Assembly (NCBI RefSeq): GCF_000003815.2
Contig: NW_023365706.1
Location: 195,395 to 259,394 of the forward strand
From: Branchiostoma floridae
Taxonomy: Eukaryota; Chordata; Leptocardii; Amphioxiformes; Branchiostomatidae
Reading direction: 5' to 3'
DNA length: 64,000 nt
Numbering within the stretch: position 1 is the first letter of the stretch; the number at the start of each line of letters is the position of its first letter. A program made the position numbers and the translations under genes. The notes under the pieces were generated by a model. It saw only the letters and a list, made by a program, of their open reading frames with translations, searched no databases and was not told the DNA's origin. Shown here one piece after another: positions 1 to 64,000 of the stretch.

Positions 1-965
1 ACACCAACATTATAAAATGCTGCCTAGGCAGACCCGTGTAATGAGTTGTATCATTGTCAAGAAAGAAAAGAAAGAAAATAAACCCAGTAATATTACTTGT
101 CTGGTCATGGCCAACCCTCTATCAAATCACCTTTGATTAACAGATAAAACTTGTTTGCTCATGATCGGACATTAAATTTTGCATATGTGCACTAATAATT
201 TGCTGCGTTTTGTAAGATTTTCACTTTTTGTATTATATCCTTAATCAATGGTTGTAGCATTTTGGCTGTTGCTGCTTGCATTATACCTCACGTGGAGCAT
301 AACACAGCAAACGGTAAATGAAACTTAGATATTATTAAACGAATACATGAAAATACTTCTTTTCACTACGGTAATCAGAAGATAACATTTACTATTTCCA
401 AAAGTATGAAGAGCAAATTCATTTCAGTGATGCAAATAATATGTAATGGCTATCATCAAGAATTAGATGACAACTTAATACATTCAAACCTTTGTACGTG
501 ATGTCTCTCTTACAATGTACAGTTGTATCATGATGATCTTGATTAGAAGCACAACCTTGTCTTCTAGGGACATTAGTTTCAGAATGTTGAAATGCGCTTT
601 GCCCTGTACTTCTATCATGTTGTGATCAGGAAGCCTTGGTAGAATATTACATAATGGCAAGAAAATCGGTAATAACACTGCTTTTTGAGCTGATAAAGAC
701 AATCACTTGCGTTTAGATCGACAGTCGGTGCAGTATAATCTCTATCTGGGTAATCAGGGCACATCACAGTTTGACCCTATGATCTGGAGTCCTAGTTACC
801 CCATTCAGCAAAGTACGACCGACAGTCCATCTAGACCGAAAGAGACTCCTGTAATCGATAAGTAAACGCAATTCTCTGTACCTTAAGCTTATAAAAGAGG
901 AATTGATACAGCGTCTTTGTGGTTTTTATATTTGTAAGCGTTGCTCTAAGGCACTGTAACTGTGT
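1..965. other. No gene seen; AT-rich flank
   Basis: I see no supportable exon, RNA gene or clear repeat here. Open frames are short and have no recognisable protein similarity. Duplicated sequence begins just after this stretch. Confidence 0.5.
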
Positions 966-3335
966 AGATGGATGCAATACTTTAGCCGGCCGTTGTGAGT
1001 CTCTTTTGGGCCGTGCTGACTGGAAGACACAAGTCACATTGCTAATGGTTTACACTAAGAGCAAACAAGACTTTTGTTCAGTCAGCAGGTTTTGGTACGT
1101 AAGTGCTCTTGTGTTGATATTCTGTGGAAAGGTTCGACTTGTAGTGACCGCCTTGACCAAATACAAGCTCAAACAGGCTCTGTGTAGGGACCTAGATTTC
1201 CTCGGGGGCAATGGCTGCGAGGGTCTCCCGTAATATTCCCGTTGCGCCACCCGTTGGCGCGAAAGGTTCGCTTCTACTGATTTCAAAGCGTCAAATGGTT
1301 TTTTCATATATAACAGTTTTTAGCACTTTCATATTGATCAGTTAAACCATACAACGGAATAATAGTTTCTTCTACAGAACTATGTACGCCGTTTAAAGAA
1401 TCACCGGGTCGTGGGAGAATTGTTCACGGGCGGATGGGTACCTTCCCCGCCGGCCAGTGAGAGGCGACCCGGTCGGATCCCCGTTGTGTACACGATGACT
1501 GAACCGATTTACGTCTACTAGTTACCTTGTAACTAACATGAAATAACTGAAGCGGGTATTGATTTGTGAGTCGCAAATTTCATGTAACGCCAGTTCACCT
1601 TTATTCGTTGGGTAACCTATATCCGTTGCTCTTAAAACAGGGTATTTGGGATTATCACGGACGTTAGTTTCAAATTGCGATATTTTCAGGATATTGCAGT
1701 ATAAAACTACTAACCGTCGACTTGATGTACCCAAATGTATACCCAGTTTTCAAAAAAGCAACGGATATAGGTTACCCATCTGATAAAGGTGAACCAGCGT
1801 TAGATGCGAACTATTTGATCCCTGTAGATACAGCCCACCGTAATACATACCTGTATGTGCTGGAGATGAGCCAAACGTCCGACCGGTCGGTCAGAACCAG
1901 GTGTGGCGTACATGTAATTCCTTCACAGATATTTCCAGAGACATTTATTGCACTAAAGCTAGTCATCTGAAGTGTAAATGTATAATGAAATATTTCGTAT
2001 GAGCTGGCATCCAGTATTAGCTAAGTTACATGAGTTTACCCTGCATTACATTGTATGCAATTTCAATAAATCTAAGATCTAAATCTTTCTTGTTAGATCA
2101 TCAAGGCAAAGCAACTTTGACCCAATATGACCCTCCTTTCCTTCTTTTGACGTGTGCTGGTCATCCAGACGAAAATCATCCAGCACAGTACGACCGACTG
2201 TCCATCTAAGCTATCAGAATAGGGTTTGATGCAGTGTCTTTGTGGTTCGTATGAATGTTAGTGCCACTTTGTGGCACTGTAACTGAGTAGATCAGCGAGT
2301 TTGCAAAGAGATCACTGGTTGCAGTACCTTTGCATGCCGTAGAGTGTCTCCTTTGTGCCGTGCTGACTGCAGGCACTGCATTCTTAAACTTGATACCACC
2401 CCCCTCCCACCCGATAGTCACAGCCAAGAATGAGATTATGCCTGTGCTGGAGGTGAGCCAAACGTCCGTCAGATCGCTGTCAATCAGGTGTGAGGTTGTT
2501 CCTTAACTCAGCTTCCTCCGAAAGTACCCATTGTACTAGATATAACCAGCTTTCTTCTTAAGATTATCAAGGCAATAGAAAAAGATGTTAATAATGTTTA
2601 ATGTGTGGACAACATTCAACGCCCCACCCTTCTCCAGTCGAAGCTTGGCAATCATCTGCCGCAGGTGTTTTAGTTTACTTCCTCCAAAATGGGGACCGTC
2701 GTGTGCTCACTGTCTTCCTTCTTCCGTCAGTTTCTTGCCTGAGCCCAGGATACGCTCCATGTGAAATTCCACCATTTTTGGAAATCCCCGTTGCCATATA
2801 GCAACTGGTAACCACAGACCTAAAAATTTCCATTATTTTCATTTGGGGCTACCGACACAAAATTGAGAAAAGTCGATTTTTAAAAATAGGTTGGCCACCT
2901 AATGGTAAGTTTTCACATTACAGAGCTTCTTAATGTCTTCTCATGTGGCAGCAGATTTTAAGAACGAGATGTTCCAAGCCTTGAACCAATTACAATAATA
3001 CTAATGTTTTGCTGCGTCTTTTACAAAACATAATAGATCTGGTGGGAAAACAAAATTTGATGTTGCCTGTATTTTTGCTTCATATCAAGTCGTAAAAACT
3101 GTTTGCGACATTTCGAAAATATCAATAGTAACGAGCCACCTGTGCTGGTGTGACGCAGTTTCTTCCAACTTCCCCCAAGAAAATTATTGTCTTTAACTCA
3201 GCCCCCCCCCCCCCTCTAAAATAAGATCAAGGCAAAAATCAGAAAAATGCTGGTGACGATTGGTTTGTATATGTGGTCAATTTTACACACCGCCCTTCCC
3301 CAGCCCGGGCAATTTTCAATGATAACGGGCCATCT
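966..3335 (+). repeat. Segmental duplication A, copy 1
   Basis: This block recurs in the same order and orientation at about 17505-21040. The stretch 980-1380 matches 17512-17910 (shared phrases around GCCGGCCGTTGTGAGTCTC and the GACCTAGATTTC segment). The stretch 2040-3330 matches 19783-21030, including the run of C at about 3201, the CAAAATGGGGACCGTC segment and the stretch ending TTTCAATGATAACGG. In the second copy about 1.7 kb of unrelated DNA interrupts the match just after CAGCCCACCGTAA (equivalent to position 1842 here). No intact gene lies inside; a decayed exon relic sits at 2661-2750. Confidence 0.85.
2661..2750 (+). pseudogene. Decayed signal-peptide exon relic
   Basis: The stretch lines up with the start of the intact coiled-coil exon at 3770. 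It shares the leader GCAGGTGTTTTAGTT, an ATG at the equivalent place (2689), then GTCGTG-TGCTCACTGTCTTCCTTCT and the downstream GAGCCCAGGA. One base is missing after GTCGT relative to the intact copy, which shifts the frame inside the hydrophobic core, and no coiled coil follows. The relic at 20385 carries the same deletion, so the damage predates segmental duplication A. Confidence 0.7.
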
Positions 3336-3384
3336 GTGCTGAGGGTGAGCTAAACGCCCTATAGGTCGTTCAGAAGCAGGTGTG

Positions 3385-3480
3385 ACTCACTCACTCACTC
3401 ACTCACTCACTCACTCACTCACTCACTCACTCACTCACTCACTCACTCACTCACTCACTCACTCACTCACTCACTCACTG
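3385..3480. repeat. (TCAC)n microsatellite
   Basis: About 95 bp of almost perfect ACTC/TCAC tetranucleotide repeat. It lies inside one copy of the local degenerate unit (GAAGCAGGTGTGAC... resumes as TGTGACTTAGTTCC), so it seems to have expanded from the GTGACTCA phrase of that unit. Confidence 0.97.
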
Positions 3481-3579
3481 TGACTTAGTTCCTTAACTCA
3501 GTTTCATCAATGATTTTTATTGTACTTAAGTCTTCCCCCTCCATTCCTAAGATCACCAAGGTAAGAGTCGAAGAAACTT

Positions 3580-5280
3580 CATGATGATAGATGAAAAATA
3601 TATTTTTCAAGTGACTGTAATTTTACGCTCCTTTCCGGCATCCCTCCCGAAGTTGTGCTCTGATATTCACAGCCGAGTTAACAACATTCCTGCGCTGCAC
3701 GATCAGAACACCCCGTGACATGCTCAAATATCAGGTGTGACGCAGGTGTTTTAGTTGAATTCTTCGAAGATGGCGATCGTCGTACTGCTCGCTGTCTTCC
3801 TTCTGTCCGGCAGTTTCCCTGCCGGAGCCCAGGACACCAGAACCGACCAGGCTGGGTCCGTCCTGCGGGAGTATGTAGACAAGGGCTACTGTACCTACAC
3901 CTATGTGGTTCCGCCTGGGTCCCGTACTGAGGGCTGCACACCGCCGGGCCTCGAGCGGCAGCTCGCCGAGACCAAGGAGGAAACGGCCCGCTTGAAAAAT
4001 CAAATGTCGTCGATGTTGAGTCAGCAGTTCGATCTCACGTCCAGGGTTCAGAACCTGACACAGGGTCTGCAAGAGCAGAAAACACGTCAGCACGGCCAGA
4101 TAGATAGTCTGTCAGAAGAAAGAGTCAGGAGTGCACAGCTGAAACAGAACATAACAAGGAAGCTAGAGGAAGAAGAGTCTCGTCTCCAAACCCTGATACA
4201 GAATCTGACACAGGAGCTACAAGACCAGAAAACAAGTCAGCAAGGCCAAATAGACAATTTGTTCAATAAACTGTCAAAAGAAAGAGTTAGGAGTGCACAG
4301 CTGGAGCAAAATCTGACACGGGAGCTGCAAGAACAAGAAACTCGTCACCAAACCCAGGTACAGAATCTGTCCGACAAACTGTCCGAAGAACAAATCAGGA
4401 GCGCACAGCTGAAAAAGAACTTGACGCAGAACCTACAAGAACAAGAGACCCGTCTCCAAACCCAAGTACAGAATCTGACACAGGAGCTACAAGAACAAGA
4501 AAGTCGTCTCCAAGCCCAGATGCAAAATCTGACTTCAACCTTGTACGAGTATGACGTGATCATCAAACAACGGCTGCAGGTAAGGGACAACATTATAACT
4601 TTCCTCATATTTACAAAACATAAAAAATCATAAGACAAATCATTATACATAAAAATATATATTCGTGTCCTAGTCCGAAAACAATACCTAAAACTAATAT
4701 CTGACAACAATTATAACAAAGGCTGTTGGTTCACACACTGTCATATACAGAATTATTCAACGTTTCTTCTGTACCTAACCATGGAAAACCCTGCGGCAGT
4801 ATTTAAGTATACTCGAGCGTCCACCTATTACTGGGCACACTGGTTAAACCCACTTGTATAGCGACACGACATGCCGCATTCTACAAAGCTCCCTCCCTGC
4901 AAGAAACACAATTATTCATGATCCTTTTTTGCGTATACTGAACAGTGAACCTGTGACAAATAACTAGAGTCCAGTACGATCAGGAGATACTAGTAAGTGG
5001 CACGTTTTTGTTAAAGTCAGTAACCAGTGGTAACAACCTGTTGACGGACAACGAAGAGGAATTTGTGCACTTCAAATAGAAAGAAATCTTTATTGACACG
5101 ACAAAAGTACAGCGACTTTCGTCAGGTCTATCTATAACAACCACTTACTATACAACATGAACAGACATATATGGATATCTATAGGTATGGATAAGTCAAC
5201 ATATTGGGTCTAGCATGTCATTTACACTATTGGTTAATAGATATCGTAAACGTCAATGAATCAGAAGAGTTGTTTGGTAA
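3580..5280 (+). repeat. Tandem segmental duplication B, copy 1
   Basis: The whole block, covering upstream flank, coiled-coil exon and intron side, recurs at about 6930-9400. Examples are GTTGTGCTCTGATATTCACAG (3652 and 7015), the exon itself (3770 and 7799), and the 3' flank around AACAATACCTAAAA (4680 and 8989) through GTCAATG-ATCAGA (5250 and 9372). Copy 2 additionally holds a TTAA element (7044-7706) and a LINE tail (8748-8965), which are absent here. This copy therefore gives the empty site for both. Confidence 0.85.
3770..4579 (+). CDS. Secreted coiled-coil protein, first coding exon (angiopoietin-like N-terminus)
   Basis: This is an open 270-codon exon starting at ATG 3770 (context AAGATGG). 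An in-frame TTG at 3755 extends the frame but is not a credible start. Residues 1-22 form a signal peptide (MAIVVLLAVFLLSG..., cleavage likely after AGA). A short cysteine segment follows, GYCTYTYVVPPG...EGC at about 43-60, which resembles the N-terminal segment of angiopoietins and angiopoietin-like proteins. Residues 68-265 are a long parallel coiled coil made of 18-residue repeats (LQEQETRLQTQVQNLT type). Each repeat carries an N-[LI]-T sequon, giving seven or so candidate N-glycosylation sites on the coil. The exon ends at a strong phase-0 donor, CTGCAG|GTAAGG at 4579/4580. In angiopoietin-type proteins a fibrinogen-like domain would follow. I find none between here and the next copy, so the gene is either incomplete or continues in exons I cannot recognise. 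The exon call is firm; the family name is inference. Confidence 0.65.
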
Positions 5281-6478
5281 TGAGAGGATTACCATACGGA
5301 ACGGAAGACAGCTAACTTTAGCACAATGAATATCTTGGAGGTGTCCGGGTTGAGGAATTACGCCGCATCTGCTTCTGAACAACTTGTCAGACGTTTGGCT
5401 CACCTTTAGCACAGGTTACTCATATATCATTGGAATATGAAATATGCTGTTGCCAGTCCTTACAATTTGGTATGAAGCAAATTACAGACAACTTCGATGC
5501 TTTCTTTGTTTTCCTACAACATCTAACGTTATTAAGTTTTACAAAAGATGCATCTAACATTTATAGTGTTGGCTAAAGGCTTGAAAGAGTTCATAGCCAT
5601 GGTTGGGCATCCAGCAATTTAAAAATGACTGTCGCCTGAGAAGACATGAATAAGTCAAATAGCAACAGAAAACAAAACAATTCAAATCTTAGATTATAGT
5701 TTGGTAGGTGAAACCAGCAAGACAGGCCATCAGACAGATCAAGTCAGATCGCTCCCTTCTTTGATCTTGAAACCTGCAGCTGCGTAAGGTGGGGCATGCG
5801 GTCGTAACATTTACATGAGTCACATTTACATGTAAAAACAAGAAGGCCGTTTCTGCAACGCTATTTCTGGCTTTAATAAGGAACAAGTTAGGATCATTTG
5901 CTGTCATTTGTAGCGCTGCGTTTTGAAATACTTTACTATAATAACTGTAATAACAAACGTTATCATAATTGCTCAATATTTTTTTGCGTTATCTACTTAC
6001 CCTGATGTATAAAAGCAGCCCACTTTTTGATAAATGTCTCTATGGGCGTCCTCTAAAATCTAAAGGATGTGGTACACTGGTGTAACAACCATTACTGGGG
6101 ACGTTACTGGGTAAGGTAAGTTAAGTTAAAGTAAGGTGAGGTGAGGTAAGGTAAGGTAAGGTATGGTTGTTACGCCTGCCTAACACATAATCAATTGGTT
6201 GGAAAAAAATCAGCTGTCATCTTTTGGCTATCATTAACTTAATAGAGGAATCCTCCTAGGGAGGCTTGACATAAAAATGAGCTGATCTATTTTTCTAATC
6301 TAATATCGGTATCTTGCACATTTCAATAAGCAATTAGCATTACACACAACCCTTCCCCAGCCCGTACTTGTGTTGTGCCCCAACATTTCCTACATTTCAA
6401 AGATAACGAGCCATCTGTCCTGGTAGGGAGTCAAATGTCCAACAGGTCGCACGGACGCAGGTGTGACGCAAACTATTT
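4580..6478. other. Intron-like/intergenic DNA without recognised exon
   Basis: This follows the donor of the 3770 exon. I looked for a fibrinogen-like or other coiled-coil exon and found none. It contains one reverse-complement copy of the local degenerate unit (about 5345-5415), a GGTAA-rich minisatellite (6111-6168) and another unit copy at 6417-6478. Confidence 0.5.
6111..6168 (+). repeat. Degenerate (AAGGT)n minisatellite
   Basis: A run of AAGGT/GAGGT pentamers with a few interruptions (GTAAGGTAAGTTAAGTTAAA type). A shorter GTGAGGTGAG run occurs at about 21415. Confidence 0.85.
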
Positions 6479-6718
6479 AATACCCCCGTCACATTTGGCG
6501 AAAATCGATCGGACGACGATTTTGCGGCAATCGCCCGAGCCTCGCTTATAGTAATCATTTTATTGGACAACAATTGTACAAGGTACAAAGTATGGCTTGT
6601 ATGTGACTGGGACGGTTTTCAGGCGAAAAATACGCGCAACCCTCTGTCGATCTGAAATATGGCCGATCTTCCATCGATCTTCGCCCGAAGATCGTGGATA
6701 ATATGACAGGGGTGTTAC
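6479..6718. mobile_element. MITE, ATACCCCC...TCACATT TIR family
   Basis: Left end AATACCCCCGTCACATTTGG and right end ATATGACAGGGGTGTTAC are imperfect inverted repeats. Internal inverted segments (CGATCGGACGACGAT, GATCTTCGCCCGAAGATC) add secondary structure. It splits a copy of the local unit: GTGTGACGCAAACTATTTAA lies to the left and CTCAGCTCCCTCAATG to the right, which fits insertion at a TTA/TTAA site. The same ends occur near 35812, 36241 and 37548. A Harbinger-like origin is possible from the TA-rich target but is not shown. Confidence 0.65.
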
Positions 6719-7043
6719 TCAGCTCCCTCAATGATTTTCATTGTGGAAAAGTCAGCCGTCTTCCTTCTTCTTGTTTTCACACTGCTATGAACATATAACG
6801 GGGATTAGCGACAGTGCGCATATGTTAGTAACAAGTTGGCGGAACAAACTAACATAGGGGAGTACAGGTAGAGACGCTACGGAACATATTAATCAACTGA
6901 TTGTCAATGCAAAGAACAAGACAAGTGAATGATTTCTTTGCTAAGATCATCAGGGAAAATGATTGTAGAAGGACATTTTTCAAGTGACATTCCCTTTCCC
7001 ATCCCATATCGGAGTTGTGCTCTGATATTCACAGCCGAGTTAA

Positions 7044-7706
7044 CGGTGCACACACCAATTTTTCCGCGACAGGGGTCCGAGATAGTGCGCGACAAAAATG
7101 TGACGAAAGGGTCTCGAGGGTCCGTGTTTGAGACCAAATTTCTCATAATCTGCTGCGAAGTGGCATTTAATACTGGTATGGCTAAAAAGCGTAAGAAGTG
7201 ATGTGTTTTTGGTGCAAATTGGTTTTGGGCCCGAGTGTCACTTCCTTGTATTTCTACGCGTTGGAAATGATTCGCCCGTTGTCCCAGATTCCCCGTCCAT
7301 ATGCGGTCTGTGAGCCGTGTTGCTATGCCTCGCGCGTCGGGTTATTGTAAAAATCTCAGTGTTACGATTTTCTTTATTTTTTGCTTGATTAATCTTAGAT
7401 GTATTCTCTTTCCGACAATATCAGTCATTTTCATGACTAAACTATAGGTGATGGGTTTATTTCCACGTCAAAATTCCCCTTTTTTTGCATACTTTTTTAC
7501 GTGAAAAAAACTTTTCTCCCCCCAAAATTATGACAAGTAGAGAGAGTGAAGAAACTGAAAACCGGCTGTTCTTAAAGCTGGAGTGATACCCTTCATTCCC
7601 ATATACGGCTTTTCTGCTTTAGATTTATTTTCTTGAAGAGACGGCCTCTCGACTTGAGGGTGCGCAGCCTCGATTTGAGACCCCAAATAAACTGGGGTGT
7701 GCACCG
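7044..7706. mobile_element. TTAA-flanked MITE with its empty site in the window
   Basis: The 663-bp insertion starts CGGTGCACAC and ends GTGTGCACCG, a 10-bp perfect TIR with weaker similarity further in (GGGGTC near both ends). It is flanked by TTAA at 7040-7043 and 7707-7710. The paralogous block at about 3675 reads GAGTTAACAACATTCCTG with no insertion, while here it reads GAGTTAA[element]TTAACGACATACCTG. The target duplication is therefore TTAA, or GTTAAC, since the palindromic site makes the edge ambiguous. TTAA targeting is the hallmark of piggyBac-type elements, but the ends lack the usual CCC. No transposase is encoded. Confidence 0.85.
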
Positions 7707-7798
7707 TTAACGACATACCTGCGTTGCACGATCAGAACATCCCGTGACATGCTCAAATATCAGGTGTGACGCAGGTGTTTTAGTTGACTTCTTCGAAG

Positions 7799-8688
7799 AT
7801 GGCGATCGTCGTACTGCTCGTTGTCGTCCTTCTGTCCGGCAGTTTCCCTGCCCGAGCCCAGGACACCAGAACCGACCAGGCTGGGTCCGTCCTGCGGGAG
7901 TATGTAGACAAGGGCTACTGTACCTACACCTATGTGGTTCCGCCTGGGTCCCGTACTGAGGGCTGCACACCGCCGGGCCTGGAGCGGCAGCTCGCCGAGA
8001 CCAAGTAGGAAACGGGCCGCTTGAAAAATCAAGTTGACATTTTAAGCGATCGGTTAGAAAACCTGACACAAGAGCTACAAGAGCAGAAAACAAATCAGCA
8101 AGCTCAGATAGATAGTTTGTCTGAGACCAAGGAGGAAACGGGCCGCTTAAAGAACCTGGCACAGGAGCTACAAGAACAAGAAACCCGTCTCCAAACCCAG
8201 GTACAGAACCTGACACTGGAGCTGCAAGAACAAGAAAGCCGTCTCTAAACCCAGGAACAGAACCTGACACTGGAGCTGCAAGAACAAGAAAGCCGTCTCC
8301 AAACCCAGGTACAGAACCTGACACAGGAGCTACAAGAACAAGCAACCCGACTCCAAACCCAGGTACAGAACCTGACACTGGAGCTGCAAGAACAAGAAAG
8401 CCGTCTCTAAACCCAGGTACAGAACCTGACACTGGAGCTGCAAGAACAAGAAAGCCGTCTCCAAATCCAGGTGCAGAACCTGACACAGGAGCTACAAGAA
8501 CAAGCAACCCGACTCCAAACCCAGGTACAGAACCTGACACTGGAGCTGCAAGAACAAGAAAGCCGTCTCCAAACCCAGGTACAGAACCTGACACAGGAGC
8601 TACAAGAACAAGCAACCCGACTCCAAACCCAGGTACGGGATCTGACTGCAACCTTGTACGAGCATGACGCGATCATTAAGCAACGTCT
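7799..8688 (+). pseudogene. Coiled-coil exon pseudogene with three in-frame stops
   Basis: Paralogue of the 3770 exon: same ATG context, signal peptide and GYCTYTYVVPPG segment, then heptad-rich 18-residue repeats. The reading frame is never shifted, but three nonsense changes interrupt it: AAG-GAG became AAG-TAG at 8006, and two CAA codons became TAA at 8246 and 8408. The last two fall at the same place in two repeat units, so one may have been copied to the other by repeat exchange. The splice donor of the intact copy (GCAGGTAAGG) is missing; an apparent 6-bp deletion leaves CGTCTAAGAGAC. A LINE tail was later inserted about 60 bp downstream. The preserved frame despite stops suggests recent loss of function. 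No product is expected beyond a short secreted peptide. Confidence 0.85.
8190..8640 (+). repeat. 54-bp tandem repeat coding the coiled coil
   Basis: About eight units of 54 bp, each coding 18 residues of the type TQVQNLT.ELQEQE.RLQ. The units are nearly identical (CAGGTACAGAACCTGACAC recurs), which points to recent unequal exchange. The antisense strand is also open for long stretches because of the repeat composition; that frame is a shadow. Confidence 0.9.
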
Positions 8689-8747
8689 AAGAGACAAACC
8701 TTTAATTTTCTCAGATTCACAAACCATTCAAAGTCATATACATCTGT

Positions 8748-8965
8748 ATCTATATATCCGCCGTTCGACGTAACACACCAGCTTCGCAGGCACGCAGCGT
8801 GGCAGCAGCCGGTTATATTACACCGAACGACTCGTCACACCTAACTTTTGTACATCTATCTGCAAGCGTTCTTTAAAACTTCCCAGAGAAGATGCCCCTA
8901 CTGTACTTGGTGTTAACAAATTCCACTCTACGATAGTTCTGGGAAAGTACGAATTTTTTCTCATC
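8748..8965 (-). mobile_element. CR1-like LINE 3' tail
   Basis: Read on the minus strand, this gives the typical last residues of a LINE reverse transcriptase: SYFPRTIVEWN, then GASSLGSFKERL, then a stop. A 3' UTR with GAAGCTGGTGTGTTACG follows. The copy 1 block lacks this segment, so it is a clean insertion. The same 3' UTR phrase recurs at about 42770 (CCATTCGGCGTAACATACCAG on plus). Confidence 0.75.
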
Positions 8966-9400
8966 TACGCATCCAGAAACACAAACAATACCTAAAATAC
9001 CGTTACTATTATAACAAAGGCGTTCGGTTCACCCTCGGTCATATACAGTATATTTGAACATTCTTATACTCAACCATGAAAAACGCTGTGAAAGTATTCC
9101 AGGTCTACTCGGGCGTCCACGTATGATTGGGGACAGGCCAATCCCATTGGTATAGCAACACGACATATCACATTCCGTAAAATTTACTCTCTGCCAGAAA
9201 CAAAATTATTCATGAGCCTTTTGTTTCGCGTATACTGAACCATAAACAACACCTGTGGTGGATAACTAGAGTCTCCGTACGATCAGAGGACAGGCGACAC
9301 GTTTGTGTACTAGTCACTAAACAGCTGACAATGAATAGGAAGCTTGTGCAGTTCAAATAAATGTCGTAAAAGTCAATGTATCAGACGAGCGACTTAAGCC

Positions 9401-9737
9401 TATTATTCAGGAGACCTCAAGGGGTTTGATAGACATTCCTACTCAAGTTTTCTTGTTGAGGATTGCCTGGTGCTTTTGTTTACGTTGTCTCGGCAAGATA
9501 CAAATAGTTTGTTTATATGTAATGGCAACATGTTATTCAGAGACTTATACAATCAGGTGCATAGTGTGTTTTGTGTATTGTTACCACATCTTTCCGTCCA
9601 AGAAACAAGACTAGTGTACTTCAGCTGAATGTGTTCATAGCTGCAGTCCTAGGAAAGGTTCTCCTACCCTATTCTGCATTCTTTGCAGTAAATTTGTACC
9701 GTACTGGGAGCTGTTACCATACCAAAGAGAGCAACGG
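9401..9737. other. No gene seen
   Basis: Short unremarkable spacer between duplication B and the first LINE. I can assign nothing here. Confidence 0.4.
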
Positions 9738-12304
9738 TAATAATAATAATAATAATGATAATGGTTTATTGGGTTCATTAAAAGTACAGATTCGCAGGAC
9801 TGGCCCTGAATTGCTCATGTACTAACGTAGATAGTTGTAACATGGACAACATAACGAGGACAATTAAAATCGTTTACAGAAATCAAACGTATTAAAATAT
9901 ATACAGATTTATATACAGATTCGGTTGACCGATAAAATCGACAGATAAGTTAAAAACGGCACAGTTCATGAGTTCAGTAGTCGGACGATGTGCGGAATGG
10001 TACTGTTCTTATACCTCTCCGTCCTGGCATTGATAGTGTTCAGTTTGTTGTGAGATCTGGTACACCGTCCACTGGTCTCACCTCGGGTTGGTGGGAGCCA
10101 CTGTCGGAATGTTGTTGATTGCAACAAGGTGGAGCCGAACTTCTTAGTAAGCTGTTCCCGTCGTTGCTGGAGTGTGGGTAGTCCTAGACGGTCACATGCT
10201 TCCGAGTACTTTGAGTAGCTTGTACCGAGGATAACTCGACAGGCGCGACGCTGAATGCTCTCTATCTGGGCTGTTTGGGTCGACGTAAGGCCAGGACTCC
10301 AGACGGGGCAGGCATACTCACACAGCGGACGCACGTAGGTTATGTAGACAGTGACCAGGTCAGGTACGGGAAGTTTGAATCTTTTGAGATGGCGTAGGAG
10401 GAAGAGTCGTCTGCTACTCTGACTGATGATGTGGTTCACGTGGCCGTTCCATTTCAGGTCGGACTGCACTATCACCCCTAACAGCTTGGCAGCGGTGACT
10501 TGCTGAAGGGCGTGACCATCAATCTACAACGTTGGGAGGGGAGGGGGAACTTTTGCAAACCATACGTGCATAACTTGGCATTTTTTTGGGTGCAGTTTCA
10601 TATGGCTGTTAAAAGTCCACTGTTCCAAGGCATTGAGGTCGTGCTGCAGGAGTGAGGGTTCATGTACAAGTCTGCTTTCGACCATTGAAAGATCGTCCAC
10701 GAACTTCCAGTTTTCCGATCGGCTATCGTTGGCGGCGCTGTTAATCATGGCTACGAAGATGATATGAGCAAGGACAGTGCCCTGTGGCAAACCGCAGGTA
10801 AGTATCTCCCATACTGAATAAGAGCCCTGGTACAAGACACGTCACCTCTCAGTGAGAAAGTTGCATATCCAAGCTGCTAGTGAAGGTCTACAGCCTAACT
10901 CCAGCAGCCTTGTCATAGCGGTCGTGTGTTCAACGCGATCGAACGCCTTGGAGAAATCGGTAAGGACCATGCTGCTAACTGTTCCTCTCCGGTCCGAGGT
11001 GGAGCTGAGATGGTGTAGAATATCTACCAGGCAATGTGTTGTTGATTTCCCAGGCAGTCCGCCAAACTGTTTAGGATCGATGTTGGGGTTGATGTCTGAC
11101 AGTGTCCACTTGGCTACAAATCCTTCGCACACCTTTGCTAATATTGAGGTGACCGAGACTGGTCGGAGATCTTCCACAGTCGGGGGTCTAGTTTTGGGGA
11201 TAGGAATGACGGTTGCTTCCCTCCATTCACTAGGAACACGGCCTTCGTGCAGGGATGTATTCAGGATACGCGTCAGTGGCTGGCTGAGTTCATATGCAAA
11301 TTCCCTTATCAACCGCCCCGTGATGTTGTCCGGGCCGGCCGCCTTCCGCACACGTACCCTCTGCAACCTGTCGTACATCTCCCATACTTCCACCTGTGGT
11401 GGTTGTGGTGCAGGTAGGAATGCGGGCAGGTGGCTGATGTCCAGAGGGGGTAATGACTGTGTTATTTTACTCAGGTTAGCATTGATGGCGTCGGCAGTAG
11501 CTTTGTTGTTGTCTGGAGCGACTCCGTCGAGATGGATAACTGGGTTAGATTTGCCAATGTTGGCCATCGTCTTAATGTCCTTGTGCCAGTTAGCTGGGTC
11601 GTGTCGTCTTAAGTTCTGTACCTTGCTACTGTAGAAGTTCTGTCTCGCATGTTGGATTTTTGCTTGTAGTTTGTTGCGTAGATTTTTCCATTCCGACTTC
11701 TTTCCGTTGTGGAGAGCTTTTTGACGTAGGGTTATGAGATTCTTTATTTCAGGAGTCATCCATGGTTTGTCCTTATTGTGAACTCTGATACGGCGGGTTG
11801 GGAAGTGTTCAGAGATTTTCTGATGAAGTGTGTTGTACATCGCTGTTGTCATGGCTTGGCTTCCCTTCTCTTGTGTGATCTCGGGCCAGTCATACGATGT
11901 GATCCAGGCACCAAAAGAGCGCACTTTGAAGCTGGCATTGGACGAACGGTTCTTTTGTTAGTTCTGTTTGATTTTGTTTGTTGTTTGGGTCGGAGGACAA
12001 CAGGTTGGTGATCACTCATCCCTAGTGGTGCGATAACAGAGCATGGGTTGTAGAAACGTCCTAGGTTGGTGATAATCAGGTCCAGAATGGCATCTTCCCT
12101 TGTGGGGTGTTGACTATCTGTTTCATGTTTCTGTGTTCTGGCACAGATTGTGGACATCCATTCTGTTGAAGTCTCCTCCAATGTAGAATCCAATGTCGGT
12201 GTACTTGGCGCGCAGTTGGTCGATAGGCGAGGAAGGAAAATAGTTTCATATGATGTTGCAAGTACCGTCTTTGTCACAAGTGGACGGACTTGTCGTGCCA
12301 TACT
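9738..12304 (-). mobile_element. Decayed non-LTR retrotransposon, 5' truncated
   Basis: On the minus strand, conserved pieces appear in order. First is the end of an APE-type endonuclease (ILDLIITNLG... then SDHQPVVL) at about 12100-12010. Next is the connector and reverse transcriptase start (RKAAGPDNITGRLIREFA) near 11340, then LRPVSVTSI, then DFSKAFDRVEH at about 10940. The palm motifs GLPQGTVL and FVDD follow (10800-10690), then the thumb/C-terminal part with VQSDLKWNGHV and a typical YVRPLCEYACPVWSP. The parts lie in different frames with breaks near 11900, 10840 and 10500, so it cannot make a full protein. The endonuclease N-terminus is missing. The 3' end carries a short ATT-type repeat (9736-9760). 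Confidence 0.85.
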
Positions 12305-12423
12305 ATGCGTACGCTTATTTGATTAACGCTAGTTAACCCTTATTCGTTGCATTTTTCATTAAGAGTCAGCTTATTCCAATCTGGCAGAAGAACATAGCAT
12401 AATTTCTGTCTTTAACATAGTGA
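12305..12423. other. Spacer between two LINEs
   Basis: About 120 bp between the 5' truncation of the first LINE and the 3' end of the second. Nothing else is recognised. Confidence 0.4.
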
Positions 12424-15400
12424 AATTTCTTTATTTCTTTATTTGAATTTACCACATGCAAAAACAAGTGGAAGGGAGGACAAAACAGGTGTATCAACAC
12501 CTTTACAAGTTGTCCTCCCAAACCTGAATGATAATAGAAAACAATACAAAACCAAAATCAAACAATAAACATTAGACATCAAAAGTCAGTAGACATGAAT
12601 ATACAATTCGGTGACAATTATACACAGAATTGATTATATACAAAATTATCAAATATCATTATATACAGAGTAAAAAGCTAATTACAATACAAGAGGCACA
12701 CCCACAAGATGTGGACCAAGAGCAGGGGACGTCGATATTGAACTGGGTGTCAAATCTCACAAACGTGGCTCTCACAAGCGATCGCTTGAATGTCAAGATG
12801 TTAGACTTTTCAGTGGCTTGAACCCCAATATTACGGAGGACAGGACTCAGCTGATTCCAGATGGTGACCAGCCTTGGTATGTAAGAAGAGCTGAAGGCTG
12901 ATGTCCTTACTCTAATGGGGGTAAGCATGTGAGATCTGAGATATCTAGAGGGTCTGGAAGGGAAGGATACATACTTGTGAACAATTGGTTTAGACTTGAT
13001 AAACACCATGACGTCGCATACTTCGCGCCTGTGCGTAAGAGGCAACAGACCAAGGGTGGAGAGACGTTCCTTGTAGGTCAGGGTGTTCGAGTGGGCTCCT
13101 AGAATGAATTTAGTCGCCCGCCGTTGCACCCCTTCCACAAGGGACATGAGTTTGCGGGACTGAGGGGACCACAAAGGTGAGCAGTATTCTAAGATGCTTC
13201 TCACCAATGTGGTGTACAGTGCCTTGCGTACATCAGTGCTAGAGTTGAACCCGATTGTTCTTTTGATGAAACCAGTCATAGAATTGGCCCTGGCTACCAT
13301 CTTTAAGACGTGTCTGTTCCACTGAAGGTCCGACTGGACAATGACCCCAAGGTCAGGCATACTGTCTACAGATGTTATTGTAGTACCAGACATGTGATAA
13401 GAGTACACAATAGGACTCTTAGAGCGAGTTAAACGGATAAGTTTACACTTGGAAGGATGAAAAGACATCTTCCAACTAAGACTCCAGTTGTACATGGCAG
13501 TGATGTCATTTTGCAGCTTAACACAGTCATTTAGCTTGCTGACTTCCCTAAAACATTTAGAGTCGTCAGCGAAGAGTGCTACAGTAGATTGAGTTGCTGC
13601 ACAAGGTAAGTCATTGATAAACAGAAGGAAGAGAAAGGGCCCAAGAATGGAGCCCTGAGGAACACCTGAAGTCACCGGGAGCCATTTGGACTGGCAACCT
13701 TCCACTACCACACGCTGACGACGATCGGTTAGGTAGGAGGTAAACCACGCCAGGAGGTTACCACCGAAACCAAACATCTGCAGTTTGTGGATTAGCAAAG
13801 TGTGGGAAACTGAATCGAACGCTTTCGCGAAGTCCAGGAATAACATATCTACCTGCCCCCCCTTATCGAGTATGGATCCTACTTGATGGTAGGTTTCTAC
13901 TAGTTGAGTTGTAGTAGAACGGCCGGCAATAAACCCGTGTTGGAATTCGTGAAGCGACCCTCTCAAAAATGGAATCAACTGATTGTACATACAGCGCTCC
14001 ATCAACTTGCTTACAAGGGATAACAGAGATACTGGCCTATAATTGGCCACATTCTCCTTGTTTCCCTTCTTATGCACTGGTAGTACGTTTGCATCCTTCC
14101 ATCTACTCGGTACACAACCAGCGGATAGTGATCTATTGAACAGCAAGGTCAAGGAAGGAGCAAGAGCCTTGGCACAGCCCTTAAGAACATGAGCAGAGAT
14201 GTTATCCGGACCCACAGCCTTACTAGTGTTGAGATTAACTAACACATTTTCCACGGATTCTACAGCAAGTAGCAAATTACACAATCTTTCATCAACTATC
14301 ACGTCGATGTCAGGCTTGATAACATTAGGGTCAGGTGCAGAAAAGGTGGAGAAAAAGTAGTCATTGAACAAATTGGCCTTATCGGGTACAGACTGAACGA
14401 CCGTGCCGTTGAGATGAACGTCAGTCGGAAGAGACCTGGATTTTGACTTAGCTCGTACAAAAGCCCAAAATCTCTTCGGCGACTCCTGTAAAGTGGAAGA
14501 GAGGCTAACAAGATATTTGTTATACTTAGCTGATAACAAGTTCTTCAGTTTGTTTCTTAGTTTACGGAACTTCTCCCAGTGAGAGGGGGAGTCGGAACGC
14601 TTCGCCCTTTTCCACGCTGTCCGCTTCTTGTTCTGCAAGTTGCGTACCTCGCCGTCGATCCAAGGAGGTGATGTTGATACCTTGAGCTTCCGACTGGGCA
14701 CGAACATGTCAACAGCCGACTGAACGGCTGAAGACCATGCTTCCCAGTCAGAGTCAATGTCATGGTGGTGAGTAACTGACTCTGATAGCCTCAGTGACTC
14801 TAGGTGAGCACTGAGACCAAGCCAGTCGGCTCGTGTAAAGTTGTACACTTTACGAGGAAGCTCCTGCCTAGTTTGGATACGACAGCAGAGAGAGAACTCG
14901 AGAACAGTGTGGTCGGTATCAAAGTCAGCGGGAAGTTCCCTGATCGTAGAGAACCTCTCAGGGAAGTCCGTAAACACAAGATCTAACAGGTTGTGAGTGG
15001 AGTTTGAGGGAACATGATTGATTTGTTTTAAAAAGTAGTTATTAATCATGTTGCAAAAGTCAGCTTCCCTACCCTCGTTTAACACTACACAATTGGCCCA
15101 GTCGATTCGAGGCAGATTGAAGTCCCCGAGGACACAGCACAAGTTATACTCTTTGTTCACGCTCTCTAAAGTCGAGCCCAGGTTGTGCGTAAAAGATGAC
15201 AAGTTACCAGAGGGAGGTCTGTAGCAAAGAATAACAGCAGTTTTGCCCATAGCTGGAGGACGGATTTCACATACAAGAATCTCATCCTGAGGCTCCAAGT
15301 CAAGTCTACGACTACTACATATTGACGATTTAACAGCGAGTAGAATCCCCCCACCAGACTTATTATTATGAGTAACATGACGATCCTTGCGATAGGTCAC

Positions 15401-15700
15401 AAATTCAGGGGGAATAACCTCTAAATCATGCACATCAGAAGTCAACCAAGTCTCAGTGATTGCGAGAAGATCCGGAGCATTAAGGTGTATCAGGTTGGTG
15501 AGCTGTACCAACTTGTTCCTACTCTGGTTAACAGATTTCACACTCCTAGCATTGAGATATATAGCATTAAGAAAATTGGATGACATCATTAAAATGAAGA
15601 ACAACAGGAGGCACACATGTGCTAACATACTTCTACTGATTTGCAAATCAATAGCTCAGACCACAATGGGAATTTGCATATCAATTGGCTACTAAGGCAG
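12424..15700 (-). mobile_element. Non-LTR retrotransposon (CR1/jockey-type), ORF2 intact
   Basis: The 3' end lies near 12424, where the minus strand ends in a short AAATAAAG/AAATAAAG-type repeat instead of a poly(A) tail. The 5' limit is uncertain; I stop just upstream of the reading frame. No ORF1 is visible in the next kilobase, so the copy is probably 5' truncated or uses a family lacking ORF1. Confidence 0.75.
12659..15628 (-). CDS. LINE endonuclease-reverse transcriptase, uninterrupted
   Basis: Single open frame of 989 residues from ATG 15628; the frame runs six codons further upstream to a TTG. Numbered from the ATG, residues about 20-245 are an APE-type endonuclease with LNARSVKS, ITETWL (E59), GDFNLP (168-173) and DTDH (237-240). 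Reverse transcriptase follows: KAVGPDNIS near 470, NYRPVSLLS near 530, FLDFAKAFD (597-605), SGVPQGSILGP (654-664) and the active site FADD (686-689). The C-terminal part has DLGVIVQSDLQWN and RSILEYCSPLWSP. All catalytic signatures are present and no stop or frameshift breaks it, which is unusual next to the decayed LINEs on either side and suggests recent insertion. It would nick target DNA and prime reverse transcription of its own RNA. Minus-strand neighbours are relics and give no operon-like context. Confidence 0.93.
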   Translation of the reverse strand: MLAHVCLLLFFILMMSSNFLNAIYLNARSVKSVNQSRNKLVQLTNLIHLNAPDLLAITETWLTSDVHDLEVIPPEFVTYRKDRHVTHNNKSGGGILLAVKSSICSSRRLDLEPQDEILVCEIRPPAMGKTAVILCYRPPSGNLSSFTHNLGSTLESVNKEYNLCCVLGDFNLPRIDWANCVVLNEGREADFCNMINNYFLKQINHVPSNSTHNLLDLVFTDFPERFSTIRELPADFDTDHTVLEFSLCCRIQTRQELPRKVYNFTRADWLGLSAHLESLRLSESVTHHHDIDSDWEAWSSAVQSAVDMFVPSRKLKVSTSPPWIDGEVRNLQNKKRTAWKRAKRSDSPSHWEKFRKLRNKLKNLLSAKYNKYLVSLSSTLQESPKRFWAFVRAKSKSRSLPTDVHLNGTVVQSVPDKANLFNDYFFSTFSAPDPNVIKPDIDVIVDERLCNLLLAVESVENVLVNLNTSKAVGPDNISAHVLKGCAKALAPSLTLLFNRSLSAGCVPSRWKDANVLPVHKKGNKENVANYRPVSLLSLVSKLMERCMYNQLIPFLRGSLHEFQHGFIAGRSTTTQLVETYHQVGSILDKGGQVDMLFLDFAKAFDSVSHTLLIHKLQMFGFGGNLLAWFTSYLTDRRQRVVVEGCQSKWLPVTSGVPQGSILGPFLFLLFINDLPCAATQSTVALFADDSKCFREVSKLNDCVKLQNDITAMYNWSLSWKMSFHPSKCKLIRLTRSKSPIVYSYHMSGTTITSVDSMPDLGVIVQSDLQWNRHVLKMVARANSMTGFIKRTIGFNSSTDVRKALYTTLVRSILEYCSPLWSPQSRKLMSLVEGVQRRATKFILGAHSNTLTYKERLSTLGLLPLTHRREVCDVMVFIKSKPIVHKYVSFPSRPSRYLRSHMLTPIRVRTSAFSSSYIPRLVTIWNQLSPVLRNIGVQATEKSNILTFKRSLVRATFVRFDTQFNIDVPCSWSTSCGCASCIVISFLLCI

Positions 15701-16759
15701 ATCTAAATTCTACAGCTAAAGCGCATTGGTTTCATACATTTAAAAGATCGTGACTTAACAGTATATAAAATTCAAATGCTACAGTGAAAAGTACACCCCG
15801 CTGCACACTTGATATTGTACAGATTATGACAAATGAGCCACTATTGATCTTGTACAAAACATGCTCAGATAGAAAGATTATTACTACATTATCGCTAATG
15901 TTGCAAAGATCTAAATTCTATACAAGGGCTAAGGTTAAAATAACATGACTCAAGTGCATTTGTACACAAATCTAGTCTAGCATATCAAGAGGAATGTAAG
16001 GTTGGAGAGCCTGAGGTCTGCAAGGAGGTGCGCCCTCCCCACTCAACATACAGCAATGGTGAGGATGACAATCCAGCAAAATTACATTAAACAGATTACG
16101 GAAATTTGAAAATAGTAACAGGAATTGATCCACTAGTGTCTTGGCCAAATAACAAATATTGCGATATGGATCGATTGCCTAAGGGTAGTTTGATATTAGC
16201 GGATTTCTAGTAGAACGTGTCTGTGAAATAAAATATGGTTCCTCACCACCTTGATGACCTCTGACCTCTATCAAAATTGGTGTTTACCTTTGTCATTCAT
16301 CCCATCCACGATATAGTTTCTCTCCTGACATGCTAATATGAAAATATCTCTATTTGAAAACACCGTGGCGTTGCGTTGAGAACGACCGCGCTCCCGGGGG
16401 GCGTGACATTTATTCGTTCTGACGAGACTCGTTATGTTTGTTCGCTGCTAATTACTTTATGCTGAAGCTATTGTTCCTGTCTTGATATTAATGGGGTGGA
16501 TTAAAAAATTATTCAGGCAACAAAAAAATCCCGGAGCTCTTAGTAGCAAACTTTGAAAGAAATGTCACTTTCTTCACAATGAACAAATAAGACAAAATAA
16601 TGTTTGCCGTCTGATGTTCTGGGACAGAGAATTCGCGCGCAGATTTCTGGGAAAAACATGGCGACGTTCGATCGTACGCCACAAGTGCGGGAGGTGGTGG
16701 CAATAAAGAGACGGTTTTCAACAATTGATCACCCTTTGAGTCCAGTTGCTGGTTAGTAA
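15701..16759. other. No gene seen; possible LINE 5' region
   Basis: No supportable frame. The part next to 15700 may be the untranslated leader of the LINE. The 16250-16750 stretch is unassigned. Confidence 0.4.
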
Positions 16760-17290
16760 AACAAACTTTATTGAGTTGTTATCATGATAATTGTGAACTG
16801 GAAGCGGATGTGATAGATCTCTGCCATTCCAGCTAACAATGCGGTGATGCAACCTCCCATGGAGCGGTCAGGCTATTACAAGAAGGGACGGTATGTTTTT
16901 GACCTCGATGTGTTCGAATGCGTGGTCATCGGAGCCTTTTCAGGAATATTCTGAACATTTGAGTCTCTCGGTTATGCATTCCTGTGGTTATTACTGATGT
17001 TGCATTTACCGTATCTCTGTAGATTCCCTGTTGTTGACAAAACGAATTAAGGTAACAGAACGAATAAAGTTTGACTAGCGTTAACACTGTACCTACATGT
17101 GTGGCCCATTTAAGTTCTTTATCAACTGTAACACGTAAGTACTTGTGTGCTGAAACTACATTCAGCACTTCGTTACTTAAATGCACATGTGTCGTTTGTG
17201 GTCCCAATGAGCATTGCTTTGACAAGCTGTTTGCTACCGACCAGTTTGAAAGTCTATCTATATCTGATAGCAAAGCCTCTTGATATGTAA
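16760..17290 (-). mobile_element. LINE reverse transcriptase relic
   Basis: The minus-strand frame at 16926-17283 reads DIDRLSNWSVANSLS.KQCSLG, then HVHLSNEVLNVVSAHKYLRVTVDKELKW. This is the region just after the reverse transcriptase active site in jockey/CR1-type LINEs (dL..Ws....l.f...K, then yLGv.ld..L.W). It lacks the catalytic palm and is only a fragment. The stretch to about 16760 (ACTTTATTGAG on plus) may be the 3' UTR. Confidence 0.65.
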
Positions 17291-17344
17291 TCGGATATAT
17301 GCAATACCTAGAAGGAAGGCAGCTAACTTTATCACAATTAGTAT

Positions 17345-17425
17345 CCTGGAGGAAACTCAGTTAAGGAACTACGTCACATCTGATTCTGAACAACTTACCA
17401 GAACATCTCCAACACAGTTGGCTCG
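17345..17425 (-). repeat. Reverse-complement copy of the local degenerate unit
   Basis: Reads AACTCAGTTAAGGAACTACGT, then CATCTGATTCTGAACAACTT on plus, the reverse of the GTTCAGAAGCAGGTGTGACG... unit that is dispersed through 1.8-6.5 kb and 20-24 kb. Confidence 0.7.
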
Positions 17426-18008
17426 TTATTATTGAAATGTGTAACATGCTGTCGCCAATCTTTACGACCTCATATTAAGCAAATTACAGACAACATAGGA
17501 GCGCTTGGTACAGTACCTTAGCCGGCCGTTGTGAGTCTCTTTTGGGCCGTGGTGACTTGAAGACAAAATTCACATTGCTTGTTTTACACTAAGAGCAAAC
17601 AAGACAAACTACCTTTTATAGTCAGTAGGTTTTGGTACGTAAGTTATCTTGTGTTCATATTCTGTGGAAAGGTTCAACCTGTAGTGACCCCCTTGACCAA
17701 ATACAAGCCCAAACTAGCACTGTGTAGGGACCTAGATTTCTTCGGGGTAGTGCCTGAGGGTCTCCCGTAAGAATTCCCGTTGCACCACCTGGTGGCACGA
17801 AGGATTCGCTTCGACCAATACAAAAGTACAAAATAGTCTTTTTCATACATAACAGTTCTTAGCACTTTCAGATTGATCAGTCGAACCATACAACCGAATT
17901 ATAGTTTCGTCTGTTACTTTGTAACTAACATGAGTTAACCTAAGCGGGTATTGATAACTCTTTGTGAGTCGTAAATGCTAAGTACTTGATCCTCGTAAAT
18001 GCAGCCCA

Positions 18009-18250
18009 CCGTAAAGCCCCGGTCACAAAGCGCGTACGATTCCTTGCGATTCCTTCCGATGCGCAGGATAAGCGCAGCGCGTCGTAAGTCGGGGGAGAAT
18101 CGGAAGCAATGGTTTAAGTATATAAAGCCGTGGTCACAAAGCGCGTAGTGCATCGTACGATGCGGTCATAAGAGCGTGCCTGCGTCAATCGCAGTGAATC
18201 ATAGTAAATCGGGGAGCGTCGTATGGCGAAAAATAGAGCTGAAATGGATT
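18009..18250. mobile_element. GGTCACAAAGCGCG repeat, MITE-like end
   Basis: AAAGCCCCGGTCACAAAGCG at 18013 and AAAGCCGTGGTCACAAAGCG at about 18125 are direct copies, each followed by a GTACGAT/CATCGTACGAT-rich stretch. They begin exactly where duplication A copy 2 departs from copy 1, at a TAA. This looks like the end of a short DNA element or a nested pair. I could not find the opposite inverted end, so limits are approximate. Confidence 0.45.
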
Positions 18251-19194
18251 TTGAACATGTTCAAAATTTCGCTATCGTCGTAAGATTTTATTTGCCCCCA
18301 TAGCAGACTTCATTATGGCAATTTTTGTCTACTGATGAGGTTATAGATCTATAAATTGTTAGCATGTTGTGATGGTTTCAGTTTTCCCTGATATTGTGGA
18401 TATTGACGAAAAGGGAAAATATATCAGTCGCAACTGCCACAGTCGCAACCAGAGAACAGCGCGCCCCGCACAGGTGATGCAGACAATTGTTTGATCGCTT
18501 CATGCACGTGAGTTTATAATTAGATCAAATCTAAGCTCTCGTCGGTCTTGGGTCAGTTTACCATAATCGTACTAACCATGGGGACAACTCGAACATAAAG
18601 GCAGGCTCCATGAGTCGGAAATATATATGATACAATGCTTATGATATGATTTTTGTATGATGGCATCTTTTTGTTGATAGCATATCATGATACGATCTTC
18701 GAAAGAGCCTGACACGCAGAGCCGGCAAGCAGGCCGAGATAATAATACCAGTACTCACGCTTGATCTGAACTTTGCTTGTAATACTCTTGTTATCATGGT
18801 CTCTTTTAATTTATTTTTACAGTTAAATATATTATAGGAAGATATTCAACAGCTTAGACCACATTTTGTTGGTTAAAGAAGCACAAAAGCGGCCAGGCGG
18901 CTATTCAAAAGAGACACAAGTGAAAAATCGTACGACGCTGGAAAAATTTTGAACACCATCCGATGCGTTGCGATGGCTGATTTTGCTTAATAGTCGGTTG
19001 TATTTGAGAGTAAGGGTTATAAATGTTATGGGAAAGTAGTGGTGTATTTATTTAATGACACAGAGGATGTCCATCTGATTAGTAATTATTAAAATGTGAC
19101 AATTGTGTAATGTGCGTTTAAGAGGTCGACGGCATATGGTAGCGTGGTGTTCCTTAAGCTTTATGTTTGGCATTTAAACTGTCTAAGGTTGTCA

Positions 19195-19735
19195 GCATTA
19201 TTGAGGTTCGACTATGTACGGCGCCCAAAATCATATCGATTCGAGCTTTCATCACAGCCCACCAACACAACAAGTATGAAACCAATCCATCCAGCCGTTC
19301 TTGAGTAATCTTGTACACAGAAAATAATCTTGTACACAGAAAATATAACCTCCATGACATTTCATGGAGGTAACTACTGTGCCAACTGTTACAAATATTT
19401 CAAACAGTCCTTAGCAGACATAAATAAAACTACTGGGGGTTCCCCAAACAGCTGTCACCTCACTATCTGCTTGCAGCTAAGCCCATTAACAAACACATAC
19501 AGCACGATGCCTGTACCAATATATTTCAAATATAGGGGTGATTTCTGATATTATTACATCGATTATAACGACAGATACGGCTCCCAAGATCTCATCGATT
19601 CGAGCTTTCATCACACCCCACCAACACAACAAGTATGAAACCAATCCATCCAGCCGTTCTTGAGTAATCATCTACACAGACAGAGACACATAACAGAAAA
19701 TATAACCTCCATTCCATGACATTTCATGGAGTTAA
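19195..19735. repeat. Two tandem copies of a SINE-like/LINE-tail-like unit
   Basis: 19215-19372 and 19575-19732 share CATCGATTCGAGCTTTCATC, then CCACCAACACAACAAGTATG and CAATCCATCCAGCCGTTC, ending in ACAGAAAATATAACCTCCAT and a CATGACATTTCATGGAG hairpin. A TTCTTGAGTAAT plus ACAGACAGA-type end is common in retroposon 3' tails, so they may be SINEs or tails of an RTE-like LINE. They are non-coding. Confidence 0.6.
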
Positions 19736-20384
19736 ATATTATGTACGAGTTGGAAACCAGTATCAGCTAAGCTACTACCTGAGTTTGCCATGCATTACAT
19801 TGTCTGCAATTTCAATAAATCTAAGATCTAAATCTTTCTTGTTAGATCATCAAGGCAAAGCAACTTTGACCCAATATGACCCTCCTATCTTTTGACGTGT
19901 GCTGGTTATCCAGACGAAAATCATCCAGCACAGTACGACCGCTTGTCCATCTAAGCTATCAGAAGAGGGTTTGATGCAGTGTCTTTGTGGTTCATATGAA
20001 TGTTCGTGCCACTTTGTGGCACTGTAAATGAGTAGATAAGCAAGTTTGCGAAGATCACTGGTTGCAGTACCTTTGCATGCCGTAGAGTGTCTCCTTTGTG
20101 CCTTGCTGACTGCAGGCACTACATTCTTAGACTTGATACCACCCCCTCCCACCCGATAGTCACAGCCAAGAATGAGATATGCTTGTGCTGGAGGTGAGCC
20201 AAACGTCCGTCAGGTCGCTGTCAATCAGGTGTGACTCAGCTTCCTCAGTATTCATTGTACTAGACATAACCAGCTTTCTTCTTAAGATTATCAAGGCAAT
20301 AGAAAAAGATGTTAATAATGTTTAATGTGTGGGCAACATTGAACGCCCCACCCTTCTCCAATCGAAGCTTGACAATCATCTGCC

Positions 20385-20474
20385 GCAGGTGTTTTAGTTT
20401 ACTTCCTCCAAAATGGGGACCGTCGTGTGCTCACTGTCTTCCTTCTTCCGTCAGTTTCTTGCCTGAGCCCAGGA
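20385..20474 (+). pseudogene. Decayed signal-peptide exon relic (paralogue of 2661)
   Basis: Same sequence as the 2661 relic, with ATG at 20413 and the same one-base deletion after GTCGT. It lies inside segmental duplication A copy 2. It cannot encode a signal peptide. Confidence 0.7.
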
Positions 20475-21039
20475 TACGCTGAATGTGAAATTCCACCATT
20501 TTTGGAAATCCCCGTTGCCATATAGCAACTGGTAACCACAGACCTAAAAATTTCCATTTTTCATTTGGGGCTACTGACACAAAATTGAGAAAACTCGATT
20601 TTTTTAAATAGTTCGGCCACCTTATGGTAAGTTTTCACATTACAGAGATTCTTAATGTCTTCTCATGTGGCAGCAGATTTTTTGAACGAGATGTTCCAAG
20701 CCTTGAACCAATTACAATTATATGATACTAATTTGTTGCGTGTTTTACAAAACATAATAGATCTGGTGAGAAAACAAAATTTGATGTTGCTTGTATTTTT
20801 GCTTCATATCAAGTCGTAAAAACTGTTTGCGACATTTCGAACATATCAATAGTAACGAGCCACCTGTGCAGTTTCTTAACTCAACTTCCTCCGAGAAATT
20901 ATTGTCTTTAAGTCAGCTCCCCCCCCCCCCCCTCTAAAATAAAATCAAGGCGAAAATCAGAAAAATGCTGGTGACGATTGTTTTTTATATGTGGGCAATT
21001 TCACACACCGCCCTTCCCCAGCCCGGGCAAATTTCAATG

Positions 21040-23850
21040 ATAACGGTGTTAAAAGTGTTACCTTTTCTGACATCAAAATAAACTGTCAATACTCGAAGCT
21101 GTGCTTATGATACACAGCAGTGTCTGTGGGTAAATCAAGTGTTCGGTACAACTTCGAAATCAGGTCTGACGCAGTTCCTTAACTCAGCTTCTTCCAAAAT
21201 ATCTATTGTCTTTAAGACAGCCGTCTTTCATAAGACCGGGGCAAGAGTTTTTTCATGTGTGTTCAGCTTTACACAGACATCATCCCGTGCTTGTGCTGAT
21301 ATTGACACCTGTATTTGCTGAAGGTCAGTCGAGCGTCCGACAGGTCGTTCAGAAGCAGGTGTGACGCATTTCCTAAACTCAACTTCCTCTAAGATTTTCA
21401 CTGCTATGGGACCGGTGAGGTGAGGTGAGGTGAGAGTGTCTTTGGGTAAATAGAGTGTTCGTTTCAAGCTTTGAAATCAGGTGTGACGCAGTTACGTAAC
21501 TCAACTTCTTCCAAGATATCGATTTTCTTTAATACCACCGTTTTTCATAAGATCATTTCACCAAGCTTAAGAGTAAAAAAAAATGATTATGATAAAATGG
21601 ATAAAGACCAAATTTGAGTCGTTTCTTCCACGTGTGTCTATCATTAATAAAACCGCCAATACATACCTGTGCTGAAGGTCAGTCAAACGTCCGAAAGGTC
21701 GTTCAGAAGCAGGTGTGGCGCAGTTTCTTAACTCAACTTCCTCTAAGATTTTCTCTATCTTAAAGTTAATCTGAGACTACCTTCTTAAGGCAATAGTAAG
21801 GAAAAACGATGACGATAACAAGAATAAGCACACCATTTGATGTTGAATAGTTTGTTTATGTGAGACCATCATTACATAACCCCCTCCCCAGCCCATGCTG
21901 GAGTTGCGCCCCTGTTACTCACGAAGTTATGAAGACATGGATGGAAGTATGCCTACAATGAAGACGAACATGTGCTTGTGTGTACACAAAAACGTTCGTC
22001 AGACCACCAAAGAAGACAGTAAAGGTGTTGACAACAAGATAAACTGTCAATAGTCGAAGCTCTGCCTACGATACACAGCAGTGTCTGTGGGTAAATATAG
22101 CGTTCGTTAAAAGCTTCGCAGTCGGGTGTGACGCAGTTCCGTAACTCCGTTTCTTAAGATATTAATTGTCTTTAAGACAGCCGTCTGACGTAAGATCATT
22201 GGCACAAGAATAACAAAAGATGATGACAAAAAGGATAGATTCCATCGTTGAGTCGTTTCTTTCATGTGTGTCTATCATCAAACCTCCGGACCTTCCCCAG
22301 CCCAGAGTTGTGTGCTTGTGGATAAACAAACCGTCCCTGAGATCACCAAAGCAGACACTAAAAGTGTTTTCATCACAATAGTCGAAGCTCTGCTTCTGAC
22401 ACAAAGCTGTGTCTGTGGGAAACAGAACCTCCCGTGAGATACAACAAAATCATGTAACGCAGGTGTTGTAGTAATACTTCCTCCAAGATCCTGTCTTTTC
22501 TGTCCGGTAGTTCAGAAGCAGGCCTGACGCAATTTCTTAACTTCCTCCGTGGTTTTCATTGTCTTACTGTAACCCGCTTCCCCTCTCGAGACCCCCAAGG
22601 CAAGAGTCAGAAAAAATGCTCAAGGGTTACCACCAAACTAGAGTTTGTTTTCCATGCCATGCCAACTTAGGTTAAGAATCCTGCCCTCCCCCATCCCGTT
22701 CCAGAGCTGTGCCCCTGAACTTAACAGCTTAGACATACCTGTATGTGCTGGAGGTGAGCCAAACGTCCGACAGGTCGCTCAACTCAACTTCCGCATGAGT
22801 CAGAAAAACGATGATGATCAAAAGGGTTACCAAAGTTGAGTTTGTTTTTTCATGTGTGGTGTGCTTGACACGTGCTGACATTGACATCTTAAGACATACC
22901 TGTATGTGCTGGTCAGCCAAACGTCCGACAGGTCGTTCAGAAGCAGGTGTGACGCAGTTCCTAAACTCAACTTCCTCTATGATTTTCATTGTCTTAATGT
23001 TGATCCTTTTCCTTCTTAAGGCAATAGTAAAGACAAATGATGACGATAACAAGAATAAGTATGTTTAATTGTTTGTTCGTGCGAGACCATTACAACCCCC
23101 CTCTTGAGCCCATGCTTCAGCTTCGCCCCTGATATTCACGAAGTTATGGAGAAAAGGATGGAAGGATGCCTAAAATGAACACAAACAAGTGCTCGTGAAT
23201 AGTTTGTTCATGTAAGACCATCATTACAGCCCCCTCCCCAGCCCGTCCGTGAGTTGCGCCCCTGATATTCACGAAGTTATGAAGACAAGGATGGAAGGAT
23301 GCCTACAATGAAGACGAACATGTGCTTGTGTGTACACAAAAACGTTCGGCAAACGACCAAAGAAAACAGTAAAGGTGTTGACCTTAGACCTTAGGTCTTC
23401 CCGTGCCGAAGGTGTTGACAACAAGATAAACTGTCAATAGTCGAAGCTCTGCTTACGATAGTAGCAGTGTCTGTGGGTAAATATAGTGTTCGTTAAAGGC
23501 TTTGAAATCAGGTGTGACGCAGTTCCGTAACTCCGCTTCTTCCAAGATATCCATTGTCTTTAAGACTTGTCTTATATAAAATCATCGGGGCAAGAGTAAC
23601 TAAGATTATGATGACAAAAAGGATAGGTTCCATCGTTGAGCCGTTTCCTTCATGTGTGTCAATCATCAAACCTTTGGACCTTCCCAAGCCCAGAGTTGTG
23701 TGCTTGTACATAATCAAACCGTCTGTGAGATCACCAAAGCCATTAAAAGTGTTTTGCCTTTTTAAAACAATAGTCGAAGCTCTGCTTATGACACAAAGCT
23801 GTGTCTGTGGGAAAACAGAACCCCCCGTGAGATGCTTCAAGACCAGGCAT
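21040..23850 (+). repeat. Tandemly duplicated repeat-rich block
   Basis: About 21640-22500 and 22990-23880 are two copies of one block. Both hold, in order, GGATGGAAG-ATGCCTACAATG, GTGCTTGTGTGTACACAAAA, AAACTGTCAATAGTCGAAGC, GTGTCTGTGGGTAAATATAG, and then a signal-peptide exon or its relic. Within them the unit with GTCCGACAGGTCGTTCAG and GTGACGCAGTTCC recurs every few hundred bases (about 21170, 21340, 21480, 21700, 22120, 22500, 22760, 22930, 23510). No open coding exon occurs before 23883. Confidence 0.75.
22455..22512 (+). pseudogene. Decayed signal-peptide exon relic
   Basis: Reads GCAGGTGTTGTAGTAATACT, TCCTCCAAGAT, then CCTGTCTTTTCTGTCCGGTAG. It matches the start of the 23883 exon (GTTCTAGTAATATTTCCTCC, AAGATGG...CTTCTGTCCGGCAG) with about 30 bp missing around the ATG. 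It sits at the paralogous place in the tandem block, so it is the upstream sister of the 23883 copy. Confidence 0.6.
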
Positions 23851-23882
23851 GACGCAAGTGTTCTAGTAATATTTCCTCCAAG

Positions 23883-24377
23883 ATGGCGAGTGCCGTACTG
23901 CTCGCTGTCTTCCTTCTGTCCGGCAGTTTCCCTGCCCGAGCCCAGGACACCAGAACCGACCAGGCTGGGTCCGTCCTGCGGGAGTATGTAGACAAGGGCT
24001 ACTGTACCTACACCTATGTGGTTCCGCCTGGGTCCCGTACTGAGGGCTGCACGCCGCCGGGCCTCGAGCGGCAGCTCGCCGAGACCGAGGAGGAAACGGG
24101 CCGCTTGAAAAATGAAGTGGATCGCCTGTCGTCGCTGTTGGAGACTCTGCTGTCAACGGTGGACAGTTTGTCTGCTGAACTGTCGGAGGAGAGAGTCAGA
24201 AGTGCACAGCTGGAACGGAACCTGACACAGGCGCTACAAGAACAGAAAACAAGTCAACAAGGCCAGATAGACAGTCTTTCCACCCAACTGTCAAACCGTG
24301 CAGAGCTGCAGCAGAACCTGACACGGAAGCTACAAGAACAAGAAACCCGTCTACAAACCCACCCCTGTAAAAATTAG
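23883..24377 (+). pseudogene. Truncated copy of the coiled-coil signal-peptide exon
   Basis: ATG 23883 opens MASAVLLAVFLLSGSFPARA, followed by the same GYCTYTYVVPPG...EGC segment and a coiled coil with SAQLERNLTQALQEQ-type repeats. There are no stops for 159 codons. At about 24361 the match to the other copies ends abruptly in ACCCCTGTAAAAATTAG, and a GAACGG-rich repeat begins; a stop falls at 24375. The rest of the coil and the splice donor of the 3770 copy are missing and do not resume downstream. A 164-residue secreted coiled-coil protein could be made if transcribed, but I take it as a truncated gene copy. It differs from the other copies at codons 2-4 (ASA instead of AIV), so it is not the most recent duplicate. 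Confidence 0.65.
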
Positions 24378-24790
24378 CCCGTCCGAACGCGTCTGAACGG
24401 CCCGTTCGGAACGGGTCCGTTCGTACATTGAACGGACTCGGGGACGCTTTTACGAACGCTCATGAACGTCTTGAACGCCCGGGAACGTACCATTTTGGCC
24501 GATTTGAACGGCCGAACGGCCGTTCCGAACGGCCACGTGAACGTTTATGCGAACGGCCATGAGAACGGCCCGTTCAGAACGGCCGTTCAGAACGGGCGCT
24601 GAACGGCCGTCAGAACGGGCGCTGAACGGCCGTGGAACGGCCCCCAGCTGCCGCCAGGACGGCCGCGGAACGGCCCCCAGCTGCCGCCAGGACGGCCGCG
24701 GAACGGCCTCGTTGTGCGGTCTGAATGGTACAGAACGCCCAGCAACAGCCGTCGGAACGGCGCGGAACGGCCTCAAAACAATGTGAAGCG
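24361..24790. repeat. GAACGG/CCGTTC-rich repeat inserted in the exon
   Basis: GC-rich stretch in an AT-rich setting, made of GAACGG words (18 by my count) and their reverse CCGTTC, giving many short palindromes such as GAACGGCCGTTC. A 33-bp phrase with CCCCCAGCTGCCGCCAGGAC occurs twice in tandem (about 24640-24710). Both strands are open because of base composition, not coding. It starts exactly at the exon truncation, so it probably came in with the event that broke the gene. No terminal inverted repeat was found. Confidence 0.75.
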
Positions 24791-27104
24791 GCTGCTTAGG
24801 ATAGTACAGTACACAGGCACACAAGTCACTTTTTAACTCCTTTAGCTCTGTTGCATGTGGTAGCTACTCTTCAAGGAAGAACTAAACACACACACATACA
24901 TTTCCAGCAAACATAACGTTTCAGCATTTCAAAATTGCAATAACAATAAGCACTGCTTTCTCCGGGGAATTTTCGTATAATTTAAACTCATTGAGCTAAA
25001 TCTATTTTCGCTACGAAAGCCTCCGGTCGGAACGCCGTTCCTAGCCTGTGTTTGCAATGTCCATTAGGTTAATATCGTAATTCTTCAAAATGCGCTGAAT
25101 CACACACGTATTGGTCCCAAACATTTTAAGTAACTTTAAGTTGCTCACTATGGAAAACTAAGCAGATGTCTATTATTATCCCCAGGGGTTCCCATGCTGA
25201 TTTACAACATGTGTGTCAGTTCCCCCCAGTTTACGAAACTACTCGTACTAGTTATAATTTAATAAACAAGACGAATGTCCACAACAATGCAATATAACAA
25301 TCTGGAATTTCATCAGACCACGACGTTGCTTTCTATAAGGACAAAATTAACATCATCTAACCTACGACAGAACAATTTGCGTTTATTTGATACTGAGTCT
25401 TTACTGACCGAGGACGTAATATTATACTATAATTCTCCCTCCCGCATCAATGTCAATGATTGATAGGGTGATAAAAGCCTGACAGATATCCATTTGCGAT
25501 GTTCTCTTAATTAATTATGGGGTTCAGCCCTGCCATAAAGAGCTTGGCTATCTGACTTACGACCGTCACTCTAACTGGGAGCAAAATTACGGTCTTCTGG
25601 CGATGTGTACAATTGTAAATCAGTGGGGGTAACTGGACCTCCAGCGTTGTCGGAAGTCGCCACAGACTTCCTTTTTTGCGCCGCCCAATTTTTCGTGTAA
25701 ATTTCAAGGGAAAAAGCACAATTCTAGCGCTCTCCGTTACAAACTCAGTCGGACACTTATTTTAATGAACTATAGCAGTTTTCTGATAGATTCCGAGATC
25801 CTCTAGGACTGTAAACGTTTTTGTTTACATTGCCCGTTTTTGTTTACATTCATCAATCTAAAGTGGCACGTGCGGGCGGCAGCCACCACACTGTTGGAGT
25901 TTTCTGATAGGTCTACCCCAGAGGCTACGCCCCTTAGAGGGCGGAGTTTATTATCTGAGTCCCTTTGAGCGCTTTCCCGCTCGGACTTTGTTTTCTGTGA
26001 TTGACAGTGCAACCATGGGAACCTTACCCCCAGGAGCGGAAGGCCGTCTTCTTGGTGCATATATTAACCATCATAAGGGTATGAACTTTTAAAGTACATG
26101 CAGATACGCGATGCTTCCCTGCCCTGGTCTGCCACAGGAAAATATTCCTGGATAAAAGGAGTTGTAGAGACCTCTATCCTCAGTTCCAGTGTCCTGTCAG
26201 GGGACCATGCGCTGGAATCTATCGCAGACAATATGAAGAACATATGTTTGCTGGCGCGGCACTGCCGCGAGCTAGCGAACAAAAAAAAAGTTTGGCCAAA
26301 GAAAAGTTGCCTTCATTGTGAAATCTAAGTGGTCAGGAGGGCTGGACAAATAAATAAAAGGCACAGAGTGTTGTATGTAACCGAATAATATCCAACCGAC
26401 ACTAGCAATAACGTGGCTTGCCTGCTTCTCTACTGTATTCTAGCCTCCTACTCAAAAAGTTTGTGACAAGGCTGATCAGATGGTCACTGTTGATTGTAAG
26501 TAAAACTGCGATTGACATGTTAAAGATAAGTTATTCCTAAGTTAAGTTATGTGACTGTGTAGTTCCCAAGTATTGTATGGTGTCTGTTTCTATAATTGTC
26601 CGGGGAGTCCTGAAAAACAGGCTGAAGCCTGAGCGATGTACTCTGGTAAAACAAATAAAAACGAAAACGAAACGAGATAGAAATCATACTGTACAAATTG
26701 TGCCCCAAAAAAAGTAGGACCTCGGAAAGACAACAAAAGTTGAAACCTGTTAGAGTATCTCATTGTTATCGTTGAAGTACAGGACGACTATAGATTCTTA
26801 CTTCTAAACAAGTATTTTCTCTACTTTCACTTTCATGCACCATTGTCTTTCTGGGTCGATCAGAAAGTATTACCCCTAGTCCCACCGCGTAAAACTTCTC
26901 TCGGTTTTGAAATACTACCCCGGCGGCAGATAGATAAAACTCTCCCGAAGAGAGCCTGGCCAAGCTACAATAGACTGCATACCAGGATACAGCAAAGTTT
27001 AGAGGGTCAAACAAAACTCAACCTGTTTTCAGGTGGGAGGTATCCTACTGGGTCTCTAGGGAGACCGGCGTACAACCGATATAATCTTGGGACAGTTTAC
27101 TCTA
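24791..27104. other. No gene seen
   Basis: About 2.3 kb without a supportable exon. It has a short direct duplication TTTTTGTTTACATT (25818 and 25839). Open frames here are short and have no known motif. Confidence 0.45.
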
Positions 27105-27249
27105 ATCTCCAAGCAGATCCTACGGTGCCATAAGATAGTATGATTTTCTATCAAAGCTGGCCAGGGACTATAGCCGGCTAAGGGAGCCAAACGGGCACCT
27201 ATGGGGAGTTTGATACTATACATAACGCACCGTGGAACTGGTTCGAGAT
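27105..27249. mobile_element. MITE, CTCCAAGCAGATCC family
   Basis: The left end reads ATCTCCAAGCAGATCCTACG, then GTGCCATAAGATAGTAT. The right end, reversed, reads ATCTCGAACCAGTTCCACGG, then TGCGTTATGTATAGTAT. The arms are diverged but colinear, about 40 bp each. Related copies lie at 55635-55798 and 56637-57021. It is non-coding. Confidence 0.65.
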
Positions 27250-27700
27250 AAAGTTTACTCCCGAAATAGCATTACCTACTATATAGCTCAACCCCTCAAG
27301 AGCACAAGCCACGCACGGTATACAACTGTTGCGCACACCAACATCTATCAGTATTCTGAAACTATTGGTTATGGATTGCTGGAAGTGGAACTGGAAAAGT
27401 CGTGTAGTAGAGAAATTATGAGTTCAAGAGGATAGGAGCGGTTTCAACTGGAGCGAGACTCTTGCCTAACCGAAGAACTCTACAGACTACTGTACTCAAA
27501 TCAAGGAGGTTATATCGTGATAAAACCTCTTTGCTCAAATCAAACAAAAGCACTTCGTGCAATCAATCACAGCCGCGGACAGAACTTTGGTAGGGCGATA
27601 TTGGTGCATCACCAACTTCGTTTTTAGACGGAGTGGCCAAGGGAGTCAGTGCATGCTTTAGGTCCGGAGTGGCTACGCGGCCGAAACCCTCTGGTAGCAA
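27250..27700. other. No gene seen
   Basis: No supportable feature between the MITE and the hairpin. Confidence 0.4.
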
Positions 27701-27703
27701 AAT

Positions 27704-27768
27704 GACCCCAGCCCGATCTAAAAAAAATATCTATCGTGTGATAGATATTTTGAGATCGGGCTGGGGTC
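27704..27768. repeat. Near-perfect hairpin
   Basis: GACCCCAGCCCGATCT (27704-27719) and AGATCGGGCTGGGGTC (27753-27768) are exact reverse complements. The inner arms ATATCTATC and GATAGATAT continue the stem to a GTGT loop. Outer pieces GTCCGGAGTGGC (27662) and GCCACTCCGGCC (27859) are also inverted, so the hairpin may be the core of a roughly 200-bp foldback element. A hairpin RNA is possible but not shown. Confidence 0.75.
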
Positions 27769-27869
27769 TGGTATCCAGGCTAGTAGCAAAACTCCCCTGG
27801 CAAATAATTCCCCCTGTAATAGCCAGCGTGAGTCTGGTAGAGACTACTGTACTTGGCGGCCACTCCGGC

Positions 27870-29120
27870 CACACCTAGAGAAAATGCTTCCCCGGCCAGA
27901 TGTTCTGGCCTATCAACCATCGGGGCGAAAATTTAAATGGTCTCTGAGCCAGAGAAATACACTTTGAGCAGAAAAATAACAGAAATCACCGAGTCAATGT
28001 ATCCCATATGATGCAGTAGTACACATCACCCTCTATTCTATTAGAAGACAAAATAAAAGTCTGCCTTCTTGAATTCTTTCCATGTTTTAAGAATTCTGAG
28101 GAGACGTTAAAAAGGGCCATAGCAACACATCTGCTTGGAGGTAAGAAAATAACTTCACAGCGGGGAAGGAGCATTGGGGACGGACCCGGATTCTTGTTTC
28201 CTCGCATCCTTGGGAAATAATTATTTGGCGATTCAAACTGATACCAAGTTCCATCTCCCTATCAATTAGTCAATAAGAAGTTTGTTATGACTCAGACTAC
28301 CCCGGTTAAATATCGGACGACGGACAAAGTCCAAATTATAGTCCTGGACTAAGGTCAGATAAACTGACGGGGTTCTGACGTCTGACATATATCCGGATCT
28401 CCGGAGGCAGCGCTGAATTTATAAACGTCTGTACTACTCTGTCGCATATCATTTTCAACGAAAAACAGCAAGTGACTGTGCTGCCACACAAAATGAGCAC
28501 ATGATTAGTTCCTATCTTAATTCAAGTGTATTTTCTTAACGCCCCCCTCCCCCAAGCCTACAGACTAGACTGTTAGATTCACATGAAAAATATTAGACAA
28601 GAGAGTGCCATTTTGATCAAACTATTATGTCAGCAACATAAAAGAGGATACCTTACCTCATTTATCTAGCAGGGACGTGTGTTGTAGCTATATGTTGTAG
28701 CACCAGGGCGGTCCATAATTTCTGGCGGGCAGCTAGTCCGCCAAAAATCTTAACATCATAACATGGTTTCCTAGAGATCCCCATCCTAGTATATCCTGAA
28801 TCTGGATGAAATAGTAGAGATGATCCCGTTCCCACCAAGAATAATCCACAGTCAGAACGCGACGATACAGGCCATAATTGAAAAACACGAAAGAAACGGC
28901 CGGCTACCATTCAAATTTGGATAAACCGCTGGTGCAGTCACATGACTGTTCTCATACCAACCCCTGTGGAGGATTATCTGGGTCACTGAGATTGGGGTGT
29001 CTTCAGTCGTTGGACCGTATAATAACAACCAGGACAGGACAGGACAGACCCATCTGAACATCTCGGTCGGGGGCAACAGATTTGAGAATCAAAGTTGGAG
29101 GCGTGTTTTGGACTCTGGAA
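27870..29120. other. No gene seen
   Basis: About 1.2 kb with no supportable coding exon. A short AGGAC run (29030-29045) is the only simple repeat. Confidence 0.4.
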
Positions 29121-29123
29121 CGA

Positions 29124-29407
29124 AAGGAGCTATTTCAAAACTGTTTTCAGTTTTGTAAGTCTGATTGTAACCTCTTTCCATCGATGTCATCGTTGAACAG
29201 CGGGTTGCCATAACCGAAACTTCAAACTTTCAACACTGATAACCCTAGAATAAAAGACGCTATTTCAAAACTGTTTTCAGTTTTGTAAGGTGGACTGTAA
29301 CCTCTTTCCAACGATATCAATGTTAACCTGCTGGAATAGCGGGTTGCCATAATCGTAACGTGAAACTTCAAACTTTCATCATTGATGATAACTCGAACGA
29401 AAGACGA
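29124..29407 (+). repeat. Two tandem copies of a ~135-bp unit
   Basis: Both copies hold GCTATTTCAAAACTGTTTTC, AGTTTTGTAAG, TGTAACCTCTTTCCA and AGCGGGTTGCCATAA, then ACTTCAAACTTTCA. The second has a 15-20 bp insertion around TTAACCTGCTGGAA. Non-coding. Confidence 0.85.
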
Positions 29408-29990
29408 TATCCTACCTTTTTCGCTGCTCTAAACATCTGTGATTATCACAGTAAGGCTCAAACCTGACCAAGACGACCACCCTGGGGACCGGACAAAAGC
29501 GGTCGTGCTGTACAGGTGGTACTCGCAAGAAGCGAGGTCTTTAATGTCAAATACAACACGCACACTGTAAATTGTAAATTTAACCCCAAGCTTTTATCGA
29601 GCTTTTATTCGATACATTGACTGTTTTTAAAGCTCAATATTTGTACACTAGCGTTTTAGACAGTAATGGAACTTTGATGCTGTCAGTTACCATACAAGCC
29701 TTTATGCGTCGCTGTGTTCTTGATCGCCGTTTCTGAAATAACTACGGCGCACTTTTCGAATTCGGTACGTCCCGATAGCGTACTTACCCACGGGTGAATG
29801 TACAGTACAGTTAGACAAAAGCACTCACACAGATCTTTCTTTAAAAGGTATTAGCTACACAGATCTTTCTTTAAAAAGTATGAGGCTAAATACGTTTCAG
29901 CATTCGTTCAATTTATAATGATATAGATTTTAAATAAAACTTCTGTGACAAATAAATTCGGATTTTCTTACAACGCAATTTCCTCCCACA
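29408..29990. other. No gene seen
   Basis: Contains a small direct duplication, CTACACAGATCTTTCTTTAA, near 29828-29880. Nothing coding was recognised. Confidence 0.4.
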
Positions 29991-30640
29991 TTACAGTAGA
30001 ATGCCCCATTGACCCACCCATTGACCGCCGCCATGTTTCTTATAAATAAAAATAAACATAACATCGTAATGGCAGTCAAAATCGGACGCAAACAGGCCGA
30101 TGTCGGCACAAACTCGCTCTAGTTATCATCAAAAATCAATGAAAACGTCAATTTTGAAAATGATGCGGTCGTTATGGGTCCCAACTTGGGCCGATCGCGG
30201 TCGCGTTGGCCAGGTGGTCGTTGAGAAAAGGTCGCTGAATGCTTACGTCAATGGGGAAAAAAATCGGGACCGAGAAAAAGCGGTCGAAATGGCCAGGTGG
30301 TCGCTGAGAAGAGGTGGTCGCTCGGGCAGTTATTACAGTAGACTGCCCCATTGACCCACCCACGTGCATCTGCGGTACCTTTATTTTAAACATAACATCG
30401 TATGGTAGTCAACGCAAACTGGCCGATTTCGGCACAAAATCTCATCGAAAATCGATGACATCTAAAAGTTTTAAATGGTGCGGTCGTTATGGGCAGGTAT
30501 TTGGTCCTGTGCGGTCCCAATTTTTGGCGGTCACGGTCGCGTCGGCCAGGTGTTCGTTGTGAAGAGGTCGCTGAATGCTTACGTCAATGGGGAAAACTTT
30601 CGGGACCGAGAAATAGCGGTCGTAATGGCCATGTCGGTTT
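29991..30640 (+). repeat. Two tandem copies of a ~330-bp unit
   Basis: Copies at 29991-30336 and 30341-30640 both start TTACAGTAGA.TGCCCCATTG and run through AACATAACATCGTA, GCGGTCGTTATGGG, AGGTCGCTGAATGCTTACG and GGGACCGAGAAA. The GGTCG words are frequent. The unit is probably a non-autonomous DNA element or a small satellite. Short open frames in it are not conserved between copies. Confidence 0.8.
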
Positions 30641-31728
30641 ATTCAACTGTTTTATGTTTTTTTATGACAGTTGGCCTTTAAGCCATGAAATCATCACACA
30701 AATTGATGACCTACATTTCCCGAAATTAAAGGCATTCGTCTCTTGAGGTCAGTTGAATTGTTCTTATAGATGAGGAAGAAACTTGTCGGAGCGGAACGGA
30801 GAAGCTTCATAATTACATTAGGTATTACAAAGATGAAATGCGTTTTATGCCTTCTATAACATGCATTGGCATAATACCGGTAGTAAGACTTATACCGGTA
30901 GATTAAAAATACTGGAACTTAAAGAGATCTACACATGCAACAATAGTTATTTCTGAGCTTTGCACACTTCAGACATCTAGGTGTCCAATACACCATTTAC
31001 AAAGCATCGATAACAATGCATTCGAAGACAACAAGGCCAAAAGTTTTCAGTATCCTTTTTTTTTAATTTCGGGGTAGGCAGCTCGTCGTGGGACGAACAC
31101 ACTGTCACATTCATTGCCAAATTTATATAGATCATAATTACACATGCTCACGGCACAAGACGAACATGATTCAACAAAATCTTGAATTTCTGTTGGTGAC
31201 CTACAACTTATGTAAAAGTGTGAAGAACCGTTGCATAATAGCCCGGATCTACGACTGAATGGGCAAAATTGAACGTACGCAGCCATTTTCCCGCCATTTT
31301 TATATCTACGCTAGCAGTGAAGTGTTACGTCATAGCGGTTGTGACGGACAGAAGTTAAATGAAAATTCTTGACAGTATACGTCCGTTTTCTCATGACATT
31401 TTGTATGCTCATGCAGGTTTATGGTTTATGCATTTACTGACAGAAAAGGAAGGAACATCAGAGGATGTATAAATGTACATAGTGGCAGTTAATTGTGCCG
31501 TGTTTCTTCCTACCGGTATTTTGTACCCCCTCCCAACCACGCGCCCGTTCGCCGTGTAATTCCGAGGCGTGTTACAATTACAATATTACGCTTTTAGCAG
31601 GACAAGAGTGGCAGAAAAGTTACACAGAAGAAGTGGCAAGGGTAACCTATAACAGCAACATGTAACTGGAGAAAATGATGCGTTGACAATTTGTCAAATC
31701 AGTATGGCTAGAGAAATCGTCGTAAACG
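30641..31728. other. No gene seen
   Basis: No supportable exon. A minus-strand open frame at 31047-31286 has no recognisable family. Confidence 0.4.
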
Positions 31729-31730
31729 TA

Positions 31731-32850
31731 CAGGTGTGACAGCGTTCTCGCCCCCCCGTGATCTCGCCCCCCCGGGGGCGAAATCACTAGCGATCTCGCC
31801 CTCCCCGGCTAGTGATCTCGCCCCCCTACCTCGCCCCCCTTTAGCGATTTCGCCCCCCCCCAAAAAAACGGGTTTACATGACATTTTAGAAGTTGATTGG
31901 TATAAATCACAAAATGTAGTTTCAGAATGATATAAGTACACGAGTTTGATACATAACTCCATTCATAGTATCAATATTAACGTAATTACATGGTAATAAG
32001 ATAGTTGAACTTGTTTCAGACAAGGAGAGTTTGGTCCCTTGTATTCCCATTATTGCATATACCTGAGTCTTGACATAAGATGTATTTCATTGTATTCACC
32101 TGTCCTCAAGCAACCTATATATCTCCAATATGAAGTCTCTACAATGAAGTGACCACAAAAGAACTATGTAATGTCTTTATTAATTATGCAAATATTAGGT
32201 ATTAATTAGAATAACGCACATTTTGGTATATGTGGATAAGGGATATCTTCACCTCCAACATGACTGTCTTTTCTAGTATTTAGGAACTGATGCCTTTACC
32301 CGTGTTTCTTAAGACAGGTACTATACCAGTGTTTGTGTAGCATTTAGCAACAGCTATATCAACTTGCGCGTAGATAGAGTTTATAATGAGAAACTATTAT
32401 TCACGTGTGTTTTTGTTAGTGCTTTGGACATGTTTCCAGCACAAGAAAGAAAACACTGTGACAAATTGAAAACATATAGCTGACGTATTCCGTACCATAG
32501 ACGGTGTTGATTTATACGTTCGCAGTAGCACTGTTTTATGCCACCTCAGCTGCAAAAATTGTCTTTTTTCATTTCAATGTCATGTTTGCACCGAACAATA
32601 TAATATCGACTTTCGAGGTATGACATCTTACGGTACGGTAATAAGGTGCCATATAAGTACCAGGTAACACACCATATACGTTACTCCCCAGGTGCAGTAT
32701 TATAAGTACCAGGTAGCGCACCTGTAATATGTAGTAGCCAGCTGCTCTGGAGGGGGGGGGGCGAAAACGCTAAAGGGGGGCGAAAACGCTAGTGATCTCG
32801 CCCCCCGGGGGGGCGAGATCGCCGGGGGGGCGAGATCGCTGTCACACCTG
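31731..32850. mobile_element. TA-flanked non-autonomous DNA transposon with C-tract subterminal repeats
   Basis: The element begins CAGGTGTGACAGCGTTCTCG and ends CGAGATCGCTGTCACACCTG. The first 20 bp are inverted with one mismatch, and TA flanks both ends (31729-31730, 32851-32852). Inside each end, about 120 bp consists of repeated CGATCTCGCCCCCC / GGGGGGCGAGATCG words with CTAGTGATCTCGC. The middle is AT-rich with a repeated ATAAGTACCAGGTA phrase (about 32655 and 32710). No transposase frame was found. The TA duplication fits Tc1/mariner-type or related superfamilies; the ends do not identify one. Confidence 0.85.
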
Positions 32851-33039
32851 TATTATGATAATAGTTGTTACACTGAACGAAACAGTGTACAACACATTTC
32901 AACAGGACGTAAGAGTAGAAAAACTGCGTTACGTGCCCCTAGAGCGGATTCTATACCGGCGGCGCAACGACCTCAATCGTGTGTTTACACATTACGGTAG
33001 AAAATGTTAAAGGCATTACGATGCCCAGTACATCGACTT

Positions 33040-34135
33040 GAAGTTTTCTATCGCCAAAAAGCACGAAAAGCTGTTTTCGGTCTCAAACCTCTATTCCGCT
33101 CATCATTGACATTGTCTCCGACGGCCTTATGAATATGAAGAATTTATGACGCATGTATTAAGTCTATCATGTTGTACTGTTGTGAAATTTGGGGTAAGGA
33201 TTTTCTGAATGACAGTTGTCCTATTGAAATGATTCAGAACAGATTCTGTAAAAATATTCTCGGAGTACAAAGGAGTTCTAGTAACTCAGCATGTAGAGCA
33301 GAGCTTGGTATATACCCAGTTGATATAGATGTTTGAATCCGTTTAGTCAAATACTGGCTACGACTCAGACAACTGCACATTTCTTCACAAGTATACGCGC
33401 TTCAGTCAAAACAACATTTACCAGAGATTAGTCGCAGGAAAAATTGGGTTCACCATGTAAAGGACATACTTAACAACAGCGGCTACTAATACATCTGGAA
33501 TACAGACATCATAGACAACGGCTATTCCTGTACAGAAGGCTGAATGACATTTACATTCAAAGTTTCTTTCACAAGTTATCTGTAGACGAAGGAAAACTTA
33601 GATTTTACAAAAACTTATATCATACGACATGGAAAACTCCTTGTACCATAGCAATTTTGAATTCCGCTCAGCGATATGTAAGTTAAAAATTACTTCGCAC
33701 CCATGAGGAATAGAGAAAGGAATATATAAAAAAGCTATATGCTCATAAAAGAATTTGTAAGCAGTGCACAACGAATGCAGTGGAAAATGAAACACATTTC
33801 ATCTGTGAGTGTCCCCTATTCGATGCTATAAGTAACACACTGTTTGAAAGAGCGTCCAAAATCACACCAAACTTTTCATTTTTAAAGAACACACAAAAGC
33901 CACACCTGCTAAGATCATTGAATCAATCTATCAGAGAAATTGTCAAAAAATTTCATTTTCAACTGTTTTCAAAGAAGAAGTCAAACACCACAATAGTAAT
34001 GTGGGTTTTAGAATCGTATTCGATATCCTGTATGCACGTACAATCAGTTAATCTTTGTATGTTAGAATTTAGGTTATATACACGTTTTTATGTATTTGAT
34101 TTTGTTCACTTGCAATTAGCCCCATGGGCATGAAA
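33040..34135 (+). mobile_element. LINE 3' half relic
   Basis: Broken frames read KARKAVFGLKPLF near 33050, then VLYCCEIWGKDF, IEMIQNRFCKNILGVQ and SACRAELGIYP (33170-33320), which is the post-reverse-transcriptase region. The end reads CKQCTTNAVENETHFICECPLF (33756-33820), the C-x2-C-x9-H-x4-C knuckle found at the C-terminus of several LINE clades. At least one stop and frame changes occur around 33335. It is non-functional. Confidence 0.7.
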
Positions 34136-35660
34136 TTGCTATAAAACATTATCATTATTCATCGATTTGAATACGTTTTATGTTACTCAAGAATGATTGC
34201 GTGTTTCACGTTTTCGTAGACGCTCTTCAGTACTCGACGTCATAGCGCAAATTGAAATCTACAAATACGGCACCTGTAGTTATGGTACCGTTGTACCACT
34301 TGTCTTACAGCTTCTGTCTATTTCTACAGAACGTCCTCCAAATGTTTCGTTTGGGACCACCTGTTATATAATAAACCCATAAGAGACACGTCTGTACATT
34401 CATCTGATGATAATGCAGAAACGCAAACTTTGATATTTTTTTGCGACACCCCAGCGTATGAACTGCTCATTATTTGTACTTTGAAAGCAAACAGGGATGT
34501 TGCGAATCGGTACGGCATCCTACAAATCTTATAGCGCATATCTAGTTTAATTACGTCAATGACAATAGCTATGAGCCACTGTGCATTATCCTGATACAAG
34601 TGGCAACCCCTGTTGCAATCGCTGTACAACCGGATGGTTCGAGTTTCTGTAAACTCTAGCCCAAACCTTCGTCGGTCGCGATTTCATGAGTGTTGACAGA
34701 CGTTTAGCCGTTGCTAAGAGTAACGATACTATTGACTTGTCGAAATTTTCTACGATACCATAGGCCAGCACCACGGTTCAGCTTCCTCCTCGTTGAGCAC
34801 AAATGTGGGGTGAAATGTTGAGAGAGAATTCAGAGTGTTTCTATGGCTTTCCCAAGAACGGTATCACCGCGCCTTATGGACGATACCTAGGACAGCTTGT
34901 GAAGTGTGATATCTGGCGCTTTCACGCTTGCAAACATGCTTTGCTTTGCATTGATTAGAACTATAGCGGAAAATTTGGTTAGGTTTAACGAACGAGGTGC
35001 GGGGAATGGAAACCATTCATAGTCGCTTTTGGAAAAAAAGACAATATCATTGGCACCGGTCATAACTCGGGTACAAGGCATTGACTCAGTTAAGTAACGC
35101 CCGTTAAGACATTTACAATCTCATAGAACAAACAGAGACGACGTTATCTATCAGCATCCGTCCATGATAGTTTCCCAACCCAGCTGCAATGATGTAATTT
35201 GTAATTTACTCCGGCAGATTGTAAAACGAGATTTATCGTTCCAAATATCTTACTTGGCACGTTGAACAAGTGACGCAGGGATAAAATCCAACACGATTTT
35301 ATGCTAACTTAATGATGAACGAAGCCCGGCTATACCTACCAGAAGGCAAGGCGGCCAACAGGTGGTCACAGAGCTATCGTGCCTTAATTTAATTATGCCA
35401 AAATGACGATTTCAAATGTCAACTTGAGTCTTATGAGATATCAAAAGTTCAAGCTATTCACAAGTGCTGAGAACTAATGTCGTGACCTGTTGATTCGAAC
35501 ATGATAGACTTGCATATTTGAGTGTCGCCCTGATGGGAGTTTAGTTATTATTATAATATTTGTCGCACTTTAACAAAGTAACCCGTACGTAATCTCAGCT
35601 TGAAATGTCAAATGACGACTTTATTCAGTCATGAATCCGACTCTATGACATCGATCGATG
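34136..35660. other. No gene seen
   Basis: No supportable exon, RNA or repeat. A minus-strand frame at 34324-34629 is open for 101 codons, but I recognise nothing in it. Confidence 0.4.
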
Positions 35661-35811
35661 TCGAACACAAAACGTTCCTCACAGAAAGACAAGATATCAA
35701 TAAATGTTTTTTCTTTTGTTGTCGTAATTTTTTTAACCAATTAATGGAATGCGCGGGCATACTAGAAATGACGAAAGAAAAGAAATTGTGTCACAAAGCC
35801 AGCAGAACTAC

Positions 35812-36228
35812 CCTCACATAATTCTCAGACATTCAATATTTGTAAACAAACGGAAGTCGGGCGAACGTCGCCCGAACGTCGCCGCCATCCGATTTGCGCT
35901 CGATGATTAATAACTAGGACTGTGCTGGATTGACGCACGACTATCAATCGAATGTCGACCTATACCCTTGCGAGGTATGCACGATTTGCACGCACGATCT
36001 GCGACTCGGTAACGAGCTCTGCGATCTCAGAGATCTCCTGCGACTTGTCGCTTATGTTAAGAACATGTTTGGCTGCACCGCGACCGTCGTACGACCCCTG
36101 AAGATCGCCGGCGATCCCTAAAAATCGCAAGATGATCGTGAGATCACCGGACGTCTTATTCACGAAAATGTCGTTTAGAGCTCGTAGACTAGTCTTCTGA
36201 TCGATTTTCGCCTAATGTGAGGGGGTAT
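35812..36228. mobile_element. MITE, TACCC..TCACAT family, copy A
   Basis: Left end CTACCCTCACATAATTCTC and right end CGCCTAATGTGAGGGGGTAT form a loose inverted repeat. The interior has CGATCTGCG/CGCAGATCG-type short palindromes. It is the same family as 6479-6718. It carries no coding capacity. Confidence 0.6.
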
Positions 36229-36240
36229 CAACACGCGTTC

Positions 36241-36300
36241 TAATACCCGCCTCACATTATATACGATCTTCGGACGTACTTCGCGATCGCAGGAAGGTCG
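36241..36300. mobile_element. Left end of a further ATACCC..TCACAT element
   Basis: AATACCCGCCTCACATTATA, then CGATCTTCGG, starts 12 bp after copy A ends. It could pair with the right end at 37548, which would make a nested, composite element of about 1.3 kb. Confidence 0.45.
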
Positions 36301-36539
36301 GCTGATTTTAAGATCTTAAGATGGTCTTGCGTATTTTTCCCCAAAAATCTGTCCCCCTCACATACAAGCGAGCCTCGTGCGATCGACGGTGAATAAATCT
36401 ATGATAATGAACCTCCCATGACCTCTTGCACGCGGACAAGGAAACACAAAACGTTCCTCAAAAAAGGCAAGAGATCAATAAATGTTGCTTATTTTGTTGT
36501 CGGAATCTTTTTAACCAATGAATGGAATGTGCGGGCATA

Positions 36540-37030
36540 ATGATGATCTTTATTTGCATGTTCCTGCCCATGTGGGCTAAATACTAAAAACTAAGTGCTA
36601 TAACATGTAGTATTACGATTGAATAAACAATACATCTGCAACTAAGCTATCACTATATCTAACGTTTACATGACTCTTCCCTTTTCTTAAAACATGTGTA
36701 TACGAACTCACAGAGTTTGTGTTGTACAAAGTTGTCTGTGGTTGTCATTAACGTTATATGTACAAACAGGTTGTCGTTGGTTAACTCTTTACATCGTGTA
36801 TCTACATTCAGAGCACTGATAAAAGAGTTGCGCATGTCATTGTATAAAGAACACGCTAATATAAAATGGACTTCATTCTCTATACGGTTAGAGTTACAAA
36901 GTGTACAGACTATTATTCGGAGGAGTCTGGTTGTATCTTCCCACTTGAATTTGTAGGGGATGGTCACTGATTTTTAATCTAGCCATGGCTCGGCGATGGT
37001 TGAAATTCTGAATATCAAGGTACTGTTCTC
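36540..37030 (-). mobile_element. LINE 3' tail inserted in the duplicated block
   Basis: The minus-strand frame at 36659-36967 reads CTLCNSNRIENEVHFILACSLY, the C-terminal zinc knuckle of a LINE protein. Comparison with copy A (GCGGGCATACTAGAAATGACG, uninterrupted at 35751) shows that this segment is absent there. The insertion lies between GCGGGCATA and ATACTAATTG, with a possible short CATAAT duplication. Confidence 0.7.
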
Positions 37031-37116
37031 ATAATACTAATTGAATGGAAATGACACAAGAAAGGAAAGTGTGTCACAAAGCCAGCCTACATACTGCCAC
37101 AGGGCCCACAATGTTA

Positions 37117-37548
37117 GAATTACCCTCACATTCCCAGAAATTCAATATTTTTAAACAATCGGATGAACGTCGCCCGACTAACGGGCGTTCGCCATCCGAT
37201 TTCCGCTCGATGATTAATAACTATGTCTGTGCTCGCCTATCGGTCTTCAATCGTTGGATTGACGCAAGACTATTGACCGATACCCTTGCGAGGTACGCAC
37301 GATTTGCACGCACGATCTGCGACTCGTTAACGAGCTCTGCGATCTCGGAGATCTCCTGCGACTTGTCGCTTATGTTAAGAACATGTTTGGCTGCACCGCG
37401 ACCGTCGTAAGACTCCCGAAAATTGCCGGCGATCCCTAAAAATCGCAAGATGCTCGTGAGAACACCGGACGTCTTACTCACGAAAATGTCATTTAGAGTT
37501 CGTAAACTAGTCTTCCGATCGAATCGCGCCTAGTGTGAGGGGGGTATA
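37117..37548. mobile_element. MITE, TACCC..TCACAT family, copy B
   Basis: Left end TTACCCTCACATTCCCAG and right end CGCGCCTAGTGTGAGGGGGG. It is colinear with copy A at 35812-36228. The right end, reversed, is close to the left end of the 6479 element (ATACCCCC.TCACA.T.GGCG..A.TCGATCGGA). Confidence 0.6.
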
Positions 37549-38205
37549 ATAACTGCTTTCTGCAGTCAGACGATTCGGAGTCAATTTCAACCGCGGTACG
37601 GTGGAATTACGACATTCTTTCTAAAACGCGAACAAATTGGCATTTGTAAAGGAAACTTAATGTAAAGTAGCTTCGTATATTGACATACCCGTGCTATTAA
37701 TAGCTCTGATCTTCCTTTATTCCCCCGAAAGTAACAGTCGAATAAACTGTCTTTAATTTTCACAAGGCGCAAAAGTGCATGGCATTGTTCGTTTTCGATA
37801 CACTTTAAAGCTGCAAATCAACACTAAAACATCATTTTGTAAAACTCTGATAGCCTATAATATTGTGTTACTTTGAATGAAATCAGTTATTAGATAACCT
37901 ATACATGTTCATTCTTTTTTGGTGAAATAAAATAGTATTAGGAACTTGTCAATATTACGTTTGAATCCTTAATGCGCAATATTTACCAAGGTGCAGAAAT
38001 TGAACACATACGCCTGGCAGAATGGGCGTCTTTTTCCGTCATAAAGACATTTTGCACATCTAATGGCCCACTTTCCGATACGAATACGCTGTGAAAATAT
38101 ACATATCATAAGAAATTCCCTTTCCGTATATCCTAGAGATCCATTGGCCCACTGCGCATCAACTAAAAAAAGTGCGTCAACTCAAGGGTAGTCTCTTCAT
38201 GTACA
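37549..38205. other. No gene seen
   Basis: No supportable feature before the satellite array. Confidence 0.4.
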
Positions 38206-40100
38206 AAAAATCGCATTTTCTCTCAAAAGAGCTAATAAAGCGTTTTTGACAGAAAATGTGCATCATAATTTCAGAAAACTATTCCACACGCAAAACAGTT
38301 TGTTCGAAGAAAATCGGACTTCGTTTCGCGAAATCTGAATTTGGGGATAAAAACCATGTTTTTGCCTCAGAAGAGCTAATTAAGCATTTTTGACAGAAAA
38401 TGTGCATACATAGTTTCAGAAAATTATCCTGCACCCAAAAAAGTTTGTTTGAAGAAAATCGGACTTCGTTTCGCGAAATCTGAATTTGGGGATAAAAACC
38501 GTGTTTTTGCCTCAGAAGAGCTAATTAAGCATTTTTGACAGAAAATGTGCATACATAATTTCAGAAAATTATTCCGCACCCAAAAAAGTTTGTTCGAAGA
38601 AAATCGGACTTCGTTTCCCGAAATCTGAATTTGGGGATAAAAACCGTGTTTTTGCCTCAGAAGAGCTAATTAAGCATTTTTGACAGAAAATGTGCATACA
38701 TAATTTCAGAAAATTATCCCGCACCCAAAAAAGTTTGTTCGAAGAAAATCGGACTTCGTTTCGCGAAATCTGAATTTGGGGATAAAAACCGTGTTTTTGC
38801 CTCAGAAGAGCTAATTAAGCACTTTTGACAGAAAATGTGCATACATAATTTCAGAAAATTATTCCGCACCCAAAAAAGTTTGTTCGAAGAAAATCGGACT
38901 TCGTTTCGCGAAATCTGAATTTGGGGATAAAAACCGTGTTTTTGCCTCAGAAGAGCTAATTAAGCATTTTTGACAGAAAAGGTGCATACATAATTTCAGA
39001 AAATTATTCCGCATCCAAAAAAGTTTGTTCGAAGAAAATCGGACTTCCTTTCGCGAAATCTGAATTTGGGGATAAAAACCGTGTTTTTGCCTCAGAAGAG
39101 CTAATTAAGCATTTTTGACAGAAAATGTGCATACATAGTTTCAGAAAATTATCCCGCACCCAAAAAAGTTTCTTCGAAGAAAATCGGACTTCGTTTCGCG
39201 AAATCTGAATTTGGGGATATAAAAAACCGTGTTTTTGCCTCAGAAGAGCTAATTAAGCATTTTTGACAGAAAATATGCATATATAATTTCAGAAAATTAT
39301 TCCGCACCCAAAAAAGTTTGTTCGAAGAAAATCGGACTTCGTTTCGCGAAATCTGAATTTGGGGATAAAATCCGTGTTTTTGCCTCAGAAGAGCTAATTA
39401 AGCATTTTTGACAGAAAATGTGCATACATAGTTTCAGAAAATTAATCCGCACCCAAAAAAGTTTGTTCGAAGAAAATCGGACTTCGTTTCGCGAAATCTG
39501 AATTTGGGGATAAAAACCGTGTTTTTGCCTCAGAAGAGCTAATTAAGCATTTTTGACAGAAAATATGCATACATAGTTTCAGAAAATTATCCCGCACCCA
39601 AAAATGTTTGTTCGAAGAAAGTTGGACTTCGTTTCGCGAAATCTGAATTTGGGGATAAAAACCGTGTTTTTGCCTCAGAAGAGCTAATTAAGCATTTTTG
39701 ACAGAAAATGTGCATACATAATTTCAGAAAATTATTCCGCATCCAAAAAAGTTTGTTCGAAGAAAATCGGACTTCCTTTCGCGAAATCTGAATTTGGGGA
39801 TAAAAACCGTGTTTTTGCCTCAGAAGAGCTAATTAAGCATTTTTGACAGAAAATGTGCATACATAGTTTCAGAAAATTATCCCGCACCCAAAAAAGTTTC
39901 TTCGAAGAAAATCGGACTTCGTTTCGCGAAATCTGAATTTGGGGATAAAAACCGTGTTTTTGCCTCAGAAGAGCTAATTAAGCATTTTTGACAGAAAAGG
40001 TGCATACATAATTTCAGAAAATTATTCTGCACCCAAAAATGTTTGTTCGAAGAAAATCGGACTTCGTTTCGCGAAATCTGAATTTGGGGATAAAAACCTT
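38206..40100 (+). repeat. 145-bp satellite array 1, 13 units
   Basis: The phrase GTGTTTTTGCCTCAGAAGAG starts at 38501, 38646, 38791, 38936, 39081, 39229, 39374, 39519, 39664, 39809 and 39954. The period is 145 bp with a single 148-bp unit, and two more divergent units come first (about 38211 and 38356). Units are nearly identical except for a few substitutions shared by non-adjacent units (such as CTTCCTTTCGC at 39050 and 39770), which suggests blocks of several units were copied. The array ends at 40098, where a palindromic sequence begins. Stops occur in the frames I checked, so it is not coding. Confidence 0.97.
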
Positions 40101-40172
40101 GTCGGGACATATATAAATTAAAATCCTTGTCGGGACATATATAAATATATATGTCTCGACAAGGATTTTATA
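40100..40172. repeat. Palindromic TTGTCGGGACATATA cluster
   Basis: CCTTGTCGGGACATATATAA occurs twice directly, then twice inverted as TATATGTCTCGACAAGGATT. These are repeated tips of the foldback element that follows, and they abut the satellite array directly. Confidence 0.8.
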
Positions 40173-40930
40173 TATGTCTCGACAAGGATTTTAGGGCGTT
40201 AAAAAATGCCCCGTAACAGCCTCTGTCATGTGTATATTATCGTGTAGGTATACATGGAAGGATGCCTACGTATATATATGTATAGCTAGGAGCCGACCGC
40301 AGTGTTGTTACTGTGATTTCATCTGAGTTCTGTAAAAAGGAATATAATAAAGAATAGAATGTAATATGCTATGCAGTCACATTTATGTAATGTCGCCTTT
40401 GTTACAAAAACACTGTGAACTTGTGAAGTGAAAGTCGCTTGTCTTCAACTGTGTTCTCTGTCTTCTGCGATAGAATATAACGTTACATTGCACAAAGGAC
40501 GTTTGAATTAACGAACCGTTCGACCTAGGCTTGACTTCATATTGTCCAAAGTAAACGCTAACACTTCTACTTGTTGGTTTGATCTACCAAATGATGTCAT
40601 ATTCGACTCGTCCATGCCGGCTATTATATAAATACAGTATCATATAAGTATAGCCCCCGAATATCTCCTGTGCCTCGATGATTTGACCGGAATTGAACTT
40701 GATATTCTCTCTGAGTGACATGTGGACAGTCTGGGGGTCTTTCGCTCAGGTCATTTCATCGAAATCAAGGATAGTAATTTTCTGCTATTCCCTGCACACA
40801 TGTACTTGGTTTGGTGCCATCCTCATGTTGGGTCCTATTTGCCCATGGAAGCCACCTACACGATAATATACACATGACAGAGGTCGTTATGGGGCATTTT
40901 TTTACGCGCTAGAAGCCTTGTCGAGACATA
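40173..40930. mobile_element. Foldback-type DNA element, ~77-bp TIRs
   Basis: The left arm is 40173-40249 (TATGTCTCGACAAGG, then AAAAAATGCCCCGTAAC, then CTCTGTCATGTGTATATTAT, CGTGTAGGT). It is the reverse complement of 40854-40930 (ACCTACACGATAATATACAC, ATGACAGAGGTCGTTATGGG, GCATTTTTTTACGCGCTAGA, AGCCTTGTCGAGACATA), with a few mismatches. The interior of about 600 bp is non-coding. The arms and the duplicated tips to the left mark a non-autonomous DNA transposon of unknown superfamily. Confidence 0.85.
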
Positions 40931-41910
40931 AAGAAAAACTGTACAACTTGAATAGAAAGTATGATAAAAACGACTATTAAAAGATACGTCAAAAAACAAC
41001 CGGAGACTAACCTCTGCTTGGAGTGTAGGTAAACAGCAGAGCGTTTTTTACCATGTATGTGTAGTGATATAGGTTGATGAATCTAATAGTACTCAATGTA
41101 ATCTGTATCTGTATCTGTATTATATTTTATATGACCCTGACCTCCCTCATGACCTCAATGAAAAGCGGCCTGCTGGCCGATTTGAGCTTCTCATGAATAA
41201 ATAAAGGTTCAAACAAAAAAACAAATACCAAGCAGGTAATACAGTTTGGTTGCTGCCGCACAGCGTCGTTGTTCGTGATAGCAATGACATCATTGCCAGC
41301 CAATCAGATTTCATATATTTTGACCTATGACCCCGAGTTCCACATCCCGCCAAAAACTGAAAAAGCTGTTCTGTTCAGGCGGTTCGCTCGCACGGCACAC
41401 GTTCAGAACCGGTAAGTAAACTACTGTAATTTAATTCTTTCATGGGCAAATATTATTGTCGTTAGATTTTTTTTACACAGAAGTGAATGATCGTTTTCAT
41501 TGTACAGGTCTATATTGCGATCAACGTTACTAGTGTCGAGCTACATGAACATTTGTGTGGCGTAGGGGGGAGGGGGGCGCATTTGATTAGTGAAAAATAT
41601 ATTAGTTTTGAGAGTTTATTTGCAAAATCATGCCCGTTCAAGGCTAATTGCATGTACTCTCCTAGCAGAGCTCGAATCGCGCAGATATAATAGTAGTCAA
41701 ATTACACCGGCGCTATGCCCATTCAAATCGGAACGGTACAAGCCTATTAAATCTAATCACTTTGGCACATTCAGGGCGTTTTGTACCTAGGTGCTAAGTC
41801 TGCGCGAGTTTAGGGTTTCTCCTGCGTTGGCCGTGTGTTCTGAACAGCCAAACCAATAGATAATTAACAAAACAGAAGTTCAGGGCGGGATTTGTCCAGT
41901 TAAAGTTGAC

Positions 41911-41942
41911 CCAAGGAGGTTAACTTTCTTTAACCTCCTTGG
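41911..41942. repeat. 13-bp-arm hairpin
   Basis: CCAAGGAGGTTAA (41911-41923) and TTAACCTCCTTGG (41930-41942) are exact reverse complements around a 6-base loop. Confidence 0.85.
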
Positions 41943-42514
41943 TTGACCTAACTTGAGTCTTGTCTAAACTACCAAACAAGCGCTCGCCATTTTCTTCAGA
42001 TAACTGCATGCAACCGTAAACGTTGACTTTGACTTAAATTAGCTACTTTTTTTACATTAAAGCTATTTACGGTGCTTACATTATTATATGTATTTGTTGA
42101 CTTAATGATATATTTACACATATATACACAGGTAATTCATATTTGGAATTTTGCTTAAAAAATATTTTATTGGGTGTAGAAAGTTTACGTTACGTTATGA
42201 TGCTTTCAATCTGGCGAGAAAGAATGAGGAATAGGGATCCCAGCGGGTGCTGGCGCGGGCCGCTGAACATGTGCCGGGCGCGAGTTAATCCGGGGCAGTA
42301 AAACTATTTGGCTAACGATCTTTTTATGCTTCGGGGGGCGGATTACCAACACGGATTTTGAAAGGATGATTCCCCGCCCCTATGCGTTTTGTTACAGGAA
42401 TAGCGCCCGGGTGTAATTTTTTTGAACTACTTTAATTAACTGCATGCGCGATTCGATCTCTGCTTGGAGAGTAACTTGCACGTACAGTATAGAAACTAGA
42501 GTATACTAGTAGAG

Positions 42515-42548
42515 CAAGGACGTTATATCAGCTGATATAACGTCCTTG
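42515..42548. repeat. Perfect 34-bp palindrome
   Basis: CAAGGACGTTATATCAG is followed immediately by its exact reverse complement with no loop. It may be a foldback remnant or an element end-to-end junction. Confidence 0.9.
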
Positions 42549-42599
42549 AGTAGAGCCAGTCCATAACATTGGTTTCTAGTCCGTAGTACTATAAGGTAC

Positions 42600-42790
42600 T
42601 AAGATTACTATTGTAGGGTTTGACGGTCGGTTATCCAACTTTCTGCAAAATCCGTATCTGTATCAATTGTAACAGTGGGGGCATGGGGGTGGCGGGTGGG
42701 TTGTGGTGCTAATTGACCATGCCTCCTTCTTGTTGTTTCACAATATAGCCGGTATAACCGCCATTCGGCGTAACATACCAGCTTCGGGTT
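42600..42790 (-). mobile_element. CR1-like LINE 3' UTR fragment
   Basis: The minus strand reads GAAGCTGGTATGTTACGCCG, then AATGGCGGTTATACCGGCTA, the same 3' UTR phrase as the LINE tail at 8748-8965. No coding part was recognised here. Confidence 0.55.
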
Positions 42791-43400
42791 GGGCATTGTG
42801 ATTTGAGTAAAAATGTAGTCTTTTGTTGATCACCTAAATGTTTAAAGCTCGATTGAATTGAGGCAACATTTTTATATACTCTGACTTATAAAGTGCGTTT
42901 CATTTTCCACTGTATTCATTGGGCAATATTTACATGCTCTGTGATTCTATTGTGTACAGATTATTCTTAGCTTATAAATTTATAACGACCCCTTTCTATT
43001 TCAAATGGGTGTTCACTAATTCTTGTTTTACATATGGCAGATCTTTCATCAAACTCGTTATGATTCAGGTAATTTTTCATCGAGTATATGAATCAATTGA
43101 CAAATCGACTGAATTTTTGTGTTACAGGGCTTGTTTCCAGTCAAGTTTCTATTTCTCAAGCCTTCTGTTTGCAAAGATATAGCGATAACAAGAGCAGGTT
43201 AGCTTTTGGTGGTTGTAGCTTAGATGCCAGGCCAGACCAGCTTCTCGTTCTTTACCCGGGGATCCAAAACATCACATTACTAAGGAAACTCGGAGCACTG
43301 GGGTGCATACTGTACCCTTCCTTGTCGGCGCTTTACAGTACTCGTAGAGTACTCGGTGACCGAACATAGACCCAAAACCCTACTGCCGCAACACACTCGA
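42791..43400. other. Upstream region of the transposase-like gene
   Basis: No coding exon recognised. Open frames at 42919-43369 have no known motif. Confidence 0.4.
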
Positions 43401-43405
43401 ACTGT

Positions 43406-43415
43406 TCTCGCGAGA
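43406..43415. promoter_or_regulatory. TCTCGCGAGA core promoter palindrome
   Basis: The exact palindrome TCTCGCGAGA lies 272 bp upstream of ATG 43688. In vertebrates this motif marks TATA-less, often housekeeping, promoters. Here it is a candidate promoter element for the following gene. A chance match is possible, but the position is right. Confidence 0.5.
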
Positions 43416-43687
43416 TGCATATTTTAGAGTAGAGAAGAGTCGGTTAGCTTTCAGGCGTATTTTAGCCAGTAGGTATAATTAGGTAATGAGGCTGATTTAC
43501 GCTGTTGAGACCTCATCGACAGTCATCCACAAGTTATCACCCGGATATCCCACCTTGTCTCCCCTGTCATCCGCACCCACATGGACTTAGACAACTGATG
43601 AACATGGAGTTCACCTACATCTGCGTGCTCATGCGGTACGAATAATCCTTGGCCTGGTGTCCCATTTCCGTGACCAACAGAGCCATA

Positions 43688-46600
43688 ATGCCGGGTCCTA
43701 CAAAACGACCCAAATTCTACAAACAGTATGGCACCACTGGGAAAGTCCCGCCGCGGTCGGCTAGCAGGTTTAGAAAGAAACTCAGAGACAGAGTCGCCGA
43801 GAGCCTTGCGGAGATGCGCAAAGATTATGAATATGACTCAGACGACAGCGACATCGGGGAGACACCGCCCGGTGCCTTTTACCACCTGGAAACAGAACTC
43901 ACGCGTATATCAACTGCAAGTCTAGAACACCAAGATAGTTCTGAAGAAAGTTCAGGAGAGTCAAGCTCTAGTGAGGACTCAAGCGCATACGACACATGCT
44001 CCAGTTGTGATTATTTTGAGTCAAGTTCTGAAGACTCAGAAGACTCAGATATTGAAATGGACGATTTGTGGAGGGAGGAGTCACCTGAAGATTTGACATT
44101 TGAGAGAAATCTATTGGAGTTTGGTGGGGATTTATACCCAGGATCACCAGTAACAACAGGAGAGGCCAACACTCTCATTATGATGTATGCATTGAAGCAT
44201 AATCTTTCCACAGTTGCCCTTGACGACCTGATGAAGCTATTGAATGCCATCTGTTCCAAACCCAACAATATGCTTTCATCCGCCTACAAGATCAAGCAAT
44301 TTTTTTCTGACAATTTATACCGCGATGGCAGACCAATTGTTCATCAATGCTGTTCCACCTGCCATGCTATGTTTGAACAAGGTCAAACAACATGCAACAG
44401 GAATGGATGTGACCGCAGTGCCCCTCCTACTGACTTCTACCACCTGGACATAATACCACAACTGAAGAGGTTCTTTGCAGGTAGGAATTTTTTTAAACTC
44501 CATTTTAAATGGTAGTACATATATAGATCTAAGTTCTAACACTACATTTTTGTTTTTGGTGTCTCTGCCTGTGGTAACATCATTGCATAATGAGATGCAT
44601 AACATTATAAACCTATTTATAAATATGATTGGGTTCCTGGCAATGCTTAAAGCTAAGTGCAGTCACGTAATACTTACTTTTTTTATGCACAAAATTTGCT
44701 ATAGTAAAGAAGCTCCAATGGTTTTAATGATTGCAATTGTGATCTTTAGTCCAAGAGCATTCTTATATTAAATATCTTCTGTCCTCTGCCCTAGATCCTA
44801 TGTTCAGGGACAACTTGGAGTGGAAGAACCAGCACAGAGAAGCCCATGTCATAAAGGACATCTATGATGGTCAGGAGTACAGGAAACTGACCAGACGTGG
44901 TGGCTTTTTACACAAGAGTGGAAACATCACATTTTGCCTCAACACTGATGGTGTTTCCATCTATGGCTGCAGTAGCAAGGGTTCTCTCTGGCCAGTTTAT
45001 TTGGCTGTGAATGAGCTACCTCCACATCTAAGGTATGCAAAAAAGTAGTATTTCGAGCCCGGTTAATGTTTCCTGACACTTTTGACACAAATGACATGGT
45101 TTGATCTTAAAACATTGTTGCACGTTGAGATGTAATCAATAGAACAGAATTGTCACATCAAGCATTTGATTGATTCATAGTAAACTGTGTTACTATAAGG
45201 ATGGTGTATACAGAATACAGCATACTCCTAAACATATCCTTGGCCAGTATACCATGTTAGATAAAGGGACACCTACATGACACTTACGACTGTCTTCGCT
45301 TTACTCCCTGACAGGTTCACAAAGAAGTACTTAATTCTATGTGGATTTTGGCTCAATGCATCAAAACCTAAAATGACAACATTTTTGAAGCCACTGATGG
45401 AGCAGTTAAACAGGATATATACTGAAGGTATTTAGATTTCCATATTGCCACATACAGACTGATAGTGATACACATACATTCACCCTCAAAGTCAGTTGAT
45501 TTTTCTGCATGAAAACTACAGTTTGACTTGTTATGGTGGTAAGCATACTTTTAGTATCATATGGCTTGCTACCAAATGAAGATTGCAGTTTTTTTTTTTC
45601 CAGACAGCAGCCACATCAACATTTTTATTTGAATTATTGACATGAAGTTTCAAATCTTTTAACTATCTTTTCTAAAACTGTAATGCTTATATTTGGTAAC
45701 TATGGATCTGACAGGTTTCTATGGCAGAATGGATTATAGGGCCAGTAAGGAATACATAATACCCTGCCGTTTTTATTTTATTGTACGAATCAGTCCTATA
45801 TTGTTACACCATTTTGCTTTTGTTCGTAACTGGATTGTACCAATAGGTACCTTGCTTTCAGTCATTTATTACGTACTCTTGTGTGATTCTCCATCTCTGC
45901 CACTCAAGTTATGTTTTTGCTTGATTAAGAACGAGCACATCAGTCATTTTTATAAATACTTTACTCCAGTTAACGAATCCAGCATCCTGGTGACTATAAT
46001 TTATAAGAGCTTTTTGCAATTCTCAGGATTCCAAGTAAAAGATGCAAAAGGAAAGGAATGCACCGTTCGAGGGATGTTGATGATGGCCACTGTGGACCTA
46101 CAGGCCAAAGCCATTTGTATGATGATGAAGCAGTACAATGGAGAGTAAGTATCTTTATGATATGGTATAGCTGTCATTTGGCACCAGCTTCTGTATCTTT
46201 ATAGCATGTTAGACGGTACAACACTACATCTATATGATCAAAACAACATTGGCCTTACTGGAAAAACAATGTTTCAATACCCCAATCCTAGGCTAAGGAC
46301 ACCTTTGTTCATGAAAACATTGACTATTTTTTTTCTGTGCAGATATGGCTGCCATAATTGTGAAGACCCAGGCAAAGCCTTAGGAAGGGGACATCGTGTG
46401 TGGCCATATGTGGAGGTATCTACAATGCGGACACATGAGTCGATTATAGAATGTGGATGCCGCAGCGTAGCCAAGAGGAAACCGGTGAGACATAAATGTA
46501 TATTCCAAGGCAATGCAATCTCTATCTCAGAATATGTAAATTGTATATGATAAGAATCTTTTTATAGTCTGAATCTCTCGTGTCACTGCCACCTTCAGCA

Positions 46601-49600
46601 TACATAACAAACTTTAAGATAGCAAACCTCTACAAACAATGGTTATTAGTTGACAGGCAAAAACATTCAAGTCAGGGCTGATTCATTATATGGATCAACC
46701 TCCTTGTATGGATGTATGTCTCTTGTCTGATTTATAAACTTTTGATAAATTGAACAATATGTGCTTTTTATTTGCTATTTCATTTAATTAGCTGTTTAGA
46801 TTATAATGATTTGACTTACAGGTAATGGGGGTGAAGGGTGCTAGTGCCTTTCTAATCCATGAGCCGTTCAACATGGCGACTGGGTTCCCACCAGATTACA
46901 TGCATGAACTTCTGCTGGGAGTAGTCAAGACTATACTGGACCTGTGGCTGTCTCCAAGTCATAATAGGGAAGATTTCTACATTGGAGGAATGGTAGGAAT
47001 TTATTTCTCTACGTTATGGAGGCATTGGGTAAAAGGTAGTATCATTTTCATCCAGGGTTGCCTAGCTCAGTAATAATTGCTGCTTTACAATGGGGTCCTG
47101 ACCTGGACAAAACAATGGGATTTTAAGTCAACAAATTCATTTGTCTTAAATTTTGAGAATTTTTTTCATAACATGCTTGCATGGTACGTTTGTATTCATC
47201 ACTGAATGGGTAATGTTAACAGAGTAACATGTTAACATTGCACATGCCATGGCTATTATTTACAGGGGGAAAGATTAACAACAATAGTAAACATCTATCG
47301 TGCATGTAATCTCCACACAATAGGGAAAAAATTGTTGAAACGAATTAAGTGACGAAGATAAATGCTGCATATAGACTCAGATGGTTGTGTTTTCCTCTGT
47401 ATAGCACATCATAGAAGTACTGTAAATGCATCTAATTTCGCGGTGATTTAATTTCACGTTAGTGGGAAAATGGAGTTTTTGCAGTAGCGCCATAGACTGC
47501 AGTCTAAAACTATAATGGAAAAATGTTTGCGGTGGTTTAAAGTTTGCGGTGAAGTGGCTACTGCGGAAATTGCGAACATAAAACCACCGCGGACATTTTT
47601 GCATTTACAGTAATGTTTCGTATCAGATCAGCCTTAACAGCTTCTTGTTAAACATTTCAGATATCTACCCTGAGTGAACGCATGCAAGCCCTGAAGGTGC
47701 CAGACACGATTCCACGTCGTCCAAGGAGTTTAGCAGAAAGGCACCACTGGAAAGGTAATTGCTTAAATCTACAGTTAAACCTGGACTTGGCAACTAGTCA
47801 ATGGACTGAGATATATAGTCATTGCCAGCATTTCGATTGTCTACATGTGTGTCTAATCTGTCTAGTCTGTATGTGCATTAAAGTGCATGTGGGTATGTTA
47901 CTAGTTATTACAGTAGCAGTAATTGGTCGGTTAAACATGCGCAATACCTGTTTACCACTTAAATGATGATGACACTGGAATGAGTGATTTTGTAAATTCA
48001 TAAAGGCAACATTCAATGCCAAACTGTCAATTCAATGTTCAATGTCAAATTGTCAATACTCTATGTCTATGGTATTGATCAAGGTAAGCCTCATCACTAT
48101 GAGCAACTTAAGACTCCACATGGTATTCACTGGGAATGAGTCTAAATGGGGCCTGAGGAGCAGAGTAGGTAGGACTAGAGATAATTGCTGACATGAGAAT
48201 GAGTGAACATCCAAACCAAACTGCAAGGCACATTCTCAACTGCCAAGTGGTACCAATTAATACACTAGTATATGAACAGAAAGTCATGAAATGGCTGCAG
48301 TGCTGACTCAACAAGATGTTATTACATGTATGATATGTACTGCATGATAGCTAGATGATCAAAGAGTAAACACCTGTATATGTAACCTTATTGTATTTTA
48401 TTATTCCAGCAAGTGAATTGCGCTCGTGGCTGCTGTTCTTCTCCCTACCACTCCTGCGTGACGTCCTTCCCACAGAGTACTTTGCCCACTACTGTCTTCT
48501 TGTAAAAGCTGTGTCCAAACTCCTCAGTGACAGGATCAGTCCCGCTGACTTACAGCTCGCTGACCAGCAGTTAGACATCTTTTGCAAGAGATTTGAAGAC
48601 TTGTATGGTAAGAAGCTGTGCATGCACATTATCATTAGATATGCTCAAATCAGTGACAGTTTATCACACCACTACTGTAAAAGTCAAAAGTGTACTCTCA
48701 AAGCAGCTCTGGCTGTTTTTTAAACGGCTTTCTATTGTATATTGTATCTTGTTTTGTCAAAACTTAACGTTTTAAAAAGTGAACTGGTCTGTCACTTTGA
48801 AACACCCTTACCGAGTAACCTGAGTAAGTGGTTTCCGACTGTTGGTGTCATGTTTTCTGTTACAGTATGTGACTACAATTTAGTACTGTAAATGCATTTA
48901 AACTATTTTTTAAGTTCGCAGGATGGCGATACTGTGAACATAAAACCACAGAAAAAACTCCATTTTCCTACTACCGAGAAATTGAATCTTGGAAGAATTT
49001 AAATCGTCTTAACAGTATGCCATATTCTTGGCAAGTATTATCATTACCATGAGACAGTCTTGTATGTGTAAACTCTGCTATCCGGGGCTGTATATGGCGC
49101 CTACCCGCAGGGCCTGCGATGTTGGGCGGGCCATATAGAAGTGAGGTTAAATCAGGCTAAGACTTTCATGGTATTGTTTTCCATTTTCTTGAATATCGCC
49201 TATGGGAGTCAATCCTTTTAGTCTCCCTAATGTATTTACTGTAGTTTCTAGGTCTTGTCTGTATTTGTTCCTCCCTATAGAGAATTATTATACTCTAATA
49301 GAAGCAAAAAGGATGACACATATTATTACATGATTGGAGGGGGGCATGTTTACATTGAATTCAAGGTTTGCATGCCAGAAAAATCAATAACCTTTTAAGT
49401 TTTACATTATTTCCACGTAGGAGAAAGATCACAAACAATGAATATGCACCTGTTGAGGCACTTGGCACACTACACCAGGCTCCTTGGACCCCTGTGGGCA
49501 TTCAGCTGTTTTGGATTTGAAGGCATGAATGGTCAATTGAGAAGAATGCTCCACGGAACCCGGTTTATCGTAACACAGGTGAGTCTTTCAACCAAATACC

Positions 49601-51398
49601 AGTCTGATAGAACCAACCTGAACTCAAACATGTTCAGAACCAGCTATGCAGTGACTAATCTGTCCTAGTGATCCTACCTTGTCACGCTCATTGATGCAAA
49701 TCCAAATATTGATTGAAATGCAAAAATAGACACCTGTTTCAGAATCCAAGCAATTTTGACAAGTTTGGCAAGTTATGAGAAGGAGCATAGGAATTGAATA
49801 CACATCACTACCAGTGAGCTACATTGTAGCTTGTAGTGCTCCTGTTTGGCTTAGAGGCATTAGTCCAGTACACAGATAGATGTTGGAAAAATTGAACTTA
49901 ACTACTAGCTTCAATCATAAATTATGTTACTGTATAAATTTGATAAATTTGATAATGATTGATAATCATAATCAATGTTATTAATTTTTTACAGTAACAT
50001 AATTAAGAGATTGTGCTTCACAATTTATTTCAGATCACATCCACCCTAGCCATTACTCCTGGTCTCCAGCGTCTAGGACGGGCAATGGCCATCAGGAGAG
50101 AACCAGACCAGGTGTTGAAACTGGCACAGAAGCTGACATCCAACAATCGAAGGTAAAGATGAATGACCCTGATAAAGTCATTACCGTTTTCATACTACTG
50201 CACTTATGTTTGACATACTTGCGCATTATGGTAATATGTTAAAGTCATTTGCCAGCTTAACTTTCCTTGCTGCTTAACCCTGTAAGCAATGCAAATTTGG
50301 TACAGGCTGAAGGTTAAATTAGATTCCTGTGATATTGCATGTTGATGTGTTGATTGATAGATTCAATGGCATGTAAATCAGGCAAAGGAAGAGAGTTATG
50401 AACTCGATTTGAAAAGAAAAACAACATCACATGGATGCAGGTGCTTGTGCGTGAGAATATACTGTGTCAATGCTTACCTAGCTGGTTTTGTCAGGCACTA
50501 AGAAAGTGTCACAGTAATTGTTCCTCGAGGGATATGGAAATGATAACCATGTGCAGCTGTTTATTAGTGCCAAAGCAACTATGTGCAGCTCCATCAAAAT
50601 ATCATAGATATGTAGATATCAAGTACAGCAGGAAACCACTATCAGTACTGGCCTACTTTATAAACCAAGGCATAACAGACTGATAGGAAGGTTGGTAATC
50701 TTATGAACCTTGTACGAAGCTTATCAATTTTAATTACATGTACTTTGTGTTGCATGATTATTTTTGATCATTTTGATTATTTTTGATCAGTATTGAAGGG
50801 ATTTTGTATGTAAAATGTACATATTTACTTCTGTTTCACTTCTCACAGAGCAAAGACAATCAAACTTGCGCCAGGTATCTTTGTACTGGGAAGTATAAAG
50901 CCTCGCCCTCTAAATGCCCCTGTTGAAGATGCGGTCAAGGCCTGTCTGCGGAGAATGGGGAAAGACATAGATGACGTGGAAGCTCAGGTCTTCTATCGCC
51001 TGGAGCTACAAGGTATCACCATGTATTCGTCAGATTATAACAGAGAGAACCGTAGTAATAATAGGACTGTAGAGTACAGAGATGGTGGCAGTATTTGCTT
51101 TGGAGAGATTGTGCTTTTCTGTTGTACACATGGTGAGACCTTGGCTGTTCTTAGAAGTTTTTTGGAGGTAGGGACTCAGCTTGTCAGTACAAGTGAAGGG
51201 GAGGGTCTTTTTAGCGAATGCCCACAAACGCCCACTCTAGAGAAGTCCGCGCTGCACGAATCTCATTTTTTTTGCTTGGAATATGTCCACGTTGTGCTCC
51301 CATGTATTAATCCTGAGTTTCAAGTCAATCCATCGACCCGAAGTGACATAAATCAAAGTTTTCGATTCTCGATGGTCTTTTTAGCGAACGCCCAGTAA
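43688..51398 (+). CDS. Tnp2/CACTA (EnSpm)-type transposase-like protein, 11 coding exons
   Basis: I place exons at 43688-44480, 44795-45032, 45315-45427, 46027-46144, 46343-46484, 46822-46992, 47661-47754, 48410-48607, 49421-49578, 50034-50152 and 50849-51398. Every junction has GT-AG and the phases match, giving 897 residues. The start is ATG 43688; an in-frame TTG at 43649 is not used. Residues 1-130 are basic, then Ser/Asp/Glu-rich. Residues 140-264 form the family N-terminal domain with a cysteine cluster (C221, C222, C225, C236, C241). FCLNTDGVSIYG (D316), TVDLQAKA (D405), the YGCHNC pair (C424, C427) and FPPDYMHELLLG (D493/E497) match the D-D-D/E and CxxC signatures of CACTA transposases. 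ASELRSWLLFFSLPLL, then GPLWAFSCFGFEGMNGQLRRMLHGT, and near the end VFYRLELQGI with YRDGGSICFGEI are typical of animal members. Function: DNA cleavage and joining if active; it may be a domesticated nuclear gene. Residues after about 850 run into repeat DNA, so the true C-terminus is uncertain. Confidence 0.85.
47420..47610. mobile_element. MITE, CTGTAAATGCA TIR, in intron 6
   Basis: CTGTAAATGCA at 47420 and TGCATTTACAG ending at 47610 are exact inverted repeats with TA on both sides. Subterminal parts rich in GCGGTG and CACCGC also pair. It lies wholly within intron 6 of the transposase-like gene and does not touch a splice site; the exon 7 acceptor is 50 bp downstream. Confidence 0.85.
48884..49016. 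mobile_element. Second, decayed copy of the CTGTAAATGCA MITE, in intron 8
   Basis: Starts TACTGTAAATGCATTTAAAC and shares GAACATAAAACCAC and AAAAACTCCATTTTCC with the 47420 element, in part inverted. The right end is degraded (TTAACAGTA). Confidence 0.6.
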
Positions 51399-51422
51399 AA
51401 TGTCTTTTTAGCGAATGCCCAC
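51204..51422 (+). repeat. Three copies of GTCTTTTTAGCGAAYGCCCA
   Basis: Copies start at about 51205, 51375 and 51402. The first lies in the open frame of the last exon, the second at its stop, and the third beyond it. They suggest that a repeat was inserted into the 3' end of the gene, so the reading frame after residue 850 or so is probably not original. Confidence 0.75.
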
Positions 51423-52110
51423 TATATCCACAAAAATATCGGCCGTCGCGCAACGACACCTAAACCTACCGCCACAAACATGTTCAAGATGGTGTCCCAT
51501 TGATGTGTACGGAGTTTCCGTGCTTTACAAGCATTTTAAGTCCCTGTTTTTGGTCAAAATGTACGGCGACGATACTACCATACTTTAACTATAGCAATTC
51601 AAAATGGCGGGCACTAGTCATGTGACCTCCTTGCGGGACTGTTCTATAAGTATCGCGGGAGGGACTGTTGTAGCATAGCTTCTCATACAACCATTTTAGA
51701 GTGAATTCTGAACAAGATTTTCATTTCATAATGCTATCATCTGACTGATATTTACAATGTGGTCATTTTTTCTGTGCTATTATTACCCAGGTTTGAGGAA
51801 CTTAGTGCAAATATGGATATTGATTCACCTCAGTGCCCAATTAATGTACAAAAGTCTCAGACACATTAGTGTTATAAACCTGAATAGGGGCAGGTAACCA
51901 ATACTAGAAAAACATAGCTATTTATTATTAACAATTATTACTATTTACATTATAACACCCTCCGGTTTAATTTGGGAATCCCGGTTTAATTTGGGACAAC
52001 CTCCCGTATTTCAGCAACCTTTAACCCCAAAGGCTTAATATCGCATATGTTAGGTAACAATGAGGTTAAGAATACGTAGCAGCCATTGATGACCCCCTGG
52101 GGATTAGCCC
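51423..52110. other. No gene seen downstream of the transposase-like gene
   Basis: I found no further family exon and no clear AATAAA within a plausible distance of the last exon. A pair of GGTTTAATTTGGGA phrases (51963, 51982) is a short direct repeat. Confidence 0.4.
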
Positions 52111-52291
52111 AATTCTGCAGAATTCTGCAGAATTCTGGGAACTGGAGCCAGAATTCTGCAGAATTCTGGGAGCCTGAGCCAGAATTCTGCAGAATTCTGG
52201 AAAGCCTGAGCCAGAATTCTGCAGAATTCTGGGAAGCCTGAGCCAGAATTCTGCAGAATTCTGGGAAGCTAAGCCAGAATTCTGCAGAATT
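52111..52291. repeat. ~32-bp minisatellite with GAATTCTGCAGAATTC palindrome
   Basis: Five to six units of the type AGCCAGAATTCTGCAGAATT, then CTGGGAAGCCTG. Each core is a 16-bp perfect palindrome (an EcoRI-PstI-EcoRI site arrangement). The antisense frame is open only because of the repeat. Confidence 0.93.
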
Positions 52292-52490
52292 ACGAGAACT
52301 GAAACCTGGTTCAGGTGTTCTCACAGTTCGCTGAAGTGAGGTTTATTGTTGACGTAGTGTATCTTGGGTGATGGTGGAATCTTTAGACATAGTCCATAGG
52401 GAACTCTTTTCTGATTATTGGCCAGATAGACGAGGAAATTGCTCACAGTAAAATGTCAGTAGCTATCAGGAAACTATCAGTGCTAAGAAG

Positions 52491-52550
52491 AGGATCTGCA
52501 TGGAGGGTCCGATTACGCCTTACGCTTTAGGATCGTATGCGGGCAGATGC
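52491..52550. mobile_element. End relic of the AGGGTCTGCATG element
   Basis: AGGATCTGCATGGAGGGTCC, then GATTACGCCTTACGCTTTAG, resembles the left end of the 59317 element (AGGGTCTGCATGGGGGGTCC, TGACAACGCTTTACGC). The right end is not found nearby, but an internal piece of the same family lies at 54930-55085. Confidence 0.6.
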
Positions 52551-53069
52551 GAGTGGGATCTGTTATGTATCTGAAATTTCAGAGTCATTGTCCTTACAAT
52601 TTTCAAATACAATTTAGAGTGTCACTTGAATGGTGAAGCAATTCAATGTGCAAGTAGATCTAACCATACCTCAAACAGGCGTTTTAAAGCTTCTACATGT
52701 CACTTGTAGCTTAAAATTAAATACCAGAATCCTACATGTGTATTATGTGTTTTACTATCTTTCATTTAGCCATTTCACCTTTCTATGTACAGCGTAATTT
52801 TTTAATGTTTAGAAAACAGCATGCGACTACTCTTTGGGAAAAATGGGTACGGATGGGTACGGATGAGGTACGGATCCTGGCAGATACCGTGGTATCCGTC
52901 AAATGCAGATGCAGAGGATTCCGCACAAATATGAACCAATCCCAGATTCTTAAAGGATAAGCCAAAATACCGAACAGATGCGACACTGTATCAATAAAAA
53001 ACACGCAAAGAATACGACGTCGTATATACAAAAAATGTACATAGATCCCTGGCTGTCAACGAACATGAA
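52551..53069. other. No gene seen
   Basis: No supportable exon. A GGGTACGGATG direct repeat occurs at about 52845-52865. Confidence 0.4.
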
Positions 53070-54605
53070 AATGCTCTTTTTGGGTCAGGAGAGCAAATTA
53101 ATAGTTTTCGACAAACAAGGTGCATGTCTGATGTCGAGGAACCGTTCATCATGCAATAGAGTTGGTTCTGAGAAAATCGGCCATTGTTTTACGAAACGTG
53201 TATTTTTTGTGAAAAATGCTGTTTTTGGCTCAGGAGATCAAATGACCATTTTTCGACAAACAATGTGTATGTCTGATGTCGAGGAACCGTTCTGCATGCA
53301 ATAAAGTTGGTTCCGAGAAAATCGGACATTGTTTCGCGAAACCTGTATTTTTTTGTGAAAAATGCTCTTTTTCGCTCAGGAGAGCAAATTACCATTTTTC
53401 AACAAACAAGGTGCATGTCTGATGTCGAGGAACCGTTCCGCATGCAATAAAGTTGGTTCCGAGAAAATCGGACATTGTTTCGCGAAACCTGTATTTTTTT
53501 GTGAAAAATGCTCTTTTTGGCTCAGGAGATCAAATGACCATTTTTCGACAAACAATGTGTATGTCTGATGTCGAGGAACCGTTCCGCATGCAATAAAGTT
53601 GGTTCCGAGAAAATCAGACATTGTTTTACGAAACGTGTATTTCTTGTGAAAAAGGCTCTTTTTGGCTCAGGAGATCAAATGACCATTTTTCGACAAACAA
53701 TGTGTATGTCTGATGTCGAGGAACCGTTCCGCATGCAATAAAGTTGGTTCCGAGAAAATCAGACATTCTCTTGCGAAACGTGTATTTTTTTTATGAAAAA
53801 TGCTCTTTTTGGCTCAGGAGAGCAAATTACCATTTTTCGACAAACAATGTGTACGTCTGATGTCGAGGAACCGTTCCGCATGCAATAAAGTTGGTTCCGA
53901 GAAAATCAGACATTCTCTTGCGAAACGTGTATTTTTTTAATGAAAAATGCTCTTTTGACTCAGGAGAGCAAATGACCATTTTTCGACAAACAATGTGTAC
54001 GTCTGATGTCGTGGAACCATTCCGCATGCAATAGAGTTGGTTCCGAGAAAATCGGACATTGTTTTATGAAACGTGTATTTTTTGTGAAAAATGCTGTTTT
54101 GGGCTCAGGAGATCAAATGACCATTTTTCAACAATGTGTATGTCTGATGTCGAGGAACCGTTCCGCATGCAATAAAGTTGGTTCCGAGAAAATCAGACAT
54201 TGTTTTACGAAAAGGGAATTTTTTGTGAAAAATGCTCTTTTTGGCTCAGGAGAGCAAATGACCATTTTTCGACAAACAATGTGTATGTCTTATGTCGAGG
54301 AACCGTTCCGCATGCAATGAAGTTGATTCCGAGGAAATCGGACATTGTTTTGGGAAACCTGTATTTTTTGCGAAAAAGGCTCTTTTTGGCTCAGGAGAGC
54401 AAATTAACATTTTTCAACAAACAATGCGTATGTCAGATGTTGAGGAACTGTTCCGCATGCAATGAAGTTGATTCCGAGGAAATCAAACGTCTTTTCATGA
54501 CACCTGTATTCTTTGTGAAAAATGCTCTTTTTGGCTCTGACAGGAGAGCAAATTACCATTTTTCGACAATGTGTATGCTTGAGGTTGAGGAACTGTTCCG
54601 CAAGA
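53070..54605 (+). repeat. 145-bp satellite array 2, about 11 units
   Basis: The GCTCTTTTTGGCTCAGGAGA phrase starts at 53073, 53218, 53364, 53510, 53655, 53802, 53949, 54093, 54234, 54379 and 54524, with periods of 141 to 147 bp. Units are more diverged than in array 1. The consensus is colinear with array 1 in the same orientation: TTTTTGGCTCAGGAGAGCAA against TTTTTGCCTCAGAAGAGCTA, then TTCCGCA, AAAGTTGGTTC, GAAAATCGGAC and TTTCGCGAAA. Both arrays therefore belong to one satellite family. It is not coding, although several frames stay open for up to 138 codons. Confidence 0.95.
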
Positions 54606-54929
54606 TGCATGTCTAACGTTGTTTTTTTGAGATTGGCACTGTTCCCGTTCGTGTGTATCCTGTATAGAAATGGCGAAGTAAACCATAGCCAGTATAACAC
54701 TCTCAGAATTCGTTCACTGCACATTTTACTACAAGTTTAGATTTGGTGGCTTATATCAAGCGTAGGATGAGAAATCTTTAACTTAAATCATTAACTTTCA
54801 TTTGATATTTAACTTTCATTAGACATTCGCACTCTTCATTAGGTATCAAGTGGGGCAACGAATCCATAGAAAATACGGAAAAGGATTTGCAAGGACCCAT
54901 TTGCCGTGAGGTGGGGCAACGTACATGTA

Positions 54930-55085
54930 TACACAGTCAATTTTTTTAGGGCAATGCCTTCAACATATTGAGCGCTGAATTCGAAGACCCAAAGCATTGC
55001 AAGGGAAGTCGGAGAATTTTTAATTCTAACCCTCTAAAATGGTATTTCCCACATTTTTATGGACAAATTTTCCTGCTTAAAGCTT
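54930..55085. mobile_element. Internal fragment of the AGGGTCTGCATG (hAT-like) family
   Basis: TTGAGCGCTGAATTCGAAG, GCATTGCAAGGGAAGTC and CCTCTAAAATGGTATTTCC with ATGGACAAATTTT match the internal ~160-bp repeats of the 59317 element (TCGAGCGCCGAAGG, GCGCAAGGGAGGACC, CCCTCTAAAATGATAATTCC). Confidence 0.6.
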
Positions 55086-55634
55086 AATGACTAGTGTTAA
55101 GCTGTCATTAAGCTTAAAGCTTAATGACAATTCTGTTGGCAGGAAATGTTTTTAGGACGACGCAGTTGATCTCCTTTGGATAATTGAGTCATCATTACAG
55201 TCATTCACACAGTGTTTAGTTGCCTTGTTATGTACAATTTCTTACAAACTTGTACTACTTGATCAATAGTGATGAAACACTGCATTGCCATTGCTTTTTC
55301 AAGGCACCTCTATACTGTACTTAATACCAGTAGCCTCTAGTTTATCTAAGTAAGTAGGTGTGACAGATTGATTGTTAGGGAGTTTCCCATGTGACATCAC
55401 TAAAGCCACTTGCTACAGTACACATGCATCATGTCAGCCGTGACAGAATGTCTACTAGTAGTAGTATGTTCCCAGACCTTGGCATGAAATTGCAATTCAA
55501 GTGTGTAATCACAGGCCTGGGATGCCCTGTCTGCTTAGTCTCTCCTTGTTCAGAAGATTGTGTGCACTTTTGTACCTCACAAAGCAATGAAACAACCCTA
55601 ATAGGCTAGCTGTCTGGGAAAGCACACATACCTT
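55086..55634. other. No gene seen
   Basis: A short inverted/direct cluster of CTTAAAGCTTAATGAC (55077-55130) is the only structure noted. Confidence 0.4.
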
Positions 55635-55798
55635 GGGCTCCAAGCAGATCCTATAGTAGCATAAGATAGCATCTAAAGCTGGCTGTGTGAGGAGTTTTGC
55701 TACCGGCGCAAATGGACACCTTTTGGATGACTACACTCCTTGGCCAGTTTGGTACTATCTTTTGCCATTGTAGTGTCTGCTTCGAGATTAGATGAGTA
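55635..55798. mobile_element. MITE, CTCCAAGCAGATCC family
   Basis: Left CTCCAAGCAGATCCTATAG, then TAGCATAAGATAG; right ACTATCTTTTGCCATTGTAG, then TGTCTGCTTCGAGAT. The arms are inverted. Same family as 27105 and 56637. Confidence 0.7.
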
Positions 55799-55950
55799 TA
55801 ACATCTGTTGGTTGAAGGTCCCTTTCATGATCCTTCTTGTTTCCCCTATAGGAGCTCCCCTATAGTTTCTGATGCCTGGGGCCACTTGCAGCCATGTACA
55901 TGACTGTATACATTGCATTGTGTAATGTCACCAGTGAACACACTGTGTGC

Positions 55951-56010
55951 TAGCCTGGTATCCAGCTGTAATAAAGCTCCCAGGCTATATTACGGCTGGA
56001 TACCAGGCTA
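55951..56010. repeat. 16-bp-arm hairpin
   Basis: TAGCCTGGTATCCAGC (55951-55966) and GCTGGATACCAGGCTA (55995-56010) are exact reverse complements. The inner AATA/TATT also pairs. It may be a small foldback element; GGTATCCAGGCTA also occurs beside the 27704 hairpin. Confidence 0.85.
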
Positions 56011-56201
56011 TCAGTGTGCACCCTTCTGGGAGAGAAAGAAATTATCGAATGCCTATCTGGACCTCTGCTAAGATGATCAGTAACCACATCCTTGGATGTG
56101 CATAGAACTCTTAACTTGCAAACCAGCTAAAACGTAAATCTCTTTTTTACCACTGCAATTTCATTTCTAGACTTGGGCTAAGAACAAACTTTATCAATGG
56201 T

Positions 56202-56203
<2 letters not shown>

Positions 56204-56270
<67 letters not shown>
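56204..56270. repeat. (TA)n microsatellite
   Basis: About 67 bp of uninterrupted TA dinucleotides. Confidence 0.98.
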
Positions 56271-56273
<3 letters not shown>

Positions 56274-56334
56274 GAAAGTGGAAATATAACTCTGTCTGGG
56301 GCCTTGATAGCATCCTGCCAGTAAGACAAGTACC

Positions 56335-56336
<2 letters not shown>

Positions 56337-56378
<42 letters not shown>
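56337..56378. repeat. (TG)n microsatellite
   Basis: About 42 bp of uninterrupted TG dinucleotides, 66 bp after the TA run. Confidence 0.98.
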
Positions 56379-56383
<5 letters not shown>

Positions 56384-56636
56384 ATGGGCTTGCCAGGAAA
56401 AGAAATTTGTTTCTTTATTGAATATCTATCTTCTATAACAGAATCTGTACAGCAAGAAGGTCGAGCATAAATCATTGCAAAGCCAAACTGACCAAGGAGG
56501 TTATAATTGCATCCTCGTTCTTTCATACTAGTATGTCATACTGACATTATACCATCTTGATAATCACATAGCCTTTCTGACACCGTGGGTTGTTATCCAC
56601 TGTGTCCGGGACAGAGCCCAATCCTCTCCTCCCACT

Positions 56637-57021
56637 AATCTCCAAGCAGATCCCACAATGGCATAAAATAGTACCATACTGGCCAAGGAGTATAGTAAGC
56701 CAAGAGGTGTCCATTTGCCATGTAGAATCTGCCCCCAGTCGGCTAGAACAAAGGCTATTAACATCCAATTGTTTCCCAATCAAACTGTACTTGCAGTGTA
56801 GGTGCTAATTGTCCTCCTTCCTGTTTGGTGTTAACTTCCAACTGGGACATGTGTTAGTCACTGGCAACAGGGAGGGGCAGCAACACCATTGTTGAATAGA
56901 AATGCTCCTCCCTGTTTCAGTGGAGGCAGATCCCCGGTAGCCGAACACACTCCTAGGCCGGCTTCACTCTCTGCCAGCTTTTGATACTATCTTATGCTAC
57001 CGTAGGATCTGCTTGGAGATT
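56637..57021. mobile_element. MITE pair, CTCCAAGCAGATCC family
   Basis: The left end is AATCTCCAAGCAGATCCCAC, then GGCATAAAATAGTA. The right end is GATACTATCTTATGCTACCG, then TAGGATCTGCTTGGAGATT, nearly the exact inverse. The 385-bp length against 145-165 bp for the others suggests two nested copies or a longer variant. Confidence 0.7.
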
Positions 57022-59308
57022 ATCCTCCCACCACCTATTACCTCCCCAACCCCCATTTGTACAATTGGATGGAGTATTCATTAAGGGAAGCCCTGTAAAC
57101 AGCTCAAATTGTCAAGGGATTTGAACCCAGGACCTCTATTTTCTAGGTCAATATACTCATAAACTTTGATAAAGCAATGTAGGAGTCCAGACAAAATTTG
57201 TCAGTAGGTAGCTTACTCTGTATAAGCAAGGCATGATTGTCCCACAGGGGCATATATGAACAAACAGAATACTAACACAAGTAATTGCTTAGCTTACATA
57301 TTTCAAACCAGTCATTATCATGTACTGGTAATGCCATATTATCTGAATAACAAGAAAATCTTACCGGTATAAAATCTACTTGGGGAGTATACTCCTTAAG
57401 TAAAACTTATGTTTTGTAACAAAGATAAAGGAAAAGTTTCCTCTGGTAACTTTTATTCTAATTTTTTTTTTTCAAATTCTGTTTTCTTTAGCCAGGGTAG
57501 CCCAACTCAGTGTAACCACACTGCTTTACAGTGGGGCCCTGGATACTTTCAATACTTTCTTTCAACTTGTCCTAGGTGAATGGCAGGGTGGGGTGGGTGA
57601 AAGGATTTCCACTGAAAAACAGTGAGAGGCTGGAACATCTGACTCTGTCAGTCATTTCGAAGTCTGTACACAATATGTGCTGGCAGCCCACAAAACCACT
57701 GGGGGAAACCAGGGGGAAACTTCCAATCCTTGTCTGTTCCAAGGGTCAAGGGGTCAGGTAGTATCCTTCCATACAGGGAACATCCCTGTAGAGTCCTATA
57801 GATCTGATACAGTTTGTGCAATGTATATGATCCCCTTTTTTAAATGTTGACTCTTTGGAAACATTATCATGTCATTACAAAATTTCAAAGTGTAGAAATG
57901 TACATTTTGTATAGTTCATCCCATGTGAACAGGACTTGGATTGTTTATTTAGGGAGAACAGATGCCACATGGCTGAACTGTGGTTGACACTGTCTGTCCT
58001 CCTCTTGTAGGTGTGTGTTACACTCCAAGCCCTTTGTCACTCTCCAAGCAGATGTAAGGATCTAACTTAGACTAAGTGTTTTACACATGTCATTGCCTTT
58101 TAAGCCTCCTTCACATGGTGAATTTTTTTAAATGTGTGAAACTTTACTTAAGGGTGTTGCAAAGACGATGTCCAAAACACTGAGACTGAGTGGGATCCTC
58201 ACATCTACTTGAAGATGATAATCCATGTGCAGACTATTACTGTGAGGTTGCCCAGGCTAGTTGCAAGAGACGTCCTTTTCCACACCATTTTCTCCCAACT
58301 CATGTCAGTCAATTGCCCTCAACAGGATGCAGAAAGATTCAGGAGTACAGTCCCAACTGTCATATAGCCACAAACTAATTTAGTTTCTATGCTATGCCGT
58401 TTATCTTTGACACATAGGAGTTTGCAAGTCTGTTGCAATATTACAGTCAACTTGCACTGGGGGAGTGAAAACTGACCTGAAACATATGGGATATTGCTGT
58501 GTTGGATTAGTCCATCATTTTATAAGGAAGACTTGTGTGTCTAAATTTTGTACCTGAAATAGGAAATATTTCCCCGCACTATATACATAAAACAGGGGTC
58601 CCGTGTTTGAGGAGGTGCCTCGAGCATGTAAAACATCCACATTGCTCAAACAAATTTGGGTACCTACTGGCTGCTAGTAGTAGTAATACACCAGAGTATT
58701 ATTATCATACCTCAGTCTACTACATGTATAGGCACATCGTAGTTCAGTTCAGTTGTAGTAAAGAATAGTAAACCAATTGAGTTTTTTTTTAAATTTATAA
58801 ACAGTGTAAGAATGTGACCACTTTGCATGCTCTAGAACAATGTAATTTGAGCATTTCTTCTCAGGAATGCATTTTTTAAGTTGAAATTTCATGGTGGCTG
58901 GCCAAGGCTTCCTGGGTCATTCACCTGACCCCAGCATCCCAATGGATAAACCAGGACTCAACCCTCTGTTTTCTTGGAGGAGTGGTGGTGGGAGGAACAT
59001 CTGTTGTGAAAGCTGGGGCATCACAGACTAGACAGCATAAACATATTTGATATTATTCCTTCAAAAAGAGGATAACTTCCGTTAGGTTATCTGTTCGACC
59101 AAGAGATACTTGAAACTGAGTTCAGATTCAAGCAACCTGACAGATCTACATTGTACCAAATACTAAACAGCCAAACAACCAGACAGATCTGCGTCTTATT
59201 ATCATATTATACCGTTATGCACCAATATTATAAAATCTAAAGCACTGTGTTCTGTGACTCAAATTTTACCAAGACCTTTTCTCACACAAGTGCTGAGCCC
59301 ACCTAAAG
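57022..59308. other. No gene seen
   Basis: About 2.3 kb without a supportable exon. Isolated CTCCAAGCAGAT at 58034 may be a further MITE end. TTTAAGCCTCCTTCACATGG at about 58100 resembles the end of the 62762 element. Confidence 0.4.
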
Positions 59309-59316
59309 AATCTAAG

Positions 59317-60353
59317 AGGGTCTGCATGGGGGGTCCTGACAACGCTTTACGCTAAATTCAGGACGGTCAACAACGTTTTACGTTAAATTCCGAAGGCCGG
59401 CAACGTTTTACGCTAAATTCAGAAAGGCCGGCAAGGTTTACGCTAAATTCTGGAACACTCGACAGGGGCGGGGGCATGCTCCGCTGGGAAGATTTTGAAA
59501 TTTTGACTCTCTGAAACACTATTTCCTGCATTTTGAGGGGAAATTTTTGCTGGTAGACAAAGCCAAAGTAAATGGCATATCTAATCAAAGATTCCTAGGG
59601 GCTCAGTGTAAGCCACCCAACAGATTTTGACCATGTCGAGCGCCGTAGGGGCGAGGCGTCGCAAGAGAAGTCCGGGAAAATGACCCCCTGAAACACGATT
59701 TCCTCCTTTTTTCTGGCTATTATATAAAGCTAAGTTAAATGAAATTTCTATCAGCAAAAAAGGGTGTTTGCGGTTGACACGTCACATCTCGCAACATCAT
59801 TTTCAGAATTTCGAGCGCCGAAGGCGTGAGGCGGCGCAAGGGAGGACCATGAAAATTTTGAAATCTTGACCCTCTAAAATGATAATTCCTGCATTTTGAT
59901 GGGCAAATTTTGTTCGCAGACTAAGCTAACTTCAATGACATTCTATTAGCAAAAAGGTTTTCGAGGGCGAGGCCACCCAAACAATTTTTACCATGTCAAT
60001 TGACCGAAGGTGAAAAGAGTCGCAAGGAAGGTCCGGCAAAATTTTGAAATCTTGATCCTTCAGTTTGAAACGCAATTTCCTTTGTTTTGAGGGGCTAAAA
60101 TTTACTGGTAGACTACGCTTCGACTTACGAAATTTGGGAGGCCAGACTACGATTTACGGGTAATTTTTAGGCTTGATTACGTTTTACGTAAAAATTTTTG
60201 ACTAGATTACGCTTTACGTGAAATGCACTGGCTACGCTTTACGGTAAAGTTTCCATCCTCACTACGAATTACGTGAAATAAAAAAGCTTCCCTACGAATT
60301 ACGGGAAATTAAAAGGCCTGCCTACGCCTTACGCAAAAGAGCATGCAGACCCT
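59317..60353. mobile_element. hAT-like non-autonomous transposon with 8-bp target duplication
   Basis: TIR AGGGTCTGCATG (59317-59328) and CATGCAGACCCT (60342-60353) are exact. The flanks are AATCTAAG to the left (59309-59316) and CATCTAAG to the right (60354-60361), an 8-bp duplication with one mismatch, as in hAT-type insertions. Both subterminal regions contain many ACGCTTTACG / TTTACGTAAA words. The centre has three to four degenerate ~170-bp repeats (GAGCGCCG.AGG, GTCGCAAG, CCCTCTGAAA, TTTCCTGCATTTTGAGGGG). No transposase is encoded. Confidence 0.85.
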
Positions 60354-60509
60354 CATCTAAGGTAGTAAAAATATAGAAACTCATCTATATCAGAAGGAAG
60401 TGGCCCAGGTTATTCACCTGTAGCTGCATGTCAAACCTGTCTTCTGTTGTCACCTTGGGACAACAAAAACCTGCCGGACAGTTTGAGGGTTCCATAAGGT
60501 TATGTTTCC
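60354..60509. other. No gene seen
   Basis: Short spacer with nothing recognised. Confidence 0.4.
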
Positions 60510-60640
60510 AGGTATACCTGTCCTTTATTTAATAGGGCCAATGCATATGGGCACATGTTCAGGACATGACACAGTGTCTGCTGTCCTTGGCAGTGAGCGC
60601 ACTTGGATTTCCCCCATCGAATTTCTTTGGTCATGTGTTG
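60510..60640 (-). mobile_element. LINE C-terminal zinc-knuckle relic
   Basis: The minus strand reads WGKSKCAHCQGQQTLCHVLN, then MCPYALALL. This is the C-x2-C ... QTL.HVLN.CP.AL signature at the end of a group of LINE proteins. It is only about 40 codons and isolated. Confidence 0.65.
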
Positions 60641-61377
60641 GGAGCCTTCCGCGAATTCAAAAACACTTTAACTTTAGGTAGATGTTGACAAGTTTAGCAA
60701 GTTTCCCTATACTTGGAGTCAGATCTACCGTACATTTTTCTAGTTTCATGTCCTCTTCCTTTCGCAGGCGGAATCTTACCTTTTGGCACACTTTTTCTTT
60801 TAAATTTGTATACTGGGTATTTGCTTGCCTCATTGCCCATGACTATGGTCAAGGCTGTATACCTGTGGTTTTGTGCCTTAGCATTGCTTGAAGACTCTGC
60901 ATGGCTACTGGGCATTCTTAACTCTGTAGGTAAATCTGTTCCATCGAGGTGAGGCCTAGGCAATTACCATTACTTAGCACTTAGTTCATCCTATGCCTTG
61001 GCAACTGGCTATGGTATAATATTCCAGGGTTAGCTGACTCTCACATTGCCCAATTTGTCTGGTACTAGGTGATGCTGTAGTTTAAATCAGTGAGGTATGT
61101 ACATAAAATGTGAAGTACTATCAAGATGTATAAAATCATTAAAAAAATGTATATTGAAAAGCACATTTATATTCACCAAGGATTGAGGACGCTTCTATGT
61201 TTATGATTATGTAACAGTGAGGTTCAGGTGCCACCAACTGACTTAAACGGGTCCGGTCTTTTTTGCCTAGCAGGAGACTGCACTACTTGGCTATTGCCGT
61301 TTCAATTATTCCATATTTTTTCTCTTCCCAACCAAAAAGCTTTGATAATCAAAAAGCTACATGTGGGCGAATGAATC
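60641..61377. other. No gene seen
   Basis: Overlapping short frames near 60682-60963 on both strands are unremarkable. Confidence 0.4.
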
Positions 61378-61530
61378 TGTAACTATTGTATTTCAAAACC
61401 AGTGGAAGATGAAAATATAATACATCTTATTTCTAACTGCCTTTCTAACGACCAGGAAAAAAGAGCTATTGAAGAGGCCTGCAAAACCCACAAAAATTTC
61501 CAAACGTTTACTGCCGAAACAAACCTATAA
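61378..61530 (+). mobile_element. LINE C-terminal zinc-knuckle relic
   Basis: Reads CNYCISKPVEDENIIHLISN, then CLSNDQEKRAIEEACK, and ends at TAA 61528. The C-x2-C-x10-H-x4-C knuckle with VEDE.IHL..NC is the same type as those at about 33756 and 36950, but it is a different copy. Confidence 0.65.
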
Positions 61531-61894
61531 CCCTGTTAATGTGTCATACACACTGTAACCCACTCATTATAGAAAATGTGGAACACTTTGTCTTCCAGGG
61601 GACACTTCGTCTTCCAATGCTCTCAGAAAGGAAGTCAAACCCAAAGTGACACAGCTGGTAGGCACATCATGTAGGGTAGCCTGACTCCCTAGGTCTCCTG
61701 GGAGGAGTTCCAAGTGAGCTTGTGTTATGCTAAGGTCACACCTACTTGGTCACACATTTCCAAACCAGGCCCAGTTGGGATGTTTGGGAAATGAAAGTGT
61801 TTATCAAGAAATAAACACAAGTACTGATGACTATTTTGGACACTCTTTAAAAATAATGTGTTGTCTTTTATAGTATATTATTAACATACATTCG
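61531..61894. other. No gene seen
   Basis: Nothing recognised between the LINE tail and the foldback. Confidence 0.4.
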
Positions 61895-62095
61895 CATAAT
61901 TCCACCAGGTGCCATTATACCGCCACCTCAAAAAGCGTTGTTATAGAGGCCATCTCAAGATTGTCTTCAACACCTAAATATCTGAATTGTATTACATTTG
62001 AGATATTTAACATTCGGTGTTCAAGACAATCTTGGGAAGACCTCTATGCTAACGTTTTTTAAAGTGGCGGTATTATGGCACCTCGTGGAATTATG
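61895..62095. mobile_element. Foldback element with ~80-bp arms
   Basis: CATAATTCCACCAGGTGCCA, TTATACCGCCACCTCAAAAA, TAGAGGCCATCTCAAGATTG and TCTTCAACACC on the left pair with the inverted right arm (GGTGTTCAAGACAATCTTGG, GAAGACCTCTATG, GTGGCGGTATTATGGCACCT, CGTGGAATTATG). The loop is about 40 bp. Transcription would give a long hairpin RNA. Superfamily unknown. Confidence 0.85.
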
Positions 62096-62761
62096 ATAGT
62101 TGTCATCATGTTATATATTTTCATTCCCAAAAACTGTCTGACCCGCCCAATTTGGTAATGTGACTGTACCAAACACAAGGGCAGGGATCTGGAGATTGTT
62201 AGCCAGGCATCATAGTTAGCCTGCTTTGTCAAATTTGCTGGGAACACATGTGTGACTAATGAAGATTTTCTAGGAGTATGCATGGGGCCCAGGTTCCCTG
62301 TATAGGCCATCCCAAGAAGATTCTAACTATGAAGCCTCCAGGGGCCTGAGGTCTATCATGTGGGTGGGATTCAGTAGCTGTCTTAAGTGTATGTTTACCA
62401 AGGATTAGTCACGGTGTGCCAAGGGAACCTACCACAGAGACAATTCCCTGGTAGCCCAAGCAACTAGTACTGGGTAGGTAGATCATATTGGAATTAATTG
62501 TTACTTCAAGACATGCAAAGTGACATGCAAAGCTCAGAAATATCAAAATCACTTGCCACAGGCTCTCTAGATCTGGCATACACAATGTTTCATATTTTAT
62601 GAAGTCAGAGAACCATTATTATTATAATAGGTAAACTAGATAAACCAGACTATTTACCTACTCTTACTACCAAAGCAATTATAGTTATCTCCAAACCTTA
62701 AAGTACATGTAGACCTTCACAAAGACTAAATCTGAACTTCTGAATGCATAAGCATCAGTTT
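62096..62761. other. No gene seen
   Basis: Nothing recognised. Confidence 0.4.
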
Positions 62762-63244
62762 AAGCCCCCCTCACACGAGAGCACGAATGAGCCGGAATAC
62801 TGTCGTAATGAAAATTCTTTTTTTATTCGTAGCAATTCCTGGCAATTTGTAGTGTGTTCCAAAATTTCTAACTGCTTTCCAGCTATTTGTGCCCGTTCTT
62901 TTGGCTAGACAGAAAGTTTTTGACATGTTAAGAACTGTTGAGGTGCATTCGAAGTGGAGAAATATCGAATGGCATTCATAGTGGATTCTAAGTGTATTTT
63001 TACTGGTCTAACTGCAGTTTGACTGCATTCTACTGCATTCCAACATTATTCGAAATATCTTATTTCATTCGATGGAGAACTGAAACGATACTGAGCCATC
63101 TCAAATCCTGCCAGAATGTGGCCGAAAGAATATCTGGAATGCTCATTGAGAATGTCTAGAATACACTACGAATTCACAGGAATAGAAAAGAATTTTCATT
63201 CTGACGGCATTCTGGCTCATCCTTCTCATGTGAAGGGGATATAA
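62762..63244. mobile_element. MITE with ~60-bp TIRs (AAGCCCCCCTCACACGAGA)
   Basis: The left arm AAGCCCCCCTCACACGAGA, GCACGAATGAGCCGGAATAC, TGTCGTAATGAAAATTCTTT is inverted at the right end (AAAAGAATTTTCATTCTGAC, GGCATTCTGGCTCATCCTTC, TCATGTGAAGGGGATAT). The interior of about 360 bp is non-coding and has repeated ATTCGA/TGCATTC words. The C-run plus TCACA tip resembles the ATACCCCC..TCACA family, but the arms differ. Confidence 0.8.
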
Positions 63245-64000
63245 GGTTCATTTGGAATTCCCTACCGAATGGCCCTGAATGTGGCACAAATTTTGTAAAT
63301 ACTTCATTCCGGCTGGTTTTGCTTGATTCCTGCTGATTTGGTTTCAGTGTGAAGGCCCTACAAGCATCAGTCAAACCTGACAAATAAAAACAACCACAAG
63401 TTCCCCATCACAACCACTTACCCTAGACACCTACTTTTCCCCTTCAAGTGCTTATATCACCATTCACCAACAACACTAAAATACTACAGATTAAAAGCAA
63501 CCATCATGTATTTTATGATGGTTGCTTATAAGTATTATTCAATGAACATAGCACACAAAACATTATCCCTTCTGATTTCCCAATGGTGATAGTGATCATT
63601 GAATTTTTCAGAAAATCAAGTTAATTTCTGCCCGTGGCATCATAATAACACGGTTTAAGCCCCCCTTGCAATAAATTCAATGCAGTAATTATTGAATTGT
63701 TATGGGTAACTAAATTCTAGACCTACCAAACCTAGGTTAGCCGGCACGCCATGACCTGTATCGAACAGTTTTTGAACAGGTTTTCTATGCAGTTCGAATC
63801 GATCACTCTGCGGTCCTTAGCAATGCATTGCTAAGGAAACGTTTGTCACACGTCAGGTGGATGAAGTTTCATCCGAGTTAATTACAGCTGCTTTAGACCT
63901 GAATTGTCGGCCTTTCTACCAAGATTGTGTTATATGTGTCATATATAGAGGAATGTCATGTAATTTTGATATGATCCATTTTTGTGGGTTTTTACAACTA
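63245..64000. other. No gene seen; one short hairpin
   Basis: AAGCAACCATCATGTATTTT followed by ATGATGGTTGCTT (63497-63527) is a small hairpin. AAGCCCCCCTT at 63658 may be an isolated end of the preceding MITE family. Confidence 0.45.

Follow-up and report, generated by a model that had tools for sequence, protein, structure and literature searches.

Closest described systems

EnSpm/CACTA mobile elements are characterized by CACT(A/G)-type terminal inverted repeats and 2-3-bp target duplications, and several near-identical copies of such an element are expected. Maize CACTA transposases are described with as many as eleven exons (PMC4158355). SmTRC1, an animal TRC/CACTA element, is reported to have a single 1,683-bp frame, spliced transcripts and inverted repeats about 54 bp long (PMC1636069).

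The locus studied here is a Tnp2-type gene in a 64,000-nucleotide stretch of the Branchiostoma floridae assembly (the window). It resembles the maize transposases in its many exons, and SmTRC1 in encoding a CXXC-bearing transposase of Tnp2 type in an animal, the spliced transcripts being those of SmTRC1. In contrast to the single frame and inverted repeats reported there for SmTRC1, 11 exons were predicted and no inverted ends were found at this locus. Two D residues, CxxC, DxMH and a conserved E are common to the gene and the Tnp2 frames without introns found elsewhere in this genome, as in the EnSpm/CACTA Tnp2 family. In contrast to typical EnSpm/CACTA elements, no near-identical second copy of the gene was found in the protein and DNA searches made, and no CACT(A/G) terminal repeats with target duplication were found in 28-64 kb or with 758 bases of true 3' flank. 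The locus is mostly ordinary. It most probably belongs to an old lineage of Tnp2 (EnSpm/CACTA-type) DDE transposase genes, low in copy number and rich in introns, and was recently interrupted by an insertion.

Predicted gene structure

The predicted open frame stretches from 43688 to 51398 on the forward strand and has its sole stop at the end. Re-splicing it bore out the 11 exons, ten matching junctions and 897 residues of the original prediction, with GT at the start and AG at the end of all ten introns. Exon 1 (43688..44480) opens with the ATG at 43688, exon 2 (44795..45032) carries D316 within NTDG, and exon 3 (45315..45427) is followed by exon 4 (46027..46144) with D405. CHNC (residues 424-427) and D493-x-x-H496 are carried by exons 5 (46343..46484) and 6 (46822..46992), respectively. 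Exons 7 (47661..47754) and 8 (48410..48607) precede exon 9 (49421..49578), which holds TMNMH (N630) and FGFE, whose E656 is the candidate third catalytic acid. Exon 10 occupies 50034..50152. Exon 11 was first read as 50849..51398, the end past 51198 being transposon sequence; its native part is 50849..51198, and the remainder lies outside the window from C148:267434 onward.

Another acceptor would start exon 2 at 44750, and 44795 was preferred because an AG stands at the homologous place in the relatives C19, C7b and C7a. A splice donor at 51167 was rejected as the end of exon 11, since the exon continues both in the relatives and in the piece behind the insertion. Nine of the ten intron places are common to the window gene and its relatives on other chromosomes. 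The remaining one, intron 4 (46145..46342, forward strand), has no counterpart in C1, C3, C7a, C7b and C19, each of which gives a single match across exons 4 and 5.

An initial spliced model 836 aa long (cut at 51167 and with exon 2 from 44750) matched Pfam Transposase_21 (tnp2, PF02992) at 3.1e-17, scoring 62.9 bits where the cut-off is 28.6. As this match and the common intron places go beyond chance, the locus is a real, intron-rich transposase-type gene with a structure predicted from sequence.

Catalytic residues

Residue conservation was counted over 16 aligned rows, namely the window gene, C19, C7a, C7b, C1 and 11 intronless Tnp2 frames, with residue numbers as in the original prediction, which are 15 lower than the numbering of the alignment. 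In the frame, NTDG starts at 314, VDLQ at 404 and DYMHE spans 493-497. D316 was D in 12 of the 13 rows having a residue there and D405 in 14 of 15, while both cysteines of CxxC were present in 15 of 15 rows and D493, H496 and E656 each in 16 of 16. Position 497 was E in one of the 16 rows and A, C or N in the other 15. The family call to EnSpm/CACTA (Tnp2) is thus upheld by the Pfam match and the conserved residues; of the catalytic residues named earlier, D316, D405, CxxC 424-427 and D493 stood, and E497 did not. Judged by conservation, the third catalytic acid is probably E656.

Insertion within exon 11

At 51198, exon 11 enters a repeat of which at least 38 other copies exist, 98-100% identical to it. 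An inverted copy of this repeat lies at C148:266677-267428, with 752 of 752 bases identical, and the 9-bp target duplication CAAGTGAAG stands at both insertion ends (left copy at 51190..51198 on the forward strand, right copy at C148:267434-267442). Directly behind the right copy, the missing C-terminus continues in the same codon phase, and it resembles those of C3, C7a and C19. Because of the inverted repeat pair, the duplication at both ends and the C-terminus right behind them, a 20,841-bp insertion within exon 11 was concluded. The coding sequence is open up to 51198 and again past the insertion, and the true gene end lies about 21,000 bases downstream, beyond the window.

At 51199..51955 (forward strand) lies one terminal repeat of the MULE-like foldback element that was inserted. 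It bears the false frame end: both the stop at 51398 and the final 66 residues are part of the insertion. The gene had been called complete; its native coding sequence in the window ends at 51198, and 51199-51398 is transposon terminal repeat in frame. This corrects an annotation trap, in which a frame mimics a complete gene by remaining open as it enters the end of a transposon, the true end being 20.8 kb off. It had further been argued that ten correct splice junctions would not survive in a broken element. That argument fails, as the window copy is broken with all ten kept and, judging by the full identity of the terminal repeats, the break is recent.

On C13, a related 4.2-kb element shares these end sequences and is flanked by a 9-bp duplication of its own, CCTACGTGC (at 4 and 4203 of L056), so that 9-bp target duplications were found in two of the two insertions examined. 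Its terminal inverted repeats measure about 1.3 kb at 96% identity, and it has small frames only, the longest listed being of 194 codons. The inserted element resembles MuDR/MULE foldback elements both in the length of its inverted repeats and in the 9-bp size of its target duplication, and it is probably non-autonomous.

Before the insertion, the gene would have encoded about 898 residues with a core of D316, D405, CxxC, D493-x-x-H496 and probably E656, and the conservation of this catalytic core suggests that the protein could cut DNA. Recently the foldback element, bounded by its long inverted repeats and the 9-bp target duplication, entered exon 11; it was apparently invaded in turn by another large element, X, presumably in that order. 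A transcript ending at 51398 would yield a protein lacking the last 67 residues and carrying 66 foreign ones, and function was presumably lost or impaired by the insertion. No uninterrupted allele was found in the assembly; one may exist in animals, and heterozygosity for the insertion is possible.

Copy number and relatives

With 54 of 140 candidates scored, the protein search gave no near-identical second copy outside scaffold C148, the matches beyond that scaffold being a C165 fragment at 83% and all others at 64% identity or less. For the gene DNA at 43688-47700, the matches listed elsewhere in the genome came to one 67-bp intron piece, and those listed for 40200-47700 added 5' flank repeats. 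For 50000-51198, no near-identical copy was present among the matches listed, which were mostly repeat and did not include a 90% identical piece on C165. This 248-bp piece matches the native end of exon 11 and stays coding where the window turns into repeat. The gene is apparently single-copy in the genome, and the label of a recent element given in the original prediction is not supported, no near-identical second copy having appeared in the protein search or in the DNA searches of 43688-47700 and 50000-51198.

The relatives C7a, C19, C1, C3 and C7b showed 29-75% identity per matched segment. The window gene, C19, C7a, C7b and C1 formed one clade (100/100), from which the 11 Tnp2 frames lacking introns stood apart. 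The intronless copies are young and include near-identical groups, with L020, L021 and L022 at 99% and L018, L026 and L029 at 97-99%. One genome thus holds two Tnp2 kinds, young intronless near-identical elements versus an old, intron-rich and deeply diverged clade, and a co-opted gene is best sought in the latter. Stop codons occurred in some C7a and C19 matches of the protein search, and none in the tighter segments of both. Large frames on C1 and C7b (2,204 and 2,588 aa, respectively) were dismissed as assembly gaps, being runs of N. A mobile unit common to C1 and C7b and exceeding 38 kb was also considered and discarded, the stretch being satellite-rich and C3 having only about 10 kb around the gene in common. 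Further relatives were fragments, or adjoined satellite within duplicated stretches.

Search for element ends

Among 1716 pairs (33 x 52) of CACT...AGTG ends in 28-64 kb, where the downstream DNA is mostly insertion, none was convincing, and the search for CACT(A/G) ends gave 0 matches when 758 bases of true 3' flank were used. No inverted-end pair with target duplication was present in the flanks examined of the window gene, C7a and C19. Inverted-end matches numbered 3 in C19 versus 0-1 in five shuffles and 4 in C7a versus 0-4. They were not accepted because all were 13/16, a score also reached by shuffles, and none had a target duplication. The inverted repeats 41655-41683/42445-42473 were likewise rejected as ends of the gene's element, as they bound an 819-bp repeat that is partly matched on C6, C3 and C4. 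If the promoter-type upstream palindrome proposed earlier is that at 42515-42548, it is a dispersed motif (32 places at up to 3 mismatches) and is absent from the relatives' loci examined. Scanning the window against Rfam produced no match at gathering scores.

Host use and alternative origins

That the locus is a domesticated host gene, the intron-rich Tnp2 clade being a small fixed family with an intact DDE nuclease and the window copy being knocked out on at least one haplotype, is unlikely. It accords with the lack of a near-identical second copy in the searches made, the retained catalytic residues, the deep divergence, common intron places and stop-free C7a and C19 segments of the clade, and the missing inverted-end pair with target duplication in the flanks examined of the window gene, C7a and C19. 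It also accords with a dN of 0.060 against a dS of 0.175 (LWL85) or 0.253 (NG86) relative to the C165 fragment, values from a single pair of 81 codons with the C165 stop codon excluded. This one pair is short, carries a stop on one side and shows 10 synonymous and 10 non-synonymous codon differences. Against domestication, the coding sequence is interrupted at 51198 and an insertion in the last exon is tolerated, mobile elements likewise hold their transposase under selection, and other relatives are fragments or lie beside satellite in duplicated stretches. The many introns are no sign of domestication either, since maize CACTA transposases reach eleven exons (PMC4158355). The wider proposal that the clade is an unrecognised lancelet host gene family whose DDE nuclease core is intact, with co-option of a CACTA transposase as several genes and presence/absence variation driven by insertions, is somewhat less likely still.

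A false join through a high-copy repeat, producing all or part of the 20.8-kb insert, is improbable. The repeat does occur at 98-100% identity at its at least 38 further places, the compared stretches of X are 97-100% identical to C13, C340, C8 and C5, and scaffold C148 is small (451,745 bp). However, the same 9-bp duplication at both ends, the C-terminus resuming directly behind in phase, and a left end of X at the same base at two unrelated sites argue against an artefact. A young, active CACTA element is very improbable. The Tnp2 transposase has a conserved core and the other, intronless Tnp2 copies are young (groups 97-99% identical), but the reading is largely refuted by the lack of a near-identical second copy in the protein search and the DNA search of 43688-47700, and neither 28-64 kb nor the 758 bases of true 3' flank gave a convincing CACT...AGTG pair. 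The old, low-copy lineage with a recent interruption remains the preferred explanation.

Element X and tandem arrays

Element X occupies 51955..64000 and extends past the window. It is apparently nested in the MULE-like element, the interior of the 20.8 kb being partly reconstructed. In the portions compared (51954-53000 and 57000-64000), stretches 97-100% identical were found on C13, C8, C5 and C340, and between them lie about 7.9 kb on C13 versus 4.0 kb in the window (53000-57000). The left end of X adjoins unrelated DNA on C13, which places the same end base at two unrelated sites.

Arrays of 145-bp units flank the gene at 38222-40102 and 53068-54602 and are about 70% alike, the right one lying between the two compared stretches of X. 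The idea that they belong to a giant Tnp2 element was rejected, the right array being beyond the insertion point. As none was found in the stretches examined of C1, C7b, C7a, C19 and C165, genes of this kind do not regularly come with the array. A copy of it is located 3' of the C3 relative.

Structure of the gene and interruption of its last exon

The transposase gene at 43688-51398 is real: eleven exons give a predicted spliced open frame of 897 codons, GT...AG borders are present in ten of ten introns, and the first spliced model (836 aa, cut at 51167) matches Pfam Transposase_21 (tnp2) at 3.1e-17 over residues 302-446, with a weak DUF4218 match (0.14). An alternative first model of 912 aa used an exon 2 acceptor 45 bases earlier. 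Because an AG lies immediately 5' of the stretch matching the gene's DPMF in three relatives from the same genome (C7b, C19, and C7a), the acceptor and numbering of the original prediction were adopted. The searched genome comprised 513,431,437 bases in 431 contigs, with the window at C148:195395-259394. Its PF02992 family search yielded 28 matches (35 of 35 candidates scored), and 0 were found in 14 control genomes. The window gene was absent from these matches, probably since its single exons fall below the cut-off, so that the count of 28 misses intron-split genes.

The gene had also been described as complete, which is contradicted by its 3' end. A fragment on C165 matches window 50951-51198 at 90.3% DNA identity; beyond the equivalent of 51198 it stays coding like the other relatives, whereas the window does not. 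From about 51199 to 51955 the window carries a repeat that occurs at no fewer than 38 further places at 98-100% (DNA search with 50000-53000, 40 of 606 candidates scored), with at least six inverted pairs of 3.7-4.4 kb end to end among the places listed. An inverted copy on the same scaffold, C148:266677-267428, is identical at 752 of 752 bases. The nine-base target duplication CAAGTGAAG lies at 51190-51198 and again, behind this inverted copy, at C148:267434-267442. The right duplication copy is followed by SEVADIEVENALVNDHSMNNVIEVTPTETLKAVPISCLYRKCVYVTVKKKDEDETLSYVCHFPNLVEPD-stop (SE lying inside the duplication), which matches the C-termini of relatives on C3 (FPNVVEKD), C7a (FPNVVEPD), and C19 (FPNTSEHD), and the codon phase is identical on either side. 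The insert therefore extends from 51199 to C148:267433, or 20,841 bp. While 66 of the annotated 897 residues derive from the repeat, the 831 native codons up to 51198 and 67 behind the duplication would give 898 residues in the uninterrupted gene.

Nature of the insertion

On C13, a relative of the insertion (L056) about 4.2 kb long shares both of its end sequences, GGGAGGGTC... and CGCATGGTC..., and carries a 9-bp duplication of its own, CCTACGTGC; the inverted repeats of this relative measure about 1.3 kb and match at 96%. Its interior is repetitive, with a longest listed frame of 194 codons. Nine-base duplications and long inverted repeats point to a putative element of the MuDR/MULE kind.

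The sequence of this foldback element breaks off at 51955 in the window. From there, the window matches C13:14280684 downwards at 100% over 1047 bp, and since the C13 match begins at the identical base beside unrelated DNA, 51955 most likely marks a terminus of a second mobile element, X, inserted into the first. Element X would span 51955-64000 and beyond, starting with ACACCCTCCGGTTTAATTTGGG, as a large, young, mobile element with near-identical stretches on C13, C8, C5, and C340. Positions 57000-64000 are colinear with C13, C340, C8, and C5 over several pieces of 97-100% identity, and open frames in the part examined reach 146 codons at most. Between the two compared stretches (53000-57000 being left out), about 7.9 kb on C13 stand against 4.0 kb in the window; from its position there, the 145-bp array at 53068-54602 is probably part of X. 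The 145-bp tandem arrays at 38222-40102, at 53068-54602, and in the C3 relative (local 18757-20599) are related to one another, the C3 array being 87% like the right-hand and about 71-72% like the left-hand window array.

Relatives in the same genome

The protein search with the window gene gave 57 matches with 54 of the 140 first candidates scored, and all counts are thus lower bounds. Eleven of the at least 57 matches were the gene's own exons and one was the C165 fragment (83%). At least 33 exon-sized matches of 33-64% identity were located on C7 (two places, C7a and C7b), C19, C1, C3, C6 (about six places), and C11 (one), and at least 12 long matches, mostly open single frames, showed 26-32% identity. 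Compared segment by segment, C7a and C19 had no stop codons; stops listed in some of the same protein matches were taken for run-on into presumed introns.

Intron places were read from the edges of protein matches, and splice contexts were inspected for C7a and C19. C1, C3, C7a, C7b, and C19 all lack the window gene's intron 4. The remaining nine places are present in C19, in C1 and C7b taken together, and in C7a if its weakly matching exon 10 (E 0.078) is included. An extra intron at residue 675 (our numbering, which equals that of the original prediction plus 15) is common to C1, C3, and C7b. These three are mutually 98.9-99.7% identical over their common gene parts and all adjoin a 178-bp satellite. 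In the midpoint-rooted tree of 16 rows, in which the program flagged long branches, the intron-rich rows (window gene, C19, C7a, C7b, and C1) are set apart from 11 intronless ones with 100/100 support to either side of the root branch. Two intronless groups are young copies as judged by their identity: L020, L021, and L022 (99% over 4.27 kb), and L018, L026, and L029 (97-99%).

The satellite adjoins near-identical Tnp2 copies on three chromosomes (C1 from 10175917, C7 from 19399093, and C3 at about 28268900-28276606), and bears telomere-like CTAACCCTAACCCTAGC/TAGGGTTAGGG motifs; all three places are distant from their contig ends.

Catalytic residues

Most of the residues predicted as catalytic (D316, D405, CxxC, and D493 in the original numbering) are conserved in the 16-row alignment. 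In our numbering, D331 is kept in 12 of 13 rows with a residue there (L026 has L, beside a frame edge), D420 is kept in 14 of 15 (the exception, L036, is poorly aligned at that place), C439 and C442 in 15 of 15, and D508 and H511 in 16 of 16. E497 (our E512) is not supported as a catalytic residue, with E in the window gene alone (1/16). Given that E656 (our E671; FGFE, exon 9) is present in 16/16 rows, it is the more likely candidate for the third catalytic acid.

Host gene or mobile element

The gene had been predicted to be either domesticated or a recent element. DNA searches for a second copy covered 40200-47700 and 50000-53000. The former returned just 5'-flank repeats and one 67-bp intron piece elsewhere (40 of 7241 candidates scored); the latter returned no other copy of exons 10-11 among the matches listed, most of them to the repeat and none to the 90% C165 piece. 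The protein search over all exons found nothing near-identical outside the C148 scaffold among the 54 of 140 candidates scored. No convincing pair was present among 1716 CACT...AGTG ends in 28-64 kb, where the right-hand side is mostly insertion, and an inverted-end search including 758 bases of true 3' flank gave no match for the window gene. The same search gave four matches for C7a (0-4 in five shuffles) and three for C19 (0-1), all 13/16 and none with a target duplication. A recent element is unlikely, as the searches made revealed no near-identical second copy.

That absence would also suit a domesticated host gene, as would the deep divergence between members of the intron-rich clade, their common intron places, the kept catalytic residues, and a dN of 0.06 against a dS of 0.18-0.25 over 81 codons shared with the C165 fragment. 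This ratio is drawn from a single short pair that differs synonymously at ten codons and non-synonymously at ten, and its C165 member has a stop. Mobile transposases are likewise under selection, and introns are ordinary in CACTA transposases: accounts of maize elements give up to eleven exons (PMC4158355), and the animal element SmTRC1 is described with spliced transcripts (PMC1636069). These points, like the insertion in exon 11 itself, count against host use or are neutral, and we regard domestication as rather improbable. As gene presence/absence variation is described as widespread in lancelets (PMC12373286), a haplotype with this gene knocked out would not be out of the ordinary. Literature searches on CACTA/EnSpm/tnp2 in amphioxus, Branchiostoma, and metazoa, mostly at the level of titles and abstracts, yielded no paper, among those listed, treating this Tnp2 family in lancelets, and the words CACTA, EnSpm, MuDR, and CMC are missing from the main text of an amphioxus transposable-element paper (PMC5802833).

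The promoter-type palindrome reported upstream is probably the perfect 34-bp palindrome CAAGGACGTTATATCAGCTGATATAACGTCCTTG at 42515-42548. It occurs at 32 genome places including its own site (≤3 mismatches, four exact; reversed control 0) and, at ≤8 mismatches, is missing from the loci compared except L009, the window's own locus. It does not speak for host use of the gene. Counted over the outer 15 positions per arm, the 32 sites hold 17 symmetric double changes versus 12 one-sided ones, so that symmetry seems to be kept and the arms tend to change together. The palindrome is a candidate dimer-binding site or tiny foldback repeat; a literature search with its 14-base forms found no paper. 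Also in the 5' flank, a MITE-like insertion at 41655-42473 consists of an 819-bp repeat whose 29-bp inverted ends match at 93%; parts of it recur on C6, C3, and C4, with 76-82% identity in the longer matches.

Other features of the window

Similar open frames at 3755-4633 (+) and 23853-24377 (+) encode a hydrophobic signal-like stretch, then SGSFPA(G/R)AQDTRTDQAGSVLREYVDKGYCTYTYVVPPG, then a coiled-coil-like part. They had no Pfam matches above the cut-off and are apparently duplicated genes for putative secreted proteins. On the minus strand, a 998-aa open frame with endonuclease and reverse transcriptase domains at 12662-15655 belongs to an apparently intact LINE-type retrotransposon, and a second, partial one lies at 10845-11957.
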